Assembly: GCA_039028155.1 (NCBI GenBank)
Contig: JBCCIS010000019.1
Span: 1-64,000 of the forward strand
Source: Pseudomonadota bacterium
Lineage (GTDB): Bacteria; Pseudomonadota; Alphaproteobacteria; SP197
Length of the DNA: 64,000 nucleotides
Direction of reading: 5' to 3'
The position numbers were made by a program, and so were the translations under genes. Of the stretch, positions 1 through 64,000 are shown one piece after another. Under the pieces are notes generated by a model. That model saw only the letters and a program-made list of their open reading frames with translations. It ran no database searches and was not told the origin of the DNA. Every line of letters begins with the position of its first letter. Position 1 is the first letter of the stretch.

Positions 1-109
1 CGTTCAGACACAGCAGCACATCATCGCCGCTACCGAAGCTATAGGTGACAACCTTGTAGCCATCGACCTCGACGTCGACGACAGCATCGGCCTCTTTCTC
101 GTACCACAT
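1..109 (-). CDS. proline iminopeptidase-like alpha/beta hydrolase, 5' part only
   Basis: Only the first 36 codons are inside the window; the gene continues off the left edge. The ATG at 107-109 is preceded, on the minus strand, by a GGAGGG ribosome binding site. The N-terminus begins MWYEKEADAVVDVEVDGYKV and reaches VLLCLN, the point where proline iminopeptidases (family S33) run into their LNGGPG oxyanion-hole motif. The family removes N-terminal proline from small peptides in the cytoplasm. The call rests on this short N-terminal pattern alone, so another S33-type hydrolase is possible. Confidence 0.55.
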   Translation of the reverse strand, partial: MWYEKEADAVVDVEVDGYKVVTYSFGSGDDVLLCLN

Positions 110-219
110 GATCGCCCTCCCCGGCTCTGCCGTCTGGCGACGGCGGCGAAAGCTTGGGACGGGGATGCAGTGAGGTCAAGGCGACGCGACTTGAAAGGCC
201 GGTGATACACGCCCCGGTG

Positions 220-1203
220 TCAGCGCGGTGATGCCTCCGCGGCCGTCTCCGGCGCCGGCAAGACCTGGAAGTAGGGATGCACCGGCGCGTCCTTAGGCTT
301 GACGAAGAAACGCCGCGCCAGTTCGCGGTAGCCCTTCTGCACGAAACCACCGTTCTCGGCCAACACCTCGTCGCGCATCAGACGATAGCGCGACGGCAGT
401 TCGTACCACGGACGGCCGGGCTCGCGGTGGTGAACGGCATGCAGGTTGTTGTTGAGGAAAAGAACGGCCAGCGGCCACTCCGCCTCGTTGATCACCGTGC
501 GGTGGCCGACCTGTTCGGCCGGACGGTGCTCGGCATAGGAACGCAGCAGCGTCAACGCCATGCCGGGATAGGCGAAGAACAGCAGATAGGCCCAGACCGG
601 AATGCCGCAGACAGCGATCACCCAGGTCAACACCAGCGCGACACCGGCGACATGCAGCGACCACGCAGTGATCGCGCGCCTGTCGCCCTGCATGATGCTG
701 ACGATGCCCGCGCGGTAGAGCCAGAACGTCGTGACGAACGGCCCGATGATCAGGCGTCCGGCCAGGGTGCTGAGGATCCAGCGCAAGCCGCGACCGACGG
801 CGCCCATCGACTCCCAGTCATCGGGTGTCGCGTAGCAGCTCTCCGGATCCTTGATCGGACAGGTGAGTTCCTGGTCGCGGTGATGGGTCAGATGGGTATC
901 GCGGTAGACCCGGTAGGGATACCAAAGCGTGAGCGGCGGAAAGACGAGAAGCTCGTTGACCAGATCGCTGCGCGTGGGATGGCCGTGCACGGCCTCGTGC
1001 TGCAGCGAACCGTGCCAGGCGCAGAGCCAGCCGCCGAGCACGAACACCAGCCAGCCGGGCAACGCGTCATAGTTCCAGGTAACCGCGAACCAGCCGGCGT
1101 AGATGACCACGGCCAGCGCCCAGGTCGGCAGCTCGTAACGGCGCCAAATGCTAGGCACCTCTAGGCTGATGGGTTCGTGATGTCGCGCGCTCGTTCCTGA
1201 CAT
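220..1203 (-). CDS. membrane fatty acid desaturase family protein
   Basis: A 327-residue integral membrane protein with the histidine clusters of the diiron desaturase/hydroxylase superfamily: HEAVHGH near residue 69, HLTHH near 104 and HAVHH near 262. Hydrophobic stretches lie at about 28-62, 135-160 and 185-215. These enzymes insert double bonds or hydroxyls in acyl chains or related lipids in the inner membrane. The ATG at 1203 has AGGG upstream; an in-frame GTG at 1230 would add nine residues. The gene is divergent from an XRE regulator, and a 20-bp-spaced direct repeat in the shared promoter region suggests control by that regulator. The substrate cannot be told from sequence. Confidence 0.85.
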   Translation of the reverse strand: MSGTSARHHEPISLEVPSIWRRYELPTWALAVVIYAGWFAVTWNYDALPGWLVFVLGGWLCAWHGSLQHEAVHGHPTRSDLVNELLVFPPLTLWYPYRVYRDTHLTHHRDQELTCPIKDPESCYATPDDWESMGAVGRGLRWILSTLAGRLIIGPFVTTFWLYRAGIVSIMQGDRRAITAWSLHVAGVALVLTWVIAVCGIPVWAYLLFFAYPGMALTLLRSYAEHRPAEQVGHRTVINEAEWPLAVLFLNNNLHAVHHREPGRPWYELPSRYRLMRDEVLAENGGFVQKGYRELARRFFVKPKDAPVHPYFQVLPAPETAAEASPR

Positions 1204-1277
1204 GACCCTGTCATGTTTCCCTGGGATCACGGATTTGTCATGATGGGAATGCGCAGATTCCGAGACGATTAATCACC

Positions 1278-1308
1278 AAACGCGACAGATTGTGATAAAA
1301 CGCAACAG
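1278..1308. promoter_or_regulatory. direct repeat AAACGC(G/A)ACAG, 20-bp spacing, probable operator
   Basis: Two 11-bp copies, AAACGCGACAG at 1278-1288 and AAACGCAACAG at 1298-1308, differ at one base and start exactly 20 bp apart, about two helical turns. They lie in the gap between the desaturase and the XRE regulator, directly against the regulator start. Same-face tandem sites are what a dimeric or tetrameric regulator would bind. That this regulator binds them is inference. Confidence 0.5.
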
Positions 1309-1311
1309 TTG

Positions 1312-2196
1312 ATGGAAAAAGAGGATAGTGTGGCTTCCTTACGCTACGACCGAAGGGAGACCGTCAGGATCTTCCGGGATCGCCTTCAGGCGGTTCTGGA
1401 GCAGGGTCAATTCAGTCAATCGGCCTTCGCCGAGCGCATCGGCATCGACCGCTCGACCTTGTCGCAGTTGCTGTCGCCCCATAACGACCGTTTGCCGCGC
1501 GCCGACACGGTGGCGGCGATGGCGCTGGCCGGTCAGGTCAGCGTCGACTGGCTGCTGGGCTTGAGCCAGGACGAGACCGGCGACGAGGCGATTGTCGGCC
1601 AGCCCCTGGAGATTGCCCGCGAAGCCTGGGACCCCGCCAACGAACGTTTGACCACGTGGCACGCGGAAGCCGCGGGCTACAAGATCCGCTACGTGCCGAG
1701 CACCCTGCCCGATCTCTTGAAGACCGATGCGGTGACCGCGTTCGAATACGAGCCCAGCAAAGGCATGACCGTTAACGAGGCGGCCACCACGGCACAATCC
1801 AGGCTCGACTATTCGCGCCGGCCCGAGACCGATATCGAGGCGTGCAGCTCATTCCAGTCCGTCGAGGGTTTTGCGCGCGGCGAAGGCATCTGGCGCGACC
1901 TGCCGGCCACGGCCAGGCGCGAACAGCTGACCCAGCTGGCGGATCTGTCGGAGGAGCTCTACCCGACGTTCCGGTGGTTCCTGTTCGATGCGCTGGAGCG
2001 TTACGTGCCGCCGATCACCGTGTTCGGTCCGTTGCGCGCCATCCTCTATGCCGGCGAGGTCTACTTCATCTTCAACGCGACCGAGCACATCCGGCTGTTG
2101 ACCGAACATTTCGATTCGCTGATCCGCTCCGCCGTGGTACAGCCGAACGAACTGCCGCAATACGTTCGCGACCTCATGGGAGAGATCGATGGCTGA
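1312..2196 (+). CDS. XRE-family transcriptional regulator
   Basis: About 294 residues. A helix-turn-helix of Cro/CI type occupies roughly residues 20-75 (QFSQSAFAERIGIDRSTLSQ followed by a third helix with MALAGQVSVDWLLG). The remaining ~200 residues form a putative sensor domain that I do not recognise. The start is taken at the ATG at 1312; an in-frame TTG sits immediately before it. The stop overlaps the next gene by 8 bp, so it heads a coupled operon with a GFA protein and a PhnD-like protein. It is divergent from the desaturase and probably autoregulated through the direct repeats that overlap its start region. Confidence 0.85.
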   Translation: MEKEDSVASLRYDRRETVRIFRDRLQAVLEQGQFSQSAFAERIGIDRSTLSQLLSPHNDRLPRADTVAAMALAGQVSVDWLLGLSQDETGDEAIVGQPLEIAREAWDPANERLTTWHAEAAGYKIRYVPSTLPDLLKTDAVTAFEYEPSKGMTVNEAATTAQSRLDYSRRPETDIEACSSFQSVEGFARGEGIWRDLPATARREQLTQLADLSEELYPTFRWFLFDALERYVPPITVFGPLRAILYAGEVYFIFNATEHIRLLTEHFDSLIRSAVVQPNELPQYVRDLMGEIDG

Positions 2197-2611
2197 GCCC
2201 ACAACGCCCATGCGCGGCGGATGCCTGTGCGGCGCCGTGCGTTACGAGTTGCGCGGCAAATGCCGCAATGTCGTCGGCTGCCATTGCGGTCAATGTCTGA
2301 AGACCCATGGCAACTTCGCCGCCTACAGCGCAGTCGCCAAAGACGATCTGGTGCTGACGGAAGATCGCGGGCTCACCTGGTACGTGTCCTCCGACAAGGC
2401 CAGGCGCGGCTTCTGCCGGGAATGCGGCGCGAGCCTGTTCTGGGAGCCCACCTTTGACGATTACGTCGCGGTCTCCGCCGGCTCCATGGACGGACCGACC
2501 GGCCTTAAGCTGGTGCGCCACATCTTCACCCAGGACAAGCCGGACTGGTACGACATCGCCGACGGCGCGGAGCAGTTCGAGACCAGCATGTACGGCGTCG
2601 ACGCTGGATGA
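2189..2611 (+). CDS. GFA/CENP-V family zinc-binding protein
   Basis: A 140-residue protein with the Cys pattern of the GFA (Mss4-like) fold: GGCLCGAVRYEL near residue 11, GCHCGQC near 31 and FCRECGASLFW near 73. The family was named for glutathione-dependent formaldehyde activation, a role proven for few members, so substrate and activity are open. It overlaps the regulator by 8 bp and the next gene by 4 bp (ATGA), indicating translational coupling. A second GFA protein lies at 17679-18158. Confidence 0.88.
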   Translation: MAEPTTPMRGGCLCGAVRYELRGKCRNVVGCHCGQCLKTHGNFAAYSAVAKDDLVLTEDRGLTWYVSSDKARRGFCRECGASLFWEPTFDDYVAVSAGSMDGPTGLKLVRHIFTQDKPDWYDIADGAEQFETSMYGVDAG

Positions 2612-3411
2612 TCGCGAGCCTGCCCATGTATCTGCTGCCCCAGATCGAAGGGGCGACGGCGGCATGGTGGCAGGGTCTGGCGCGCGCCTTCCGCGCCGTG
2701 GGCATCCAGGACGTGCCCGACCGTCTGGAACAGGTCCCCGACAGGTGGCGGCAGTGGTCCTCGCCCGACCTGTTGTTGTCGCAAAGCTGCGGCTATCCCC
2801 TGCGCCACGATTTCGCCGACCATCTGCAGCCCGTGGCGACGCCGTGTTACCGGGCCGATGGTTGCGACGGGCCGACTTACCTGAGTGTCATTGTCGTGGC
2901 CGAGGACAGTCCCGCTGCGGTGATCGCAGACCTCAGCGGCAAGCGCGCGGCGATCAACGGCTGGGACTCCCAGTCGGGCATGAGCGCGCTGCGCGCCGTC
3001 GTCGCGCCCCACCACGAGAATGGCCGCTTCTTCGGCGAGGTCATCGAGACCGGCAGCCACCGCGACAGCATGGCCGCGGTTCAGACGGGCAAGGCCGATG
3101 TCGCCGCGATCGACTGCGTCTCCTATGCGCTGGCGCTGCGCCACGCGCCGGACAAGGCGGCGGGTTTAAGGGTGCTCACGCAATCCCCCGCGGTGCCGGC
3201 CCTGCCCTATGTCACCCACATTCACCGCGATCAGAACACCGTCGCACGGCTGCGCGACGGGCTCGCCGCCGCCATCGCCGACCCGGATCTGGCGGCTGTT
3301 CGCGACGCGCTGCTGATCGATGATTTTGCCGTTCTGACGGTCGAGGACTACGCGCCGATCGACCGGATGCAGGACGAGGCCATCGCGCGAGGTTACCCAC
3401 AAATCTCCTAA
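2608..3411 (+). CDS. PhnD-like phosphonate/phosphite-type substrate-binding fold protein
   Basis: A 267-residue protein resembling the PhnD family of periplasmic binding proteins. It has an N-terminal lobe reaching LLSQSCGYPL, a hinge region with LSVIVVAEDS, and the typical LSGKRAAINGWDSQSGMSAL stretch followed by ETGSHRDSMAAVQTGKADVAAIDC. There is no recognisable signal peptide and no ABC permease or ATPase next to it. It may therefore act as a cytoplasmic ligand-binding or sensory partner rather than a transport component. It is the last gene of the XRE/GFA operon, overlapping GFA by 4 bp. Confidence 0.75.
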   Translation: MIASLPMYLLPQIEGATAAWWQGLARAFRAVGIQDVPDRLEQVPDRWRQWSSPDLLLSQSCGYPLRHDFADHLQPVATPCYRADGCDGPTYLSVIVVAEDSPAAVIADLSGKRAAINGWDSQSGMSALRAVVAPHHENGRFFGEVIETGSHRDSMAAVQTGKADVAAIDCVSYALALRHAPDKAAGLRVLTQSPAVPALPYVTHIHRDQNTVARLRDGLAAAIADPDLAAVRDALLIDDFAVLTVEDYAPIDRMQDEAIARGYPQIS

Positions 3412-3505
3412 CACTACACTATCTTGTGGATGAACAGCGTTCACGGCCGCAACATCTGTCTTTCTTCTGTATAAGTCAGATTATTCTTGAATCTCATTGA
3501 GTTAG

Positions 3506-3521
3506 ACGTGACCCTTCACGT
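3506..3521. promoter_or_regulatory. inverted repeat ACGTGA-N4-TCACGT
   Basis: A perfect 6-bp inverted repeat with a 4-bp spacer lies 20-45 bp upstream of the MT-A70 methyltransferase start. The compact palindrome in a promoter-sized gap is compatible with a regulator-binding site. No regulator is identified. Confidence 0.3.
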
Positions 3522-3550
3522 GGGAGTTCAAAGGGGAACGTTTGTACACC

Positions 3551-4207
3551 ATGAGTGCCAAGCACCAGGCGCCAAGACTGGCGGGCGCATATTCCGTTAT
3601 CTACGCCGACCCGCCGTGGAACTTCGCGACATACTCAAGAAAAGGTCGGGGCCGAAGCGCCCACGCCCACTACGACTGTATGTCGCACTCCGAACTTGAG
3701 GCGCTGCCCGTTGCGGATTGGGCGGCGGACGATGCCGTCCTCTTGATGTGGACCACCGACACGCACCTGCCCAAGGCCTTCGACCTGATGGAAGCCTGGG
3801 GCTTCACGTACAAGACCGTCGGGTTCTATTGGGCCAAGCTGAACCGTTCAGCACCGGTCGACCAGTTCAGCGAAAACGACTTCTTCACCGGCATGGGTTA
3901 CTGGACCCGCGCCAACGCCGAGCAGTGCCTGCTGGCAACCCGCGGCGCGCCGAAGCGCAAGGGCCGCGACGTGCGCCGCCTTTTGGTCTCGCCACGCCGC
4001 GAGCACAGCCGCAAGCCCGACGAGGCCTATGGCCGCATCGAGCGACTGATGGACGGGCCTTATCTCGAGATGTTCGCCCGCTCGACCCAGCCGGGCTGGG
4101 ACAGCTGGGGCAACCAGGCCGGTCTGTTCGACGCCGGCGAGGTCGCCACCCGCCGCTGGGCCTCCAACCTCAAAAAACACCCGCAGCCCGCGGCATCGCT
4201 GCGCTAG
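3551..4207 (+). CDS. MT-A70 family adenine N6-methyltransferase
   Basis: A 218-residue SAM-dependent methyltransferase. The catalytic DPPW motif is near residue 20 (VIYADPPWNF), followed by LLMWTTDTHLP and, near the C-terminus, PYLEMFARSTQPGWDSWGNQ, all typical of bacterial MT-A70 proteins that methylate adenine N6 in DNA or RNA. The ATG at 3551 is used here, but an in-frame TTG at 3542 sits better behind the AAGGGG ribosome binding site, so the protein may be three residues longer. It stands alone with no restriction gene beside it. Such genes are often carried on phages or mobile DNA; here no other mobile signs are seen. Confidence 0.9.
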   Translation: MSAKHQAPRLAGAYSVIYADPPWNFATYSRKGRGRSAHAHYDCMSHSELEALPVADWAADDAVLLMWTTDTHLPKAFDLMEAWGFTYKTVGFYWAKLNRSAPVDQFSENDFFTGMGYWTRANAEQCLLATRGAPKRKGRDVRRLLVSPRREHSRKPDEAYGRIERLMDGPYLEMFARSTQPGWDSWGNQAGLFDAGEVATRRWASNLKKHPQPAASLR

Positions 4208-4224
4208 GCGGCCGAACGCGTGCT

Positions 4225-4279
4225 CCCTCTCCCCGTCGAGGGAGAGGGCCGGGGTGAGGGGGAGCGCGCGACAGCGCGC
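4225..4279. repeat. intergenic hairpins of GGGAGAGGG type and GCGCGC type
   Basis: CCCTCTCC (4225-4232) pairs with GGAGAGGG (4241-4248), and GCGCGC (4264-4269) pairs with GCGCGC (4274-4279). A degenerate second CCCTCTCCC motif lies near 4363-4372. The 'CCCTCTCCC...GGGAGAGGG' class is a frequent extragenic repeat in proteobacteria. Lying between convergent genes, it may act as a bidirectional transcription stop, though there is no T tract. Confidence 0.5.
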
Positions 4280-4402
4280 GTCATAGACCCGCCGCCACCT
4301 TCGCTTCCGCACACTCCTCATCCAGCTTCGGCTATGGCGCTGACGCGCCCAAGCCCACGCATCCCTCTCCCTCAAGGGGCGAGGGGAACCAGACGTGGCG
4401 TC

Positions 4403-4702
4403 TTACCCAGCCGACGTCACGACGTCGTTGACGTTGACCAGGGCCGACAGGCAGCGGGCGATGTAGAGGCCGGTCTCCGGTTCAAGGTCGTCGACCTGGA
4501 CGTCGATCTGCAGTTCTGCGCGCGGGCCGTCGACCACGGCGCTGTGCCATCGGGTCGGCACCAGATCGCGCTTGGCGAACTGCTCGAGCACGCGCGGCAT
4601 GACGCAGGGCTCGGGCAAGGCATAAACGGCGAAGTGGAAACGTTGGGCGCGGCTGGCGCCGGGCGCCTGGCTCGCGGGGTAGTCAGTTGGAACGGTCGAC
4701 AT
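4403..4702 (-). CDS. small ACT-domain-like protein
   Basis: A 99-residue soluble protein. The core FHFAVYALPEPCVMPRVLEQ followed by a second strand-rich segment (AELQIDVQVDDLEP) fits the beta-alpha-beta-beta-alpha-beta ACT fold seen in small regulatory subunits such as IlvM/IlvH. No biosynthetic gene lies beside it, so the ligand and partner are unknown. A GGAGACC ribosome binding site precedes the ATG at 4702. It could be an orphan regulatory subunit; the fold call is from pattern only. Confidence 0.55.
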   Translation of the reverse strand: MSTVPTDYPASQAPGASRAQRFHFAVYALPEPCVMPRVLEQFAKRDLVPTRWHSAVVDGPRAELQIDVQVDDLEPETGLYIARCLSALVNVNDVVTSAG

Positions 4703-4889
4703 GGCGATCGGTCTCCATCAAGGCAAAAGGACGAATCACGGTTTCCGGACAACCCTGGGGCGCCCGGCCGGTAATTCGCCTAATGGCCTTCTGGACCGAC
4801 ATCGCGTCGATATTCCTTGGTCCGTTGAGGACATGCGCCTTATACGCCGCAACCGAGGTTTGTTCAATTGGCGGCGATAGCAACGCGTG

Positions 4890-5453
4890 ATGCCCGACAC
4901 CGGCTTTAACCAAATCGAAACCGAACGGCTGGTGATCCGCCGGTTTGCACGGGGCGATGCCGCACGGTTCTGCACCTATCGGTCGATTCCAGACGTCGCG
5001 CTTTATCAAAGCTGGGAGGCCCCCTACTCACTAGCTGAAGCCGAGGCCTTCACGGACGAGATGGCGGTCTGCCACCCGGACACGGAAGGCGAATGGTTCC
5101 AGTTCGCGGTCGAGCGGCACGCAGAGCCGGGCCTGATCGGCGACGTTGCCGTCCTGGTGCCCGACGGCGATCCCGGTTCTGTCGAGATCGGCTATTCCCT
5201 CAACCCGACATTCGGCGGCCACGGCTATGCCAGCGAGGCGGTCGCCGCCATCACCACCTATTGTTTGGAGGCGCGCGGCAAGAACGAGGTCATGGCGTGG
5301 ACCGACATCCGTAACCGCCCCTCGATCGCCCTGCTCGAACGGCTGGGCTTCAAACGCGACCCCGCATCGCGACAGCACACCATGTTCAAGGGCGCGTGGT
5401 GCGATGAAGACCGCTACGTCATGACATCACAGGATTGGGCGGCACGCGGTTGA
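4890..5453 (+). CDS. GNAT family N-acetyltransferase (RimJ/RimL-like)
   Basis: A 187-residue acetyltransferase starting IETERLVIRRFARGD, the usual N-terminal strand-helix of RimJ/RimL-type GNATs. Motif A near residue 110 (EIGYSLNPTFGGHGYASEAV) contains the acetyl-CoA pyrophosphate-binding Q/GxxGxG/A-like loop, and NRPSIALLERLGFKRD is motif B. It would transfer acetyl to an amine; the target cannot be inferred. An in-frame GTG directly precedes the ATG at 4890. Confidence 0.88.
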   Translation: MPDTGFNQIETERLVIRRFARGDAARFCTYRSIPDVALYQSWEAPYSLAEAEAFTDEMAVCHPDTEGEWFQFAVERHAEPGLIGDVAVLVPDGDPGSVEIGYSLNPTFGGHGYASEAVAAITTYCLEARGKNEVMAWTDIRNRPSIALLERLGFKRDPASRQHTMFKGAWCDEDRYVMTSQDWAARG

Positions 5454-5544
5454 CGTGATGACCGCCATGATCTTCACATCCGCATGTACTGCGATCATGG
5501 CGTGAACAACCCCGCGTGCCACAGACCAACCATCGCGGTCTGAC

Positions 5545-6480
5545 CTAACGCATCGGGCTCGCCGCGCGAGCTGTTTCTATGAGCCAGTCGACGAAGGCAC
5601 AGACCTCCGGTCGTTTCGTCGCCTCTATTGTTGTTACGACGTCGAAACCGATGTCTGTCTCGACAGTGCTGTCCGCGAAGGGGCACACGAGAAGGCCGGC
5701 ATCCAGCGAGTCCGACAGGGTCGGCCAGCCTGCCAATATGACGCCCTGGCCTGAGGCGGCCGCCTGAACCGCCAATCCGTAGTCGCTGAACCGTTTGCCC
5801 CGCGATGTATCGACACCCTCGATACCGACATGCCGGAGCCACGCGTCCCACGAAAACCAACGCCGTGTCGCGTGCGCCCAGTGCATATGGGACGTATCCC
5901 AGTGAATGAGCGGAACGTCCCGTAGCTGATCCAGTGTCTCAAGCCGTGCCGGTCCCTTGGCAAATGCGGGACTGCACGCGGGAAAGACAAGATCCTCGAA
6001 CAGCCGCTTGGCGACGAGGTCCTCGTCCCGTGGAACGCCATAGCGAACGGCAACATCGACGTCGTTGCGCTTGAGGTCGTTGATCTTCTGGGACGCATCC
6101 ACCAGGACGTCGATGTCTGGATGTGTTGCCCAGAACGATCCGAGCCGGGGTGCGAGCCATGTTGTCGCGAGCGATGCCTCGACCGACACGATCAATCGTT
6201 TGTTCAGCCGAAACTGCCGCATCGTCTGAACGGACTGCGAAAGATGGCGCATGCCGAGCGCGGCGTCGTTCCGTGCGGCTTCGCCGACGGGAGTGAGCCC
6301 GAGGCTATGCCCCCTGCGTTCTATCAGCTTCAGATCGAGCGTCGCTTCCAGCTTGGCGACCAGGTGCTTGACCGCCCCGGGTGTCACCCGCAGTTCCTCG
6401 GCAGCGCCACGATAACTCAAGTGTCGGGAGACCACTTCGAAGGCCCTAAGGGCGTTTAACGAGGGAATCCAATCGTCCAT
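5545..6480 (-). CDS. LysR-family transcriptional regulator (GcvA-like)
   Basis: A 311-residue LTTR. The winged HTH spans about residues 5-65 (WIPSLNALRAFEVVSRHLSY, then AAEELRVTPGAVKHLVAKLE) and is followed by an effector domain with EASLATTWLAPRLGSFWATH. The N-terminal wording is that of the GcvA subgroup. The start at 6480 fits the HTH; an in-frame extension upstream adds a low-complexity basic segment and is not used. It is divergent from a GcvT-family gene, the classic layout for a LysR regulator and its target. An inverted repeat lies between the two. Confidence 0.9.
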   Translation of the reverse strand: MDDWIPSLNALRAFEVVSRHLSYRGAAEELRVTPGAVKHLVAKLEATLDLKLIERRGHSLGLTPVGEAARNDAALGMRHLSQSVQTMRQFRLNKRLIVSVEASLATTWLAPRLGSFWATHPDIDVLVDASQKINDLKRNDVDVAVRYGVPRDEDLVAKRLFEDLVFPACSPAFAKGPARLETLDQLRDVPLIHWDTSHMHWAHATRRWFSWDAWLRHVGIEGVDTSRGKRFSDYGLAVQAAASGQGVILAGWPTLSDSLDAGLLVCPFADSTVETDIGFDVVTTIEATKRPEVCAFVDWLIETARAASPMR

Positions 6481-6557
6481 AAAGTCAGTTTTTCTCAACT
6501 TTAGGCGCAGCTCAAGTCGTTTTGGCCTGGACGAGATTGGCACTAAGTAATGGCCTG

Positions 6558-6583
6558 GCGGATGAGTCGTACACATCATCCGC
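6558..6583. promoter_or_regulatory. inverted repeat GCGGATGA-N10-TCATCCGC
   Basis: Perfect 8-bp arms at 6558-6565 and 6576-6583 with a 10-bp spacer in the 183-bp gap between the LysR gene and the GcvT-like gene. It is about 80 bp from both start codons. The size fits a LysR recognition site, or a hairpin in the leader of the GcvT-like mRNA. Function is inferred from position. Confidence 0.4.
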
Positions 6584-6663
6584 AGGCAGATGGCGCAGAA
6601 AACTCAGCTTCGCGGCGGCGTTGTCGTACCGCCGGGCGACATGCGACGAGGAGGAAACTGGCG

Positions 6664-7854
6664 ATGCGATCAAGCGATGGCGAAACACGGGATCTCGTAA
6701 CATCGCGGCCCGGCGCGGGTTGGGATTTTGCCTTGGCCCGTCATCCCTACTTCGAGCATGAGCGCCCGCTGGGGCCGCACTACTGCGTCTACAACAGACG
6801 CCTGATGGTGGTTCACTTCGATCAACGCGATGTCGAGGACGGCTATTGGACCCTGCGCCAAAAGGTCGGCTTGCAGCACACCGGTGAATACGTTCTGCAG
6901 TTCAAGGGGCCGGATGCCGAGCGGCTTCTGGACAAACTCTTCACGCGCGACATCACCAAACAGAAAGTCGGGCGGTGCGGGTATGGGTTGGCCTGCTACG
7001 AAGACGGCGGAATGCTCGTCGATGGTATCGTGATGCGGCTCGACACCGATCGCTTTTGGTATGTCCAGGCCGATGGCGATTTCTACAGTTGGACCAGGGC
7101 GCACGCGATCGGCATGGACGTCAGCATCACCGATCCGGACGTCTTCGTGTCCCAGGTCCAGGGGCCGAACGCATTGGCCTTTCTGGAGGCCGCCAGCAAA
7201 GACGGCCTGCCGGAAGGCTTCACCTACTACGGCATTGCCCGGGTCGATCTGGGTGGCCAGGAATTCATCGTGACGCGCACCGGGTTTACCAACGAACTGG
7301 GATGGGAACTCTATACCGAACCCCATCACGATGCGGATGCGGTCTGGGAGCATTTGCGCACCCATGGAGAGCCCTTCGGTTTGGACTTCTATCCGGTCGA
7401 CTCGACCGACCCCCGGCGGATCGAGGCCGGCATCCTGAACGCCGGCTCGGATTTCAACACCACGACGACGCCGTATGACGTCGGTCTTGGGCGTTTCGTC
7501 GATGATAACAAGGGGGACTTCATCGGCAAGACGGCGCTCAAGGATGCGGCGAAAGGACAGCGCCTTCACGGCATCAAATGCCTGACCAGTGAAATGGTGG
7601 TTTCCGGTGTGGTCGAACAGGAAGGGCGACGTGTCGGCATCGTGACGGCGGCGGCCATGTCACCCTACCTTGGACACAGCGTCGGCTATGCCCTTCTCGA
7701 CACGGCCGACCTCGGCCCCGGCGCCAACGTCAGCGTCGGATGTCGCGATGGTTCCCTGCAGGAAGCCGAGCTGGTCGGGCTTCCCATGTACGACAAGGAG
7801 CGTGCCATCCCGCGCGGCAAGCTCGTCGATATCCCGACCAGACCCGGTCGCTAG
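6664..7854 (+). CDS. GcvT/DmdA-like tetrahydrofolate-dependent demethylase or aminomethyltransferase
   Basis: A 396-residue stand-alone GcvT-fold protein with no FAD domain. YNRRLMVVHFDQRDVEDGYW leads into the folate-binding barrel; RTGFTNELGWELY near residue 205 and RRIEAGILNAGSD near 256 are typical GcvT/DmdA segments. The protein is closer in layout to the DmdA/GcvT-like demethylase group (about 370-400 residues) than to glycine-cleavage GcvT, and no gcvH or gcvP is present. Family members move a methyl or methylene from a substrate to THF. The start at 6664 has a GAGGAGG site; upstream in-frame sequence is basic and unlike the family. Substrate is unknown; DMSP, betaine or another methylated compound are options. 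Confidence 0.8.
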   Translation: MRSSDGETRDLVTSRPGAGWDFALARHPYFEHERPLGPHYCVYNRRLMVVHFDQRDVEDGYWTLRQKVGLQHTGEYVLQFKGPDAERLLDKLFTRDITKQKVGRCGYGLACYEDGGMLVDGIVMRLDTDRFWYVQADGDFYSWTRAHAIGMDVSITDPDVFVSQVQGPNALAFLEAASKDGLPEGFTYYGIARVDLGGQEFIVTRTGFTNELGWELYTEPHHDADAVWEHLRTHGEPFGLDFYPVDSTDPRRIEAGILNAGSDFNTTTTPYDVGLGRFVDDNKGDFIGKTALKDAAKGQRLHGIKCLTSEMVVSGVVEQEGRRVGIVTAAAMSPYLGHSVGYALLDTADLGPGANVSVGCRDGSLQEAELVGLPMYDKERAIPRGKLVDIPTRPGR

Positions 7855-8047
7855 GTATTGCAAGCTCAGTAGAGCCAGCGTTCTCAACGCCGCTATCGAA
7901 AACGTCCGGCTTAGAAGAAGCACGCAAGCGCCAACTGAGGTATGGTTGATAGACTGATGACGTTGTCACCGATCCGGGTTTCCTTCGACACTAGATAGCA
8001 ACACTGACTCCGGTATCGGATGACGCTTCGGCGGCCCCTTTTCAACG

Positions 8048-8941
8048 GTGGGTTCACCAGTGGAACACAACCCAGACTTTGCCAATGTCTACGCCAAGGT
8101 CAGCAACTGGCAGCAGATAAGAGGTCTCGAACTCCTCGAAGAAGCGACGCCTGAGAGCGGTGAGAGCGTCCTCGATATCGGCTGCGGGCCAGGCGAGCTC
8201 ACCGCCGAAATGGCGCGGCGCGTCGGACGCGACGGCCGGGCGTTCGGCATCGATCCGGACGCGGCCCGCATCGAACTGGCCAAGACGCGTTTCGGAACGG
8301 AACTACCGCAGTTAACGTTCGCGGTCGGACGCGGAGAAGCGATGCCAAAGGTGGCGAGCGGCTCCTTCGACCTCGTCTACTCGAACTATGCCATCCAATG
8401 GATCCGCGAGAAGGACCGGCTCTTGGAGGAGATCTGGCGTTGCCTCAAGCCCGGCGGCCGGATTGCCTTGGAGATGCCGGCCGCCACCACTGACGTGTTC
8501 GAGGAGGTGATGGCGATCGCCGTCGGCTGCAAGAAGAACCCCCTCGACTCCGTCTACTTTGTCGGCGAAAACGAATGGCTTCCGCTCTTGCGGGCACAGG
8601 GGTTCTCGATCCAGCGTTCCGAAAGCTTCTGTAACGCGATGCCCTTCGCCTCCGCCGAGGCCTTTTATGATTGGTGGGAGGGCACCACGCACGGCGCCTT
8701 CCAGCGCAGCCAGATCTCGGCGGATGAACGCCCCGGGTTTGAAGCGACCTTTGCCGGCGGCCGCACGGCGAATGTTCATTCGGTGCGCGTGCTTGGGACC
8801 AGGCCCGTCACCCAGCGCATTTTCCGTTTTCACGGAGTCGGTGCCGGCCCGCTCCCCCTCCTGGCCACCCCGAGGATGCTGCCATGGGTGGCCGGGTGGG
8901 GGAGCGGGCTGGTGATGCCGTTTGAACGGAAAATACGCTAG
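8048..8941 (+). CDS. class I SAM-dependent methyltransferase
   Basis: A 297-residue methyltransferase of the UbiE/trans-aconitate type. Motif I, VLDIGCGPGE, is near residue 43, the acidic loop after strand 2 is FGIDPDAAR, and the post-motif DLVYSNYAIQWI is characteristic. The start is either the GTG at 8048 or the GTG at 8060, which has GGTGGG upstream; both give a similar protein. The substrate is unknown. Its stop codon abuts the duplicated fragment of an M24 gene on the other strand. Confidence 0.85.
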   Translation: MGSPVEHNPDFANVYAKVSNWQQIRGLELLEEATPESGESVLDIGCGPGELTAEMARRVGRDGRAFGIDPDAARIELAKTRFGTELPQLTFAVGRGEAMPKVASGSFDLVYSNYAIQWIREKDRLLEEIWRCLKPGGRIALEMPAATTDVFEEVMAIAVGCKKNPLDSVYFVGENEWLPLLRAQGFSIQRSESFCNAMPFASAEAFYDWWEGTTHGAFQRSQISADERPGFEATFAGGRTANVHSVRVLGTRPVTQRIFRFHGVGAGPLPLLATPRMLPWVAGWGSGLVMPFERKIR

Positions 8942-9190
8942 TTCAACGAAACATCCTCATAGGGATAGGTCGACAGGCGCTGCAGGCCGTTCTCCGTCAT
9001 CAAAAACCTGCTCCTCCAGCTTGACGCCTTCGACGCCGTCCTCGACGCCGATATAGCTCTCGACGCAGATCGTCATGCCGGGATCGAACGAAAACGCCGA
9101 ACTTTCCGATGTGTTGTCACTGAACGACACGTGCGGGTACTCGTCGCACAACCCGACACCGTGGGCCAAGACACCGTAGCGGCGCGCGTT
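8938..9190 (-). pseudogene. truncated, frameshifted copy of the 3' end of the M24 gene
   Basis: This 253-bp segment matches 10348-10599 with about eleven substitutions and one inserted A (CAAAAACC here, CAAAACC in the intact gene). It covers the last ~83 codons, from NARRYGVLAHGVGLCDEYPH to the stop. The insertion changes the frame after KLEEQV, and homology ends abruptly at 9190, so it cannot make a functional enzyme. It is in the same orientation as the intact gene 1.4 kb away and flanks an APH-like gene. It is a remnant of a partial duplication. Confidence 0.9.
8938..9190. repeat. direct repeat, copy A (about 252 bp, about 95% identical)
   Basis: Left copy of a direct repeat whose right copy is the 3' end of the M24 gene at 10348-10599. 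Both begin with the CTA of the reverse-strand stop codon and end at the GCGCGCGTT of codon 335. Recombination between the copies would delete 1.4 kb including the APH-like gene. Confidence 0.9.
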
Positions 9191-9350
9191 GGAGCTCATA
9201 TACACACCCGAAGGCACGATCTGCTGTGCGAAGTCGCCCTTCAAAACGATCGAAACCCATCTAGATTGAGGTGCAACGCAGACAGCCTGAAGGTCATGAA
9301 CATTCAAATCAGAGGATTGATGGCCTCGTGGGCCTCAAGCGAACGGCAGC

Positions 9351-10190
9351 ATGAACCGTACTCAACTGCGTCAAATGGGCTTTGAACTCGACGCTCGCGC
9401 ACTTGGTGGCAGATCTCAGGGCGCGTGGTTCGCGACGGCGTCCAACGGTTCACCCGTCGTCCTCAAATGGTCTCCTGACGAGACGATGGTCGAATGGTAT
9501 GCTGCCCTACTCCCTGGGCTTGATGAGCTCCGCGCGCGCGGTGTACCGGTGCCCGTGTACGTGCATGTGGGCGCTTTCGACGGTGGCACGCTCTCCGCAC
9601 AGCAGTTCCTGCCTGGCCGGTCGGCGGACAACCCGTCGGCGGCGGTCGTCGAGTCAATGGTCGATTGCATCACTGCCAAGGCCGGCATCGCAGGGCCGCT
9701 ACCAGCGACCGATCAGCGTACGTGGGGCACGTTTGTCGTCCACACGTTGAGAGGCGGCCAGGATGACCAGGCGATGCATCAACCGCTGCGCACCTGCGAT
9801 CAGCGCACTACGGCCGTACTCGATCGCGTCGAGGCTATTGGTGCCAATGTCGACCCAAGCTGTTTCCCCAACGACGGACTGGTTCACAACGACTTACACA
9901 CCGACAACGTCCTCATCGACGATGGGGCGCTCTCTGGCATTGTCGACTGGGAGGAAGCGTGCGCAGGCGACCATCTGTTCGACCTCGTCGCATTCGCCTT
10001 CGACCTCGACGGTCATAACCAGCCGATCTGGGACATCGTCGATTCTGCGGGCTTCGAGCCACAGGTGCTGCGCGCCTACGTCGCACTTCTAACGCTGAGA
10101 TGCACCGCCTCGGCGATCCTTCACCACCCAGAGGACGTGGCGCGCCAGCTCGATCGTGCCAAGCGGGTCTTCGCTCGCTACGAAGTCTAA
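9351..10190 (+). CDS. aminoglycoside-phosphotransferase-fold kinase
   Basis: A 279-residue protein with the APH/choline-kinase fold. The Brenner motif HNDLHTDNVLIDDG starts at residue 179 (catalytic Asp181, Asn186) and the metal-binding Asp199 sits in IVDWEEA. VVLKWSPDE near residue 36 supplies the ATP-binding Lys. Members phosphorylate small alcohols or sugars as well as antibiotics, so nothing here proves resistance. It lies between the two direct-repeat copies and no gene continues its strand. Flanking DNA has a slightly lower GC and reads as recently rearranged. Confidence 0.8.
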   Translation: MNRTQLRQMGFELDARALGGRSQGAWFATASNGSPVVLKWSPDETMVEWYAALLPGLDELRARGVPVPVYVHVGAFDGGTLSAQQFLPGRSADNPSAAVVESMVDCITAKAGIAGPLPATDQRTWGTFVVHTLRGGQDDQAMHQPLRTCDQRTTAVLDRVEAIGANVDPSCFPNDGLVHNDLHTDNVLIDDGALSGIVDWEEACAGDHLFDLVAFAFDLDGHNQPIWDIVDSAGFEPQVLRAYVALLTLRCTASAILHHPEDVARQLDRAKRVFARYEV

Positions 10191-10347
10191 TGTGCTTGTG
10201 TTATCCGTGGTTGCAGCGGACCCCACACATTGGCTGACATACTCCAGTGACCTCACATCAGAGTTTTTGCGGCACAGGTAATCTCAACCAGCTTCATGAG
10301 GCGTGCCGGGGTTGAGCCGAGGTTGAGGGTGAGTTAGACCACGTCAT

Positions 10348-10599
10348 CTAGTTCAACAGAACATCCTCATAGGGATAGGTCGACAGGCGCTGCAGGCCGT
10401 TCTCCGTCATCAAAACCTGCTCCTCCAGCTTGACGCCTTCGACGCCGTCCTCGGCGCCGATATAGCTCTCGACGCAGATCGTCATGCCGGGGTCGAAGCT
10501 GAAGGCCGAACTTTCCGATGCGTTGTCACTGAACGACACGTGCGGGTATTCGTCGCACAACCCGACACCGTGGGCCAAGACACCGTAGCGGCGCGCGTT
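10348..10599. repeat. direct repeat, copy B (inside the M24 gene)
   Basis: Right copy of the direct repeat described at 8938-9190. It is the intact 3' end of the M24 gene and is therefore the likely source of copy A. Confidence 0.9.
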
Positions 10600-11601
10600 G
10601 AACTCGTTGGGGATCTTCCAGGACTTCTCGGCGATCTCCACGAAGCTCATGCCGGGCTTCATGATGTCCATGTTGTAGTGCACCTGATCATAGGCGTAGC
10701 GATAGAGGCGCTTCTGCTCGTCGCTCGGTTTGCCGGGTCCGCAGAACCAGGTGCGGCTGATGTCGGAGCAATAGCCGAACGGGCCGATCAGGTCGGTGTC
10801 AAAGGCCACGAGTTCGCCGGCGCGGATGATGCGGTCGCTGCATTCGCGGAACCACGGGTTGGTGCGCCCGCCGGACGCCAGGAGACGCGTCTCGATCCAC
10901 TCGCCGCCGCGGGCAATGTTGACCTGGTGCAGGTGCGACCACAGCTCGTTCTCGGTGATGCCGGCGTGCATCTCCTCGTACATCTTCGCCATGCCGGCCT
11001 CGCACACCGAGATCGCGATGGTCATGGCGGCGATCTCGTCGGGCGACTTGATGGCGCGGGCGAGCTCCATGACCTGCTGGCCGTTATGGATCTCGTATCC
11101 CAGCTTTTCGATCTCCTTGGCGCCCGCGGGATCAAGGTGGTCGGCGGCGATGCGTTTATTGCCGTCGCCCATGGATTGGCGGATCGCGTCATCCATGTCC
11201 TGGGCCCACAGGTGCGCCTTTTCCGCGTACCGCTCGTCGGCGCCGAAGTAGGTCCAGCCAATGCACGGGCGGATCTCGCCGATCGTCTCCAGATGTTCGG
11301 ACAAGTGCATGGAGGCCTTGTATTCGAACAGGATCGTCGGGCCTTCCGCCGGCACAAAGCAGTAGCGCGCCTGGTTGTGCAGGATCCAGACCTGCATGTT
11401 GCTGGAGCCGTTGGCGTATCGCACGTTGATGGGGTCATAGAGAATGACGCCGGCCAGATCGCGCTTCTTCAACTGCTCCTGCACGCGGCCGAGGCGATAG
11501 GCCCGCATGCGCTTGATGTCGATCTGCGGTTCGGCATCGTGCTGGGCGATGCCCGGGGTGTTGCGTCCCAGGCGAATCGCGTCGAGGGGTACGTCGTTCA
11601 T
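10348..11601 (-). CDS. M24 metallopeptidase-fold enzyme, DddP-like
   Basis: A 417-residue pita-bread protein with an N-terminal creatinase-like domain (to ~185) and a C-terminal metal domain. All five M24 metal ligands are present: Asp268 and Asp280 with Asp270 between them (FDTDLIG...CSDISR), His344, Glu378 and Glu393. The Asp-x-Asp-x9-Asp and His344-x5-Asp350 spacings equal those described for the DMSP lyase DddP, and HGVGLCDEYP resembles DddP. Creatinase lacks these metal ligands, so it is unlikely. The start at 11601 follows a GGGAG site. It lies 67 bp after etfB on the same strand, so it is probably co-transcribed with the dgc operon. An Xaa-Pro peptidase role remains possible. Confidence 0.8.
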   Translation of the reverse strand: MNDVPLDAIRLGRNTPGIAQHDAEPQIDIKRMRAYRLGRVQEQLKKRDLAGVILYDPINVRYANGSSNMQVWILHNQARYCFVPAEGPTILFEYKASMHLSEHLETIGEIRPCIGWTYFGADERYAEKAHLWAQDMDDAIRQSMGDGNKRIAADHLDPAGAKEIEKLGYEIHNGQQVMELARAIKSPDEIAAMTIAISVCEAGMAKMYEEMHAGITENELWSHLHQVNIARGGEWIETRLLASGGRTNPWFRECSDRIIRAGELVAFDTDLIGPFGYCSDISRTWFCGPGKPSDEQKRLYRYAYDQVHYNMDIMKPGMSFVEIAEKSWKIPNEFNARRYGVLAHGVGLCDEYPHVSFSDNASESSAFSFDPGMTICVESYIGAEDGVEGVKLEEQVLMTENGLQRLSTYPYEDVLLN

Positions 11602-11668
11602 GTTAACTCCCGGCGGCGGCCAACGGCCGTGTTGTGGCGCCCATGGGAATAGCGGACGAGGCCGGGTG

Positions 11669-12472
11669 TCAATCGGGAACGGCTGGCGGCGCCGACTTTT
11701 TTTGCTCTTCGTCGGGCCGAACAACGCCTTCGCGTGTCAGATAATCAAGGATTGCCCGAGCGGCCTCATCAGCCTCGGGATGGTCCAGAAGCTCGGCGCG
11801 CCCCTGCACCATCTGTGTCGCCGCCCGCATGCGATCGGCAGCACTGCCGTCGCCGACAATTTTTAGCCGCCGAGGTTTGGGCCGGGCGGCCTGCCAATGG
11901 CCGTCAATGGCATAGGGCGTGCTCTCACATGGCACCGTCTCGATCGTGCCGCGCCGCGCCTGCGCGAAAGCGACCGGCGCCGGATCGGGCGCCGCCGACG
12001 ACACGGTGACGATGGCGTTGCGCGGCGCGCCGACCTTGCGGCGCCGCCCACCCGCCAAGCCTTGCGCAATCTCGACCCGCTCACCGCCGAACGACAAGCC
12101 GGCGGCGCCTGGGACCAATGGCCGGCCCGAACGCTCGGCGAGTAGATAGGGCACCATGCCGCTCGCCTCGCCCTGCTCGGCCCGCTCGCCCGCCAGCACC
12201 AAGGCGCCCGGACGGGTCTCCAGATAGGCCAGCAAGGGCGGCACGATGTCGTCGCCGCTCGCAATCGTTAGGACAGACATCCGCGCGACACCCATGCCCA
12301 GATAGTCGCGCAGCGCCGGTTCGGCATCGCTGCCGGCATGAATCAGATCGATGCTGACGTCCCGCAGCGACCGCGCCAGGGTGACGGCACGAGCATCGAG
12401 CAGCGCGCGGCGCGCCCTGGCCGACACCGGATGGCGGCCAAGTGAGACGAGCACGATGACCTGGTCAGTCAC
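11669..12472 (-). CDS. etfB: electron transfer flavoprotein beta-type subunit of the dgc operon
   Basis: A 267-residue EtfB-like protein: an N-terminal segment reading IVLVSLGRHPVSARARRALL, a middle part typical of ETF beta with VLAGERAEQGEASGMVPYLL, and a C-terminal tail. It is divergent from housekeeping EtfB, as are the ETF genes that accompany dimethylglycine demethylase. With the preceding etfA it should accept electrons from DgcA/DgcB or pass them to quinone. It overlaps etfA by 4 bp. Confidence 0.8.
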   Translation of the reverse strand: MTDQVIVLVSLGRHPVSARARRALLDARAVTLARSLRDVSIDLIHAGSDAEPALRDYLGMGVARMSVLTIASGDDIVPPLLAYLETRPGALVLAGERAEQGEASGMVPYLLAERSGRPLVPGAAGLSFGGERVEIAQGLAGGRRRKVGAPRNAIVTVSSAAPDPAPVAFAQARRGTIETVPCESTPYAIDGHWQAARPKPRRLKIVGDGSAADRMRAATQMVQGRAELLDHPEADEAARAILDYLTREGVVRPDEEQKKSAPPAVPD

Positions 12473-13626
12473 GAAACCTCACCCCTGACGCGGGCGGCAA
12501 GCGCCGGCATGACAAGTTGGGCGTCCTGGATGATCGCGAGGTCGGCGCGTTTCACCATGTCGGCATGCAGGTCGGTGTTGATGGCGACCACGCGTTCACA
12601 CCGCTCGATGCCCTGCAGATGTTGAGGCGCGCCGGCTATACCAAAGGCGAGGTAACAGCGTGGTTCGACAAGCGTGCCTGACGCACCGACCTGGCGATCG
12701 CGCGGCAGCTGGCCGGTATCGCAAACGACACGGCTGCCGCCCTCGACAGCGCCCAGCGCGGCGGCGACGTCGTGAAACGCGGCCCAGTCGGTGACACCGT
12801 TGCCGGCGGAAACAATGAAGTCGGCCTCGGCCAGGGCGACGGCGCTTGTGTCGATCGGCATCGCGCCGTCGTCGTCCAGGCGTGACGCGACCGTGATCTC
12901 CGGCGCGTCCAGGCTGCGCGCTTCATGCGCGGGACCGCGATGGGGTTCGCCGGTTTCCGGCATCAACAGCATGACATCGCCCGGCGTGCGGACGATGTCG
13001 CGGACACCGCCATCGGCGCGGCAAGAGATGCTGTCCGCCTCGATCGCGAAAACACGCGCCGCGACCCGGAGACCGCGCGCGGCGGCCCGACGCCGCGCGA
13101 CATCGCCCGCGCCAATAGGCGTTTCGGGCGCCAGGACGTGGCGCGGCCGAAGTATGTCGACCAGCGCGCCAGCCATCGCCGCCATCCTCTCGGGCTCGTA
13201 AGAGGACGGGCTTGTGCCACCCTTCACCGCGCGGTCAACCCCGGCAGCACCCAGTTCCTCGTGCACGGCCGGCGCCAACACGACGACGCCGCCATCGCCG
13301 TCGCGATCGGCCAAGCCGCGCGCCGCGCCCAGGACATCGCGGTCGTGAGGTGACAGGCGGCCATCCGGCATGTCGGCGAGGACCAGGACCCAGAACGCCG
13401 GGTCCTCGATAACTTTGACTGACGGAGCGACACCGTCGCGCGCAGTCTTTGCCGCGCTCGGCCTGGCTGCCGCGACCAGTCCCCGTCGCGCATCGCGTTC
13501 GGCACGGGGATCGCGGCGCACCAACCGGCCGGTCTCGCCCGCCTCCGCAGACACGGGCTCCGCCAGATCGCCGCCACGTCGCGCGTTGCGTTCGGCGCGT
13601 GGGTCTCGGCGCTTGCGCGTGGTCAT
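12469..13626 (-). CDS. etfA: electron transfer flavoprotein alpha-type subunit of the dgc operon
   Basis: A 385-residue EtfA-like protein. The C-terminal FAD domain has the expected DRQVGASGTLVEPRCYLAFG, then GAPQHLQGIERCERVVAINT. The N-terminus carries a basic extension in which RRDPRAERxARRG occurs twice, near residues 6 and 37, a feature outside the ETF fold proper. It overlaps dgcB by 4 bp and etfB by 4 bp, so all four genes are translated from one transcript. It forms a dedicated ETF for demethylation, separate from the general fatty-acid ETF. Confidence 0.85.
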   Translation of the reverse strand: MTTRKRRDPRAERNARRGGDLAEPVSAEAGETGRLVRRDPRAERDARRGLVAAARPSAAKTARDGVAPSVKVIEDPAFWVLVLADMPDGRLSPHDRDVLGAARGLADRDGDGGVVVLAPAVHEELGAAGVDRAVKGGTSPSSYEPERMAAMAGALVDILRPRHVLAPETPIGAGDVARRRAAARGLRVAARVFAIEADSISCRADGGVRDIVRTPGDVMLLMPETGEPHRGPAHEARSLDAPEITVASRLDDDGAMPIDTSAVALAEADFIVSAGNGVTDWAAFHDVAAALGAVEGGSRVVCDTGQLPRDRQVGASGTLVEPRCYLAFGIAGAPQHLQGIERCERVVAINTDLHADMVKRADLAIIQDAQLVMPALAARVRGEVS

Positions 13627-15548
13627 GGGTCGACCGCCTCAAGCAGCAGCTCGGCGACATCGACGACCTGGGGCCGTGGCTCTACGACGCCTTCCAGCAT
13701 CTGCATGCAGCCCGGACAAGAGACCGCCACGCGCTCGGCGCCGGTCTCGCGTGCCTGCTCCATGCGCAGGTCAGGGATCCGCGCCTTACCGGGGATATCG
13801 GTGACCGGCGCACCGCCGCCACCACCGCAACAGAACGAGCGCAGGCCGGAACGTGTCATCTCGCGGCGCTCCAGACCGAGCGCGTCGATCAGGCCGCGCG
13901 GCGCATCGACCTCGCCGTTGTAGCGGCCGAGATAACAGGGGTCATGATAGGTGACACTGCCTTCGCGGACGCCCGACACGGTCAGCCGATTCTCGGCGAC
14001 CAGACGCGACAGAAGTTGCGTGTGGTGCAACACCTCGTAGTGCCCGCCAAACTCGGGATACTCGTTCTTCAGACAATGAAGCACATGGGGATCGGCGGTG
14101 ACGATCCGCTCGATGCCGAGCCGGTCCAGCGTCGCGATGTTCTCCGTTGCGAGGCGCTGAAACGTCGCCTCGTCGCCCAAGCGCCGGGAGAGATCGCCGC
14201 ACTCCTTTTCGTCATCACCCAGTACGACGAAATCCACGCGTGCCTTGCGCAAGAGTTTGACGAACGCACGAAGGGTCCGCTGATTGCGTCGGTCATAGGC
14301 GCCGTCGCCAAGCCACAAGAGCCAGTCGACGGCCTTGACCTCGCGCGCAAGACGCAGGTCCAGGTCGCTCGCCCAATCGAGCCGCTCACCAAGCGCGCGG
14401 CCACCAGGATTGTCGGCAAGCCGGGTTTCTTCCAGCGTTTCGGGCCCGCGTCCAGGCACCCTGCCCTCCTCCAACGTCAGGAAGCGGCGCAGGTCGACCA
14501 TGGCATCGACATGCTCGATCATCATCGGACATTCATAGACGCAGGCGCGGCACGTCGTGCAGGCCCAGATCGTCGACTCAGGCACCAGATTGTCGGCGAT
14601 CAATCCACCGGCGCCATGCCGGCGCGCGCCCAACGCGATGCCCGGATAAGGCTGGCCCGTGTACATCACATCGTTGGCGTTGCGGCTGGTACCCGCGACC
14701 AGATCCTGGATGAACTTCTTGGGCGTCAGCGGCTGGCCGGCGGCAAATGCCGGACACGCCGCCTCGCACCGACCGCACGAGACACAGGCGTCGAAACCCA
14801 GCAACTGGTTCCACGCGAACTCACCGATCGTGCCGACGCCGAGCGGCCCCTTCTCCAGATCGACCGGCTTGAGCGCGGCGTCCGGCGTCTTGCTCCTGAA
14901 GCGCGCCTGGCGCGGATGCCAGCCCAGATGCAGCGCACCCGCGACGGCATGGCGCATGGGACCGTAGGCGGCGAAAGCGATAAGTTCGGCCAAGACCCAG
15001 ATGGTGAGGAGCAGCACAACGGTACCGACGAATACCGCGCCAGTGACATTCCAGATCGGGGTATCAGCGCCCAGTACCGACGCAGCGTACAACACGGCAA
15101 ACGCCAGAATGGCGTAGGGCAAACGGTTCCATGCGCCGCCCGATAGACGGGCCGGTTTCGCCGGCCGTCGCCGTCGCAGAACAAGCACGCCCCCGACAGC
15201 CATGCCCGCAAGCGCAACGAGCAACAGGTAGCTCGGAATGTCAGTCGCCCAGTCGAACAACAACACGGCGGGGATCAAGATGAGTGCAGCCACAAATCCC
15301 GCCGCCGTCGGCACGTGCATACGCGCGGCATACCGGTCACGGGCAACGACATGGTGAACGTCGACAAGATAACGTCGCGGAATCGTCCACAGACCGCCGC
15401 CGGTCAGCGATGGACGCCCGCGACGCCAGCGCCTTGCGCGCAGGCCGATGGCCACCACCCCGATCAACCCGGCCAGTACGAAGAGAACGGCCAGCCAATG
15501 ATAAACCAGGTACGCGACCCAACCGACGTCGAGAGAACCGTCAGACAT
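13623..15548 (-). CDS. dgcB: membrane-anchored Fe-S oxidoreductase of dimethylglycine catabolism
   Basis: A 641-residue protein with about five N-terminal membrane helices (within residues 12-192), then a 2x[4Fe-4S] ferredoxin-type region (C255VSCGRCEAACP and CTTCRACVYECP near 335-345). Two CCG domains follow, with DPCYLG and SFCCGGGG and a final VSCPGCMQ. This is the heterodisulfide-reductase-D-like layout of DgcB, which hands electrons to the membrane pool. The ATG at 15548 overlaps the dgcA stop by 8 bp; a GTG directly precedes it. The order dgcA-dgcB-etfA-etfB matches the pseudomonad dimethylglycine operon. Confidence 0.9.
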   Translation of the reverse strand: MSDGSLDVGWVAYLVYHWLAVLFVLAGLIGVVAIGLRARRWRRGRPSLTGGGLWTIPRRYLVDVHHVVARDRYAARMHVPTAAGFVAALILIPAVLLFDWATDIPSYLLLVALAGMAVGGVLVLRRRRPAKPARLSGGAWNRLPYAILAFAVLYAASVLGADTPIWNVTGAVFVGTVVLLLTIWVLAELIAFAAYGPMRHAVAGALHLGWHPRQARFRSKTPDAALKPVDLEKGPLGVGTIGEFAWNQLLGFDACVSCGRCEAACPAFAAGQPLTPKKFIQDLVAGTSRNANDVMYTGQPYPGIALGARRHGAGGLIADNLVPESTIWACTTCRACVYECPMMIEHVDAMVDLRRFLTLEEGRVPGRGPETLEETRLADNPGGRALGERLDWASDLDLRLAREVKAVDWLLWLGDGAYDRRNQRTLRAFVKLLRKARVDFVVLGDDEKECGDLSRRLGDEATFQRLATENIATLDRLGIERIVTADPHVLHCLKNEYPEFGGHYEVLHHTQLLSRLVAENRLTVSGVREGSVTYHDPCYLGRYNGEVDAPRGLIDALGLERREMTRSGLRSFCCGGGGGAPVTDIPGKARIPDLRMEQARETGAERVAVSCPGCMQMLEGVVEPRPQVVDVAELLLEAVDP

Positions 15549-17583
15549 CACGCATCAAGCGACGGGCGTCGTAGAGGGCGGCGTGGATGTTGCGTCCGGC
15601 AACGCAGTCGCCGATGCGGAACAGTTGGAAACGTCCGGTCTCCTGGTTGACGATTGCCTGGGGCCTGCCCTCGATCAGCGCGTCGAGATCGACCTCGCCC
15701 AGATTCGACGAGTACGGTTTGAGCGCGAAGTAGAGATCATCGACCGGCAGCGTACCGTGTTCGGCGACAACCTGGTCGACCAGGCGCTCTTCCTCCTGCA
15801 ACGAGAATGGGTTGCGCAACGTGGCGCGCAGCTTGTTGCCGTCACGCCGGATCGCGGTCAGCCGCAGGTTGGGCGACATGACAACACCGAGGCGATACAT
15901 CTCCGCCAGATGAACCGAAAAGTTCGTCGAGCCCATTTCCTCCGCCACCATGCGATCAGGCGTCGCAAGCTCGACCTGGGCGCCGCGCGTTGCCATGAAC
16001 TGGGCGACGCTCGGCCCCTGGTGCTGGCCGTTGTCGTCGTGCAGCAGAACGTTTTCGCCGGGCTCGACCGTTCCCTCGAGAACATCCCAGGCCGACACCG
16101 CGAGATCGTCGCCGCCAAACAGGCCCTTGTTGGGCAGGCCGCCGGTCGCGACGACGACCAGGTCAGGCTCGTCCGCCTCGACCACCTCGGACGTCGCCGC
16201 CGTGTTCAAGCGGATGTCGATGGGCTTCTTCTCGACCTGCTGGGCCAGCCAACGCGTAATGCCGGAAAGGTTCTCTCGCCACCCCGCGCGGGCCGCCAGG
16301 TTGACCTGGCCGCCTAGCCGGTCGGTCTTTTCGTAGAGAACGACATCGTGGCCGCGTTCGGCCGCCGCGCGCGCGGCCTCCATGCCGGCAACGCCGCCAC
16401 CGGCAACGACTATGCGCCGCTTGCTTTCGGCCTTGGGCAACACGTGGGGCAGGTTCTGCTCGCGTCCAGTCGACGGGTTCTGGATACACAAGGCATCGCC
16501 GCCGACATAGATGCGATCGATGCAGTAGTTGGCGCCGACGCATTGGCGCACATCGTCAACCCGGTCCTCCGACAGTTTCTTCATCAGATGAGGGTCGGCC
16601 ATGTGGGCGCGGGTCATGGCGATCATGTCAACATGGCCTTCGGCCACCGCCCGGTCAGCGGTCGCCAGATCGGCGATGCGCCCGGCGTGGAACACGGTGA
16701 TGTCGCAGGCCTGTTTGACCGCGCTGGGTAGATAGAGAAACGACGCCGGCGGATACGCCATGTTGGGGATCATGACGGCCAGCGCGTGGTGGGTTTCGGT
16801 GTTGCCGTGCATGACGTTCATGACGTCGACCAGGCCGCTATCGGCATAACGCTTCAGGACCCCGATCATCTCCTCTTGGGCGAGACCGCCGTCGAGCAAC
16901 GAGTCGCCGGTGACGCGCAGGCAGATGATGAAGTCGTCGCCAACCGCGCGCCGCACCTCCTGCATGACGAGATGACCGAAGCGTTCGCGGTTCTTCAGGC
17001 TGCCGCCCCATTCGTCGTCACGCAGGTTGTTCGACGGCGTCAGGAACTGTTCGACCAGGTGGGAGGCGTCGAACATCATCTCGACACCGTCCAGGCCGCC
17101 CTCCTTGCATCGCGCCGCGGCCTTGCCGAATGCCTTGATGATCCGCTCGATATCGAAGTCTTCGATCTCCTTGGCAAAGGCGCGATGGGCGGGTTCGCGC
17201 ATCTGGGTCGGCGCGACCAGCGGCAGCCAGTCGGCGGTGTCCCATCGGTTGCGTTTCCCCATATGCGTGATCTGGCACATGATCGCCGCGCCCTCGTCGT
17301 GCACGCGCCGCGAGAATTCCTGGAAGTACGGAATGACCCGGTCCTCACTGACCGAGATCTGGCCGAACGCCTCGGCTGAGCTGTCCGGCGCGACCGACGC
17401 CGAGCCGCCGAACATGGTGAGCCCGATGCCGCCCTTGGCCTTTTCCAGGTGATAACGTTGGTACCGCTCGCCCGGCATGCCGGCATCCGCATAGGCCGGC
17501 GCGTGGCTCGTGCTCATGACCCGGTTGCGGATCGTGAGGTTCTTGATCGTCAGCGGTTTGAGCAGCGCCTCGAACTGTGCCAT
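15541..17583 (-). CDS. dgcA: FMN/FAD/Fe-S N-demethylase, DgcA-like (copy 1)
   Basis: A 680-residue enzyme of the trimethylamine-dehydrogenase/2,4-dienoyl-CoA-reductase family: an old-yellow-enzyme FMN barrel (residues 1-~345), an Fe-S region, and a C-terminal FAD/NAD(P) Rossmann half starting RRIVVAGGGVAGMEAA near 389. In DgcA the reaction is oxidative demethylation of dimethylglycine to sarcosine plus formaldehyde. The Fe-S motif is C348-x2-A351-x2-C354-x11-C366: the second ligand of the canonical set is Ala. It is the first gene of the operon, divergent from a GFA gene. Stachydrine or other dimethylated amines are alternative substrates. Confidence 0.88.
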   Translation of the reverse strand: MAQFEALLKPLTIKNLTIRNRVMSTSHAPAYADAGMPGERYQRYHLEKAKGGIGLTMFGGSASVAPDSSAEAFGQISVSEDRVIPYFQEFSRRVHDEGAAIMCQITHMGKRNRWDTADWLPLVAPTQMREPAHRAFAKEIEDFDIERIIKAFGKAAARCKEGGLDGVEMMFDASHLVEQFLTPSNNLRDDEWGGSLKNRERFGHLVMQEVRRAVGDDFIICLRVTGDSLLDGGLAQEEMIGVLKRYADSGLVDVMNVMHGNTETHHALAVMIPNMAYPPASFLYLPSAVKQACDITVFHAGRIADLATADRAVAEGHVDMIAMTRAHMADPHLMKKLSEDRVDDVRQCVGANYCIDRIYVGGDALCIQNPSTGREQNLPHVLPKAESKRRIVVAGGGVAGMEAARAAAERGHDVVLYEKTDRLGGQVNLAARAGWRENLSGITRWLAQQVEKKPIDIRLNTAATSEVVEADEPDLVVVATGGLPNKGLFGGDDLAVSAWDVLEGTVEPGENVLLHDDNGQHQGPSVAQFMATRGAQVELATPDRMVAEEMGSTNFSVHLAEMYRLGVVMSPNLRLTAIRRDGNKLRATLRNPFSLQEEERLVDQVVAEHGTLPVDDLYFALKPYSSNLGEVDLDALIEGRPQAIVNQETGRFQLFRIGDCVAGRNIHAALYDARRLMRDV

Positions 17584-17678
17584 GGCCGAATTGTCGCCCG
17601 TGCTGCGCCGAATGCAAGCGGACCTTGATGCCGGATTGGGCTAGAATGGCGATGTGAACCAAGAGGGAGGCCTGGAAG

Positions 17679-18158
17679 GTGAGCGACACGTTTTCCGCCG
17701 AAGGCGGCTGCCTGTGCGGCGAGGTCCGTTACCGCATGACGTCGGAGCCGCTGTTTGTCCATTGCTGCCACTGCACGCGCTGCCAGCGCGGCACCGGCTC
17801 GGCTTTTGTGCTGAACGCCATGATCGAAGCCGACAGGGTCGAGTTGCTACAAGGCAAACCCGTCACCGTCCCGGTGACCGCACCCAACGGCAACGTCCAC
17901 AGCATCGCGCGCTGCCCGACCTGCGAGGTCGCGGTCTGGAGCACCTATTCAGGCGCCGGCGACAAGATCTACTTCGTGCGTGTCGGCACCCTGGACGAGG
18001 CCGACCGCGTACCGCCCGACATCCACATCTTTACCTCGACCAAACAACCCTGGGTGCAGTTGCCCGACGACGTGCCGGTGATGGAGGAGTACTACAGCGC
18101 CAAGAAGTACTGGCCCCAGGAAAGCCTGGAGCGCTTTGCGGTTCTGAAGGCCGGCTAA
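17679..18158 (+). CDS. GFA/CENP-V family zinc-binding protein
   Basis: A 159-residue protein with GGCLCGEVRYRM near residue 9, HCCHCTRCQRG near 28 and ARCPTCEVAVWS near 77, the GFA Cys set. The GTG at 17679 is preceded by GAGGGAGG and GGAAG. It is divergent from the dgc operon, 95 bp from the dgcA start. Because DgcA-type enzymes release formaldehyde and the family was named for formaldehyde activation, a link to C1 handling is tempting but unproven. Confidence 0.88.
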   Translation: MSDTFSAEGGCLCGEVRYRMTSEPLFVHCCHCTRCQRGTGSAFVLNAMIEADRVELLQGKPVTVPVTAPNGNVHSIARCPTCEVAVWSTYSGAGDKIYFVRVGTLDEADRVPPDIHIFTSTKQPWVQLPDDVPVMEEYYSAKKYWPQESLERFAVLKAG

Positions 18159-18200
18159 GCCGCCTCGGAAGGATTGCGTCAGGCCTGTCTGCTTAGAGCT

Positions 18201-18707
18201 TCACGCTGCTGTCTCGATGTCGCGCCGTCGCGCGAAGAGGCGCGTCAACAACCAGATCAGGATGACCACGGCGAGCAAATTGATCGAGGTCGTCGCGACC
18301 GGTCCGGCGGCACCGGCGGCCGGCACGGAGATGTCGGCGGCGGCCACCAGGGTCTCGAAGCTGAACTCGACACCGTCTTCTGCGAAGGCCACGCCGACAT
18401 AGGGGCCGCTGATAAAGAACAGCCAAAGGGACGCGGTCTTGATCTGCACGAGCTGCAAGATCTGATTGATGATCGAGAGGACGACGCCCGAGCCCTTGCG
18501 CCGCATGAGTTGGACACCGGCAACGATGCTGTTGAGGAAAAGCACCACGAAGAGAGCAAAGATCAGAACGTTAAGCGCCGGTTGTTCGGCAAGGCCGCCG
18601 ACCGTGCCCGACAGCAGTAACAACCCATAGACACCGCCGGCGACCTGGATAACGGCGACAATCACCGCGATGATAAAAGCCAGCCCAGTTGCCTTTGCGG
18701 TTGCCAT
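18201..18707 (-). CDS. four-helix integral membrane protein, unknown function
   Basis: A 168-residue protein that starts with MATAKATGLAFII after an AGGGAGT site. Four hydrophobic segments lie near residues 7-35, 44-62, 90-110 and 138-157, and the C-terminus is basic (RLFARRRD). A basic motif after helix 2 (MRRKGSG) suggests an inside loop. I do not recognise the family. It is on the same strand as the NicO/DUF1007 pair, 131 bp after NicO. Confidence 0.75.
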   Translation of the reverse strand: MATAKATGLAFIIAVIVAVIQVAGGVYGLLLLSGTVGGLAEQPALNVLIFALFVVLFLNSIVAGVQLMRRKGSGVVLSIINQILQLVQIKTASLWLFFISGPYVGVAFAEDGVEFSFETLVAAADISVPAAGAAGPVATTSINLLAVVILIWLLTRLFARRRDIETAA

Positions 18708-18782
18708 GGCATCACTCCCTCTACTGACGGCACCAGTGCGGCCCGTCGCATCACCGGCAACCCATAGTAGTAGCTGGACATC

Positions 18783-18798
18783 GCTTGCCAAGGCAAGC
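18783..18798. terminator. hairpin GCTTGCC-AA-GGCAAGC between NicO and the membrane protein
   Basis: A perfect 7-bp stem with a 2-nt loop just after the NicO stop on the minus strand. It could terminate or attenuate transcription between NicO and the downstream membrane protein. There is no adjacent T run on the minus strand. Confidence 0.35.
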
Positions 18799-18838
18799 TT
18801 GCAGCGCGTCCCTTCCGACGGTTTTTTCCGCCGGCGAC

Positions 18839-19855
18839 TTACTGCATCATCAGCGGGTGCGCCGGCGTCGTGAGCGCCATGTGCAGGAGCGAGACGCCGA
18901 ACGCCAGAACGATGAGACCACCCACCAGGGCGACCACTTCGACGACAACACCGATGCGGTTGCCGCTTTCCGGCAAGCGCTCGGCCAGGCGCAGGGAAAA
19001 ACCGCGGGCATAGACCGCGAGCGCCGCAAGCACCGAGACGGTCAGCGCGGTGCCGATCGACATCGCAAGCACGGCCACGACGCCGGTGAAGGTGAGCCCG
19101 AGCGCATAGGCAAGCAGCAGAACCAGGATTGCGCCGCTGCATGGGCGCAAGCCGATCGAGATGATAACGCCAAGCCCCTTGCGCCACGACGCGCCGGCCT
19201 GCATGTCGCGGGGATCGGGCATGTGGCTGTGGCCGCAGTGATCGTGCCCCTGCCCGTCATGACCTATCTCGCCGTGGTGATGGTGCCCGGCATGATTGTC
19301 ACCGTGACCGCCGGCGCGGCGGCGCCACAGCCGGCGACCCGCCGAGATCACCAGGATCAAGCCAAGCAGCAGCACGGCGGCGTAACTCGCCGTCTCGAAG
19401 TGGCCGGCGGTGCGTTGGGCGCCGCGTAACGGCAGGTCGAGTAACGTCACCGTCACCTCGACGGCGATAATCGCAACGATGCCCTGGGCCAACGCCGCCA
19501 GGAACGACAGCGTGACACCGCGGCGCAGCTCGCTCTCCTGGGTCAACATGTAGGTCGCGATGACGACCTTGCCGTGACCGGGTCCGACCGCGTGAAAGAC
19601 GCCATAAAGAAAACTGAGCCCAACCAGGCCCCAGGCTGCCCACACGCCATGCTCGCCGACCGCTTTTACCGCGGCCGCCATGCGATCGTGCAGGTCGCGC
19701 TGCATCGTCTGCACCCAGACGACCAGCTGCGACCACGGATTATCAATGAAGGCAAATGCCAGAACGATCAGCACGACCGCCGCCACAACGGCGGCGACAG
19801 GCACCCAAGCGACCGGCAGGGGCCGGCCGCTCAGTCGCAGGTAACGTGTACCCAT
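18839..19855 (-). CDS. NicO-family nickel/cobalt transporter
   Basis: A 338-residue membrane protein with six to seven helices and a His/Asp-rich central loop (HGDNHAGHHHHGEIGHDGQG near 185-205) typical of RcnA/NicO transporters. GVFHAVGPGHGKVV near residue 85 and GLRPCSGAI near 236 are the family's membrane signature motifs. NicO proteins move Ni2+ or Co2+ across the inner membrane; export and import members both exist. It overlaps the DUF1007 gene by 25 bp, the usual pairing. Metal supply would matter to the cobalt-type nitrile hydratase and cobalamin-linked MttB in this window, though that link is inference. Confidence 0.9.
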   Translation of the reverse strand: MGTRYLRLSGRPLPVAWVPVAAVVAAVVLIVLAFAFIDNPWSQLVVWVQTMQRDLHDRMAAAVKAVGEHGVWAAWGLVGLSFLYGVFHAVGPGHGKVVIATYMLTQESELRRGVTLSFLAALAQGIVAIIAVEVTVTLLDLPLRGAQRTAGHFETASYAAVLLLGLILVISAGRRLWRRRAGGHGDNHAGHHHHGEIGHDGQGHDHCGHSHMPDPRDMQAGASWRKGLGVIISIGLRPCSGAILVLLLAYALGLTFTGVVAVLAMSIGTALTVSVLAALAVYARGFSLRLAERLPESGNRIGVVVEVVALVGGLIVLAFGVSLLHMALTTPAHPLMMQ

Positions 19856-20502
19856 TCAGCGAACATGGCACCCAGGTCCGTGGGGCCGGTCTGGGTGCGG
19901 TCAATGGCCGCGGCCAGCGCGACAGCCTCGAAGGTCGGATCGGCCGACTGAGTCAGCGCGATGCAGGAGCCGGTTTCCCCGCCGCTCAGCATCACCGGCT
20001 CGCCTTCCAGGTGGACCATTTCGATGTAATAGCTGGGATCGTAGATCGAATAACTGACGAGCTGCGCATTGGGATCGACCGGTTCGTCAAGCTCAACGAC
20101 AAAACGCATCCACAGGCGCTCGTCGCGCATCTCGGTCTCGTACTCCAAGACCTCGCCGATCGCCACTTCGCCGCCGTTGGCGATCATCTCTGTAAAGTAG
20201 TCGTAGTCGGCGAGACTGTTGAGGTTGATCTCCGCGAGTTCGTCGAGAACGTCTTGCAGCGGCCGATCCTCCATCGCCAACTCTTCGGCGACGATGGTGG
20301 AGTAGAAATAGTCAAAGAACCACTCCTGCTCGATCGCCGTGATCCGTCCGTCGTCATCAAACAGCAGGCCGCTTCTCAGATCGATCCAGGCGTGGGGGTG
20401 GGATGTCGCGGGCGCGCCGGGTAGCGAGACAAGAAGCGCCGCAACGGCCGCTATGAGCATTCGGGGCCACGTGACGACATTCGACAGGCAACGACGTGTC
20501 AT
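19831..20502 (-). CDS. DUF1007 family periplasmic protein
   Basis: About 223 residues with a cleavable signal peptide (hydrophobic LIAAVAALLVSLPGAPATS) followed at once by HPHAWIDLRSGLLFDDDGRI, the conserved start of DUF1007. These proteins are encoded next to NicO permeases and are thought to present the metal to, or receive it from, the permease; the mature N-terminal His cluster could bind metal. The start is the ATG at 20502 or at 20508. It is the first gene of the pair. Confidence 0.87.
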   Translation of the reverse strand: MTRRCLSNVVTWPRMLIAAVAALLVSLPGAPATSHPHAWIDLRSGLLFDDDGRITAIEQEWFFDYFYSTIVAEELAMEDRPLQDVLDELAEINLNSLADYDYFTEMIANGGEVAIGEVLEYETEMRDERLWMRFVVELDEPVDPNAQLVSYSIYDPSYYIEMVHLEGEPVMLSGGETGSCIALTQSADPTFEAVALAAAIDRTQTGPTDLGAMFAEWVHVTCD

Positions 20503-20626
20503 GAACATCCAGTGTTACGAATTGGTCCGATCCCCTCAGAAACGCGCGCACTCTACCTCAATCCGGCGACCGGCGCACGTCACGTTCGAACACCTAACCG
20601 CGCGGTGAGTCCGAAATGTGGCAGCG

Positions 20627-21142
20627 CTACGGCGTCCGCCACAAGGTCACAGCCGGACCGTCGACGCCTAGAATCGGGTCGGACGTCGGCAAGGCGACAG
20701 TGTCGATGCTGGCGCGGATGGCGTCCTTTTGCGGTTCATGCTCGCGCTTGATGTCGGGCGACTGGCCCGGCGGATAGGCGCCGACAACGGAGAGACCCGG
20801 CGCATCGTCAAGCCGCCGGTGGCCAACGCCGGCCGGGATAACCGCTGCGTCGCCTGCCTCGACATCGAACACCGGCCCTTCCGGTCCGCCGAACTGGATG
20901 CGCGCGGTGCCCTTTGCGATACCGACGACCTCATGCGCCTGGGCGTGATAGTGGTGAAAATCGAAGATGACGCCGCCCCGCCAGCCGCCGCCCCAGCCGT
21001 GGCTGTGGAACATTTCCTCGAACGCGCCATCGGGATCGTCGCACGCGACGTCGACGGCGCCCTTGTAAAGGATCAGCGGCAAACGCCCATTGTTGGGAAT
21101 ATCGCCGTCATCGATCAGAATCTGATGGATCACTTCGGCCAT
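20627..21142 (-). CDS. cupin-domain protein
   Basis: A 171-residue single-domain cupin. The metal motif appears as FDFHHYHAQAHEVVGIAKGT near residue 60, followed by the second motif with AGDAAVIPAGVGHRRL. HYH, the downstream Glu and the second-motif His form a likely 3-His/1-Glu metal site. This sequence wording is found in uncharacterised sugar- or small-acid-binding cupins. The ATG at 21142 has GGAGTG upstream. It is divergent from a serine hydrolase. Enzymatic activity is not predictable. Confidence 0.85.
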   Translation of the reverse strand: MAEVIHQILIDDGDIPNNGRLPLILYKGAVDVACDDPDGAFEEMFHSHGWGGGWRGGVIFDFHHYHAQAHEVVGIAKGTARIQFGGPEGPVFDVEAGDAAVIPAGVGHRRLDDAPGLSVVGAYPPGQSPDIKREHEPQKDAIRASIDTVALPTSDPILGVDGPAVTLWRTP

Positions 21143-21287
21143 GGTGACACTCCGTTGCCGGTCAATTCGAAGAGCCTGAGCCTTGGCGCCCAACCGGTCA
21201 ACCCAATGCACTGACGCTCTTAAAGGCATCGACGGCAAATTTCTGGCAGTCCACCATGCGCGGCGCACAACCGAATTGGCCGAAAAC

Positions 21288-22370
21288 ATGAACGGAACGC
21301 CTGACTCCGCACAGACACCGCCCGACCTCGGCGACGGCTGGGCCGTCGCCGCGCCCGGCGAGCAAGGCATGGATGGCGCGCTGCTCGCCGGGATCGCCAA
21401 ACACTTCACGGCCTGGGCCGAGTCCAATGTGCATGGCGTGGTGATCGCGCGTCGCGGCGCCCTGGTCTATGAGCGCTATTTCACCGGCGAGGACCAAGCC
21501 TGGGGCAAACCCTTGGGCGAGGTCACCTACGATGCCGCCATGCGCCACGATCTGCGGTCGATGACCAAAAGCATCACCGGCCTTCTGGTCGGTATCGCGT
21601 TCGACCGCGGCTGGCTCGATACGATCGACACACCGGTCTTTTCGTTCTTCCCGGAACACGACGATCTGAAGACGCCGGAGAAAGCAGGCATCACCCTTGC
21701 CCACCTGCTCACCATGTCGCCGGGCCTGGCGTGGGACGAGGACACGCCCTATAGCGACCCCGCCAACAGCGAGCGACAGATGTCGGTGGCCCCGGATCCC
21801 GTGCGCTATGTATTGGAGCAGCCGCTCGTGCGCCCGCCGGGCATCTCTTACAACTATGGCGGCGGCAACACGGCGCTGCTGGCGGCCATCTTGAAGCGGG
21901 TTTCCGGCCGCGACCTCGACGCCCTTGCCCAAGACGTCCTGTTCGATCCGCTCGACATCACCGACGTCGAATGGGTGCGTTATCCCGATGGCACGCCGAT
22001 TGCGGCCTCGGGCCTGCGTCTGCGGCCCCGCGACATCGCCAAGTTCGGCCAGCTCGTCCTGGACAAGGGCCAGTGGCACGGCGAACGTGTCGTCTCAGCG
22101 GACTGGATCACGCAATCGATCACGCCGCAGATCAACGGCCAGAGCCTCTTCTTCTACGGCTACCACTGGTGGCTCGGCCGCTCGCTGGTCGACAAGCGCG
22201 AGGTCTCCTGGGCCGCCGCCGTCGGCTGGGGCGGTCAGCGCATGTTCATCGTGCCGAGCCACGGGCTCGTCGTGACCGTTCTGGCCGGCCTCTACGACAG
22301 CATGTTCCTGCAGCCAATCCCCGGTGAGGTCGTGCTCAGGCGCTACGCGCTGGCGTCGGTGCGGCCTTAA
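21288..22370 (+). CDS. serine hydrolase of the class C beta-lactamase fold
   Basis: A 360-residue protein with the S91-M-T-K94 catalytic tetrad, the YNYGGGN motif near residue 187 in the YxN position, and a C-terminal WAAAVGWGGQRMFI box corresponding to the HxG/KTG region. No signal peptide is seen, so a cytoplasmic esterase or peptidase is more likely than antibiotic resistance. The ATG at 21288 is chosen because upstream in-frame sequence is not family-like. It stands alone, divergent from the cupin gene. Confidence 0.87.
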   Translation: MNGTPDSAQTPPDLGDGWAVAAPGEQGMDGALLAGIAKHFTAWAESNVHGVVIARRGALVYERYFTGEDQAWGKPLGEVTYDAAMRHDLRSMTKSITGLLVGIAFDRGWLDTIDTPVFSFFPEHDDLKTPEKAGITLAHLLTMSPGLAWDEDTPYSDPANSERQMSVAPDPVRYVLEQPLVRPPGISYNYGGGNTALLAAILKRVSGRDLDALAQDVLFDPLDITDVEWVRYPDGTPIAASGLRLRPRDIAKFGQLVLDKGQWHGERVVSADWITQSITPQINGQSLFFYGYHWWLGRSLVDKREVSWAAAVGWGGQRMFIVPSHGLVVTVLAGLYDSMFLQPIPGEVVLRRYALASVRP

Positions 22371-22455
22371 GTCAAACCGCAACAGCCACCACCGTGCAAC
22401 CGTAAGGCGGCTCTGTTAGGGTGACACCGGCGCGCAGTTCAACCTTGGGTTAAGC

Positions 22456-23763
22456 ATGAGTAGTAAGATGGCGGCATCGTCCGGGGCGGCGGCCGCGCGC
22501 AAAAGCCGGGTGACGCCGAAGACGGTGTTCGCCTGCGCCATCGGCAATATCCTGGAATGGTACGATTTCACCGCCTACGGTTTTCTGGCGACGATCATCG
22601 GCGCCAGCTTCTTTCCGTCCGGCGACAGCTTCGCGTCGGTACTCGCAGCGTTCGGCGCGCTTGCCGCCGGTTACGGCGCGCGACCGCTGGGCAGCATTAT
22701 CGGCGGCCACCTGGGCGACCGGATCGGGCGCAAACCGACCATGATCCTGTGCATGGCAAGCATAAACATCTCGACGTTTTTGTTGGGCTTGTTGCCCACC
22801 TATGAGCAGATCGGCGTGATGGCCGCGGTCCTGCTTGTGGCGATCCGTCTCGTCCAGGGCCTGTCGGTAGCGGGCGAATACAGCTCGTCCTCGGTTCTGC
22901 TGGTCGAGAACGCCGAACCCCGCCGGCGCGGTTTTGTCGGCACCTGGATTGCCTGCGCCATGATGGCCGGCTGCCTGCTGGGCTCCGGCATGGCAGCGCT
23001 CTCCAGCGCGGTAGTCGGCGACGAGGCCATGAAGGAATGGGGCTGGCGCATCCCGTTCCTGTTCGGCGGCGTCATCGCCATCATCGGCATCATCATTCGC
23101 CGTCGCCTCACTGAGTCCGCGGCCATGCCGGGCGAAGACGAGATCCTCGCCATCCCCATCGTCAGCGCGTTCAGGGATCACTGGCGCACGATCGTCACGA
23201 TCATCGGCATCAACATGCCGATTTCGGTCAGCTACTTCGTTCTCTTCGTCTATGCCGTTTCCTACCTGACCGACCAGATGCACTTCACGACGGCCCAGGC
23301 GATGGACATCAACACGGTCAGCCTGATCGCCATGACCGTGCTGATCCCGTTCACCGGCCTTGCCGCGGACCGTTTTGGCCGCAAGGCCGTGCTCTACGTC
23401 TCGCTGCTCGGCACGATCGTCGCCGGCTGGCCCGCCTGGTACCTCATGCACACGCCGGAGCTTGGCCTTGTCCTGGTCGGCCAGATGGTGCTCGCCTGCT
23501 TGAGTGCTGCGGGCTGGGCGTTGTCGGTTCCGTTGATGGTCGAGTTGCTGCCCGCCAAGGTGCGCTGCACCGGCGGCGGCCTCGGCTACAACATTTGCCT
23601 CGCCCTGTTCGGCGGCACGACACCGCTGATCGCCGCCTATCTGGTCGAGCGCACCGGCGACGATTTCACGCCGATCTATTACATCATGATCGCCGCCGCG
23701 ATCGCCCTCTTCTTCACCTGGCGCATGCCGGAGATGGCGGGCAGAGACCTACCGAAGGATTAA
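22456..23763 (+). CDS. MFS transporter, metabolite:H+ symporter (ProP-like) family
   Basis: A 435-residue twelve-helix permease. The MHS hallmarks are ACAIGNILEWYDFTAYGF near residue 26, ARPLGSIIGGHLGDRIGRKP in loop 2-3 near 76, and RLVQGLSVAGEYSSSSVLLV near 132. Members import compounds such as proline, glycine betaine, citrate or shikimate with protons. Its stop overlaps convergently with that of a DMGDH-like gene, and the neighbourhood of N-methyl catabolism makes a methylated amine or betaine a reasonable substrate guess. Confidence 0.9.
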   Translation: MSSKMAASSGAAAARKSRVTPKTVFACAIGNILEWYDFTAYGFLATIIGASFFPSGDSFASVLAAFGALAAGYGARPLGSIIGGHLGDRIGRKPTMILCMASINISTFLLGLLPTYEQIGVMAAVLLVAIRLVQGLSVAGEYSSSSVLLVENAEPRRRGFVGTWIACAMMAGCLLGSGMAALSSAVVGDEAMKEWGWRIPFLFGGVIAIIGIIIRRRLTESAAMPGEDEILAIPIVSAFRDHWRTIVTIIGINMPISVSYFVLFVYAVSYLTDQMHFTTAQAMDINTVSLIAMTVLIPFTGLAADRFGRKAVLYVSLLGTIVAGWPAWYLMHTPELGLVLVGQMVLACLSAAGWALSVPLMVELLPAKVRCTGGGLGYNICLALFGGTTPLIAAYLVERTGDDFTPIYYIMIAAAIALFFTWRMPEMAGRDLPKD

Positions 23764-26195
23764 GCCCGCAGCTTTTCGTTCTCCGGATCGAACGGCGATT
23801 CCTCGATGATCGTCACCCGGTGGCTGGTGCCCAGGATATCCATCTGGAGGTCGGTGCCGATCTCCGCGTGTTCCGGGCGCACCATGCCGAGCGCCAGCGA
23901 CTTGCCGAGGCGGAAACCGAAACCGCCGGATGTCGCGCGGCCCACGACCTCGCCGTTGAGTGAGATCGGGTTGTTGCCGAGAGGATCGGCATCGGTGACG
24001 TCGTGCACCTCCATGGTGACGAACTGGTTCTGGAAGCCCCTCTCCTGCCACTGCGAGAGCGCGTCGCGGCCGATGAACTCACCCTTGTTCAGATGCACGA
24101 AGCGATGCAGGCCGGATTCAAGCGCGGCGTACTCGATCGAGAGCTCCTGGCCGACCATGCGGTAGGATTTTTCGATGCGCATGGCTTCCATGGCGCGAAT
24201 GCCGAAGGGTTTGATGCCCAGATCCTCGCCCGCCGCCATGACGGCGTCGAAGATGTGGTTCTGATACTCCAGCGGATGGTGCAGCTCCCAACCGAGCTCG
24301 CCGACAAAGTTCATGCGCAAGGCAAGCGTCGGCGCCAGACCGACATCGATCCAGCGGCCCGACAACCACTTGAAGCTATCGCCGGAGAGGTCGTCGCGGG
24401 TGATGCTCTGCAGCAGCTCGCGCGATTTCGGACCGGCGACGACCAGGACGCCCATCTGGTTGGTCAGATGATCGAAACGGACCGAACCGTCGGTCGGCAT
24501 GTGTTTCTTCAGCCAGTCGTGGTCGAGGCGCTGGAGCGCGCCGGCCGAGACGACATAGAACGAGTCGTCTGCCTCACGCATGATCGTGTATTCCGAATGC
24601 ACGCCGCCGCGCGTGTTGAGCGCGTGGACCAGGCCGACGCGGCCGATCTTCTTCGGCAGCCGGTTGGCGATCAGGCCATCCAGGAAGGCTTCGGCGCCCG
24701 GGCCTGAGATACGGCACTTGGCGAACGCGGTCATATCCAGAATGCCGACGTTTTCGTGAACGTTGCGCACCTCGTTGCCGACATGCTCGAACCACTTCGA
24801 ACGGCGGAACGACCAGTCGTCTTCCTGGGGCACGCCGGCAGGCGCGAACCAGTTGGCGCGCTCCCAGCCGAACTTCTGGCCGAACACGGCACCCAGCCCT
24901 TTCAGGCGGTCGTAGCAAGGCGCCTGACGCAATGGGCGTGCGGCCTCGCGCTCCTCGTCGGGGTAATGGATGGTGAAGACGTTGGCGTAGGCCTCCTCGT
25001 TCTTTTCGACGAGGTAGGACTTCGTGCAGTAGTCGCCGAAGCGGCGGGGATCGACGCCCAGCATGTCGATGGTGGGCTCGCCCTCGACCATCCATTCGGC
25101 GAGCTGCCAGCCGGCGCCGCCGGCCGCGGTGATGCCAAAGCTGTGGCCTTCGTTGAGCCAGAAGTTGGGCAGATCCCAGGCCGGGCCGATAATCGGGCTT
25201 CCGTCGGGCGTATAACAGATGGCGCCGTTATAGACCTGCTTGACGCCAACCTCGCCGAACGCGGGCACGCGGTTGATGGCGGATTCGATATGCGGCTCCA
25301 GCCGTTCCAGGTCTTCCTGGAAGAGTTCGTACTCCATGTCGTCGGACGGACCGTCGACATAACAGGCGGGCGCGCCCTTTTCATACGGCCCCAGGATCAG
25401 GCCGCCGCGTTCCTCGCGCATGTACCAGGAACCGTCGGACTCGCGCAGCACACCCATTTCGGGCAGACCGTCGGCCTTGCGCTTCTGGATGTCGGGATGC
25501 GGCTCGGTAACGATGTACTGGTGCTCGACCGGAATGACCGGCACGTCGAGGCCGACCATGGCGCCGACCTGACGCGCGAAGCTGCCGGAGGCCGTCACCA
25601 CGTGCTCGCATGTGATGTCGCCCTTGTCGGTCTTGACCAGCCATTCGCCGGCGGGCGTACGCTCGATGCCGGTCACGGTGGTGTTGCGATAGATTTCGGC
25701 GCCGTTGTTGCGCGCGCCGATGGCAAGCGCCTGGGTCAGGTCAGCCGGTTGGATGTAACCGTCTTCGGGGTGCTGAATCGCACCCACCAACCCGTCGGTG
25801 TTGCACAGCGGCCAGACCTCCTTGATTTGATCGGGGGTCAGGAACTTCACCTCGACGCCGATGGTGTCGGCGACGCCGGCATACTGGCGGTACTCGTCCA
25901 TACGCGCCTGGTTCATGGCGAGCCGGATGTTGGAGACCTTGGCGAAGCCGACGCGTTGGCCGGTCTCCTCCTCAAGCTCCTGATAGAAGCGCACGGCGAA
26001 CTTGTGCACCTGGCCGACCGAGTAGCTCATGTTGAACAGCGGCAGGAGGCCCGCGGCGTGCCAGGTCGAGCCGGACGTCAGCTCCTTGCGTTCGACCAGA
26101 ACGACATCGGACCAGCCCTTCTTGGCCAGGTGATAGAGGGTACCGACGCCGACAACGCCGCCACCGATAACAACGACCCGTGCATGGCTCTTCAT
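23760..26195 (-). CDS. dimethylglycine/sarcosine dehydrogenase-like flavoprotein with GcvT domain
   Basis: An 811-residue two-module enzyme. The N-terminal DAO-type FAD domain begins VVVIGGGVVGVGTLYHLAKK, and GSTWHAAGL carries His46, the equivalent of the histidine that binds FAD covalently in DMGDH and SARDH. The C-terminal ~400 residues are a GcvT folate domain (FVGELGWELHHP near 615). Known members oxidise an N-methyl group and pass the methylene to THF. The start at 26195 fits the Rossmann strand. It is tail-to-tail with the MHS transporter. Dimethylglycine, sarcosine or a related N-methyl amino acid are possible substrates. Confidence 0.9.
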   Translation of the reverse strand: MKSHARVVVIGGGVVGVGTLYHLAKKGWSDVVLVERKELTSGSTWHAAGLLPLFNMSYSVGQVHKFAVRFYQELEEETGQRVGFAKVSNIRLAMNQARMDEYRQYAGVADTIGVEVKFLTPDQIKEVWPLCNTDGLVGAIQHPEDGYIQPADLTQALAIGARNNGAEIYRNTTVTGIERTPAGEWLVKTDKGDITCEHVVTASGSFARQVGAMVGLDVPVIPVEHQYIVTEPHPDIQKRKADGLPEMGVLRESDGSWYMREERGGLILGPYEKGAPACYVDGPSDDMEYELFQEDLERLEPHIESAINRVPAFGEVGVKQVYNGAICYTPDGSPIIGPAWDLPNFWLNEGHSFGITAAGGAGWQLAEWMVEGEPTIDMLGVDPRRFGDYCTKSYLVEKNEEAYANVFTIHYPDEEREAARPLRQAPCYDRLKGLGAVFGQKFGWERANWFAPAGVPQEDDWSFRRSKWFEHVGNEVRNVHENVGILDMTAFAKCRISGPGAEAFLDGLIANRLPKKIGRVGLVHALNTRGGVHSEYTIMREADDSFYVVSAGALQRLDHDWLKKHMPTDGSVRFDHLTNQMGVLVVAGPKSRELLQSITRDDLSGDSFKWLSGRWIDVGLAPTLALRMNFVGELGWELHHPLEYQNHIFDAVMAAGEDLGIKPFGIRAMEAMRIEKSYRMVGQELSIEYAALESGLHRFVHLNKGEFIGRDALSQWQERGFQNQFVTMEVHDVTDADPLGNNPISLNGEVVGRATSGGFGFRLGKSLALGMVRPEHAEIGTDLQMDILGTSHRVTIIEESPFDPENEKLRA

Positions 26196-26452
26196 GAATG
26201 CCTCTCCCCTGCACCGCCCGCTTTGGCGCGGTTGGTCCTGTCGTAACAAAAGCCAGGGCGCTTCACTAGCGTCCGCCAAGGCCCGCCATTGTCACGCAGG
26301 CGACACCGACTGTGCGTGTGCCGTCATGACGGCGCCGATTCGGCGGCGAGACGAGCCCCGCCTGCAAAAGCGCCGCTGTGTGACCGCCATCCTGGCCTGG
26401 AGCACGCGGAAGTCGCATAATCGTGGGTGATTGCGATCTTAGGGAGTAGGCC

Positions 26453-27187
26453 ATGCCTATCCTGGTTGTTCTGACCCTGCTGGTTCAGATCGCCGCCTGC
26501 ATTCATGTCGCCCGCAATGGGCGCGAGTACTGGTGGATCCTGTTCATCATCGCCGCGCCGTGGCTGGGCGCGCTCGTCTACTTCGCGGTCCACATCCTGC
26601 CCGGCATGCGCCACAGCAAGGCGGCGAAACAGATCAAGACGGATGTCGGCAAGCTGATCGACCCGGACAAGGATTACCGTCTGGCGGCCAACGACCTGGC
26701 CGACGTGGAGACCGTCGAGACACTGTCAGCGATGGCCGAACAATTGATGCAGCGGCAGCGCTATGAGGAGGCCGCCGTCCTGCTGAATCGCTCGCTGAAG
26801 GGCGTCCACGAGCATGATGCCGACACCCTGATCCGGCTCGCCGAAGCCTACTTCCTGGACGACAAGTTCGACGCGGCGCTCGGCGCGTTGGACCGGGTCC
26901 AGGAGCACCATCCGGGATACCGTTCACGCGCGGGCCATCTGCTCTATGCGCGCAGCCTGGAAGCCCTGGGCCGTGACGACGAAGCGCTCTCGACCTATGC
27001 CGATCTGGTCGGCTACGCCAACGAGGAAGAGCCGCGCGTGCGCTATGCCCTGTTGCTCCGCAAGACCGGACGACCGGACGAAGCGCGAGGGATGTTCGAG
27101 ACTGTCGTCAACAGTGTCGAGCGTGGCGGCAAGGTCTATTTCCAGAGTCAAAAAGACTGGTACCAGGTCGCTAAGGATAATCTTTAA
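26453..27187 (+). CDS. membrane-anchored tetratricopeptide-repeat protein
   Basis: A 244-residue protein with two N-terminal helices (about 3-18 and 27-46) and a soluble part containing repeated helix pairs (AEQLMQRQRYEEAAVLLNRS, AEAYFLDDKFDAALGALDRV, and a third pair at SLEALGRDDEALSTYADLV) that read as TPRs. AGGGAGTAGG precedes the ATG. It probably scaffolds protein contacts at the cytoplasmic face. No partner is obvious from neighbours. Confidence 0.8.
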   Translation: MPILVVLTLLVQIAACIHVARNGREYWWILFIIAAPWLGALVYFAVHILPGMRHSKAAKQIKTDVGKLIDPDKDYRLAANDLADVETVETLSAMAEQLMQRQRYEEAAVLLNRSLKGVHEHDADTLIRLAEAYFLDDKFDAALGALDRVQEHHPGYRSRAGHLLYARSLEALGRDDEALSTYADLVGYANEEEPRVRYALLLRKTGRPDEARGMFETVVNSVERGGKVYFQSQKDWYQVAKDNL

Positions 27188-27256
27188 CTCGCCGTCTCTA
27201 GCCCGCCCGCTCTAGCCCGGCGGTCAATTTGCTTGGCTATGTGATGGGCCGCGTCT

Positions 27257-27320
27257 TAGAGCAGATCCTGTTTTGATGGAATCGCTTCGCGAGTCCGTTA
27301 AGGCAGGTGATTCTGCTCTA
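27257..27320. repeat. palindromic intergenic element 1 (TAGAGCAGA...TCTGCTCTA)
   Basis: Outer arms TAGAGCAGA (27257-27265) and TCTGCTCTA (27312-27320) are perfect inverted copies flanking 46 bp with a further imperfect match (ATCCTG/CAGGTGAT). The AGAGCAGAT type is widespread as a repetitive palindrome in alphaproteobacterial intergenic DNA. It lies downstream of the TPR gene. Confidence 0.6.
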
Positions 27321-27331
27321 CTCACAGATCG

Positions 27332-27392
27332 AGAGCGGATTCACATGGTCAGGTGAAACCGTCAGAGGTTCCACCTGACCATGATCCGCTCT
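27332..27392. repeat. palindromic intergenic element 2 (AGAGCGGAT...ATCCGCTCT), long hairpin
   Basis: AGAGCGGAT (27332-27340) pairs with ATCCGCTCT (27384-27392) and CATGGTCAGGTG (27344-27355) pairs perfectly with CACCTGACCATG (27372-27383). Only a 3-nt bulge separates the two stems, giving about 21 paired bases around a 16-nt loop. It is related in its ends to element 1, 12 bp away, and ends 12 bp before the next gene. It may be a REP-like element acting as terminator or leader hairpin. Confidence 0.7.
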
Positions 27393-27404
27393 AGGGTCGC
27401 ATCC

Positions 27405-29744
27405 ATGACATCCGAGGGTATTGGCGCGCCGGTCAGGCGCAAGGAAGATCGGCGGTTTCTGACCGGGCGCGGGAACTATGTCGGCGACTATCACGTACCC
27501 GGTGCGCTGCATCTGGCGTTCGTCAGGTCGATCCATGCGCACGCCACGATCAGCACCATCGATACGTCGGCCGCGCGGAGCATGCCGGGCGTCGTCGATG
27601 TCCTGACCGGCGAGGATCTGGAAGCCGACGGCATCAAACCGATCCCCAATCGGATCGCATTCGACGGCAGCGACGGCAGGCCGCTGCCGATCCTGCCCCG
27701 GCCCGCCCTGGTTCGCGACATCGTCCGGGTTGTCGGCGACGCGGTGGCCGTTGTCGTCGCGGAGACCAGCGACGCCGCGCACGACGCCGCCGAAGCGGTT
27801 CACGTCGACTATGACGACATACCCGCCGTCGTCACCATGGATCAGGCGCGCGCCGACGACGCCGAGACGATCTGGGCCGATGCACCGGGCAACCTTGCCT
27901 ATGTCTGGCAAAGCGGCGACGCGCCAGCGGCCGAAGAAGCATTCGCCAACGCCGCCCATGTCGTCAGCTTGGACCTCGTCAACAACCGCATCACCGCCAA
28001 CCCGATGGAGCCGCGCCTTGTGGTTGCCGAGCCGGATGCGACGACCGGCGGTTTGATCTTCACCTTGGGCAGTCAAGCGCCGCACCTGCTGCGCACGCGT
28101 CTCGCCGGACTGTTGGACATGCAGGAATCGCAACTGCGTATCGTCTCGCCCGACTTCGGCGGCGGGTTCGGCATGCGCGGTTCGACCCCCTACCCCGAAG
28201 ACATCGTTGCGTGCTGGCTTGCCCGGCGTCTGGATCGTCCGGTGCGTTGGACGGGCACACGCCACGAGGTGCTGATGACCGACACCCAGGCGCGCGACCA
28301 GGAGACGCGGGCCGAACTGGCGCTGGACGGCGACGGCCAGTTTCTTGCGCTGCGCGTTCACACGAGAGTCAATCTGGGCGCCTATCTGATCGGCATCGGA
28401 GCAACCCTGCCAATCAATCTCTATGCCCCGCTGATCGCCGGCATCTACCGGATCGGCGCCGTCGACATGAACATCGAGGGTATCCTGACCAATACGGTGC
28501 CGACGGCGCCCTATCGCGGCGCCGGCCGGCCTGAGGCCGCCTACGTCATAGAGCGTCTCGTCGACGAGGCCGCGGTCGCGACGGGCATCGACCGGATCGA
28601 GATAAGACACCGCAACATGTACCGGCCCGACGACCTGCCGGCCACCAACGTGACCGGCCTGACGATCGACAGCGGCGACTTCGCCGCGGTTATGGATCGC
28701 GCGCTGAATGGCGCGGCGGCGACGGACTTCGCGGCACGGCGGTCACGGTCTGAAGCCGGCGGCCGCTATCGCGGCCTTGGTTTCGCGACCTATATCGAAT
28801 CGGCCGCCGACGGCTCGCCGACCAGCTATGAGTCCGCGCGGCTTCGGGTGAACCCGACCGGCAGCGCCACGCTGCATGTCGGCACCCACAGCCACGGCCA
28901 GGGCCATGCGACCGCGTTCGTGCAAATCGCCGCCGACCGGCTGGGCCTGCCGATCGACGCCATTGACCTCGCGTTTGGCGATACGGAGCGCGAGCCCTAT
29001 GGCCTGGGCACCTATGCGTCGCGCTCGCTGGTCTCTGCCGGCCCAGCCATTGCGGTAGCAACCGACAAGGTGATCGCCAAGGGGCGGCATATCGCCGCCC
29101 ACCTGCTGGAGGCCGATGTCGACGACGTCACCTATGCCGACGGCATGTTCGCCGTCGCCGGCACCAACCGCCAGGCAAGCTTTGCCGAGATAGCCGAGGC
29201 CGCCTATGTGCCGCACAACTTTCCCCATGACCGGCTGGAGCCCGGCCTGGACGAAACCGCGTTCAACAAAGTCAAGGCCGCGACGTTCCCCAATGGCTGC
29301 CACGTCGCGGAGGTCGAGATCGACCCCGACACCGGTGTCGTCACGCTGCTCAACTACGTCTGCGTCGACGATATCGGCACGGTGGTCAACCCGATGATCG
29401 CCGAGGCGCAGGTCCACGGTGCAGTCGCCCAGGGCGTCGGCCAGGCGCTGATGGAGCTGTGCCACTATCATCCCGATACCGGCCAGTTTCAGTCCGCGAC
29501 GTTTCTGGACTACTGCATGCCGCGCGCCGGCGACCTGCCGATGGTCGACTGGTCGGCCCGACCGGTGCCGACAGGCACCAACAGCCTGGGCGTCAAAGGC
29601 GTCGGCGAGGTCGGCACCATCGCCGCACCCCCGGCGGTGATGAACGCGATCCTGGACGCGCTGCGCCCGATCGGCGTCACCCGTCTGGACATGCCGGCGA
29701 CGGCTGAGACCGTGTGGCGAGCGATCCGGGATGCCCGGACCTGA
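27405..29744 (+). CDS. xanthine dehydrogenase/CoxL-type molybdopterin-binding subunit
   Basis: A 779-residue large subunit starting with GAPVRRKEDRRFLTGRGNYV, the standard N-terminus of aerobic CODH-like (CoxL) proteins. Mo-cofactor segments include GGGFGMRGS near 257 and GVKGVGEVGTIAAPP near the end. At the active-site loop it reads PYRGAGRPEAAYVIE, the form II/related-hydroxylase type, not the AYRCSFR of genuine CO dehydrogenase. It should hydroxylate a small molecule but its medium (FAD) and small (2Fe-2S) partners are absent nearby. Start at 27405 follows a palindromic element. Confidence 0.88.
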   Translation: MTSEGIGAPVRRKEDRRFLTGRGNYVGDYHVPGALHLAFVRSIHAHATISTIDTSAARSMPGVVDVLTGEDLEADGIKPIPNRIAFDGSDGRPLPILPRPALVRDIVRVVGDAVAVVVAETSDAAHDAAEAVHVDYDDIPAVVTMDQARADDAETIWADAPGNLAYVWQSGDAPAAEEAFANAAHVVSLDLVNNRITANPMEPRLVVAEPDATTGGLIFTLGSQAPHLLRTRLAGLLDMQESQLRIVSPDFGGGFGMRGSTPYPEDIVACWLARRLDRPVRWTGTRHEVLMTDTQARDQETRAELALDGDGQFLALRVHTRVNLGAYLIGIGATLPINLYAPLIAGIYRIGAVDMNIEGILTNTVPTAPYRGAGRPEAAYVIERLVDEAAVATGIDRIEIRHRNMYRPDDLPATNVTGLTIDSGDFAAVMDRALNGAAATDFAARRSRSEAGGRYRGLGFATYIESAADGSPTSYESARLRVNPTGSATLHVGTHSHGQGHATAFVQIAADRLGLPIDAIDLAFGDTEREPYGLGTYASRSLVSAGPAIAVATDKVIAKGRHIAAHLLEADVDDVTYADGMFAVAGTNRQASFAEIAEAAYVPHNFPHDRLEPGLDETAFNKVKAATFPNGCHVAEVEIDPDTGVVTLLNYVCVDDIGTVVNPMIAEAQVHGAVAQGVGQALMELCHYHPDTGQFQSATFLDYCMPRAGDLPMVDWSARPVPTGTNSLGVKGVGEVGTIAAPPAVMNAILDALRPIGVTRLDMPATAETVWRAIRDART

Positions 29745-29811
29745 TCATCCGGCTTGCCTTGCGGCCAGCCTTCAGGAGATCCGCGCAGGCCGGGCCGACG
29801 TACCTTGATTG

Positions 29812-29827
29812 GGTCCGCTCGCGGACC
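29812..29827. terminator. hairpin GGTCCGC-TC-GCGGACC
   Basis: A perfect 7-bp stem with a 2-nt loop between the CoxL-type gene and the VOC gene, 36 bp before the VOC start. It may terminate the upstream transcript or fold in the VOC leader. No T run follows directly. Confidence 0.4.
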
Positions 29828-29862
29828 GATCTAAGGATCAAGCCTTGCGAAGGAGACGGTCG

Positions 29863-30372
29863 ATGAGTGGGAATGCGGACATCTTTGGATTGCATCACAA
29901 CGCCTATCGCTGCCGCGACGCCGAGCAGACCCGGCAGTTCTACGAGGGCTTTCTGGGCCTGGAACTGGCCGAGGCGTTCGAGATCGCGACGACGCAGACC
30001 GGGCGCGACACCAGGGTCCTGCATGTCTTCTTTGAGATGGGCGACGGGTCGTTCCTTGCTTTCTTCGAGGCGCCGGGCCAGCCCTTCACGTTCAGGGACC
30101 AGCACGACTTCGACCTGCACATCGCGCTGGAAGTCAGCATGGAGACGCTGCACGCGATGTTCCAAAAGGGCAAGGACGCGGGCATCGAGACGCGCGGCAT
30201 CGCCGACCACGGCTTCATCCACTCGATCTACTTCCGCGACCCCAACGGTTATGTCATCGAACTGACCGCCAAGACCGACACGCGCGACGCCGAGGAATGG
30301 GACCGCGTGAAAAGCGGCGCGCGGGAAACACTCGACAAGTGGACGGCAACCAAACCGGCTGACGCGGCCTGA
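29863..30372 (+). CDS. VOC-family (glyoxalase/dioxygenase fold) protein
   Basis: A 169-residue protein with the VOC opening (IFGLHHNAYRCRDAEQTRQF) and a second half with HIALEVSMETL and the closing motif FRDPNGYVIELTAK. Metal ligands are likely the first-half His, the His of HIALEV and the Glu of IELT. The fold serves lyases, isomerases and dioxygenases. GGAGA precedes the ATG. It lies 32 bp before the Rieske oxygenase start, so the two probably share a transcript, and it may process an aromatic or keto product. Confidence 0.85.
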   Translation: MSGNADIFGLHHNAYRCRDAEQTRQFYEGFLGLELAEAFEIATTQTGRDTRVLHVFFEMGDGSFLAFFEAPGQPFTFRDQHDFDLHIALEVSMETLHAMFQKGKDAGIETRGIADHGFIHSIYFRDPNGYVIELTAKTDTRDAEEWDRVKSGARETLDKWTATKPADAA

Positions 30373-30404
30373 CATCCGGATGACAGCGCGCTAGTCTGGC
30401 TGGC

Positions 30405-31541
30405 ATGTCAGAGGCCGCACGCAAAGCGATCGACGGCGACGGGCCGTTCTTCACCTTGCCACCACGCTGGTTCACCGATCCGGCGATCCTGGCGCGCGAG
30501 AAAGAAACCATCTTCTACAAGAGCTGGCGCTATGTCGGCCACCAAAGCGATCTGCCGGAACCCGGCAGTTACATCACCTGCCGCATCGTCGATCAGGAGA
30601 TCTTTCTGATCCGCAGCCGGGATGGCGCGATCAAGGGCTTCTACAATGTCTGCCGTCATCGCGCCCATGAGCTGCTGGAGGGTCGCGGGCGAATCAAAGC
30701 AGTGATCACCTGCCCCTATCACGCCTGGGCCTATGACAGCGATGGCGCATTGCGCTCGGCACGCCTGTCGGACGGCGTGCGGGGCTTCGACAGAACAGAT
30801 TTCAGCCTGACGCCCGTCCGTGTCGAATCGATGCTGGGCCTGTTGTTCGTCAACCTCGATCCGGACGCCGCGCCCTTCGCCGACCAGTTCGACGGTCTAG
30901 CCGACGAAATCACGTCGCTGGTCCCGTCATTTCAAGACCTGGTCAAGGTCGATGGTCAGCGCACGCGCAACGACAGCGATAACGGCGTCGACCTGAAGGC
31001 CAACTGGAAGGTGCTGATGGACAATTGCAGCGAGTGTTATCACTGCGACCCCGCCCATCCGGCCTTCGTCGATCTGGTCGACATGGAAAGCTACACGATC
31101 GAACTCAACACGATGTACACGCGCCACGAGATGGCGTGCACGAAACCCGCCAACGCCGCCTATGACTATCGCGCCGATACATCCGTGACGAAGGCCGTCT
31201 TCTGGCACCTGTGGCCGAACATGACCTTGGGCGTCATGCCGGGCTCACCGAACTTCGACGTGTTTATGTTCGAGCCCATTGACGTCGCGTCGACGCGCCT
31301 GGGCGGCGACAGCTTCCGGCTACCAGATGGCGCCGGCGAAACGGACGCCGCGCGGGCGCGTTACGGATCGAATGTGCTGTGGCCCGAGGACCGGGATCTC
31401 TGTGAATCCGTCCAGCGCGGTCTTCATTCGCGCGGCTATGAGCGAGGCCGTTTCATGGTCGACAGTCAGCGCAGCGCCATTTCCGAACACGTGCCCGCGT
31501 TCTTCCACCACAAGGTCGCCGAAGCGCTCGGCGAGGTCTGA
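30405..31541 (+). CDS. Rieske non-heme iron oxygenase alpha subunit (betaine/stachydrine demethylase-like)
   Basis: A 378-residue RO alpha subunit. The Rieske centre is C83-x-H85...C103-x2-H106 (NVCRHRAHELLEG and CPYHAWAYD). The mononuclear iron site has E210-x2-H213-x4-H218 in DNCSECYHCDPAHP. The Glu-Cys-Tyr-His wording is that of the quaternary-amine oxygenases such as glycine betaine monooxygenase GbcA and stachydrine demethylase. Such enzymes release formaldehyde from an N-methyl group. No ferredoxin-reductase partner (GbcB-like) is encoded in the window. The neighbouring demethylases fit this reading; an aromatic ring substrate is the alternative. Confidence 0.87.
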   Translation: MSEAARKAIDGDGPFFTLPPRWFTDPAILAREKETIFYKSWRYVGHQSDLPEPGSYITCRIVDQEIFLIRSRDGAIKGFYNVCRHRAHELLEGRGRIKAVITCPYHAWAYDSDGALRSARLSDGVRGFDRTDFSLTPVRVESMLGLLFVNLDPDAAPFADQFDGLADEITSLVPSFQDLVKVDGQRTRNDSDNGVDLKANWKVLMDNCSECYHCDPAHPAFVDLVDMESYTIELNTMYTRHEMACTKPANAAYDYRADTSVTKAVFWHLWPNMTLGVMPGSPNFDVFMFEPIDVASTRLGGDSFRLPDGAGETDAARARYGSNVLWPEDRDLCESVQRGLHSRGYERGRFMVDSQRSAISEHVPAFFHHKVAEALGEV

Positions 31542-31544
31542 TGC

Positions 31545-32006
31545 CTAGACGGGCGCCATGCCCTTTTCGGCCAGTTCCTTCTTCGCCTCGTCGGTCTTGT
31601 CGAGTCCTTCAAGGCCCATGCCTTTCAGGACGCCCGGCGCCTTGGTGTACTGGATGTTCTGATAGGTCGTGATCTCCACCCGGTTGCCCCAGGGGTCGAG
31701 AAAGTCGAGGAACCGGCCAGGCAGCACCTCGACACCCATTGCCTTCAGAGTCTCGCGCACCAACTCCTTGTCATCGACAGCAATCCCGAAATGTCGTTTA
31801 TCATCAGGTGATTGCGAGCGCCCCTTGGCAAAATTAATGAACTGATCACCGAAGTAGATAAACGCGGCATTCTCGCTTTGCGACTTAAGCTCAAAGTTTA
31901 AGAAGCCGCCGTAGAAGGCGAGCGCCTCATCGATATCACCTACTTCCAGCGCGATGTGATTGATACCCACCGCGTTGGCCTTCCTGCTCACCTGCTGTGC
32001 CGTCAT
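31545..32006 (-). CDS. VOC-family protein
   Basis: A 153-residue single VOC module: NHIALEVGDIDEALAFYGGF at the start and FLDPWGNRVEITTYQNIQYT at the end of the fold, with a Lys/Ala-rich tail (residues 125-153). AGGAGG precedes the ATG. It converges on the Rieske gene with 3 bp between stops, and diverges from the RTX gene across a Fur-like palindrome. Substrate unknown. Confidence 0.85.
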   Translation of the reverse strand: MTAQQVSRKANAVGINHIALEVGDIDEALAFYGGFLNFELKSQSENAAFIYFGDQFINFAKGRSQSPDDKRHFGIAVDDKELVRETLKAMGVEVLPGRFLDFLDPWGNRVEITTYQNIQYTKAPGVLKGMGLEGLDKTDEAKKELAEKGMAPV

Positions 32007-32136
32007 GGCATCCTCCTGATGGCTGTCGACTAAAGCATGGGAACGCGCGCCGTACGCTTCAAGGATGCGTCACGCCTCGCCACAGGCCGCCGGTTGGCAA
32101 CACTGTCATGACCTCGGCACGGATGGAGAAATAAGT

Positions 32137-32157
32137 TGCGAATGATTCTCATTCGCA
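32137..32157. promoter_or_regulatory. Fur box (21-bp perfect palindrome)
   Basis: TGCGAATGA-TTC-TCATTCGCA is a perfect palindrome with 9-bp arms and a 3-bp centre. Its core AATGATTCTCATT is the classical Fur-box pattern. It lies in the gap between a VOC gene and the RTX gene, about 125 bp before the RTX start, so it could repress either or both in iron-replete cells. Alphaproteobacteria also use Irr and RirA, but this palindrome is Fur-like. Confidence 0.7.
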
Positions 32158-32283
32158 GATATGGTTCGGCTCGCGTGGCGGGTGGACCGCGCGCTCGGCC
32201 CTCGGAACCCGTGGGCCGCAGACACCATGAGCAACCGCGGGCGCGCTTCGTCGGGCCCGGAGCCTAACGAGGGGAAACGTGCG

Positions 32284-34251
32284 ATGAGCGGTTATTGGGG
32301 GCGCCTAAACTCTTGGAATTGGGGTTTCGGAAAGTGGGGTCACGGCCATCATCAACCACCAGTCGATCCCTCGGTGATCGTGCCGGAGGTATCGCTGACG
32401 CCCGCCTATCAGCCACTTGAAGGCGTGTTGCTCGGCGACCAAAGGGCCGATGTGGTCTGGCACCTGCGCGACCTGAACGGCGACGGCGACGCAAGCGACG
32501 AAGGCGAAACCATCGTCTTCTTCGATGAAACCAACGCTTCCGGCCTGCCGGATCCCACCGGCAATATCTTTAACGTCCACCAAGCCTCCGATGGAACGGT
32601 CTATGTCGGCGACGGCAACACAGACAGCGTCTACGCGCTGAACGATCTGAACGGTGACGGTGACGCCAACGACGCCGGCGAGGCGAGCGTCTGGTTCTCC
32701 GCTGAGAATGCCGGCGGCCTGCCCTTCGTCACGCCTAACGGCATCGCCGAAGGTCCGGACGGTGCCATCTATCTTGTCAATCCCGGCGTCGTCGCGGGCC
32801 CGTTCGATGACGCCGTCTACCGCACCGTCGACCTGAACAACGACGGCGACGCCAACGACCTCGGCGAAGCCACGGTCTGGCTTGATCTGAAGACGCTCAA
32901 TGCCAGTTCCTCGGCCTTCGATATCTCATTTGCCGGCGACGTCGCCTTCATCTCCGACACCAATGGCGGCGACCCCGACACGATCTATCGCGCAGAAGAC
33001 ACGAACGGTAACGGTACGATCGATCCGGGCGAGGCCAAGGTCTTCATCGACGAGGACAACCCATTTGGCGCGCCTGTGGCATTCACACACGCAGTACAGG
33101 GCGACAGCGTGCTGACCTGGCAATTCCTTCCGTCGGGCGGCATTTCGTCGGTCTATCGTCTTACCGATCTGAACGGCAGCGGCGATATCGACCAGGCGGC
33201 GGAAGCGCAGGAGGTTTGGAACAGCAGCCTGCTGCCAGAAGGGTTCGACGTCTTCGTCGGTTTTTCGATCGCCGCGTCGGAGAACGGCGACGTCGCCATC
33301 ACCTCGAACGGCGGTCCCAACCAGCGCAACGTCATCCGTCTGACCGATTTGAACGGCGACGGTGACTTTTTCGATTTCGGCGAGACCATTGTCGCGGTCT
33401 CCAACGCGCTTGACCCCGACATCGCCGAGCGGCCCCGGGCTGTCGCCTTCTATGATGACGGCACACCGGACCCGCATCCGCAGACCTATGAGGAAGGCGG
33501 GCCGGCCATCGAGTTCGCCACCGATCTCGCCATTACCGACACAGACTCGACCTTGCTCGGCGGCGCCGTGGTCAAGATCGTCGGTGGCCTGGACCCCAAG
33601 CACGATCTGCTGTCCGTCGAGCTGCCCAAGCACAGCGGCGTTCATGCGCACTATGACCCCAAGGAGGGCACACTGACGCTGAAGGGTTTGGCGAGTGCCG
33701 AGACCTATCAGGAGATCCTGCAGAGCCTCAGTTTCGAAAGCCGCACCGATGACCCGGACGAAACCCTGCGGCAGATCGAAATCACCGTGCAGGACGAGCG
33801 CGGCGAAGACGGCAGTTCGACCGCCGTGGCCACGACCATCGCGGTCGAAGCCAATCCCGATTTGAACACCATCTTCGGCAGTGACCGCAGCAACTTCCTC
33901 AAGGGTACGAACCAGGACGATCAGATCGTGGCCGGCGACGGCATCGATGTGGTGGATGGCCGCGCCGGCAATGACGTGCTGATCGGCGGGCCCGGCTGGG
34001 ACAAGCTGAAAGGCGGGCCGGGCGATGACACGTTCATCTTCACCAGCGAGTCGGACACCGACGTCATTACCGACTTCGACCCGCTTCACGACAACGTGGT
34101 CCTGAAAGATATCACGCTCAACGGCGAAGCCATCGAGTCACTTGACGAGGCCAGCGCGGCGGCGCAGTCCTTTGGGCCCAACGTCACCATCTACAACTTC
34201 GACAACGACGCGACACTATGGATCATTGAAGATCATGGCTTGTATGGGTGA
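32284..34251 (+). CDS. secreted six-repeat calcium-binding propeller protein with RTX C-terminus
   Basis: A 655-residue acidic protein without N-terminal signal peptide. Six copies of a D-L-N-x-D-G-D-x-x-D-x-G-E loop (starting near residues 63, 122, 183, 239, 295, 355) recur every 56-62 residues, each followed by a Trp/Phe strand; six such units suggest a six-bladed propeller with one EF-hand-like calcium loop per blade. Residues ~405-540 are a cadherin/Ig-like domain. Residues ~555-605 hold RTX nonapeptides (GRAGNDVLIGGPGWDKLKGG), the signal for type I secretion. GAGGGGAAAC precedes the ATG; an in-frame ATG at 32227 is possible. A Fur box upstream suggests iron control. Ligand unknown. Confidence 0.8.
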   Translation: MSGYWGRLNSWNWGFGKWGHGHHQPPVDPSVIVPEVSLTPAYQPLEGVLLGDQRADVVWHLRDLNGDGDASDEGETIVFFDETNASGLPDPTGNIFNVHQASDGTVYVGDGNTDSVYALNDLNGDGDANDAGEASVWFSAENAGGLPFVTPNGIAEGPDGAIYLVNPGVVAGPFDDAVYRTVDLNNDGDANDLGEATVWLDLKTLNASSSAFDISFAGDVAFISDTNGGDPDTIYRAEDTNGNGTIDPGEAKVFIDEDNPFGAPVAFTHAVQGDSVLTWQFLPSGGISSVYRLTDLNGSGDIDQAAEAQEVWNSSLLPEGFDVFVGFSIAASENGDVAITSNGGPNQRNVIRLTDLNGDGDFFDFGETIVAVSNALDPDIAERPRAVAFYDDGTPDPHPQTYEEGGPAIEFATDLAITDTDSTLLGGAVVKIVGGLDPKHDLLSVELPKHSGVHAHYDPKEGTLTLKGLASAETYQEILQSLSFESRTDDPDETLRQIEITVQDERGEDGSSTAVATTIAVEANPDLNTIFGSDRSNFLKGTNQDDQIVAGDGIDVVDGRAGNDVLIGGPGWDKLKGGPGDDTFIFTSESDTDVITDFDPLHDNVVLKDITLNGEAIESLDEASAAAQSFGPNVTIYNFDNDATLWIIEDHGLYG

Positions 34252-34406
34252 GCCAAAGCCGGCCACCCGTCCACACGGCAAGCCCACCCCGCGGGTCCAT
34301 TGACGCCAACGGGTGTTCGGGCTCCCTGCGATAGCGCAGAGCGGCGCCATGTCTTTTTGGGTCATGTCACTGGCCGCCGCTCCGATCGCCGTGACCCGGT
34401 ACGCCG

Positions 34407-35021
34407 TCAGCCGAACACCTTCTTGACGGCCGGGCGCACGGCGGCGTTGGCCACCACCCGGTTGGCATTGGGGAACTCCTGCATGGTCGGATGGCCCATG
34501 TCCGGGCTGAGCCAGGTGGCCAGCATGCGCACGTGGATATCGGCGGCGGTGAAACGGTTGCCGACCAGCCAGTCGTCGTCGCCGATGGCGTCGTCGATCA
34601 TGCCCCAGATCTCGCGCAGCCGTATGCACGAGCGCGCCCGCGCGCTGGCGATATGCTCCTCGCTCTCGCAGAAACGCAGCGGATAGTAGCTCAGCTGATA
34701 GGCCATCTGCAGTGTGTTCGACAAATAGACCAGCCATTGCAGGAACGGCCCGCGCAGGGGGTCGTCAGCGCCCGGCGCCAGATTGGCTTCGGCGTGCCGA
34801 TCGGTCAGGAAGACGGTGATCGCCGAGGCCTCGTGCATGGCGCCGCCGTCATAGATCAGGACGGGAACCCAGCCGTTGGGATTGAGCGCCAGGAGTTCCG
34901 GCGGGCGCGGCTCGTCGAGATCGATACTGGAGTCGAGCAGTTCGTAGTCCGCGCCGATTTCCTCGAGCACGGCGCGCGTGCCCATGGCGGCGGAATGATT
35001 CGCATAGAACAGTTTGTACAT
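34407..35021 (-). CDS. glutathione S-transferase
   Basis: A 204-residue GST. The thioredoxin-like N-terminal domain starts YKLFYANHSAAMGTRAVLEE and contains the cis-Pro segment WVPVLIYDG and the following E-A-S GSH-binding turn. The helical C-terminal domain has DDDWLVGNRFTAADIHV, the N-capping box. AGGGGAGA precedes the ATG. It is divergent from nothing obviously related, and the electrophile it handles is unknown. Confidence 0.88.
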   Translation of the reverse strand: MYKLFYANHSAAMGTRAVLEEIGADYELLDSSIDLDEPRPPELLALNPNGWVPVLIYDGGAMHEASAITVFLTDRHAEANLAPGADDPLRGPFLQWLVYLSNTLQMAYQLSYYPLRFCESEEHIASARARSCIRLREIWGMIDDAIGDDDWLVGNRFTAADIHVRMLATWLSPDMGHPTMQEFPNANRVVANAAVRPAVKKVFG

Positions 35022-35097
35022 GTCTCCCCTTTTGCCAGTTCGCACCGGATGGCCAGCGATCAGTCACGCAGGACAAACGACGTTACATCGATGCGAC

Positions 35098-35709
35098 TCA
35101 GAACAGCGAGTCGAGTTCACCGTCAATTCGGAACATATCCAGAATCTCACGAAACGCCTCGTCAGACAAACCTGTGTCTTTGTAACCACAGGCATAGAAC
35201 CTTAGCCCGCCTTTGGCCGGATCCTCGTCCGGACGACTCAAACGTTTGTAGTCCAGGGCGAATCCTGCACACGGCTCACTGGTTCCAGCGCGAGCGTCAT
35301 GATTCTCAAATCGAACGATCTGCAGACTTCCAAGCCTGGTCTCAACCAAACCACCAACTCGGTAGCCTTCGACTTCTTTTAGCAACGAAAACGAAAACAA
35401 TCCCCTGACCGACGTCGACGGCTGCCACACAACAGCTTCGTGAGTAACGCACAACGTGCTTTCAGCGTAAAATGTATCGGCGTACCAAAGCGCACCCTCA
35501 CAGAAACCGTTGACGCCTCGGAAGTAGTCTTCTCGGGTCCACGCTCGAAACTGGAACCAATCGTATTCGTCCGTTCCCAGTTGCAGGCGGCTCTCGTACT
35601 CCGTCGTGTCATTATGAATGACATCGGCGGCTGCTTGTTGTCCTAGAACTAGACTCAGCAGTGCGGTAGCAACAGATGCTTTCCTCCAACTCAAGAGCGC
35701 TCTCCCCAT
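35098..35709 (-). CDS. exported protein of unknown function
   Basis: A 203-residue protein whose start at 35709 gives a good signal peptide (MGRALLSWRKASVATALLSL, cleavage after QQAAA). The mature part is rich in aromatic residues, with four cysteines (including FCEGALWY, STLCVTHE, PCAGFA and FYACGY) that could form two disulfides in the periplasm. I do not recognise the family. Base composition is visibly less GC-rich than its neighbours, a possible sign of later acquisition. Confidence 0.7.
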   Translation of the reverse strand: MGRALLSWRKASVATALLSLVLGQQAAADVIHNDTTEYESRLQLGTDEYDWFQFRAWTREDYFRGVNGFCEGALWYADTFYAESTLCVTHEAVVWQPSTSVRGLFSFSLLKEVEGYRVGGLVETRLGSLQIVRFENHDARAGTSEPCAGFALDYKRLSRPDEDPAKGGLRFYACGYKDTGLSDEAFREILDMFRIDGELDSLF

Positions 35710-35936
35710 GCATTGCAAGTCTTCGCACTTCCTGTTGTGACACTGGAGTTGTGCGGCAACTCTTGGGGAGCCTAAGCACACTTGGTGGCGACAGTGTGGA
35801 AGTCAGCACGACTCTGAATTGGCCCGTGCATCTTAGGTTTGCAAACCCAAAGGCAGATGTTTAGGTCGAGTAAACGGTGCGGGGTTCGCCGAGCTTAACG
35901 GGCTGGGGAGGAAACCGGCCCCGGTGACTGGTGCTC

Positions 35937-37211
35937 TCAGGCGCCCCGCGCCATGCCGCGAAGCACGTCGACATAGCGATCGGCGAAGGCGTTCGCGGCG
36001 TCGCGGCCGCGCAGGGGTTGGTCGTAGCCGAAGGAAAGACACGCGCCTTCGGATGTCGAGACAATCGCGACCATGATCGGGTGCACGCCATGGTTCTGCG
36101 ACGGCATGATCAAGATCCGGCCGATGCCGACCGGCCGCCCCGACAGGCGGTCGAGATCGCCGACATCCGAGACGCAGATGCCGCTGGCAAACCTATCGCT
36201 CGGCGCGGCGATCTGGTCGACCTGCTCGATCGTGACGTCAAGCGGCACATCCGTCTCCATCATGAGACTGGCCGGCCGGTTGTCTCGAAGCATCTCGCCC
36301 ATGGCGCGCGCGAGCGCGATCGTGCTGAGGTCGTCGTGTTCGGGTCCGGCAAAGATATTGATGGCGGCGACGAACTCGCCGACGGCGGTGCCTGGAATCG
36401 CCGGGTTGCAATCGGCGCGCACATCGGTCGGCTCGACGATCCCCGTCCACGCCGTGTGCCCGGGCAGCGCCGGTCCCGCGCGCACCGCCGCGGCGCAGAA
36501 GGCGGCGGCCAGATGCACGCCCTCGCCGTGCAGGCGGTCGTGCAGCGCCTGAAGGTCTGCCTTCGGCAACACCCTGAGCATGGCGTGGGGGCGCCGTCGG
36601 GCCGCCGGCGCCGCCGCATCGACGGGCCAACTGGCCTGGTCCGGCCATTCGGCGAAGATGCCGGCTTCGCCTTTCAGCCCGGCGGCCGCCAGTCCACGTT
36701 CGGGCGCTTCGGTCAGCGGCAGCGACGCATGATCGAGGGCATTGGGATCGCGGACCAGTTTGTCTATCTCGTTGAACACGACCAGCGCCGAGCGTCCATC
36801 GATCGCCGCATGGTTGGTCACCAGGATCAGCCATCGGGCCCGACCCGCGTCATCCGTCAACACGACGAGCCGCCATGCGGTATCGGCCACATCGTGAACG
36901 ATCGCCGCTTCACGGGCGTAGATCGCCTCCATGTCGAACGGCTCTTCAAGCCTCTCCGTGCGTATCTCGATGGTCTCGAACGGCACGTCGCACACCCACC
37001 ACAGATTGTCGCGTGCCTCGATCCGTCCGCGCATGAGCGGGTGACGACCATGGATGACCTTGAGAGCGCGGCGCAGATCGCCGACATCCATCGGCTCACG
37101 CAGCTCCACCATGGCGACCAGTTGCACGGCACCGTTGCAGCGTCGGTTGAGTTCGACAAGCAACACCTCCTGCGGTCCTAGCTCTCGCGCGACGACGTCT
37201 GCGTTGTTCAT
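35937..37211 (-). CDS. condensation-domain/PapA-fold acyltransferase-like protein
   Basis: A 424-residue protein of the chloramphenicol-acetyltransferase/condensation superfamily. The catalytic HHxxxDG motif is present as NHAAIDGRS near residue 131 with the first His replaced by Asn; the second, catalytic His is kept. The second-lobe motif DFGWG is not clear but LSFGYDQPL near 396 may correspond to its role. Members make esters or amides of lipids and peptides. No carrier protein or NRPS gene is adjacent, so a stand-alone alcohol acyltransferase is more likely. Confidence 0.72.
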   Translation of the reverse strand: MNNADVVARELGPQEVLLVELNRRCNGAVQLVAMVELREPMDVGDLRRALKVIHGRHPLMRGRIEARDNLWWVCDVPFETIEIRTERLEEPFDMEAIYAREAAIVHDVADTAWRLVVLTDDAGRARWLILVTNHAAIDGRSALVVFNEIDKLVRDPNALDHASLPLTEAPERGLAAAGLKGEAGIFAEWPDQASWPVDAAAPAARRRPHAMLRVLPKADLQALHDRLHGEGVHLAAAFCAAAVRAGPALPGHTAWTGIVEPTDVRADCNPAIPGTAVGEFVAAINIFAGPEHDDLSTIALARAMGEMLRDNRPASLMMETDVPLDVTIEQVDQIAAPSDRFASGICVSDVGDLDRLSGRPVGIGRILIMPSQNHGVHPIMVAIVSTSEGACLSFGYDQPLRGRDAANAFADRYVDVLRGMARGA

Positions 37212-37479
37212 GGTGTACCTTGGCGCTACCGGTCAGCTTCTTGCGGGCGATGCGTCGAGCGACAACCATTCACGGCCGCCAGAAGGCCGGTATCGCTCTG
37301 TCATCGAAAGGTCGCGCTGCCAAACTCTGACGGACATGGTCTTCATTGTGTGAACCGTTCGTGTGCTTTGTCGATACCGCAGGCGCCAAAGCCCAAGACG
37401 TCACGTTGCGCCACCGCTCCTTCGGGTCCATTATGGAGTCTGTTGCGAGCCTGGGAAACAAGAGGCTGAGTAAGGAAAC
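37212..37479. other. gene-poor gap
   Basis: Apart from the upstream region of the acyltransferase, this 268-bp stretch holds no convincing coding sequence, repeat or RNA. Its composition is slightly lower in GC than the coding DNA around it. Confidence 0.4.
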
Positions 37480-37656
37480 TTGTCAACGTCTATTGGACGG
37501 AGACCAACCAATGGCAACGTTCTTACATTCTTACTGTGTGTCGTTGCGTATGCATTCGTCGTCGCCATGTTCTTTCGTCTTGTCATGCGTTACGACGAAC
37601 CGCCTCCCTGGCGGTGGCACCGCAGATCATCAAGCGGCCCATCCCTGTCAGCTTGA
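37480..37656 (+). CDS. possible small single-helix membrane protein
   Basis: A 58-codon frame from TTG at 37480 encodes NVLTFLLCVVAYAFVVAMFF, a strong membrane helix, followed by the positive cytoplasmic-type segment RLVMRYDEPPPWRWHRR. AAGGAAAC sits just before the TTG. The gene would overlap the convergent GNAT gene by 9 bp. Size and start are uncertain; a competing longer frame lacks protein-like composition. Confidence 0.3.
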   Translation: MSTSIGRRPTNGNVLTFLLCVVAYAFVVAMFFRLVMRYDEPPPWRWHRRSSSGPSLSA

Positions 37657-38409
37657 CGCCAGCGCCTTGTCGAACTCGCGGCGCGTGATCGGCGTGGTGC
37701 AGATGAGCCGACCGTCACAGACGACATGAAACACGCCATAGGCGGACGGGGCCCGGCGGCGTACGTCCTTGGCTGACGTCAACTCGAGCTCCTTGAAGGT
37801 CAGGCCGTGATCGTCAGCGGCCTCGCGCAGAATGGTGACGGTGTCGTCGATGTACGGGCACTGGTCCGAGCGCAAGACGGTGAGCCCGCCGCCCAACGCG
37901 GCGCGTTTCTTGTCCCAGTTGCCGGAGAATGACGGCGGATCGACGTCGCCCCAGCGCTTCACCATCAGCGAGAATGTCGGCGTCGCTTCGTCAACGCAAG
38001 TGAAGCCGTGCTTGTCCAGGAAGCGGCGGCCGATCAGCCAGTTGCCTTCGCTTGTCACCATGGCGATACCGGGAAAACCCGCGCGCTTCGCTTCATCGAC
38101 GGCGAGGTTCATGAGGTGGCCGCTCAGGCCGCTACCCTTGCTGCGCCCGACGACCCACAGGCAGTGGATGACCAGATAGTCCTTGGCCTCGACCGCCCGC
38201 CAGGCGTAGGCGCCGGGGATCGTCTCGACGAAGCCGCGGCCGCCGTCCTTGATCATGTGGATCTTCAAGCCCTCGGCGAAACGTTTGTCGAGCCAGGCGC
38301 GTTTTCGTTTGTAGCCATCCGCCTTGCGCCGGCTCATCAGGCAGAAGAAGCCGGTCTCGTCCACATTGTCCGGACCCACCTCAACAGTGTTGAATGCGCC
38401 AGCAGCCAT
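37648..38409 (-). CDS. GNAT acetyltransferase with C-terminal YoaP-like domain
   Basis: A 253-residue two-domain protein. Residues ~20-165 form a GNAT fold with LWVVGRSKGSGLSGHLMNLA as motif A. The C-terminal ~75 residues read like the YoaP domain, with a thioredoxin-like QCPYIDDTV site near 198. It is separated from the DgcA-like gene upstream by 5 bp and is the last gene of the DadA/DgcA2 cluster. It may acetylate an amine intermediate; the YoaP part may bind or hold a Cys-linked or metal-linked group. Role inferred only. Confidence 0.78.
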   Translation of the reverse strand: MAAGAFNTVEVGPDNVDETGFFCLMSRRKADGYKRKRAWLDKRFAEGLKIHMIKDGGRGFVETIPGAYAWRAVEAKDYLVIHCLWVVGRSKGSGLSGHLMNLAVDEAKRAGFPGIAMVTSEGNWLIGRRFLDKHGFTCVDEATPTFSLMVKRWGDVDPPSFSGNWDKKRAALGGGLTVLRSDQCPYIDDTVTILREAADDHGLTFKELELTSAKDVRRRAPSAYGVFHVVCDGRLICTTPITRREFDKALASS

Positions 38410-38414
38410 CCGGA

Positions 38415-40454
38415 CTATAGATCCTTCGCCAGCCGCAGGGCGTCGTAGACCGCCGCGTGGATGTTGCGGCTGGCGACGCAATCGCCGATGCGGAAGAGTT
38501 GGAACCGCCCGTCCGGGTTGGTGCGCAGGGCCTGAGGTTCTCCCGCGATCAACGCGTCGTAGTCCGTCTGGCCGCGATTGAGCGAAAGCTCCTTCAGGTC
38601 GCCATAAAGGCCGTCATTGGCGAGTGTGCCGTAATCGGAGACGACCTGGTCGACGACCCGCTCCTCCTCCTCATGGCTATAGTCGTTGTGGAGAACGCAG
38701 ACCAGATGTCCGTTCTCGCGGTAGATCTGTTTGAGGTGAAAGTCGGGCGTCAAGAGCACGTCCGACTTATAGAGGTTGTGCATGTGGGTCGGCAGATTGG
38801 TCGCACCGACCTCCTCGCCGATCATGCGTCCGTTGGTCACGACCTCGACCAACGCGCCGCGCTCGGCCATGTACTCCGCGCAGGATGGACCCTGTTGCAT
38901 GCCATTCTCGTCATAGAGCAGCACGTTCTTACCGGGTTCCGCTGCGTCCATCAGGATGTCCCAAACGCTGGCGGCCAGGTCGGCGCCATCGAAGTAGCCG
39001 GTGTTGGGGCGTCCGCCGGTCGCCAGGATCACGACATCCGGGTTCTCAGCCACGACGGTGTCGCGGGTTGCTTCGGTGCCGAGACGTTTGTCGACGCCCA
39101 GCTTCGTCACCTGCCCGTCGAGCCAACGCACGATGCCCGACAGGTTTTCGCGCCAGGGCGCCTTGGCGGCAATGTTGATCTGGCCGCCGGGCTGATTGGC
39201 GGATTCGAAAAGGACGACACTGTGGCCCCGCTCGCCGGCGACGCGGGCGGCCTCCAAACCGCCGGGTCCGGCACCGACGACGACCACCTTGCGCGCGGCC
39301 TGTGCCTTGGCGATCACATGGGGCATCGTCTTTTCGCGGCCGGTCGCGGCGTTATAGGCGCACAACGCCTCGCCGCCCAACGAAACGCGGTCGACGCAAT
39401 AGGTCGCGCCGACGCACTGGCGAATGTCGTCGACACGGCCTTCGACCAGTTTATTGACGATGTGCGGATCGGCGATGTGGGCGCGTGTCATGGCGATCAT
39501 GTCGACATGGCCTTCGGCGATGGCGCGGTCGGCGGTCGGCAGGTCGCGGATCGCCGAGGCATGCAGCACGGGGATGTCGACTTGAGCCTTCACCGCACTG
39601 GCGAGGTAGAGGAACGGCGCCGGCGGATAGCTCATGTTCGGCATCAGCGTGGCGAGCCCGGACCAGTCGGTGCCGTGGCTTTGGTAGACGGACAAGAAGT
39701 CGATCAGGCCAGATTCAGCGAACCGTGTCGCGACCGTCATGCAGTCGGACTGATCAAGGCCGCCTTCCAGAAGCTCGTCGCCGGAGAGGCGCATGCCGAC
39801 GATGAAGTCGTCGCCGACCGCCTCGCGGATTGCCTCGAACACCTCCAGGCCGAAACGCATGCGGTTCTCCAGGCTGCCGCCGTAGTCATCGGTCCGGCGG
39901 TTGACGCTGGGCGACAGGAAGGCATCGATCAGGTGTTGTGCGGCGGCGATGACCTCGACGCCATCCAGCCCGCCCTCACGGCAGCGCTGGGCCGCGCGCG
40001 CGTAACTGGCGATGATGCGGCGGATATCCCAATCCTCGGCTTCCTTGGGAAAGCTTCGGTGCAACGGTTCGCGCACAGGCGATGGCGCCACCAGCGGCAT
40101 CCAGTTGCCGCCGTCCCAGCGTCCGCGCCGGCCGATATGGGTGATCTGGCACATGGTCGCCGCACCGTGGCTGTGCACGCGATCGGACAAGGCTTTCAGG
40201 TGCGGAATGACATCGTCGTGGGCGACGGAGAGCTGGCGAAACGGCAGTGGCGAATCCGGCGCGACCGACGACGAACCGCCGAACATGGTGAGCGCGATGC
40301 CGCCCTTTGCCTTTTCTTCGTGATAGAGCTGATAACGCTCGCCCGGCATACCGTTCTCGGCATAGGCCGGCGCGTGCGCGGTCGACATGATGCGGTTCCT
40401 CAGCGCCAGGCCCTTGATCGTGAGCGGCTTCAGGAGCGCGTCATACTGAGCCAT
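38415..40454 (-). CDS. FMN/FAD/Fe-S N-demethylase, DgcA-like (copy 2)
   Basis: A 679-residue paralogue of the DgcA at 15541-17583 with the same architecture and N-terminal MAQYDALLKPLTIKGLALRN. The FMN barrel ends near 345; the Fe-S motif is C347-x2-A350-x2-C353-x11-C365, again with Ala in the second ligand place; the Rossmann half begins KVVVVGAGPGGLEAARVA near 386. No dgcB or ETF gene is adjacent; instead it sits between a DadA-like oxidase and a GNAT-YoaP gene. It may demethylate a different dimethylated compound and borrow the DgcB/ETF partners encoded 23 kb away. Confidence 0.87.
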   Translation of the reverse strand: MAQYDALLKPLTIKGLALRNRIMSTAHAPAYAENGMPGERYQLYHEEKAKGGIALTMFGGSSSVAPDSPLPFRQLSVAHDDVIPHLKALSDRVHSHGAATMCQITHIGRRGRWDGGNWMPLVAPSPVREPLHRSFPKEAEDWDIRRIIASYARAAQRCREGGLDGVEVIAAAQHLIDAFLSPSVNRRTDDYGGSLENRMRFGLEVFEAIREAVGDDFIVGMRLSGDELLEGGLDQSDCMTVATRFAESGLIDFLSVYQSHGTDWSGLATLMPNMSYPPAPFLYLASAVKAQVDIPVLHASAIRDLPTADRAIAEGHVDMIAMTRAHIADPHIVNKLVEGRVDDIRQCVGATYCVDRVSLGGEALCAYNAATGREKTMPHVIAKAQAARKVVVVGAGPGGLEAARVAGERGHSVVLFESANQPGGQINIAAKAPWRENLSGIVRWLDGQVTKLGVDKRLGTEATRDTVVAENPDVVILATGGRPNTGYFDGADLAASVWDILMDAAEPGKNVLLYDENGMQQGPSCAEYMAERGALVEVVTNGRMIGEEVGATNLPTHMHNLYKSDVLLTPDFHLKQIYRENGHLVCVLHNDYSHEEEERVVDQVVSDYGTLANDGLYGDLKELSLNRGQTDYDALIAGEPQALRTNPDGRFQLFRIGDCVASRNIHAAVYDALRLAKDL

Positions 40455-40467
40455 CGAAACGACGTCC

Positions 40468-41769
40468 CTAGCGCGCGACGCGGTCGCGGTATTGGTAGTA
40501 GCGCTGCACGATCGGCAGGAACCAGGGATTGCCGTCGTAGAACGGTATGGTCGGGAACGCCAACCCCTCGAACGCGCATTCGGCTTCCGGCGTGCCCAGA
40601 ATGCGCTGCGCGGTCTTGTAGCCCAGATAGGTCTGCTTCACGACGCCGGACCCGTTGCAGGCGAGCGCGAAGTGCAGGCCGTCCTTCACGCCGGTATGCG
40701 GCAGCTTGTCGAAGGCAAAGGCGACGTTGCCGGTCCAGCTATGCGTCACCTTGACGTCCTTCAGCTCCGGAAAGACGCCGGTCATGAAGTCGTGCAGAAC
40801 CTTGCCGCTTTCCCGCGTCTCGACATCGCGGGTCTTGGCGCGGCCGCCGAAGATGACGCGCTTGCGGTCCGGCGACGGGCGGTAATAGTAGAGGATCTTC
40901 TTCGTGTCGGCGATCATACGGTGATTGGGGAACAGCCGGTTCATGGTCTCGTCCGGCAGTTCCTCAGTCGCGATGATATAGCTGCCGACCGGCACCAGGC
41001 GTCGGCGGAACTCCTGGGTCGCGCGCGGGGTGTAGCCGTTGGTCATCACGGCGACCTCTTTCGCCTTGACCGTGCCGCGGGAAGTCTTGACGTCAAAACC
41101 ATCGCCGTCGCGGCTGATGCGCTCGACCGGCGTGTGCGCCGCCAGCTTGACTCCGGCCGCCATCACGCGGTCCAGGAACTCCTGATGGTAGACCGCCGGA
41201 TGCAGACCGCCACCCGACAGCGTTACCTTGCCGCCGTGATAGATGTCGGTCGCGACTTCGTTCGCCACATCGCTCTTGGGGATCATGTAGCCGGTGTCGA
41301 TGCCGACTTCCTTTTTCACCAGTTCGGCGTCACGGGCCATGGATTCGTAGTGGCTGGTCGCGTGGGCGCCGACGAAACGCCCGACCTTCTGGTAGTGGCA
41401 CTGGATCTGCTCGGACGCGATGAACTCGTCGAAGAATGTCATCGCATTGTCACCTTCGCGGACCAGGGCGGCGGCCTTCGTCTGACCGTACTTGGCCTTC
41501 AGCTCGCCATAGCCGAGTTTCAGCCCGCCGCCGGCCATGCCGCCGCTGCGCGAGCTGGCGCCGTGGCCGGGGTCGCTGGCTTCCAGGATCAGGACATCGC
41601 GCCCGGCGCGCGCCAGGTAGAGCGCAGCCGACATGCCGGCATAGCCGGAGCCGACGACCGCCACGTCGACGGCCCGGGGCAAGGGGATCGGGACAAACTC
41701 TGGCCGGGGTGCTGCTTCCCACCAATAGGGCGTTGCCTTCCACTCGTCAGCAAACGGTGCCTCGGCCAT
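40468..41769 (-). CDS. DadA/PuuB-like FAD-dependent amine oxidoreductase
   Basis: A 433-residue DAO-fold flavoprotein: VDVAVVGSGYAGMSAALYLA near residue 36 is the dinucleotide-binding motif, and ASSRSGGMAGGGLKLGYGEL the typical following segment of gamma-glutamylputrescine oxidase and related secondary-amine oxidases. The C-terminal half ends with LACNGSGVVKQTYLGY. It should oxidise a secondary amine or N-methyl amino acid to imine. GGAGGAC precedes the ATG at 41769. It starts the minus-strand cluster and is divergent from the MttB-family gene, 167 bp away. Confidence 0.87.
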   Translation of the reverse strand: MAEAPFADEWKATPYWWEAAPRPEFVPIPLPRAVDVAVVGSGYAGMSAALYLARAGRDVLILEASDPGHGASSRSGGMAGGGLKLGYGELKAKYGQTKAAALVREGDNAMTFFDEFIASEQIQCHYQKVGRFVGAHATSHYESMARDAELVKKEVGIDTGYMIPKSDVANEVATDIYHGGKVTLSGGGLHPAVYHQEFLDRVMAAGVKLAAHTPVERISRDGDGFDVKTSRGTVKAKEVAVMTNGYTPRATQEFRRRLVPVGSYIIATEELPDETMNRLFPNHRMIADTKKILYYYRPSPDRKRVIFGGRAKTRDVETRESGKVLHDFMTGVFPELKDVKVTHSWTGNVAFAFDKLPHTGVKDGLHFALACNGSGVVKQTYLGYKTAQRILGTPEAECAFEGLAFPTIPFYDGNPWFLPIVQRYYQYRDRVAR

Positions 41770-41936
41770 GGGTGTCCTCCCGCGTTTCAATGCAACGTAC
41801 CGCTTTCATGCCGCTGACGACAAGACGGGCGAACCCGACCAAAGACGACCTTGGCCTCGTCGTCGGCGACGGAAACTGGCCGTATTGCCGTCCGGGCGCG
41901 TGCCATAAGCTGCCGCAGGCCCAAGGAGGCAGGACC

Positions 41937-43508
41937 ATGAATGACGAGGCACCCAGCGGACGGCGCGGCAGGCGCCATCGCGGCGAACACGGCGGCAGCG
42001 GCGCGCGGCGCGCCCAGCGCAGCCACAAATACTCGACCGACGCCCTGCCCTATATCCAGCGCAACATCCCGTTGACCGAGGTGCTGACCGAAGAGGCGCT
42101 GGAGATCATCGAGAACAACGCCGAAACGGTCATGGAAGAGGTCGGCATCGCCATCCACGACGACCAGGAGGTCGTCGATATGTGGAAGGAGGCCGGCGCC
42201 GATGTCGGCAAGGACGGCCAGACGCTCCACGTGCCGCGCGGCCTGGCGCGCAAGCTGTTGTCGACCGCCCCCAACCACTTCATCCAGCATGCCCGCAACC
42301 CCGACCGCAAGGTCAAGATTGGCGACGGCGCGACCGTCTTCGCACCAGTCTACGGTCCGCCCTTCATCCGCAATCTGGACGACGGTCGTCGCTACGCGAC
42401 GATCGAGGATTTCCGGAACTTCGTGAAGCTGGCTTACATGACGCCGGCCATGCACCATTCCGGCGGTACCGTGTGTGAGCCGGTCGATATCCCGGTCAAC
42501 AAGCGCCACCTGGATATGGTCTATTCACATATCCGCTATTCCGACAAACCGTTTATGGGCTCGGTGACAGCGCCAGAGCGCGCCGAAGACACGGTGGCGA
42601 TGGCGAAGCTTGTCTTCGGCGATCAGTTCGTCGAGGACAACTGCTGCATCATCAACCTGATCAACGCCAACTCGCCGATGACCTTCGACGGTACCATGCT
42701 GGGCGCGCTGAAGGTTTATGCGCGCCACAACCAGGCCTGCGTCGTCTCGCCGTTCATTCTGGCCGGCGCCATGAGTCCGGTGACCGTTGCCGGCACGCTC
42801 GCCCAGCTTCTGGCCGAGGCCATGGTCGGCATGGCGACGACGCAACTGGTCAGGCCCGGCGCGCCGGTGGTGTTCGGCACCTTCGGCAGTTCAATCTCCA
42901 TGCAATCGGGTGCGCCGACCTTCGGCACGCCGGAACCGACCCAGGTGCTCCTGGGCAGCGCGCAGTTGGCGCGCCGTCTGGGCGTGCCGTTCCGCTCCGG
43001 CGGATCGCTGTGCGGTTCAAAGATTGCCGACGCGCAGGCGGCCTATGAAAGCGCGAATACGCTGCTGCCGACGCTTCTTGGCGGCGTCAACTTCGTGCTG
43101 CACGCGGCGGGCTGGCTCGAGGGCGGCTTGGCGTCGGGTTACGAGAAGTTCGTCATGGACGCCGATCAGCTCGGCATGATGCAGGTGCTGGCCGCCGGCG
43201 TCGACACGTCGGAGAACGGCCAGGCCATGGACGCCATCCGCGAGGTCGGCCCAGGCAGCCATTTCCTGGGCTGCGCCCACACCCAGGCGAACTTCGAGAC
43301 CGCCTTCTACCGCTCGACCATCGCCGACAACAACAGCTTCGAGCAGTGGGAGTCCGAAGGCAGCCAGGACGCGATGAAGCGCGCCAACACGCTGTGGAAG
43401 GAGATGCTGGCAAGCTACGAGGCGCCAGCCATCGATCCGAGCGTCGACGAAGCGCTCAACGCCTTCATCGCCGAGAAAAAGGCCGCGGTGCCCGATTCGT
43501 TTACCTGA
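41937..43508 (+). CDS. MttB-family (trimethylamine/betaine) methyltransferase, non-pyrrolysine type
   Basis: A 523-residue protein with the MttB/COG5598 fold. The N-terminus is Arg/Gly-rich (RRGRRHRGEHGGSGARRAQR), then ALEIIENNAETVMEEVGIAI, and central PMTFDGTML and SFGLAGG-like segments. The frame is open with no in-frame amber codon, so it does not need pyrrolysine and belongs to the broader group that includes MtgB, a glycine betaine:corrinoid methyltransferase. AAGGAGG precedes the ATG. No corrinoid protein, MtvA-type methyltransferase or reactivating ATPase is encoded in the window, so partners must be elsewhere. Substrate is likely a quaternary or tertiary amine. Confidence 0.87.
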   Translation: MNDEAPSGRRGRRHRGEHGGSGARRAQRSHKYSTDALPYIQRNIPLTEVLTEEALEIIENNAETVMEEVGIAIHDDQEVVDMWKEAGADVGKDGQTLHVPRGLARKLLSTAPNHFIQHARNPDRKVKIGDGATVFAPVYGPPFIRNLDDGRRYATIEDFRNFVKLAYMTPAMHHSGGTVCEPVDIPVNKRHLDMVYSHIRYSDKPFMGSVTAPERAEDTVAMAKLVFGDQFVEDNCCIINLINANSPMTFDGTMLGALKVYARHNQACVVSPFILAGAMSPVTVAGTLAQLLAEAMVGMATTQLVRPGAPVVFGTFGSSISMQSGAPTFGTPEPTQVLLGSAQLARRLGVPFRSGGSLCGSKIADAQAAYESANTLLPTLLGGVNFVLHAAGWLEGGLASGYEKFVMDADQLGMMQVLAAGVDTSENGQAMDAIREVGPGSHFLGCAHTQANFETAFYRSTIADNNSFEQWESEGSQDAMKRANTLWKEMLASYEAPAIDPSVDEALNAFIAEKKAAVPDSFT

Positions 43509-43704
43509 GCGTGACGGCGGTCACCTGAGGCGGCGCTACCCCGTCTGGCCGATAGGCGGGCCCGGCACCATTTGCTAGACTGGCTCGTCTCGTTCGGTCA
43601 GCCCGCGTCTCCCATCGATGCCGGGTGACCGGCATTCGAAACACAGAATCAGGACCCGGCCGCCGCGCGCTTGGCGTTCGCCGGGCGACCTAGAACGCTC
43701 TGCC

Positions 43705-44964
43705 ATGCATCTTGATGTCATCGACGACTACGACAGCTTCCTCGCTTTGAAGGACCCGTGGGACTCCGTCTATGCCGACGATCCCGAGGCGCAGTTTTAT
43801 CTGTCGTGGACATGGATGACGAAGTGGCTGGATGCGGCGATCTCCGAATGGGTCGTTCTCGCCGCGCGCGACGAAACTGATGGCGACAGGTATGTCGCTT
43901 TCCTGCCGTTGCGCATCAGGGCGTTCCCGGCCAAGAACGGCACGTTCTACACCGAAATCTGGATGGCGGCCCAGGGTATCGCCGATTATGTCGGTTTTCT
44001 GTGCCGCGCCGGCGCTGAAGAGCAGGCCCTGCCGGCTCTCGCCAACTATGTGAAGACGCTGAAGTGGAACGGCCTGAACCTCCGGTGTTTCGACGCCTCG
44101 GATGCACGCATGAAGCTCTGGACGGATGCTTTTCCTCGTTCTGACTTCAAGCTGAAGCGCGTGACGTCGACCAACAACGAAGAGGGCTACGACAACGCGA
44201 TCTGCCCGTACGTAACGTTGCCGGATGACTGGGACACTTATCTCGACAACCAGGTCAGCGCCAACACACGTCAGAAAATCCGTCGATTTCTGAGAAAGGT
44301 CGAGAACGACGATGCCTATCGCATCACCGTGACCGACAAAGACAGTTTGGAGAGCGACTACGAAGTCTTGCAGAAACTGTGGGACGACAAGTGGGGCGAG
44401 AGCAAGGGTGAAGCGGCGACACAGATCTTTGGCAGGATCCGCCGCATCATGCTGACGCACTGTCTGGAACACGACGCGCTGTTCATGCCGATCCTGTGGC
44501 ACGGCGACAAGGCGGTCGGTGCCCTGGGTTCGATCGTCGACACGGTCAAAAAATCGATGCTGTTCATGCTGGCGGGCCGCGACCTGAAGGCCAAAGGTGT
44601 GCCAAGCGGCTTGGTGCTGCACGCCTACAGCATTCGCTATGCTATTGAGAACGGGTTCAAGACCTACGATTTCATGCGCGGCAACGAGCCCTATAAGTAT
44701 TCCTTCGGCTCCAAGGAGCGCTTGGTCAAGTACATGGTCGTTGAGCGCAAGGTCGCCGGCAACCAGTTGGATCCGCGATGTGTGGGTTCGGCCACGCTCT
44801 TGACGCAACGGACGCAGGCCTATGGCCAATGGGCGCAAGCCGAGCGCGGCTATCGTCAGATCCTGAAGGCGCAGCCCGACAACGAAGAGGTCCAGACCCG
44901 CCTTGACCAGGTCCTGTCGATGAAGAGCAAGCCGAAAGCCTCCGGCAAGCGCCGATCCGCGTGA
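43705..44964 (+). CDS. CelD/BcsL-like GNAT-fold acyltransferase
   Basis: A 419-residue protein resembling the CelD (FemAB-like) acetyltransferase family: an N-terminal half with FYLSWTWMTKWLDAAIS, and a C-terminal half with ANTRQKIRRFLRKVE and a FKTYDFMRGNEPYKYSFGSK motif. A helix-rich TPR-like tail follows (YGQWAQAERGYRQILKAQPD). Such enzymes acylate or transfer amino-acyl units during cell-surface polysaccharide or peptidoglycan work. It is coupled to the chorismate mutase gene by a 4-bp overlap (GTGA). Confidence 0.8.
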   Translation: MHLDVIDDYDSFLALKDPWDSVYADDPEAQFYLSWTWMTKWLDAAISEWVVLAARDETDGDRYVAFLPLRIRAFPAKNGTFYTEIWMAAQGIADYVGFLCRAGAEEQALPALANYVKTLKWNGLNLRCFDASDARMKLWTDAFPRSDFKLKRVTSTNNEEGYDNAICPYVTLPDDWDTYLDNQVSANTRQKIRRFLRKVENDDAYRITVTDKDSLESDYEVLQKLWDDKWGESKGEAATQIFGRIRRIMLTHCLEHDALFMPILWHGDKAVGALGSIVDTVKKSMLFMLAGRDLKAKGVPSGLVLHAYSIRYAIENGFKTYDFMRGNEPYKYSFGSKERLVKYMVVERKVAGNQLDPRCVGSATLLTQRTQAYGQWAQAERGYRQILKAQPDNEEVQTRLDQVLSMKSKPKASGKRRSA

Positions 44965-45545
44965 GGCGACGCTCGCCGTTGCCGCGCACGAAAGGACGCC
45001 TGGCCCGTCTCGCCCACCGTTTCCTCGCTCCGGCTCTTCTGATCGCGATCGTCTGGCCGCTGCCACTGCAAGCCGGCGGCGCCACAGAGCAGACAATCGT
45101 GGAACTGATCCATGCGCGCCTTAGCCTGATGGACGAGGTCGCGGCCTATAAGCTGCTCAACGACGTCCCGATTGAAGACCAGGAACGCGAAGCTGTCGTG
45201 CTGGCTCATGCGGTCGAAGCAGCCGAAGATGTCGGGTTGGATGGCGCAACGACGGTCGCGTTCTTTTCAGCCCAGATAGAGGCGGCCAAGGCAATCCAGG
45301 TTTGCTGGATGGAACGCTGGCGCCAAGGTGAATCGCCTGTGCCTGAAGGCGCACCGGATCTGGCCGGTGTCATACGACCTCAATTGATCGAGATCGGCGA
45401 CGCGCTGATCGCCACGATCGCCCGGCACGCCGGCGAGACCGGCGGGATCGATGCGGGCACCCTCCCCGCCATTGACTGCCTGCCACCGGACAAGGCCGAC
45501 ACGATCACAAGTAGTCTCTCCGCTGTCGCACCGGCCACCCCCTAG
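44961..45545 (+). CDS. secreted chorismate mutase (AroQ-gamma type)
   Basis: A 194-residue protein starting at GTG 44961, with a hydrophobic signal-like stretch near residues 22-38 (FLAPALLIAIVWPLPLQA). The mature part carries the AroQ helix wording: IHARLSLMDEVAAYKLLNDV, then PIEDQEREAVVL and FFSAQIEAAKAIQ. Exported monofunctional chorismate mutases of this type convert chorismate to prephenate in the periplasm. Residues Arg in the first helix, Lys in VAAYK and Gln in AAKAIQ fit the catalytic set. It is translationally coupled to the CelD-like GNAT. Confidence 0.8.
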   Translation: MRRRSPLPRTKGRLARLAHRFLAPALLIAIVWPLPLQAGGATEQTIVELIHARLSLMDEVAAYKLLNDVPIEDQEREAVVLAHAVEAAEDVGLDGATTVAFFSAQIEAAKAIQVCWMERWRQGESPVPEGAPDLAGVIRPQLIEIGDALIATIARHAGETGGIDAGTLPAIDCLPPDKADTITSSLSAVAPATP

Positions 45546-45626
45546 CGATCACAGTTAACCTAAGCCACCTACCCAAGCGCCCGGCGCACCCTTATGCTCG
45601 CCCAAACAACAACAGGAGGGATCGCC

Positions 45627-46277
45627 ATGACCGATTACGACTCCGCCAAGGTCGCGGCACTCCATCGCGAACTGCATAACCATCTGCCGTCCGATCCCGC
45701 GCTTCGGGTCAAGGTGCTGGAAAGCCTGCTGGTCGACAAGGGCATGATCGACCGCAAGACCATCGACTCCTGGGTCGAGGTCTATGCCGAGGAAATCGGT
45801 CCCAAACGTGGCGCCCACGTGGTCGCCAAGGCCTGGACCGACCCGGCGTTCAAGGAACGGTTGATGCAGGACGCGCCCAAGGCGATCGAGGAGCTCGGTT
45901 ATCTGGGCGTGGCGACCGGTCACTTGCATGTGGTCGAAAACACCGACGATATCCATAACCTCGTCGTCTGTACGCTCTGCTCCTGTTACCCGTTTTCGGT
46001 CCTGGGCATCGCGCCCAATTGGTACAAGACCGCGGCCTACCGGTCGCGCGTCGTGCGCGACCCGCGTGGCGTGCTCGACGAGTTCGGCGTCGAGGTTTCC
46101 GACGACGTCGAAGTGCGCGTCTGGGACAGCACGGCGGAGCTGCGCTATCTCGTCTTGCCCCAGCGCCCATCCGGCACCGATGATATGAACGAAGATGAGC
46201 TCGCCAAGCTGGTCAGCCGTAACTCCATGATCGGCACCGACCGCGATCTCTCCAAGTACATAAACGGAGCGGGCTGA
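45627..46277 (+). CDS. nthA: nitrile hydratase alpha subunit, cobalt type
   Basis: A 216-residue subunit carrying the metal-binding claw VCTLCSCYPF near residue 109. The CTLCSC wording (Thr, not Ser, in second place) is the cobalt-type signature; the two inner thiolates are usually oxidised. It hydrates nitriles to amides together with the beta subunit. The order alpha-beta-activator is found in other cobalt-type clusters. AGGAGGG precedes the ATG at 45627, and its TGA overlaps the beta ATG by one base. No amidase is next to it. Confidence 0.92.
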   Translation: MTDYDSAKVAALHRELHNHLPSDPALRVKVLESLLVDKGMIDRKTIDSWVEVYAEEIGPKRGAHVVAKAWTDPAFKERLMQDAPKAIEELGYLGVATGHLHVVENTDDIHNLVVCTLCSCYPFSVLGIAPNWYKTAAYRSRVVRDPRGVLDEFGVEVSDDVEVRVWDSTAELRYLVLPQRPSGTDDMNEDELAKLVSRNSMIGTDRDLSKYINGAG

Positions 46278-46933
46278 TGGACGGCATTCATGATCTTGGC
46301 GGCAAGCAGGGCTACGGCCCGGTCGATGTCGATGAAGAAGAAGTCGCATTTCACGCGCCGTGGGAAGCGCGCATCTGGGCGATCTCGCGTAACCGCGGCG
46401 CGCCCGGATGCACCATCGACTGGTGGCGCCATGTGCGCGAGCTGATCGACCCGGCGGACTATCTGACCCGCGCCTACTTCGATCAGTGGATCCAGACCGA
46501 GCTAGCCGTCCATATCGATGCCGGCGTGTTCACGCTGGACGAGGTGATCACCGGCAAGTCGACGACCGAACCAGTACAGCATGGACCAGGCATCGACCGC
46601 GCCGGCGCTTTGGAGGCTGACCGCGCCCGGGCGACGCGCTTCGATCGCGACGTCAACGAAGCACCCGCCTTTCAACCGGGCGACCGTGTCAGGACCGCCC
46701 GGTTCGGCCACAGCCATCACACGCGCCTGCCCAAGTACGCCCGCGATCGCGAGGGCGAGATACTGTCCCATCGCGGCGCACACCTGTTCCCGGATGCCGG
46801 CGCACGTGGCATCCACGAGCCGCAGCACCTCTATACCGTCGGCTTCGACGGCGCCGAACTGTGGCCGGAGGCCGATGGCCGCCGCGAACGTGTCTTCGTG
46901 GACCTGTGGGAGAGTTACCTTGAGCCGGCGTGA
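46277..46933 (+). CDS. nthB: nitrile hydratase beta subunit
   Basis: A 218-residue subunit opening with MDGIHDLGGKQGYGPVDVDE, the standard NHase beta N-terminus. The C-terminal part has the barrel segment FQPGDRVRTARFGHSHHTRL and GFDGAELWPEADGRRERVFV. It shapes the active-site pocket with the alpha subunit. Its end overlaps the activator start by 14 bp. Confidence 0.92.
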   Translation: MDGIHDLGGKQGYGPVDVDEEEVAFHAPWEARIWAISRNRGAPGCTIDWWRHVRELIDPADYLTRAYFDQWIQTELAVHIDAGVFTLDEVITGKSTTEPVQHGPGIDRAGALEADRARATRFDRDVNEAPAFQPGDRVRTARFGHSHHTRLPKYARDREGEILSHRGAHLFPDAGARGIHEPQHLYTVGFDGAELWPEADGRRERVFVDLWESYLEPA

Positions 46934-47276
46934 GGGCGACACGCTCAAGCCGCTCGCCAGGCTCGACGGCGATCCCGTCTTCGATGAGCCGTGGCAGGCG
47001 GAAGTCCTGGCCATGGCCGACCGGCTGGCCGCGTCCGGTGTGTTTACGCGTGAGCTGTGGTCAGAGACCTTGGGCGACGAACTCGTGCGCGCCGAACGGG
47101 ACGGCAAGCCGGACGATGTCACGACCTATTACGAAGCCACGCTCAAGACGCTCGAACGTCTTCTGGAAGACGGCGGCCACGTGACGCCGGACGCGCGGTT
47201 CGAACGTCGCGAAGCCTGGGAACACGCCTACCGCACGACACCCCATGGCAAGCCGGTATTGTTAGAGCGCGGCTGA
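46920..47276 (+). CDS. nitrile hydratase accessory/activator protein (P14K-like)
   Basis: A 118-residue protein starting at a TTG (46920) placed five bases after GGGAGAG, within the 3' end of the beta gene. It reads LARLDGDPVFDEPWQAEVLA and WSETLGDELVRAERDG, like the N-terminal domain of the beta subunit. Such activators swap or insert cobalt into the alpha subunit. The C-terminus ends RTTPHGKPVLLERG. It converges on phzF with a 15-bp overlap. Confidence 0.85.
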   Translation: MSRREGDTLKPLARLDGDPVFDEPWQAEVLAMADRLAASGVFTRELWSETLGDELVRAERDGKPDDVTTYYEATLKTLERLLEDGGHVTPDARFERREAWEHAYRTTPHGKPVLLERG

Positions 47277-48206
47277 ACCACCCTGGAGCAGCACGCCTTT
47301 GCTGACGGCAACGCAAGTGCCGCGAATAGTCGGCGCCCGCACTTGGCCGTCTTCTGCCGGCACTGTGACGGTGATCTGACTGGGTCGCCCCATCTCCACG
47401 CCCTGCTCGATCTGAACCACTGTCTTGTCCGCAGGCATCGCACGACTCGCGGCAAGCAGTGACGCCAGCGCACCCGATGCGCTGCCGGTTGCCGGGTCTT
47501 CGATCGGATGGCCTAGCGGTGACAGGACGCGTGAGCGGACGCGAAATCCATTGTCGCGATCATCAAGCACGACAAAGGCGCAGAGCGCGAAGTCGTCGAC
47601 CGTGTTGATCTCCGTCCTGGCGGCTTCGGCGAAGGCGCTGATGTCGAGCGTGATGTTCTCAAGATCATCCAAGGTCGCCAGTTCCGCAAACGCGAACTCC
47701 AGTCCAACCGACGCAACGGTCGGCGTAAATCGACCAGTGGCAATCGCTGTTTCAGGAAGGCTTAGACAGCGCGCGATGCGTGCGACGTCGCAGGTCCCCA
47801 GGCGCTCAACCGCTTGGGGCGCCGTGATCGCAGCACCGAGGACGGCATCGTCATCACGAACGATATCGATGGCAACCGGTCCACCGGCCTCGTCGAACAC
47901 CATCGTGTCGTCGATGGCAAGGTCGAGGTCGCTGCCGCCACTGGCCAGCACGAAGGCCGTGCCGACATTGGGATGGCCGGCGAACGGCACTTCCGTCAGC
48001 GGCGTGAAGATACGCACATGGGCCGTCGTAGCGGGGTCGCGGGGCGGCAGGACGAACGTCGTCTCGGCATACCCGAATTCGTTCGCGATCGTCTGCATGG
48101 TGGCGTCGTCGAGCGAGCGGGCATCGGTGATGACGGCCAACGGATTACCCGCATAGCGCCGGTTGGTGAAGACGTCGACGGTCCAGAAGGGAACACCGTT
48201 TGTCAT
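47262..48206 (-). CDS. phzF: PhzF-family isomerase
   Basis: A 314-residue protein with the PhzF opening WTVDVFTNRRYAGNPLAVIT, FGYAETTFVLPP near residue 43 (catalytic Glu47), and HVRIFTPLTEVPFAGHPNVG near 63. The diaminopimelate-epimerase-like fold isomerises small cyclic or amino acids. No other phenazine gene is present, so the name reflects the family, not phenazine synthesis. Confidence 0.88.
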   Translation of the reverse strand: MTNGVPFWTVDVFTNRRYAGNPLAVITDARSLDDATMQTIANEFGYAETTFVLPPRDPATTAHVRIFTPLTEVPFAGHPNVGTAFVLASGGSDLDLAIDDTMVFDEAGGPVAIDIVRDDDAVLGAAITAPQAVERLGTCDVARIARCLSLPETAIATGRFTPTVASVGLEFAFAELATLDDLENITLDISAFAEAARTEINTVDDFALCAFVVLDDRDNGFRVRSRVLSPLGHPIEDPATGSASGALASLLAASRAMPADKTVVQIEQGVEMGRPSQITVTVPAEDGQVRAPTIRGTCVAVSKGVLLQGGSAAL

Positions 48207-48315
48207 GATTTAGTCCCGCACGTTCTCTGCATGAGGCACTCGTGACGTGGCATCGGCGCAGCCAAACGGCAATCAGAGTTTTGTCGCGGTGACAATTGCG
48301 TGGGCGACGCCGTTC

Positions 48316-49425
48316 TCAGGCAGAGGCGGCTGGGTTAGTACCCGGACGCCGACGAATCTCTCCAGCTGTCGGCGCAAGCTTGCGCATGAGCGCCTCCAAG
48401 GGCCCGTTGGAAAAGACCATGAGCCACAGATGTGCCGCCACGACACAAGCGGCGAACAGCGCGATGGCCCAATAGAACCCATCGGCGGCATCGCAGTGCA
48501 TGCCGCGCGAACAGACGGCATCGAACCATGCCGTTAGAACAATACCGTGGATGACGTAGAGCGTCAGCGCCATGCGCCCGGCGCTGGCCAGGGCACGCAG
48601 CGGCAGGCTCGCGCCGAAGCGCTGACCCAGTTCCAGGCAGGCGGTGATGACCGCGACCGCCGTGCCGGATGCCGCGACGACGTAGAGCGGTCCCGGCGGC
48701 CAGCCGTGCAGCGCGATCAGCATCTGTGCGGGGTCGCGATAGGTATCGCCACCCGGATAGACATGGCCCAGGCCGTTGAAGATCAGCGCGATGGCGACGC
48801 CGCCGAGAAACAGATGAAGGCGTGTGCGTCCGTCGTTGAGCTGCTGTCGGCCCAACCACAGCCCGACCAGAATGAACGCGAACCAAGGCAGGATAGGATG
48901 CAGCCCGTTGACCAAGAGGTTGCGCAGGAAACCGCCGATCGTCCACACGTCGACATAGCGGTCGGTGCGCCAGTCCCAGCCCCAGTTGTAGTCGACATAG
49001 AACCGCAGAAAGACGGCCGCCAGGATGACAATGATGGCCCCGGCCGCCAAAAGCGATCGTGGCGCGGCAAGAAAGGCCAGCGACAGGGCGAAGTAGACGC
49101 CATAGAAATGCAGGATGTCGCCGCGCCAGTAGGTGAAGAGGAGAATGCCGACGACAAACAGGAAGACCGCGCGCCGCGCCACGCAGCCGTAGAACAGCCC
49201 GCGGTCTTCGGACGGCGTCGCGCGCATCATCAGCGACAAGCCGACGCCGGCCAAGACGACAAATGTGCCGGCGGCGCGGCCCAGCAACTGCTGGTCAATG
49301 ACGACCGCCCAGGCGGGACCCGCGAACCACGTCTTCATAATCCAGTTGAAGTTGACGATCAGCATGCCAAGCAGCGCCAGCGCGCGACAGATGTCCAGAC
49401 CGACGAGGCGACCGGTGGACGTCAT
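48316..49425 (-). CDS. DUF418/heparan-acetyltransferase-like integral membrane protein
   Basis: A 369-residue, ten-helix membrane protein that opens with LVGLDICRALALLGMLIVNF, as in DUF1624/DUF418 and acyltransferase-3-like families. Charged motifs (FNGLGHVYPG, ALTLYVIHGI near the C-terminus) match DUF418 proteins. It may acylate a cell-envelope glycan or lipid. It is coupled to an upstream gene by a 4-bp overlap and through it to an esterase. Confidence 0.75.
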   Translation of the reverse strand: MTSTGRLVGLDICRALALLGMLIVNFNWIMKTWFAGPAWAVVIDQQLLGRAAGTFVVLAGVGLSLMMRATPSEDRGLFYGCVARRAVFLFVVGILLFTYWRGDILHFYGVYFALSLAFLAAPRSLLAAGAIIVILAAVFLRFYVDYNWGWDWRTDRYVDVWTIGGFLRNLLVNGLHPILPWFAFILVGLWLGRQQLNDGRTRLHLFLGGVAIALIFNGLGHVYPGGDTYRDPAQMLIALHGWPPGPLYVVAASGTAVAVITACLELGQRFGASLPLRALASAGRMALTLYVIHGIVLTAWFDAVCSRGMHCDAADGFYWAIALFAACVVAAHLWLMVFSNGPLEALMRKLAPTAGEIRRRPGTNPAASA

Positions 49426-49877
49426 GACCCCGACCGCTCGCTCCGGCGCACGGTGTCGGTGCCGTCATAGTCGCCGTCCAGGGTGTACCAATAGACCCGC
49501 TCGCCGGGCCCCCGCGCCACGCGCCAACAGCCGGAACCGCCCGACCAATCGAAACACAACGTATCGTCTTCGATCCACCATCGACCGGAGTTGTCGTCAC
49601 CCGCCCAAAAGTCGACACCGCTACCGTCCAGTTCCGTGTCGGACCTTGCCGTCCAGTTGCGTTCGAAATGCCACACTTCGATGTACTTGTCGGCGAAGTA
49701 ATCCTGCAGCTCCGCCCCGGACATTGTCGGCGGCGGACGGTACGTCAGCATGACGACGAGCACACCAACGACAACGCAGCCAATCACTGCGAGCGGTAAC
49801 CCAAGGCGGATCAAGGCCGATGGCGGTCGCTCGGGCCAGAAGGTATCGGCGATCGTGCCCGGACCCGCCTCAGACAT
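49422..49877 (-). CDS. membrane-anchored protein of unknown function
   Basis: A 151-residue protein with one N-terminal helix (about residues 25-45, LGLPLAVIGCVVVGVLVVML) and a soluble part with repeated Trp (WHFERNWTARSD, WWIEDDTLCFDW, GCWRV) resembling a small lipocalin- or DUF-type binder. Two Cys in LCFDW and GCWRV could pair. It overlaps neighbours on both sides (4 and 8 bp), so it is part of a three-gene operon with esterase and DUF418 genes. Confidence 0.7.
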   Translation of the reverse strand: MSEAGPGTIADTFWPERPPSALIRLGLPLAVIGCVVVGVLVVMLTYRPPPTMSGAELQDYFADKYIEVWHFERNWTARSDTELDGSGVDFWAGDDNSGRWWIEDDTLCFDWSGGSGCWRVARGPGERVYWYTLDGDYDGTDTVRRSERSGS

Positions 49878-50808
49878 GGCTTCTTAGATACGCGCCGACC
49901 TCGTTGAGCGACTCCATGCCCTCGGGCACGAAATGGCACCAGTATTCCGTGGTGTGAACCATGCCGGGCAACGTCTTGAAGCGGGCGTCGATACCGGCTT
50001 CGACCGCTTTCTCGACGACCCGCTTGCCGTCGTCATGCAGCACCTCGCGCTCGCCGGCATGCACCAGGAAGGGCGGCAGGCCGGCGAAGTCGCCGAAGAC
50101 CGGCGAGACATAGGGATGGATCAGCGGCGTATCGTCGGTGACGTAGATGCTGGCCATCCAGGCGACGTCGTCCGGGCTGATCATCGGATCGAACGGCGCG
50201 CGTTCCGTCATCGACGGGCTGGAGCAGGTAAAGTCGGTCGCCGGCCCGAACGCGGCGGCGGCCTTGGGTAGGCGCCGCCCCTCGTCTCTCAAGCGCAGCA
50301 TGAGCGCGAAGGTCAGGTTGCCGCCCGCCGAATCGCCGGCCAGAAAAACTTCGCGCGGCGCGCTCTCGCCGACTGGGCCGTTGGCCAGAATCCAGGTCCA
50401 GGCGGAGACGCAGTCGTTCAGGCCGGCGGGATAGGGATGCTCGGGCGCCAATCGGTAATCGATGGCGAGCACCGCCATGCCGGTCGCGTGCGACATCGCC
50501 TCGACCTGGTGACGATAGCCGGCAAGCGTGCCAGCGACCCAGCCGCCGCCATGGATGAACATGAGCCTGAGATCCGGATCGGCGCCCTCGGCCAGGACCC
50601 ACTCCGACGGCACGGTGCCGGCAGAGACTTTCTCGATCCGCGTGGCGGGTGCGATGCGGGGCGCGACGCCGTCAATCACCAGGCTCTCATCGGTCTCGCG
50701 ACGATAGGCCCCGATGATCTCGTCGACAGACGCACCGGGCACCGGCTCGTTATCGCGCGCGGCCTTTTCGGCTGCTTCCAGCAGCTTGGCAAACTCCGGT
50801 GACGGCAT
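49870..50808 (-). CDS. alpha/beta hydrolase, hormone-sensitive-lipase type
   Basis: A 312-residue esterase. HGGGWVAGTLAGY near residue 85 is the oxyanion HGGG motif; GDSAGGNL near 157 gives the nucleophile Ser, and HAGEREVLHDD near 250 plus a later His (MVHTTEYWCHF) complete the triad. HSL-type enzymes hydrolyse small esters. First gene of the operon with two membrane-associated proteins. Confidence 0.88.
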   Translation of the reverse strand: MPSPEFAKLLEAAEKAARDNEPVPGASVDEIIGAYRRETDESLVIDGVAPRIAPATRIEKVSAGTVPSEWVLAEGADPDLRLMFIHGGGWVAGTLAGYRHQVEAMSHATGMAVLAIDYRLAPEHPYPAGLNDCVSAWTWILANGPVGESAPREVFLAGDSAGGNLTFALMLRLRDEGRRLPKAAAAFGPATDFTCSSPSMTERAPFDPMISPDDVAWMASIYVTDDTPLIHPYVSPVFGDFAGLPPFLVHAGEREVLHDDGKRVVEKAVEAGIDARFKTLPGMVHTTEYWCHFVPEGMESLNEVGAYLRSHV

Positions 50809-50882
50809 CTGGTCTTCCCTTAAGCGGATCGACGTTAGCGTCGCGCAACAGGTTGCCGTGACCAGCAGGCAAAGATCAACCG

Positions 50883-51494
50883 TTAGAGCAGACCGTGCAT
50901 CTGGAGGTCGCGGCGTAGGGTCTCGGGCCCGATGTAGTGATGAGTGTGAAAGCCGAGCGACGAAGCCGCTTCCGCGTTGGAGGCTGTATCGTCGATGAAC
51001 AGTGTCTCGTCTGCCTTCAGGCCGAAGCGTTCGAGGCTCAGGTGAAAGATGGCTGGATCCGGTTTAATGATCCCTTCCCGCCCCGAAACAACGATGTCGT
51101 CAAACCACCGCAAAAAACCGAAACGTTCTTCGGCCACCGGAAACGTCTCGGCGGACCAGTTCGTCAGACCAAAAAGCGGCACACCGGCGTTCCTTAGCTC
51201 CGCGACAATGGCCACGGTGTCGTCGAAGGTTCCGTTCCACATACGCTCGAACTGACCGTAGTAGGCTTCGATCAAGTCGCGGTGTTCGGGGAACTGCCCG
51301 ACTAAGATCGCGGTGGCTTCGGCGGTACTGCGCCCGGCATCCTGCTGGCTGTTCCATGCCTGCGTGCAGACGTTCGCGAGGAAGTCTTCCATGACTGCCT
51401 CGTCATCGATCATCTCACGGTAGAGGTGGCGGGGATTCCAGTCGATCAGGACACCGCCCAGGTCGAAAACGACATGGCGCGGCCGGACGCTCAC
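50883..51494 (-). CDS. HAD-superfamily hydrolase coupled to the sox operon
   Basis: A 203-residue haloacid-dehalogenase-like hydrolase from GTG 51494. Motif I is VVFDLGGVLIDW (nucleophile Asp11), motif II is FGLTNWSAE, motif III Lys lies in GIIKPDPAIF, and motif IV is LFIDDTASN. Its start overlaps the soxG stop by 4 bp (GTGA), placing it on the sox transcript. A phosphatase for a small metabolite is likely; its link to sarcosine oxidation is unclear. Confidence 0.85.
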   Translation of the reverse strand: MSVRPRHVVFDLGGVLIDWNPRHLYREMIDDEAVMEDFLANVCTQAWNSQQDAGRSTAEATAILVGQFPEHRDLIEAYYGQFERMWNGTFDDTVAIVAELRNAGVPLFGLTNWSAETFPVAEERFGFLRWFDDIVVSGREGIIKPDPAIFHLSLERFGLKADETLFIDDTASNAEAASSLGFHTHHYIGPETLRRDLQMHGLL

Positions 51495-52174
51495 GTCTGA
51501 TCGGCCACGGCGTCGCCGCTTTCGGGCTCGTCTTTCTTCTTGGCGGCCTTGCGTTTGGCCGGGCGGCGCCACGAGGCGGCCACGGGCGGCTCGGCGACGA
51601 TCGCGACGCCATAGGCTTCGCCCGCCCGCTCGAACCAGGTCCACAGGTAGTCGGCCTGGCTGCGCTCGACATAAACGTCATAGACGGGCGCGTTATCGAC
51701 CTGATCCAGGATGATCGTGGTGCGTGCCAGATGGCTCTGGGCGCACTGGCCGGCGGTGAAGACGCTTGGATGCAGATCGAGCGGGCAGCCCATGGCGAGA
51801 ACGTCGCGGGCCATCGGTCCGGCCAGCCGGATTACCGTGCGGCCTTCCGAGACGTCGATCACGGCACGGGCGGCACCGTCGAGCGCCTCGACAAGCGCCC
51901 TTTCCGCGCCCGGCGGGCCGACGATCAGCCACTCGTCCGGACCCAGCCACAGGCCGGTCAAGCCGTTGCCCTGGCTGGTCGTGTTGGGGGTTAAAGGAAG
52001 ATCTAAGCCCGTTGCCTTTTTAACTTCCTTTTCAATAGCTTGGCCACGCACGTTAATCTTCGTGAGATAGCGGCGTTCGGTCAGCCAAAGGCGAGCCTCG
52101 CCAGGCTCGGCGACGACCCTGGCATCGAGCCCCAGATGCGCCAGTGGGCTCTGTCTCAAGTAGCTCTCAACCAC
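51491..52174 (-). CDS. soxG: sarcosine oxidase gamma subunit
   Basis: A 227-residue SoxG starting at GTG 52174, overlapping soxA by 8 bp. WLGPDEWLIVGPPGAERALV and GRTVIRLAGPMARDVLAMGC are typical of SoxG, which is related to the GcvT fold and lies against the alpha subunit. The last ~25 residues are an unusual Lys/Arg- then Glu/Asp-rich tail (RPAKRKAAKKKDEPESGD). Confidence 0.88.
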   Translation of the reverse strand: MVESYLRQSPLAHLGLDARVVAEPGEARLWLTERRYLTKINVRGQAIEKEVKKATGLDLPLTPNTTSQGNGLTGLWLGPDEWLIVGPPGAERALVEALDGAARAVIDVSEGRTVIRLAGPMARDVLAMGCPLDLHPSVFTAGQCAQSHLARTTIILDQVDNAPVYDVYVERSQADYLWTWFERAGEAYGVAIVAEPPVAASWRRPAKRKAAKKKDEPESGDAVADQT

Positions 52175-55169
52175 GCAACCGCTCCCCTTCCGGATCGAAG
52201 AACACGGGATCGACGATCTTGGCGCGGACCACCTTGTCTTCCAACGGCAGCGACACCGTCTGACCCTTGCGCGCATGCCCGCTCTTGATGAGCGCCAGCG
52301 CGATGGAGCGGCCGCAATTGGGGCTCCAATAGCTCGACGAGACCCAGCCCTCCATCGGCACCGGCGGCGGCGCGTTCGGCGTCGGCGAGATATGCGCACC
52401 TTCCGGCAACACGACGTTGGGGTCTTCCGTCTCCAGCCCCACGAGTTGCTTCCTGTCCTGGCGCTCGGTGTCGGGCCGGCTCAGGCCGCGCTTGCCCAGG
52501 AAGTCCGGCTTATTCTTGCTGACGATCCAGTCCATACCGAGATCGTAGGGCGTCGTCGTGCCGTCGGTATCCTGGCCGGCGATGATGAACCCCTTCTCGG
52601 CGCGCAGCACGTGCATGGCTTCTGTGCCATAGGGCGTGATCGCGTACTTTTCGCCGACGGACATCAAGGCGTTCCACAGCGCCAGCCCGTAGCTGGCGGG
52701 CACCTGGACTTCGAAGCCGAGCTCGCCAGAAAAGCTGATGCGGAAAATGCGCGCGGGAATGCCCGCGACTTCGCCGTCCTGCCACGCCATGAACGGGAAG
52801 GCTTCGGTCGAAAAGTCGACGCCGGTCGTCAGTTCTTCGACGAGCTTGCGGCTGTTCGGCCCGGCAATCGCGATCGCCGCCCAGTGGGTGGTGACCGAGG
52901 TGCAATAGACCTCCAGATCCGTCCACTCAGTTTGCAGCCACTCTTCGAGCCAGTTCAGCACCGTCGGCGCGCCACCGGTGGTGGTGCTCATTAAGAAGTG
53001 GTTTTCGCCGATGCGTGATGTCACGCCATCGTCGAACACCATGCCGTCGTCCTTGCACATCAGGCCGTAGCGGCAGCGCCCGACGGCGAGCTTGCTGAAC
53101 GCATTCGTGTAGACGCGGTTGATCAGCTCGACCGCGTCGGGCCCTTGAATGTCGATCTTGCCGAGCGTGCTCGCATCCAGAATGCCGACCGACGCGCGCG
53201 CGGCGGCGACCTCGCGGTTCACCGCATCGGCGACGCTCTCGCGCTCGCGCAGATAACAGTAAGGCCGCTTCCACTGGCCGACGTCCTCGAAGTGGGCACC
53301 GTTTTGTTCGTGCCAGACATGCATCGGCGTCTTGCGGATGGGGTCCAGCAATTCCGCGCCGGTATCCTGTCCGGCGATCGCGCCGATGGTGGTCGCCGTA
53401 TAGAACGGCCGGAACGTGGTGTGGCCGACCTCTGGGATTGGCTCCTCGCGGGTCTCGGCCAGGATGGCAAGCGCGTTGACGTTCGACGTCTTGCCCTGGT
53501 CGGTGCCCATGCCGGTCGTGGTGTAGCGCTTGAAATGCTCGACCGAGCGGTAGTTCTCGCGCACCGCCAGACCGACATCGGCGGCGGTGACGTCGTTCTG
53601 GAAATCCAGGAACTTCTTGGCGCCCTTGCGGTCGGTTGGGATCGACCAGACGGCGCGCGGCGCGCTCACATCGTCGTCGGCAACGGCCGGCAGATCCGGC
53701 GCGGCACCGGCGGTCTTGCCAACGGCTTCGGCGGCGGCGCGCCCGGCGGCGGCACCGCCCGCAAGGCACGCACTCAAGGCAAAGTCGCCATTCGCGGCGC
53801 CGACACTTGTCTCGGCCTGACGCGACACGTCCGGGCGGAACTGGCTCATGTCGTCATCCCAGCGCAGCTTGCCGCCCGACTGGGAATAAAGATGAACCGT
53901 CGGGTTCCAGCCGCCGGACATCATGACGAGATCACACGCGATGGTGCGCTTGGTGCCACTGACGGCCTTGCCGTCGGCGGTTAACGGGATCACGTCGACC
54001 TGGTTGACCCGTTTGTCGCCGCGCGTGCCTGTAATGCCGCTGCCCGCCAGGATCTCGATATCCCGGCCCCGGGCCTGCGAGGCCAGCGGCCCGCCGACCT
54101 CCGAGCGCAGATCGACGATCGCAGCGATCTTGATACCGCCATCGGCGGCGTCGAGTGCGGCGCGGTAACCGGACTCGTTGTTGGTCACAAGCACGGCATT
54201 GTTGCCGGGCCGCACACCGAATCGATTGACGTAACTGCGCGCGGCGCCTGCCAGCATGATGCCGGGCCGGTCGTTCTCGGCGAAGACCAGCGGGCGCTCC
54301 AGCGCGCCGGTCGCCAGGATTACGTGGCGCGCGCGGATCTTCCACAAGCGTTGGCGTGGCCCGTGCCGTTCGTTCCGCGGCAGATGATCGTTCAGCCGCT
54401 CGACGGCAATCAGATAGTTGTGGTCCTGATAGGCGACCACCGTAGTGCGCGGCAGCAGCGACACGTCCGACATCGAGGCGAGTTCGTCGGTCGTCTGGTC
54501 GATCCACTGGGTCGCTGCCTCACCGCCGACGCTCTCGCGGCTCGACAAAAGCGAGCCGCCAAACGCCATCTGTTCGTCGGCCAGCATGACCCGCGCACCG
54601 GCGCGACCGGCAGCGAGCGCAGCCGACAGCCCGGCCGCTCCACCGCCGACGACCAGGACATCGCAGAACGCATAACGCTTTTCATAGGTCTCAGGATCGG
54701 CCTCACGCGGCGCCTTGCCCAGGCCGGCGGCCTTGCGGATGACCTTCTCGTAGAGCATCCAGGCGGCTTCCGGCCACATGAATGTCTTGTAGTAGAAGCC
54801 GGCAGGCAGGAACTTCGACAGGTGATTGTTGATCGACTGGATGTCGAAGTTGACGCTGGGCCAGCAGTTCTGGCTGGCGCCGACCAGGCCGTCGAAGAGT
54901 TCGATCTGGGTCGCGCGGATGTTGGGTTCCGTCAAGGCCCCCTCGCCCAACTGGACCAGCGCGTTCGGCTCTTCCGGACCGGCGGTGACGATGCCGCGCG
55001 GCCGGTGGTACTTGAAGCTGCGCCCAACCAGATGCACGCCGTTGGCAAGCAAGGCAGAGGCCAGGGTATCACCGGGATGGCCGAGGAAACGGTCACCGTC
55101 ATAGGTGAAGGCAAGCTCGCGGCTGCGATCGATCAAGCCGCCTTCGCTATTGCGGAACGACTGGCTCAT
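52167..55169 (-). CDS. soxA: sarcosine oxidase alpha subunit
   Basis: A 1000-residue subunit. Residues 1-~100 form the ferredoxin-like part with SFKYHRPRGIVTAGPEEPNA, residues ~168-500 a NAD-binding Rossmann domain (DVLVVGGGAAGLSAALAAGR), and ~600-980 a GcvT-type folate domain (RISFSGELGFEVQVP). With SoxB, SoxD and SoxG it oxidises sarcosine to glycine and transfers the methylene to THF, giving 5,10-methylene-THF and H2O2. It overlaps soxD by 4 bp. Confidence 0.94.
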   Translation of the reverse strand: MSQSFRNSEGGLIDRSRELAFTYDGDRFLGHPGDTLASALLANGVHLVGRSFKYHRPRGIVTAGPEEPNALVQLGEGALTEPNIRATQIELFDGLVGASQNCWPSVNFDIQSINNHLSKFLPAGFYYKTFMWPEAAWMLYEKVIRKAAGLGKAPREADPETYEKRYAFCDVLVVGGGAAGLSAALAAGRAGARVMLADEQMAFGGSLLSSRESVGGEAATQWIDQTTDELASMSDVSLLPRTTVVAYQDHNYLIAVERLNDHLPRNERHGPRQRLWKIRARHVILATGALERPLVFAENDRPGIMLAGAARSYVNRFGVRPGNNAVLVTNNESGYRAALDAADGGIKIAAIVDLRSEVGGPLASQARGRDIEILAGSGITGTRGDKRVNQVDVIPLTADGKAVSGTKRTIACDLVMMSGGWNPTVHLYSQSGGKLRWDDDMSQFRPDVSRQAETSVGAANGDFALSACLAGGAAAGRAAAEAVGKTAGAAPDLPAVADDDVSAPRAVWSIPTDRKGAKKFLDFQNDVTAADVGLAVRENYRSVEHFKRYTTTGMGTDQGKTSNVNALAILAETREEPIPEVGHTTFRPFYTATTIGAIAGQDTGAELLDPIRKTPMHVWHEQNGAHFEDVGQWKRPYCYLRERESVADAVNREVAAARASVGILDASTLGKIDIQGPDAVELINRVYTNAFSKLAVGRCRYGLMCKDDGMVFDDGVTSRIGENHFLMSTTTGGAPTVLNWLEEWLQTEWTDLEVYCTSVTTHWAAIAIAGPNSRKLVEELTTGVDFSTEAFPFMAWQDGEVAGIPARIFRISFSGELGFEVQVPASYGLALWNALMSVGEKYAITPYGTEAMHVLRAEKGFIIAGQDTDGTTTPYDLGMDWIVSKNKPDFLGKRGLSRPDTERQDRKQLVGLETEDPNVVLPEGAHISPTPNAPPPVPMEGWVSSSYWSPNCGRSIALALIKSGHARKGQTVSLPLEDKVVRAKIVDPVFFDPEGERLRG

Positions 55170-55453
55170 GCGTCGTCTCCGTCAAGCGTCGGCCTAGGCT
55201 CGGTGATGCCGTAGACCTTCAGGACCTCATGGGTGACCGTCGAGCGCGCGACATGGAACCACTTGCGGCAGCCATGGGCGTGAAACCAGCGCTCGAAGTG
55301 GACGCCCTTCGGGTTCTCGCGCATGAAGAGATAGTCGCCCCACTCAGCGTCGCTCGCGGTATCCGGGTCGGGCCGCACGATGTGGCCTTCGCCACCACAG
55401 GTGAACTCGGTCTGGGCGCGCGCGCCGCACCATGGGCATGTAATGACTAGCAT
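55166..55453 (-). CDS. soxD: sarcosine oxidase delta subunit
   Basis: A 95-residue zinc-binding subunit. MLVITCPWCGARAQTEFTCG has the two Cys ligands, and HGCRKWFHVARSTVTHEV the His/Cys ligands. It stabilises the SoxA/SoxB complex. It lies 14 bp after soxB and overlaps soxA by 4 bp. Confidence 0.92.
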   Translation of the reverse strand: MLVITCPWCGARAQTEFTCGGEGHIVRPDPDTASDAEWGDYLFMRENPKGVHFERWFHAHGCRKWFHVARSTVTHEVLKVYGITEPRPTLDGDDA

Positions 55454-55467
55454 CTCTCGCCCCCGCC

Positions 55468-56724
55468 CTAGTGCGCCACCGCGGCGGCGCCGTGTTCGTC
55501 GATCAAGAAGCCGGTTTCGAACCGCTTCAGGTCGAAGGCTTCGTTGATCTTGTGCGGACGGTCCTGGGCGATGGTGTGGGCGAAGACCCAGCCCGAGCCC
55601 GGCGTCGCCTTGAAGCCGCCGGTGCCCCAGCCGCAGTTGATGTAGAAGCCGTCGACCGGCGTCTTCGAAACAATCGGGCTGGCGTCCGGGCACGTGTCGA
55701 CGATACCACCCCAGGTGCGCATGACCTTGAGCCGGCTGACGATAGGATAGAGATCCTTCAGCGCCTCGATCTGGTGTTCGATGACATCGAACGACCCGCG
55801 CTGCGCGTAAGAGAGATAAGGGTCGATGCCGGCACCCAACACCAGTTCGCCCTTGTCTGATTGGCTGACATAGACGTGCACGGTGTTCGACATGATCACC
55901 GTGTCGATGACCGGCTTGATCGGCTCCGACACCATGGCCTGCAGCGGGTGGCTCTCGACCGGCAGACGAAGGCCCGCCATCGCCGCGACCACCGAGGCGT
56001 GACCGGCAACGACGGCGCCAATCTTCTTGGCGCGGATCGTGCCGCGGTTGGTTTCGACACCGGTCACCGCGCCGTTCTCTATATTGATGCCGGTGACCTC
56101 GCAGTTCTGGATGATGTCGATGCCGGCTTCGTCGGCGCTCCGCGCGTAGCCCCAGGCGACGGCGTCATGGCGGGCGGTCCCGGCGCGCCGCTGCATGGCG
56201 CCGCCCAGGACCGGATAACGGATGTTCTTGGAGATGTTGATGATCGGCGCGATTTGCTTGATCTGCGCCGGCGTCACCATCTCATAGTCGATACCGTTCA
56301 GGCGGCAGGCATGGCCGCGCCGGGTCAATTCCTTCAGGTCGTGTTCGTTATGGGCGAGGTTGATGACACCGCGCTGGGAGAACATGACGTTGTAGTTGAG
56401 GTCCTGGGAGAGCCCTTCCCACAGCTTCAGCGACTTCTCATAGAGATGCGCGCTTTCGTCCCACAGATAGTTGGAACGAACGATTGTGGTGTTACGTCCG
56501 GTATTGCCGCCGCCGAGCCAACCTTTTTCAAGCACCGCGACATTGGTGATGCCGTGTTCCTTGGCCAGGTAATAGGCGGTCGCCAGACCGTGGCCGCCGC
56601 CGCCGATGACAATGACATCGTATTCCGGCTTCGGGTCGGGGCTGCGCCACGCCTGAGGCCAGTTCTGATGGTAGTCGCGGGCCTGCCGAAGCAGGCTGAA
56701 AATGGAATACTTCACCTTGGCCAT
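55468..56724 (-). CDS. soxB: sarcosine oxidase beta subunit
   Basis: A 418-residue DAO-fold flavoprotein. The FAD motif [20 protein letters not shown] begins at residue 37, [16 protein letters not shown] follows, and His186 in [10 protein letters not shown] matches the His that carries covalent FMN in heterotetrameric sarcosine oxidases. This subunit oxidises the N-methyl group. It is the first gene of soxB-D-A-G-HAD and starts 117 bp after the ABC transporter operon, separated by a hairpin. Confidence 0.94.
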
Positions 56725-56794
56725 GGAGCCCCTGCCGACGCCACATTCCGGCCGGCACTATAGTCGTTCCGGCGCTGCAAGCTAGCGATGGGTG

Positions 56795-56813
56795 CCGGGC
56801 CGAATTGGCCCGG
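56795..56813. terminator. hairpin CCGGGCC-GAATT-GGCCCGG
   Basis: A perfect 7-bp GC stem with a 5-nt loop in the gap between the ABC transporter operon and soxB. It could end the transporter transcript or attenuate read-through into sox. No T tract follows on the minus strand. Confidence 0.45.
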
Positions 56814-56841
56814 GAACGACACGGTTTGCCCGATTTACGCG

Positions 56842-58935
56842 CTACTCGGCGGCGTCTTTCGCGTCGGTGAAGATGGGTTCCACCTGCTTCAAGTCGCCGA
56901 TGTCGATATGGCATTTGATGACGTGGCCAGGCTCGACTTCTTTGTCCGGCGGCACCTCGTCGTCGCAGATTTTGCCGATGTATCGCGGACAGCGGGTCGA
57001 GAAGCGGCAACCCTTGGGCGGGTTGATGACGCTCGGCATCTCGCCTTCCAACCGAATGCGCTTCTGTTTGACGTCCGGGTCGGGAATCGGCACCGCGGAC
57101 AGCAATGCTTCCGTATACGGGTGGTATGGCGGCTGAAAGATCGTATCTGCCGGGCCGGACTCCATGATCTGGCCGAGATACATGACGACGATGTCGTCGG
57201 AGATGAAGCGGACGACGCTGAGGTCATGGCTGATGAAGAGCAAGGTCGTGTTGTATTCGGCCTGCACTTCGTTCAGGAGGTTGATCACGGCGGCCTGCAC
57301 CGACACATCGAGCGCGGAGACCGGCTCGTCGGCGATCACCATGCTTGGGTTACCGGCGAACGCGCGCGCAACGGCGATGCGTTGTTTCTGACCGCCCGAA
57401 AGCTGGCGCGGCTTGCGCGTCGAGAACGCCGGGGGCAGACGCACGATGTTCAGCATGTCGGCGACGCGCTGGCGGACCTTGCTGCCGCTCGACTCAATCC
57501 CGAACTTCTTGATCACCCGGCCGATACAGTAGCCGACAGAGTGACTGGGATTCAGCGTGCCGTCGGGATTCTGGAACACCATCTGCAAGGCGCGGATCAG
57601 ATTGCGATCACGTTTGCTGACCGGCACGATGCCGATGTTCTTGCCCTCGAACTCAATCGAGCCGTCGGTCGCCGTCTCCAGCCCGGTCAGCACCTTGGCA
57701 AAGGTCGACTTGCCGCAGCCGGATTCGCCGACAATGGCGACCGTTTTGCCGGGTGTCGCATTGAAGTTCAGGCCCTCGTTGGCCTTCACATAGCGCGTGC
57801 CCTTGCCGGTGAAGAGCGCCGCCAGCGACCTGTCGCGCTGTTCGTAGAACTTGCTCATGTCGCGCACGTTGAGAACCGGATCGGCCCCTTCGATGCCGGA
57901 GTAGCTGGATCCGGCGGTCGACGCGACGTGCTCGATCTCATCCATACGCACACAACGGGCGCGATGAGTCGGGCTGCTGTCGATGGTCTCGATCGGGATT
58001 TCGCCCTTGTCGCAGCGGCCGGCGGAGAAGTACTTGCAACGCGGGCCAAAGGCGCAGCCGGGTGGGCGCTCATGCGGCAGCGACACCTGGCCTGGGATCG
58101 GTTCCAGCATGCGCGCATGTTTATCGGCGCTCAGCGTCGGGATGCAGTCGAAGAGACCGAACGTGTAAGGATGCTTGGTCTTCTTGAACAGCTCCTCGAT
58201 CGTGCCCTCTTCGACCATCTGGCCGGAGTACATGACGCCGACGCGGTCGCACACCTTCACGATCAAGCCGAGGTTGTGTGAGATGTAAAGAAGCGTGGTG
58301 TTGAACTTCTCGCGCAGAGCCGCGATCAGATCGATCACGGTCGCCTCGACCGTGACGTCAAGCGCGGTCGTCGGTTCGTCTAGCAACAGCAATGACGGGT
58401 TCGACAGCATCGCCATGGCGATGACGACACGCTGCTGCTGACCACCGGAGATCTGATGCGGGTAACGCGCCATGACCGATGTCGGGTCGGGCATGTTAAC
58501 GTCGCGCAGCATCTGGACGCAGCGGTCATAGGCTTCCTTGTCCGGCGTGCCCTCATGGAAGATCAGCACTTCCTTGAGCTGCGTGCCGATGGTGAGGCTG
58601 GGGTTCAGCGCGCTCATCGGCTCCTGATAGACCATGGCGATCTTGGAACCGCGGATCTGCCGCAACTCCTCTTCCGACATCGTCTTCATGTCGCGGCCTT
58701 CGAAACTGACCGAGCCGCGCACGATACCGCCGTTGCGACCCAGGTAGTTCATGATCGCCATGGCGACCGTCGACTTGCCGCAACCGGATTCGCCAACCAG
58801 GCCGTAGCTCTCACCGCGTTTCAGCGTAAGCGAGAAGTCCGGCACCGCCGGGATCTCGCCGATACGGGTGAAGTAGGATATCCCGAGATCCTTGATATCG
58901 AGGACGATGTCGTCGCTTGTCTGGGTGTCGGTCAT
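56842..58935 (-). CDS. dipeptide/nickel-type ABC transporter ATPase, fused DppD-DppF
   Basis: A 697-residue protein made of two complete nucleotide-binding domains. First: Walker A GLVGESGCGKSTVAMAIM near residue 46, signature ISGGQQQRVVIAMAML, Walker B LLLLDEPTTALD. Second: AIVGESGCGKSTFAKVLTG near 405, signature LSGGQKQRIAVARAF. Each ends with an oligopeptide-transporter-type C-terminal Cys region (GCAFGPRCKYFSAGRC and GCRFSTRCPRYIGKIC). It energises uptake with the two permeases encoded just upstream. Confidence 0.93.
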   Translation of the reverse strand: MTDTQTSDDIVLDIKDLGISYFTRIGEIPAVPDFSLTLKRGESYGLVGESGCGKSTVAMAIMNYLGRNGGIVRGSVSFEGRDMKTMSEEELRQIRGSKIAMVYQEPMSALNPSLTIGTQLKEVLIFHEGTPDKEAYDRCVQMLRDVNMPDPTSVMARYPHQISGGQQQRVVIAMAMLSNPSLLLLDEPTTALDVTVEATVIDLIAALREKFNTTLLYISHNLGLIVKVCDRVGVMYSGQMVEEGTIEELFKKTKHPYTFGLFDCIPTLSADKHARMLEPIPGQVSLPHERPPGCAFGPRCKYFSAGRCDKGEIPIETIDSSPTHRARCVRMDEIEHVASTAGSSYSGIEGADPVLNVRDMSKFYEQRDRSLAALFTGKGTRYVKANEGLNFNATPGKTVAIVGESGCGKSTFAKVLTGLETATDGSIEFEGKNIGIVPVSKRDRNLIRALQMVFQNPDGTLNPSHSVGYCIGRVIKKFGIESSGSKVRQRVADMLNIVRLPPAFSTRKPRQLSGGQKQRIAVARAFAGNPSMVIADEPVSALDVSVQAAVINLLNEVQAEYNTTLLFISHDLSVVRFISDDIVVMYLGQIMESGPADTIFQPPYHPYTEALLSAVPIPDPDVKQKRIRLEGEMPSVINPPKGCRFSTRCPRYIGKICDDEVPPDKEVEPGHVIKCHIDIGDLKQVEPIFTDAKDAAE

Positions 58936-58939
58936 GGCC

Positions 58940-59848
58940 TCAATCCCTCAGCGAAATTTCACGCAGGCCGTCGGCCAGCAGGTTGAACCCGATCACCAGG
59001 CTTGAGATCGCGATCGACGGGAAGATCGCCATGTGCGGGAACACAGTGATCATCGCGCGCGCTTGCGAAACCATGCTACCCCAGTCGGGGTCCGGCGGCG
59101 GCAGGCCGAGGCCCAGGAAACCGAGGACGCCGATTGCGATGATGGTATAGCCCATGCGCAGGCACGCATCGACGATGATGGGACCGCGCGCGTTCGGCAG
59201 AAGCTCGACCAGCATGATGTAAAAGCTGGTCTCACCGCGAATCTGTGCCGCCGATACATACTCCAACCCTCGTATGTCGAGAACCAAGCCGCGAACGATA
59301 CGCGCGATGGCCGGCGACGCCGCGGCGGTAACCGCAACGACGACGTTGACTGCCGATGGTCCAAAGGCCGACAGCAGAACGATAAAGAGAATGATCAGCG
59401 GGAACGACAGGATGATGTTGACGACAAACGAGACGATGCTGTCTACCCAACCGCCGAAGTAGCCAGACAAAACGCCCAGCGCGATGCCGACCGCGTAGGC
59501 CACGATCATGGCGATCGGCGCGACGGACAGGATGCGCTGCGCGCCGAAAATGATGCGCGAAAGAATGTCACGGCCACTGTCATCGGTACCCAACCAATGT
59601 AGCGCGCTCGGACCTTGCATGGCCGCGGTGAAATCAGACTCATTGGGGTCATAGGGCGCCAGCACCGGCGCAAAGAGGGCAACGATTACCCAAAACAGAA
59701 CAATCGAGATGCCAATTATGGCGGCCCACGATTCACGAAGCAGACCGACGTTGTAGAGAATCTTGGCGAAACCCTGGCGGTCGGGTTGTTCGGAACTCTT
59801 GGGCGCACCCGGAGCCGGAGCGACTTGATCTTGCGTCTGATCGGTCAT
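58940..59848 (-). CDS. dipeptide/nickel-type ABC transporter permease, DppC-like
   Basis: A 302-residue permease with an N-terminal cytoplasmic tail, five to six helices and the BPD_transp_1 EAA-type loop (EYVSAAQIRGETSFYIMLVE). LGTDDSGRDILSRIIFGAQR is the DppC-type extracellular segment. The start at 59848 follows the permease-B stop by 10 bp. It ends 4 bp before the ATPase. Confidence 0.92.
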   Translation of the reverse strand: MTDQTQDQVAPAPGAPKSSEQPDRQGFAKILYNVGLLRESWAAIIGISIVLFWVIVALFAPVLAPYDPNESDFTAAMQGPSALHWLGTDDSGRDILSRIIFGAQRILSVAPIAMIVAYAVGIALGVLSGYFGGWVDSIVSFVVNIILSFPLIILFIVLLSAFGPSAVNVVVAVTAAASPAIARIVRGLVLDIRGLEYVSAAQIRGETSFYIMLVELLPNARGPIIVDACLRMGYTIIAIGVLGFLGLGLPPPDPDWGSMVSQARAMITVFPHMAIFPSIAISSLVIGFNLLADGLREISLRD

Positions 59849-59858
59849 GGCATGCCCC

Positions 59859-60872
59859 TCACGTGAACCGGATTCGCGGATTGATGTACATGTACCCGAC
59901 GTCACCGATCAGCTGCGTCGTCACCGCGATGAACACGGCAATCAGCGTTGCCGCTTCGACCAATGTAACGTCACCGAACAAAGCGGCTTCCAAAATCATC
60001 CGGCCGAATCCCGGATAGCTGAACGCAACTTCGGTCACGACCACGCCGGAAATAAGGAAGGGAATTTGCAGCAGGATGACCGTGAACGGGGTGATCAGCG
60101 CGTTACGCAGCGCATGACGCATAATGACGGTCTTGTAAGGCAAACCCTTCAAGATGGCCGTTCGAATGTAGGGTTTGGTCATTACTTCGACCATGGAACC
60201 GCGCACCATGCGCGCGACATAACCGAAGTCATAGAGAACGAGCACCGCGACCGGGAGCACCATCTGTGACGCCCATGACCACTCATCAAACCCCTGCAGT
60301 GTGCTTGTACCGGGAAGAATTGTCAGCCAGGCAACAAATATCGCCATGAGGAAAGTTGCCGAGGCAAACTCCGGTATCGATGTCAGCGTTATCCCCGTAT
60401 AGGACAAACTTCGGTCGAGCACGCTGCCCTCGCGCATCCCCGACAAAACTCCGAATACAAGGGACAAGGGCACAATGATCGCAAAGGCGATGGCGGCCAG
60501 TACCAGCGTGTTGCCCAGCCGGTCCCAGATGATGTCGTTGACCGGGACCTTGAACAGCGTCGAATAGCCGAAATTCCCGAAGTATTGGTCGCCGCGTGGA
60601 TCGCTGAAGTTCAGTTCAAGCTCGGGGTTCTGTAGTGGATCGGCGATCACGCCGGTCAACACACCCATCCAGCGCACATAGCGCACCAGCAGCGGATCAC
60701 CCAGACTTAGCTTCTCGTAGAGGATCTCTTTTTGGGCTTCGGTCGCGTATGGACCAAGCGTCTTGCTTGCCACGTTGCCCGGCGTGAATTCGTAAAGTGC
60801 GAACACTAGGAATGACGCGACGACCATGGTGACGATCAGCATCACCACGCGCCTCAGGAAGAAAAAAAGCAT
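59859..60872 (-). CDS. dipeptide/nickel-type ABC transporter permease, DppB-like
   Basis: A 337-residue permease opening with the DppB helix (LRRVVMLIVTMVVASFLVFA) and ending PGFGRMILEAALFGDVTLVE, typical of DppB. The EAA loop is YIRTAILKGLPYKTVIMRHA. It is the first gene of the operon. No periplasmic binding protein gene is upstream; the next gene is divergent, so the binding protein must be elsewhere. Confidence 0.92.
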   Translation of the reverse strand: MLFFFLRRVVMLIVTMVVASFLVFALYEFTPGNVASKTLGPYATEAQKEILYEKLSLGDPLLVRYVRWMGVLTGVIADPLQNPELELNFSDPRGDQYFGNFGYSTLFKVPVNDIIWDRLGNTLVLAAIAFAIIVPLSLVFGVLSGMREGSVLDRSLSYTGITLTSIPEFASATFLMAIFVAWLTILPGTSTLQGFDEWSWASQMVLPVAVLVLYDFGYVARMVRGSMVEVMTKPYIRTAILKGLPYKTVIMRHALRNALITPFTVILLQIPFLISGVVVTEVAFSYPGFGRMILEAALFGDVTLVEAATLIAVFIAVTTQLIGDVGYMYINPRIRFT

Positions 60873-61093
60873 TGCCCCTGCCTCAATCGCCCATGAAATC
60901 CGCCCGTCTTAGCCGGCTTTAGCCGATCTTGCAGGCTGGATCGGGAGGCATTCTGCGGATCGTGCCGGGCCTTGTCCATAGCGACACCGGCAAATTCTGT
61001 TCCAAACCGACCGCCTGGATCGATCGTGATATCGCTCGTTGGCGACCTAATTTTGGCGTTGCACAATGCGCCGTGAACAGCACCGGAGCCATC

Positions 61094-61756
61094 ATGGATA
61101 AGCCGCAATCGGTCGCCGATTTGACTGAACTGGGCCGTGTTCGCCTCTCTGAACACTTCTTTATGCGCGAAATGCTCTACAGCGAAGTCGCCAACTATCA
61201 TGGCGTGCCGAACATGCCCGACGACCCCGACACCGCGATCGCGGCGGGCAAAAGGCTTTGCGAGGAAATCCTCGAACCGCTTTATCGCGCGTTCGGCCAC
61301 GTCACGATTCGCAGCGCCTTTCGCAGCCGCACCTTGAACGGCTTCTGTCATGAAAAGCACATGGAACTCTTGGCCCGTGGCGAAGCGGATCACGCCTACT
61401 ACTGCGCGGACAACACCTATAACCGCGCGCGCCACGGCTGGGACCAGCGTGACGACGACGGATTCATGGGCGCGACCGTTTCCGCTGTCATCCCCTGGTA
61501 CCTACCGCGCTTTGAACAGACGGGCGACCCGCGTCCGTTGGCGTGGTGGATCAGGGATCACATTCCCGCCTATTCCCAGATCGTGTTTTTCCCATGGATG
61601 TGCGCCTTCAACATTCGCTGGTACGAAGGCCCCAGCGCAAAGCCGATTCAAATTGACGACGGCGGACCGGGTGACCTCGAACTGTTGACCGATACATCGA
61701 TGGATAACTTCAACGACGACCACAGCGCGCTTTATGAAGGTTTCCCGACACCGTGA
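61094..61756 (+). CDS. peptidase M15-like / hedgehog-fold protein
   Basis: A 220-residue protein with RVRLSEHFFMREMLYSEVAN near residue 17 and VTIRSAFRSRTLNGFCHEKH near 67, the wording of M15-like DD-peptidase-fold proteins; later HAYYCADNTYNRARHGWD and a C-terminal WMCAFNIRWYEGPS. Zinc ligands are not clearly complete. No signal peptide is visible. GGAG precedes the ATG. It is divergent from the ABC operon and only 17 bp from the next gene. Confidence 0.65.
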   Translation: MDKPQSVADLTELGRVRLSEHFFMREMLYSEVANYHGVPNMPDDPDTAIAAGKRLCEEILEPLYRAFGHVTIRSAFRSRTLNGFCHEKHMELLARGEADHAYYCADNTYNRARHGWDQRDDDGFMGATVSAVIPWYLPRFEQTGDPRPLAWWIRDHIPAYSQIVFFPWMCAFNIRWYEGPSAKPIQIDDGGPGDLELLTDTSMDNFNDDHSALYEGFPTP

Positions 61757-61773
61757 CATGACACGAGGCAACC

Positions 61774-62109
61774 ATGCGTCTGCACCACCTTTACCTCATT
61801 CTGTGTGTCGTTGGTTTCATCGTCCCTTACGCGGAGTTCGTTTCCTGGCTGGTCGACAACGGCATCGACATTCCCGCCTTCTTCGACGCCATGCTGATCA
61901 ACGGCATCAGCCGCTTCTTTGTGTGGGATGTCTTGATCTCCGCCGTCGCCGTGTTGGTCGCGACCTATGCGTGGCGTGACAAACTGCCTGTTCGATGGCC
62001 ACCTGTTGTCGCAACCCTTCTGATCGGTGTCTCACTTGGCCTGCCGCTGCTGCTTTATCTGATGGAAAAGCAGAAGACGGGTGGCGCCCCAGCCTCGGCC
62101 TGGCGCTAG
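61774..62109 (+). CDS. DUF2834 family membrane protein
   Basis: A 111-residue protein with three helices (about 5-25, 46-64 and 77-94) and the family opening MRLHHLYLILCVVGFIVPYA. GAGG precedes the ATG. Function unknown. Its end overlaps the convergent oxidoreductase stop by 4 bp. Confidence 0.82.
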   Translation: MRLHHLYLILCVVGFIVPYAEFVSWLVDNGIDIPAFFDAMLINGISRFFVWDVLISAVAVLVATYAWRDKLPVRWPPVVATLLIGVSLGLPLLLYLMEKQKTGGAPASAWR

Positions 62110-64000
62110 AGCGCTAACGCCAGCTTGCGGCCTTCGTAGATCGCGGCGGCGGCTTTGCGTGGCGCGAGACTGTCGCCGATGTTGTGAAGCGCGAATCCGT
62201 CGTCGCCTTCCAGCTCGTCGAACAAGTTTCGAACCGGCGCGTTGACCGTTGCGGTGACAAGTGTGTCGAAGTCGCATCGAACGACGGCGTCATCCAATGT
62301 GGATTGAAGCGACGCGGTGTTGCCGTCCCATGACAACAACGCGGTCTCTGTCAGACATACCACCTTCAACTGTGCCAGGCGTTTGATCAGCGGCGGTGTG
62401 GCGGCGCTGTTGACCAGTTCGGCGCCAACCACCGGATGGCGCGTGACGATGGTGACGTCATGGCCCTCCTCGGCGAGCTTCAGCGCGGTGCCGGCGCCCG
62501 GCCATTGGCCGAGGTCGTCAAGCACGAGCACCCGTTTGCCGCAGGCGGCACTGCCGTCGAGAACATCCTCGATCGCGAAGACATTCGCCTGGTCGACGCC
62601 CGGCAGGCGCTCGCGGAACGGCAGGGAACGCTGATAGCCGTCGCGCGCCGGTAGCGATCCCGTTGCATTGATAACCGTCTCCCAGTCACCGTCCCGCACG
62701 GCCTGGGCCGTCATGGTGACGCCGCGCCGCACCTCGACCTGCAACTGGGTGAGCTGGGTGTCGTACCAGGCGATCAGGTCGTCGATGACGTGGCGGCGCG
62801 GTTGACGCGCCGCGAGCCGGAACCGGCCGCCCAGATCGTTCGACTGTTCGACCAGCGTCACCTGGTGGCCCCGCTCGGCGGCGACGCGCGCGGCTTCCAG
62901 CCCCGCCGGTCCGCCGCCAACAACCAGAACACGTTTTGGTTTGTCGGCCGGCGTGAAGCGGTCGCCCTGCCACTGCCATTCCCGCCCCGCCGACGGGTTC
63001 ACCAGACATGAGACCCAATAGTCGCGGGCGCGCCGGCCCCAACACAGCTGGTTGCAGGAGATGCAGGGGCGAATGTCCGCGGCCCTGCCCTCGCGCGCCT
63101 TGTTGGCGAGATGCGGATCGGCGATCTGGCCGCGCACGATCGAGACCAAATCCGCCTGGCCGCTGGCGATGACCTGCTCGGCGTTCTCCGGCGTGCGGAC
63201 ATGGCTTTCGGCCTGCACGACCGCGTGATGGCAGACCTCGCGGATCGAAGCGGCGAGCGGCGGCCCCTTCATCTCGTCAACCATGAAGGTCGGGATGATC
63301 TCGGCGAAGTTATAGAAACTACCGGTACCGACGGAGACATAATCCATCAGGCCGCGCTCATCGTGCCAGGCGACGATTTCCAGAACCGCCTCTAACGGTA
63401 GTCCGTTCGTCGTCAGATCGTCGCCGGAAACCGAAAGGCCGAGTACATAGTCATCACCGCAAGCCTTGCGTATGCGTTCCAGGATCGTCGCGGAAAACCG
63501 GCAGCGGTTCTCCAGAGAACCGCCCCAGCGGTCGTCGCGGCGGTTGGTAATCGGCGACCAGAACTGGTCTGCCAGACAGTTGTAGGCAGCAAGCAGATCG
63601 TTACCGTCGAAGCCCGCCCGTTTCGAACGTTCCGCCGCCGCGACGTAGGCATCGATGACCTCCTCGATCTCCGCCTCGGTCATGCCGTGGCTGCCGTCGG
63701 CGTCCTTGAGCGACGGCAAGCCCGAAGGTGACCAGTTGGCGTGCCAGGAATTGTCGAAGTCCGCGTGCTGGCCTGAATGATTGAGCTGCTGGATCATCAC
63801 CGTGCCGTGTTCATGGCAGGCATCGGTGATGGCGGTGAGACCGGGAATGATGTCATCGCCGATCAGAAAACGGCCGCGGGTCAGCGCCCCGGAGGGATGG
63901 ACCGAAGCGCCCTCGACGACGATCATCCCGGCGCCGCCCAATGCGCGTTCGCGATAGTACGCGAAATGACGCGGCCCAGGCATGCCGTCATGGCTCATGT
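62106..64000 (-). CDS. FMN/FAD/Fe-S oxidoreductase of the TMADH/DCR family, 5' end outside window
   Basis: At least 630 residues are encoded; the gene continues beyond the right edge, since the barrel's first strands are missing. GMPGPRHFAYYRERALGGAG is the early barrel segment, and the Fe-S motif is the complete C-x2-C-x3-C-x11-C set (CISCNQLCWGRRARDYWVSC). The Rossmann half begins RVLVVGGGPAGLEAARVAAE. It is related to the two DgcA-like copies but is a separate subgroup with all four cysteines. Substrate may be a methylated amine or an enoate. Confidence 0.85.
   Translation of the reverse strand, partial: MSHDGMPGPRHFAYYRERALGGAGMIVVEGASVHPSGALTRGRFLIGDDIIPGLTAITDACHEHGTVMIQQLNHSGQHADFDNSWHANWSPSGLPSLKDADGSHGMTEAEIEEVIDAYVAAAERSKRAGFDGNDLLAAYNCLADQFWSPITNRRDDRWGGSLENRCRFSATILERIRKACGDDYVLGLSVSGDDLTTNGLPLEAVLEIVAWHDERGLMDYVSVGTGSFYNFAEIIPTFMVDEMKGPPLAASIREVCHHAVVQAESHVRTPENAEQVIASGQADLVSIVRGQIADPHLANKAREGRAADIRPCISCNQLCWGRRARDYWVSCLVNPSAGREWQWQGDRFTPADKPKRVLVVGGGPAGLEAARVAAERGHQVTLVEQSNDLGGRFRLAARQPRRHVIDDLIAWYDTQLTQLQVEVRRGVTMTAQAVRDGDWETVINATGSLPARDGYQRSLPFRERLPGVDQANVFAIEDVLDGSAACGKRVLVLDDLGQWPGAGTALKLAEEGHDVTIVTRHPVVGAELVNSAATPPLIKRLAQLKVVCLTETALLSWDGNTASLQSTLDDAVVRCDFDTLVTATVNAPVRNLFDELEGDDGFALHNIGDSLAPRKAAAAIYEGRKLALAL

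Follow-up and report, generated by a model that had tools for sequence, protein, structure and literature searches.

A DddP-like M24 metalloenzyme gene closing a dgcAB-etfAB operon in an alphaproteobacterium, with a probable role in betaine metabolism

Introduction

In ocean surveys, dddP is reportedly the most frequent of the bacterial DMSP-lyase genes, making up about 65% of ddd genes (PMC10686828). One study called homologues at 40% identity and 70% coverage (PMC6309047). DddP has the two-domain architecture of the M24B family. Its metals are bound by three Asp, one His and two Glu residues, a further Asp is the proposed base, a Trp and a Tyr hold the substrate sulfur, and both of the catalytic His residues of the peptidases are reported to be lost (PMC4108388; PMC5395565).

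The DgcAB-EtfAB operons described in Pseudomonas, Vibrio and Azospirillum share the order dgcA-dgcB-etfA-etfB and have pepD or proVW as neighbours, with no M24 gene; in V. natriegens and P. aeruginosa, it is the predicted dipeptidase gene pepD that lies upstream of dgcAB-fixAB (PMC12093977). The rhizobial HpbA/EtfBA proline-betaine operons combine a TMADH-family N-demethylase and an ETF with a DMSP-lyase-like protein encoded in or next to the operon. Here, we analyze a dgcAB-etfAB operon that ends with a DddP-like M24 gene, an association with N-demethylase operons for which we found no report in the open-access literature.

Results

The window, a 64,000-nucleotide stretch of an alphaproteobacterial contig, contains on its minus strand, from 17583 to 10348, the genes dgcA-dgcB-etfA-etfB-M24. 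Gene calls bore out the sequence-only reading, which had placed the M24 gene behind the other four on the same strand after a 67-bp gap. The dgcA gene (15541-17583) encodes a TMADH/OYE-family N-demethylase flavoprotein 61% identical to that of Azospirillum oryzae, with HpbA (N-methylproline demethylase) next-closest at about 48%. The dgcB product (13623-15551; DUF3483, 4Fe-4S and CCG domains) is 55% identical to its A. oryzae counterpart and is the sole DUF3483 protein of the genome. The etfA gene (12469-13626) is of the electron transfer flavoprotein alpha subunit type (47% to Azospirillum etfA), and etfB (11669-12472) encodes the ETF beta subunit of the DgcAB system (NF051844, 235 bits vs 245 bits for the Azospirillum counterpart). 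With a DgcA flavoprotein, a DUF3483 Fe-S DgcB and an atypical ETF pair in the right order, this is a genuine DgcAB-ETF set, with the domain content of the described operons. The A. oryzae cluster, of glycine-betaine type, also contains a glycine-betaine binding protein, Rieske and reductase genes, a GlxA-type regulator and proV/proW, and the M24 gene is absent from the Azospirillum dgcAB-etfAB clusters. Given the 61% identity to the DgcA of that cluster, dimethylglycine is the likely DgcA substrate.

The first four genes overlap (dgcA/dgcB by 11 bp, dgcB/etfA and etfA/etfB by 4 bp each), and the M24 gene (10348-11601), the last of the operon, follows a 67-bp gap (11602-11668) that ends in GGGAG-TTAAC-ATG, that is, with a Shine-Dalgarno-like site before the ATG. 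No promoter-like or terminator-like matches were found in this gap, and its predicted RNA fold is nothing out of the ordinary (z = -0.07). We infer co-transcription of the M24 gene with etfB. An alternative in-frame TTG start at 11724, which would lengthen the protein and overlap etfB, is less likely than the ATG. Comparison of the two genomes of the genus gives dN/dS values of 0.029 for the M24 gene vs 0.204 and 0.198 for etfA and etfB, showing that it is under much stronger purifying constraint than these neighbours. A 254-bp duplicate of the M24 3' end, 95% identical and an incomplete gene, lies at 8938..9191 on the minus strand; between it and the M24 gene, an APH-type phosphotransferase gene occupies the opposite strand (9351-10190), an insert absent from the other genome of the genus (G001).

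The 417-aa M24 protein carries Asp268, Asp270, Asp280, His344, Asp350, Glu378 and Glu393, which align one to one with D295, D297, D307, H371, D377, E406 and E421 of RlDddP, whereas W72 and Y339 match the substrate-binding W95 and Y366. Thus, all six metal ligands (three Asp, one His and two Glu), the catalytic Asp and the Trp/Tyr pair of DddP are in place, in agreement with the earlier claim of DddP-type metal residues including the Asp of the proposed base. The best solved relatives are the DddP structures (4RZY, 342 bits, E = 4e-101), so the residue match is far above chance. In the alignment to Pyrococcus prolidase 1PV9, both catalytic His are replaced, by Phe251 and Asp350. Together with the DddP-type ligands, base, Trp and Tyr, these replacements, which are those reported for DddP, mark the active site as one of the DddP type rather than the prolidase type.

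However, as judged from the alignments, the seven residues are not diagnostic, that is, they do not separate DMSP lyases from other DddP-like members, because they are near-invariant across the whole DddP-like group. In a 38-protein alignment, six of the seven are invariant and Asp350 is near-invariant; among 107 sequences, the metal ligands are kept in 105-107 and Asp377 (RlDddP numbering) in 92; and the same residues occur in proteins from the proline-betaine clusters of legume symbionts.

The loss of both His residues bears on the possibility that the protein is an imidodipeptidase or amidase that frees N-methyl amino acids, for instance from X-sarcosine bonds, for the demethylases, in a role like that of pepD in the dgcAB clusters of Pseudomonas and Vibrio. 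Prolidases and Xaa-Pro aminopeptidases share with the M24 protein the M24B fold and five metal-ligand positions, prolidases are its best non-DddP structural relatives, and, as noted above, V. natriegens and P. aeruginosa have pepD ahead of their dgcAB-fixAB genes (PMC12093977). Nevertheless, the PepQ model gives only 76.5 vs 630 bits, and RlDddP, with the same His changes, is inactive on Val-Pro (PMC5395565). We therefore consider this activity quite unlikely; with both catalytic His gone, the protein is, by its sequence, not a prolidase, and placement among prolidases, the outcome that would have counted against the DddP-like assignment, did not occur. Identification as a creatinase or as the ectoine hydrolase DoeA was also ruled out by low scores (38 bits against creatine amidinohydrolase 7YTO; 33-42 bits vs cut-offs of 575-613 for the DoeA models).

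Compared with DddP (RlDddP, 4RZY; RdDddP, 4B28), the M24 protein has the same two-domain architecture, residue set and loss of peptidase His but differs in several respects. It is 40.8% identical to RlDddP, is encoded in an N-demethylase operon and scores 418.7 bits on the NCBIfam DddP equivalog model NF043017, below the cut-off of 600, with a match that begins at model position 50 and leaves N-terminal positions 1-49 uncovered. Across 289 alphaproteobacterial genomes, matches to this model fall into two groups, one at 490-900 bits, with more of the N-terminus covered (850-900 for roseobacter-type proteins and 490-630 for other members of the DddP clade), and one at 340-440 bits, whose matches mostly begin around position 50; the curated cut-off is reached in six of the 47 genomes with a strong match. 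In a 50-protein maximum-likelihood tree, in which the only published DddPs with activity proven or nearly so are the two solved proteins and the root is uncertain owing to the distant outgroup, the 490-900-bit group and both solved DddPs form one clade (97/87), with the M24 protein outside. Forcing it into that clade was rejected (log-likelihood 161 lower, AU p = 0.0002), and a wider 88-protein tree agrees with its exclusion. Thus, by sequence comparison, the M24 protein lies outside DddP proper.

These results weigh against a working DMSP (or DMSOP) lyase, in which Asp350 would drive beta-elimination of imported DMSP and DgcAB would deal with the betaines taken up alongside. Every known catalytic residue of DddP is kept, and the protein is 51% identical to Oceanisphaera DddP, itself over the DddP cut-off (626 bits). 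Moreover, the genome encodes one true DmdA (607.6 bits), so DMSP is probably encountered. Against this stand the sub-cut-off score, the unmatched model N-terminus, the exclusion from the DddP clade and the fact that terrestrial proline-betaine clusters encode proteins with identical residues; furthermore, the best AcuI match in the genome reaches 112 bits, short of the 297-bit cut-off. Altogether, a DMSP lyase appears fairly unlikely. Accordingly, the interpretation offered by the sequence-only reading holds in part: the option of DMSP cleavage next to betaine use finds no support, whereas related C-N/C-S chemistry on a methylated ammonium compound stays the best reading, with added support from the recurrent demethylase neighbours described below.

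Genes of the wide DddP-like sister group, in which the metal signature is near-invariant, are often found beside Rieske, MttB, DMGDH-like, BHMT or DgcB/ETF genes. The M24 gene adjoins DMGDH-like, MttB and sarcosine oxidase genes in Parasedimentitalea; sarcosine oxidase, DMGDH-like, BHMT, MttB and mandelate-racemase-family genes in Terrarubrum; Rieske, reductase, 4-hydroxyproline epimerase and glycine-betaine/proline ABC transporter genes in Rhizobium; Rieske and hybrid-cluster reductase genes in Caballeronia; and DMGDH-like, MttB, isochorismatase and glycine-betaine ABC transporter genes in S. meliloti. Among loci with >12 kb of flank, 23 of 56 DddP-like loci have a marker gene no more than 9 kb away, vs one of 14 for DddP (Fisher p = 0.025), and 16 of 49 (p = 0.09) once the orthologue group of the M24 protein is removed. 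The marker panel was partly built from the tested loci and the relatives are not independent, so this enrichment is supportive only. About half of the DddP-like loci have no marker gene.

The operon might also be the product of a passenger effect, with the M24 gene an old resident of the locus beside which dgcAB-etfAB arrived or moved in this genus, without a common pathway. Most relatives within the family have two M24 orthologues in tandem, close to MttB, DMGDH-like and zinc-uptake genes, with NicO/DUF1007-type genes also nearby and no dgcAB; therefore, the operon link is specific to a few genera. The gap before M24 is, in addition, the widest in the operon. Conversely, the etfAB-M24 order is kept in G001, where the contig ends inside etfA; a separate lineage (G005) has DMGDH-like, dgcB, etfA, etfB and M24 genes in a single run; and wider demethylase links recur in other orders. 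We thus regard a mere passenger as unlikely. In the window, a DMGDH-like DAO-GCV_T fusion gene (23760..26279, minus strand; 839 aa) has orthologues near the M24 orthologues of relatives. The tandem pair in these relatives adjoins genes for a zinc transporter of the AztABC type and for a Zur-like regulator (L063, 12649-15893, and counterparts); a betaine ABC transporter at this place was considered and rejected, the transporter being of the zinc type.

The epimerase and racemase genes among the neighbours raise a further alternative, namely alpha-proton chemistry without cleavage, such as racemization or epimerization of a chiral betaine. The proposed DddP mechanism does begin with removal of the alpha-proton by Asp (PMC5395565), and some relatives lie near hydroxyproline epimerase and mandelate-racemase-family genes. 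Yet dimethylglycine and glycine betaine are achiral and dedicated epimerase genes are already present, which makes this alternative highly improbable.

The rhizobial proline-betaine operons differ from the present one in that their in-operon DMSP-lyase-like gene encodes a cupin, whereas the M24 gene belongs, in many strains, to the adjacent Rieske unit. The cupin-type protein, annotated as DMSP lyase, lies within the hpbA-etfBA operon and has homologues in 221 plasmid records. In R. johnstonii 3841, the operon (pRL12, 563849-568984) comprises an hpbA-like gene, the cupin 'DMSP lyase', etfB, etfA, a second cupin annotated as 'DMSP lyase family' and formaldehyde-oxidation genes. The otherwise complete proline-betaine cluster of this strain is missing the M24 gene, leaving a 47-bp gap between the reductase and GlxA genes, where sister strains carry M24; therefore, M24 is not essential there. 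Rhizobium sp. T136 has its M24 gene directly adjoining a cupin-containing operon of the hpbA-etfBA type. Thus, two unrelated DMSP-lyase folds, the cupin there and M24 here, have relatives in N-demethylase/ETF operons. R. leguminosarum J391 is presumably linked to strain 3841. The failure of J391 on DMSOP (PMC10686828) was considered as a sign that the M24 protein is inactive on this compound, an idea that was dropped, 3841 being without M24 at the locus. The genome studied here encodes a cupin with a Pfam DMSP_lyase match beyond the window end, near TMADH/OYE-family flavoprotein genes (contig C19, 66983-67636; 70.7 bits), and another on contig C15 (34963-35424; 103 bits).

Enzymes for methylated compounds are strongly expanded in the genome, with 15 MttB homologues, 39 mostly weak Rieske matches and, besides the true DmdA, further matches to the GCV_T-type DmdA model (20 in total). 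The genome has no GbcA match that reaches the cut-off of 670 bits, the highest score being 330. Within the window, a GCV_T protein (6550-7854) scores 178 bits on the DmdA model vs a cut-off of 410 and so is not DmdA; its gene has a LysR gene (5545-6579) in divergent orientation beside it. The region 38415-43508 encodes another DgcA-like protein, which shares 59% identity with the first, together with a DAO oxidoreductase and an MttB homologue that is divergent. A nitrile hydratase alpha subunit is encoded at 45594-46277 (TIGR01323, 291 bits, over the cut-off). A sarcosine oxidase alpha-type gene lies at 52167-55169, so that later pathway steps may share the window.

Discussion

We consider that the M24 protein probably belongs to betaine metabolism and does not produce a sulfur gas. 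More specifically, it could well be, with about even confidence on our part, a DddP-like metalloenzyme of a betaine pathway, with an N-methylated ammonium zwitterion as its substrate. This reading is based on the operon layout, the full set of DddP-type residues, the exclusion from DddP, the loss of the prolidase His, the strong purifying selection and the repeated finding of DddP-like M24 genes next to genes for N-demethylases.

In the mechanism we propose, the protein would be an M24B enzyme with two metals, probably both iron, from a DddP-like group separate from DddP proper, made together with DgcAB and its ETF during catabolism of a betaine-type compound. The metals would bind the carboxylate of the N-methylated zwitterion, the aromatic W72 and Y339 would bind the onium group, and Asp350 would then accept a proton, as proposed for DddP, leading to cleavage by beta-elimination or a related break of a C-N or C-heteroatom bond. 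The cleavage product or its partner would then pass to the demethylases.

More tentatively, the DddP-like M24 proteins could be unrecognized enzymes of betaine catabolism that apply DddP-type metal and carbanion chemistry to ammonium compounds, with DddP possibly having arisen within this group through a change of substrate from an ammonium to a sulfonium betaine. The thresholds of 40% identity and 70% coverage are passed by 35 of 87 sampled DddP-like proteins, including the M24 protein. If the DddP-like proteins do not cleave DMSP, counts of dddP made by such thresholds would be inflated, and the group may hold a missing step of betaine breakdown as well as the ancestry of DddP.
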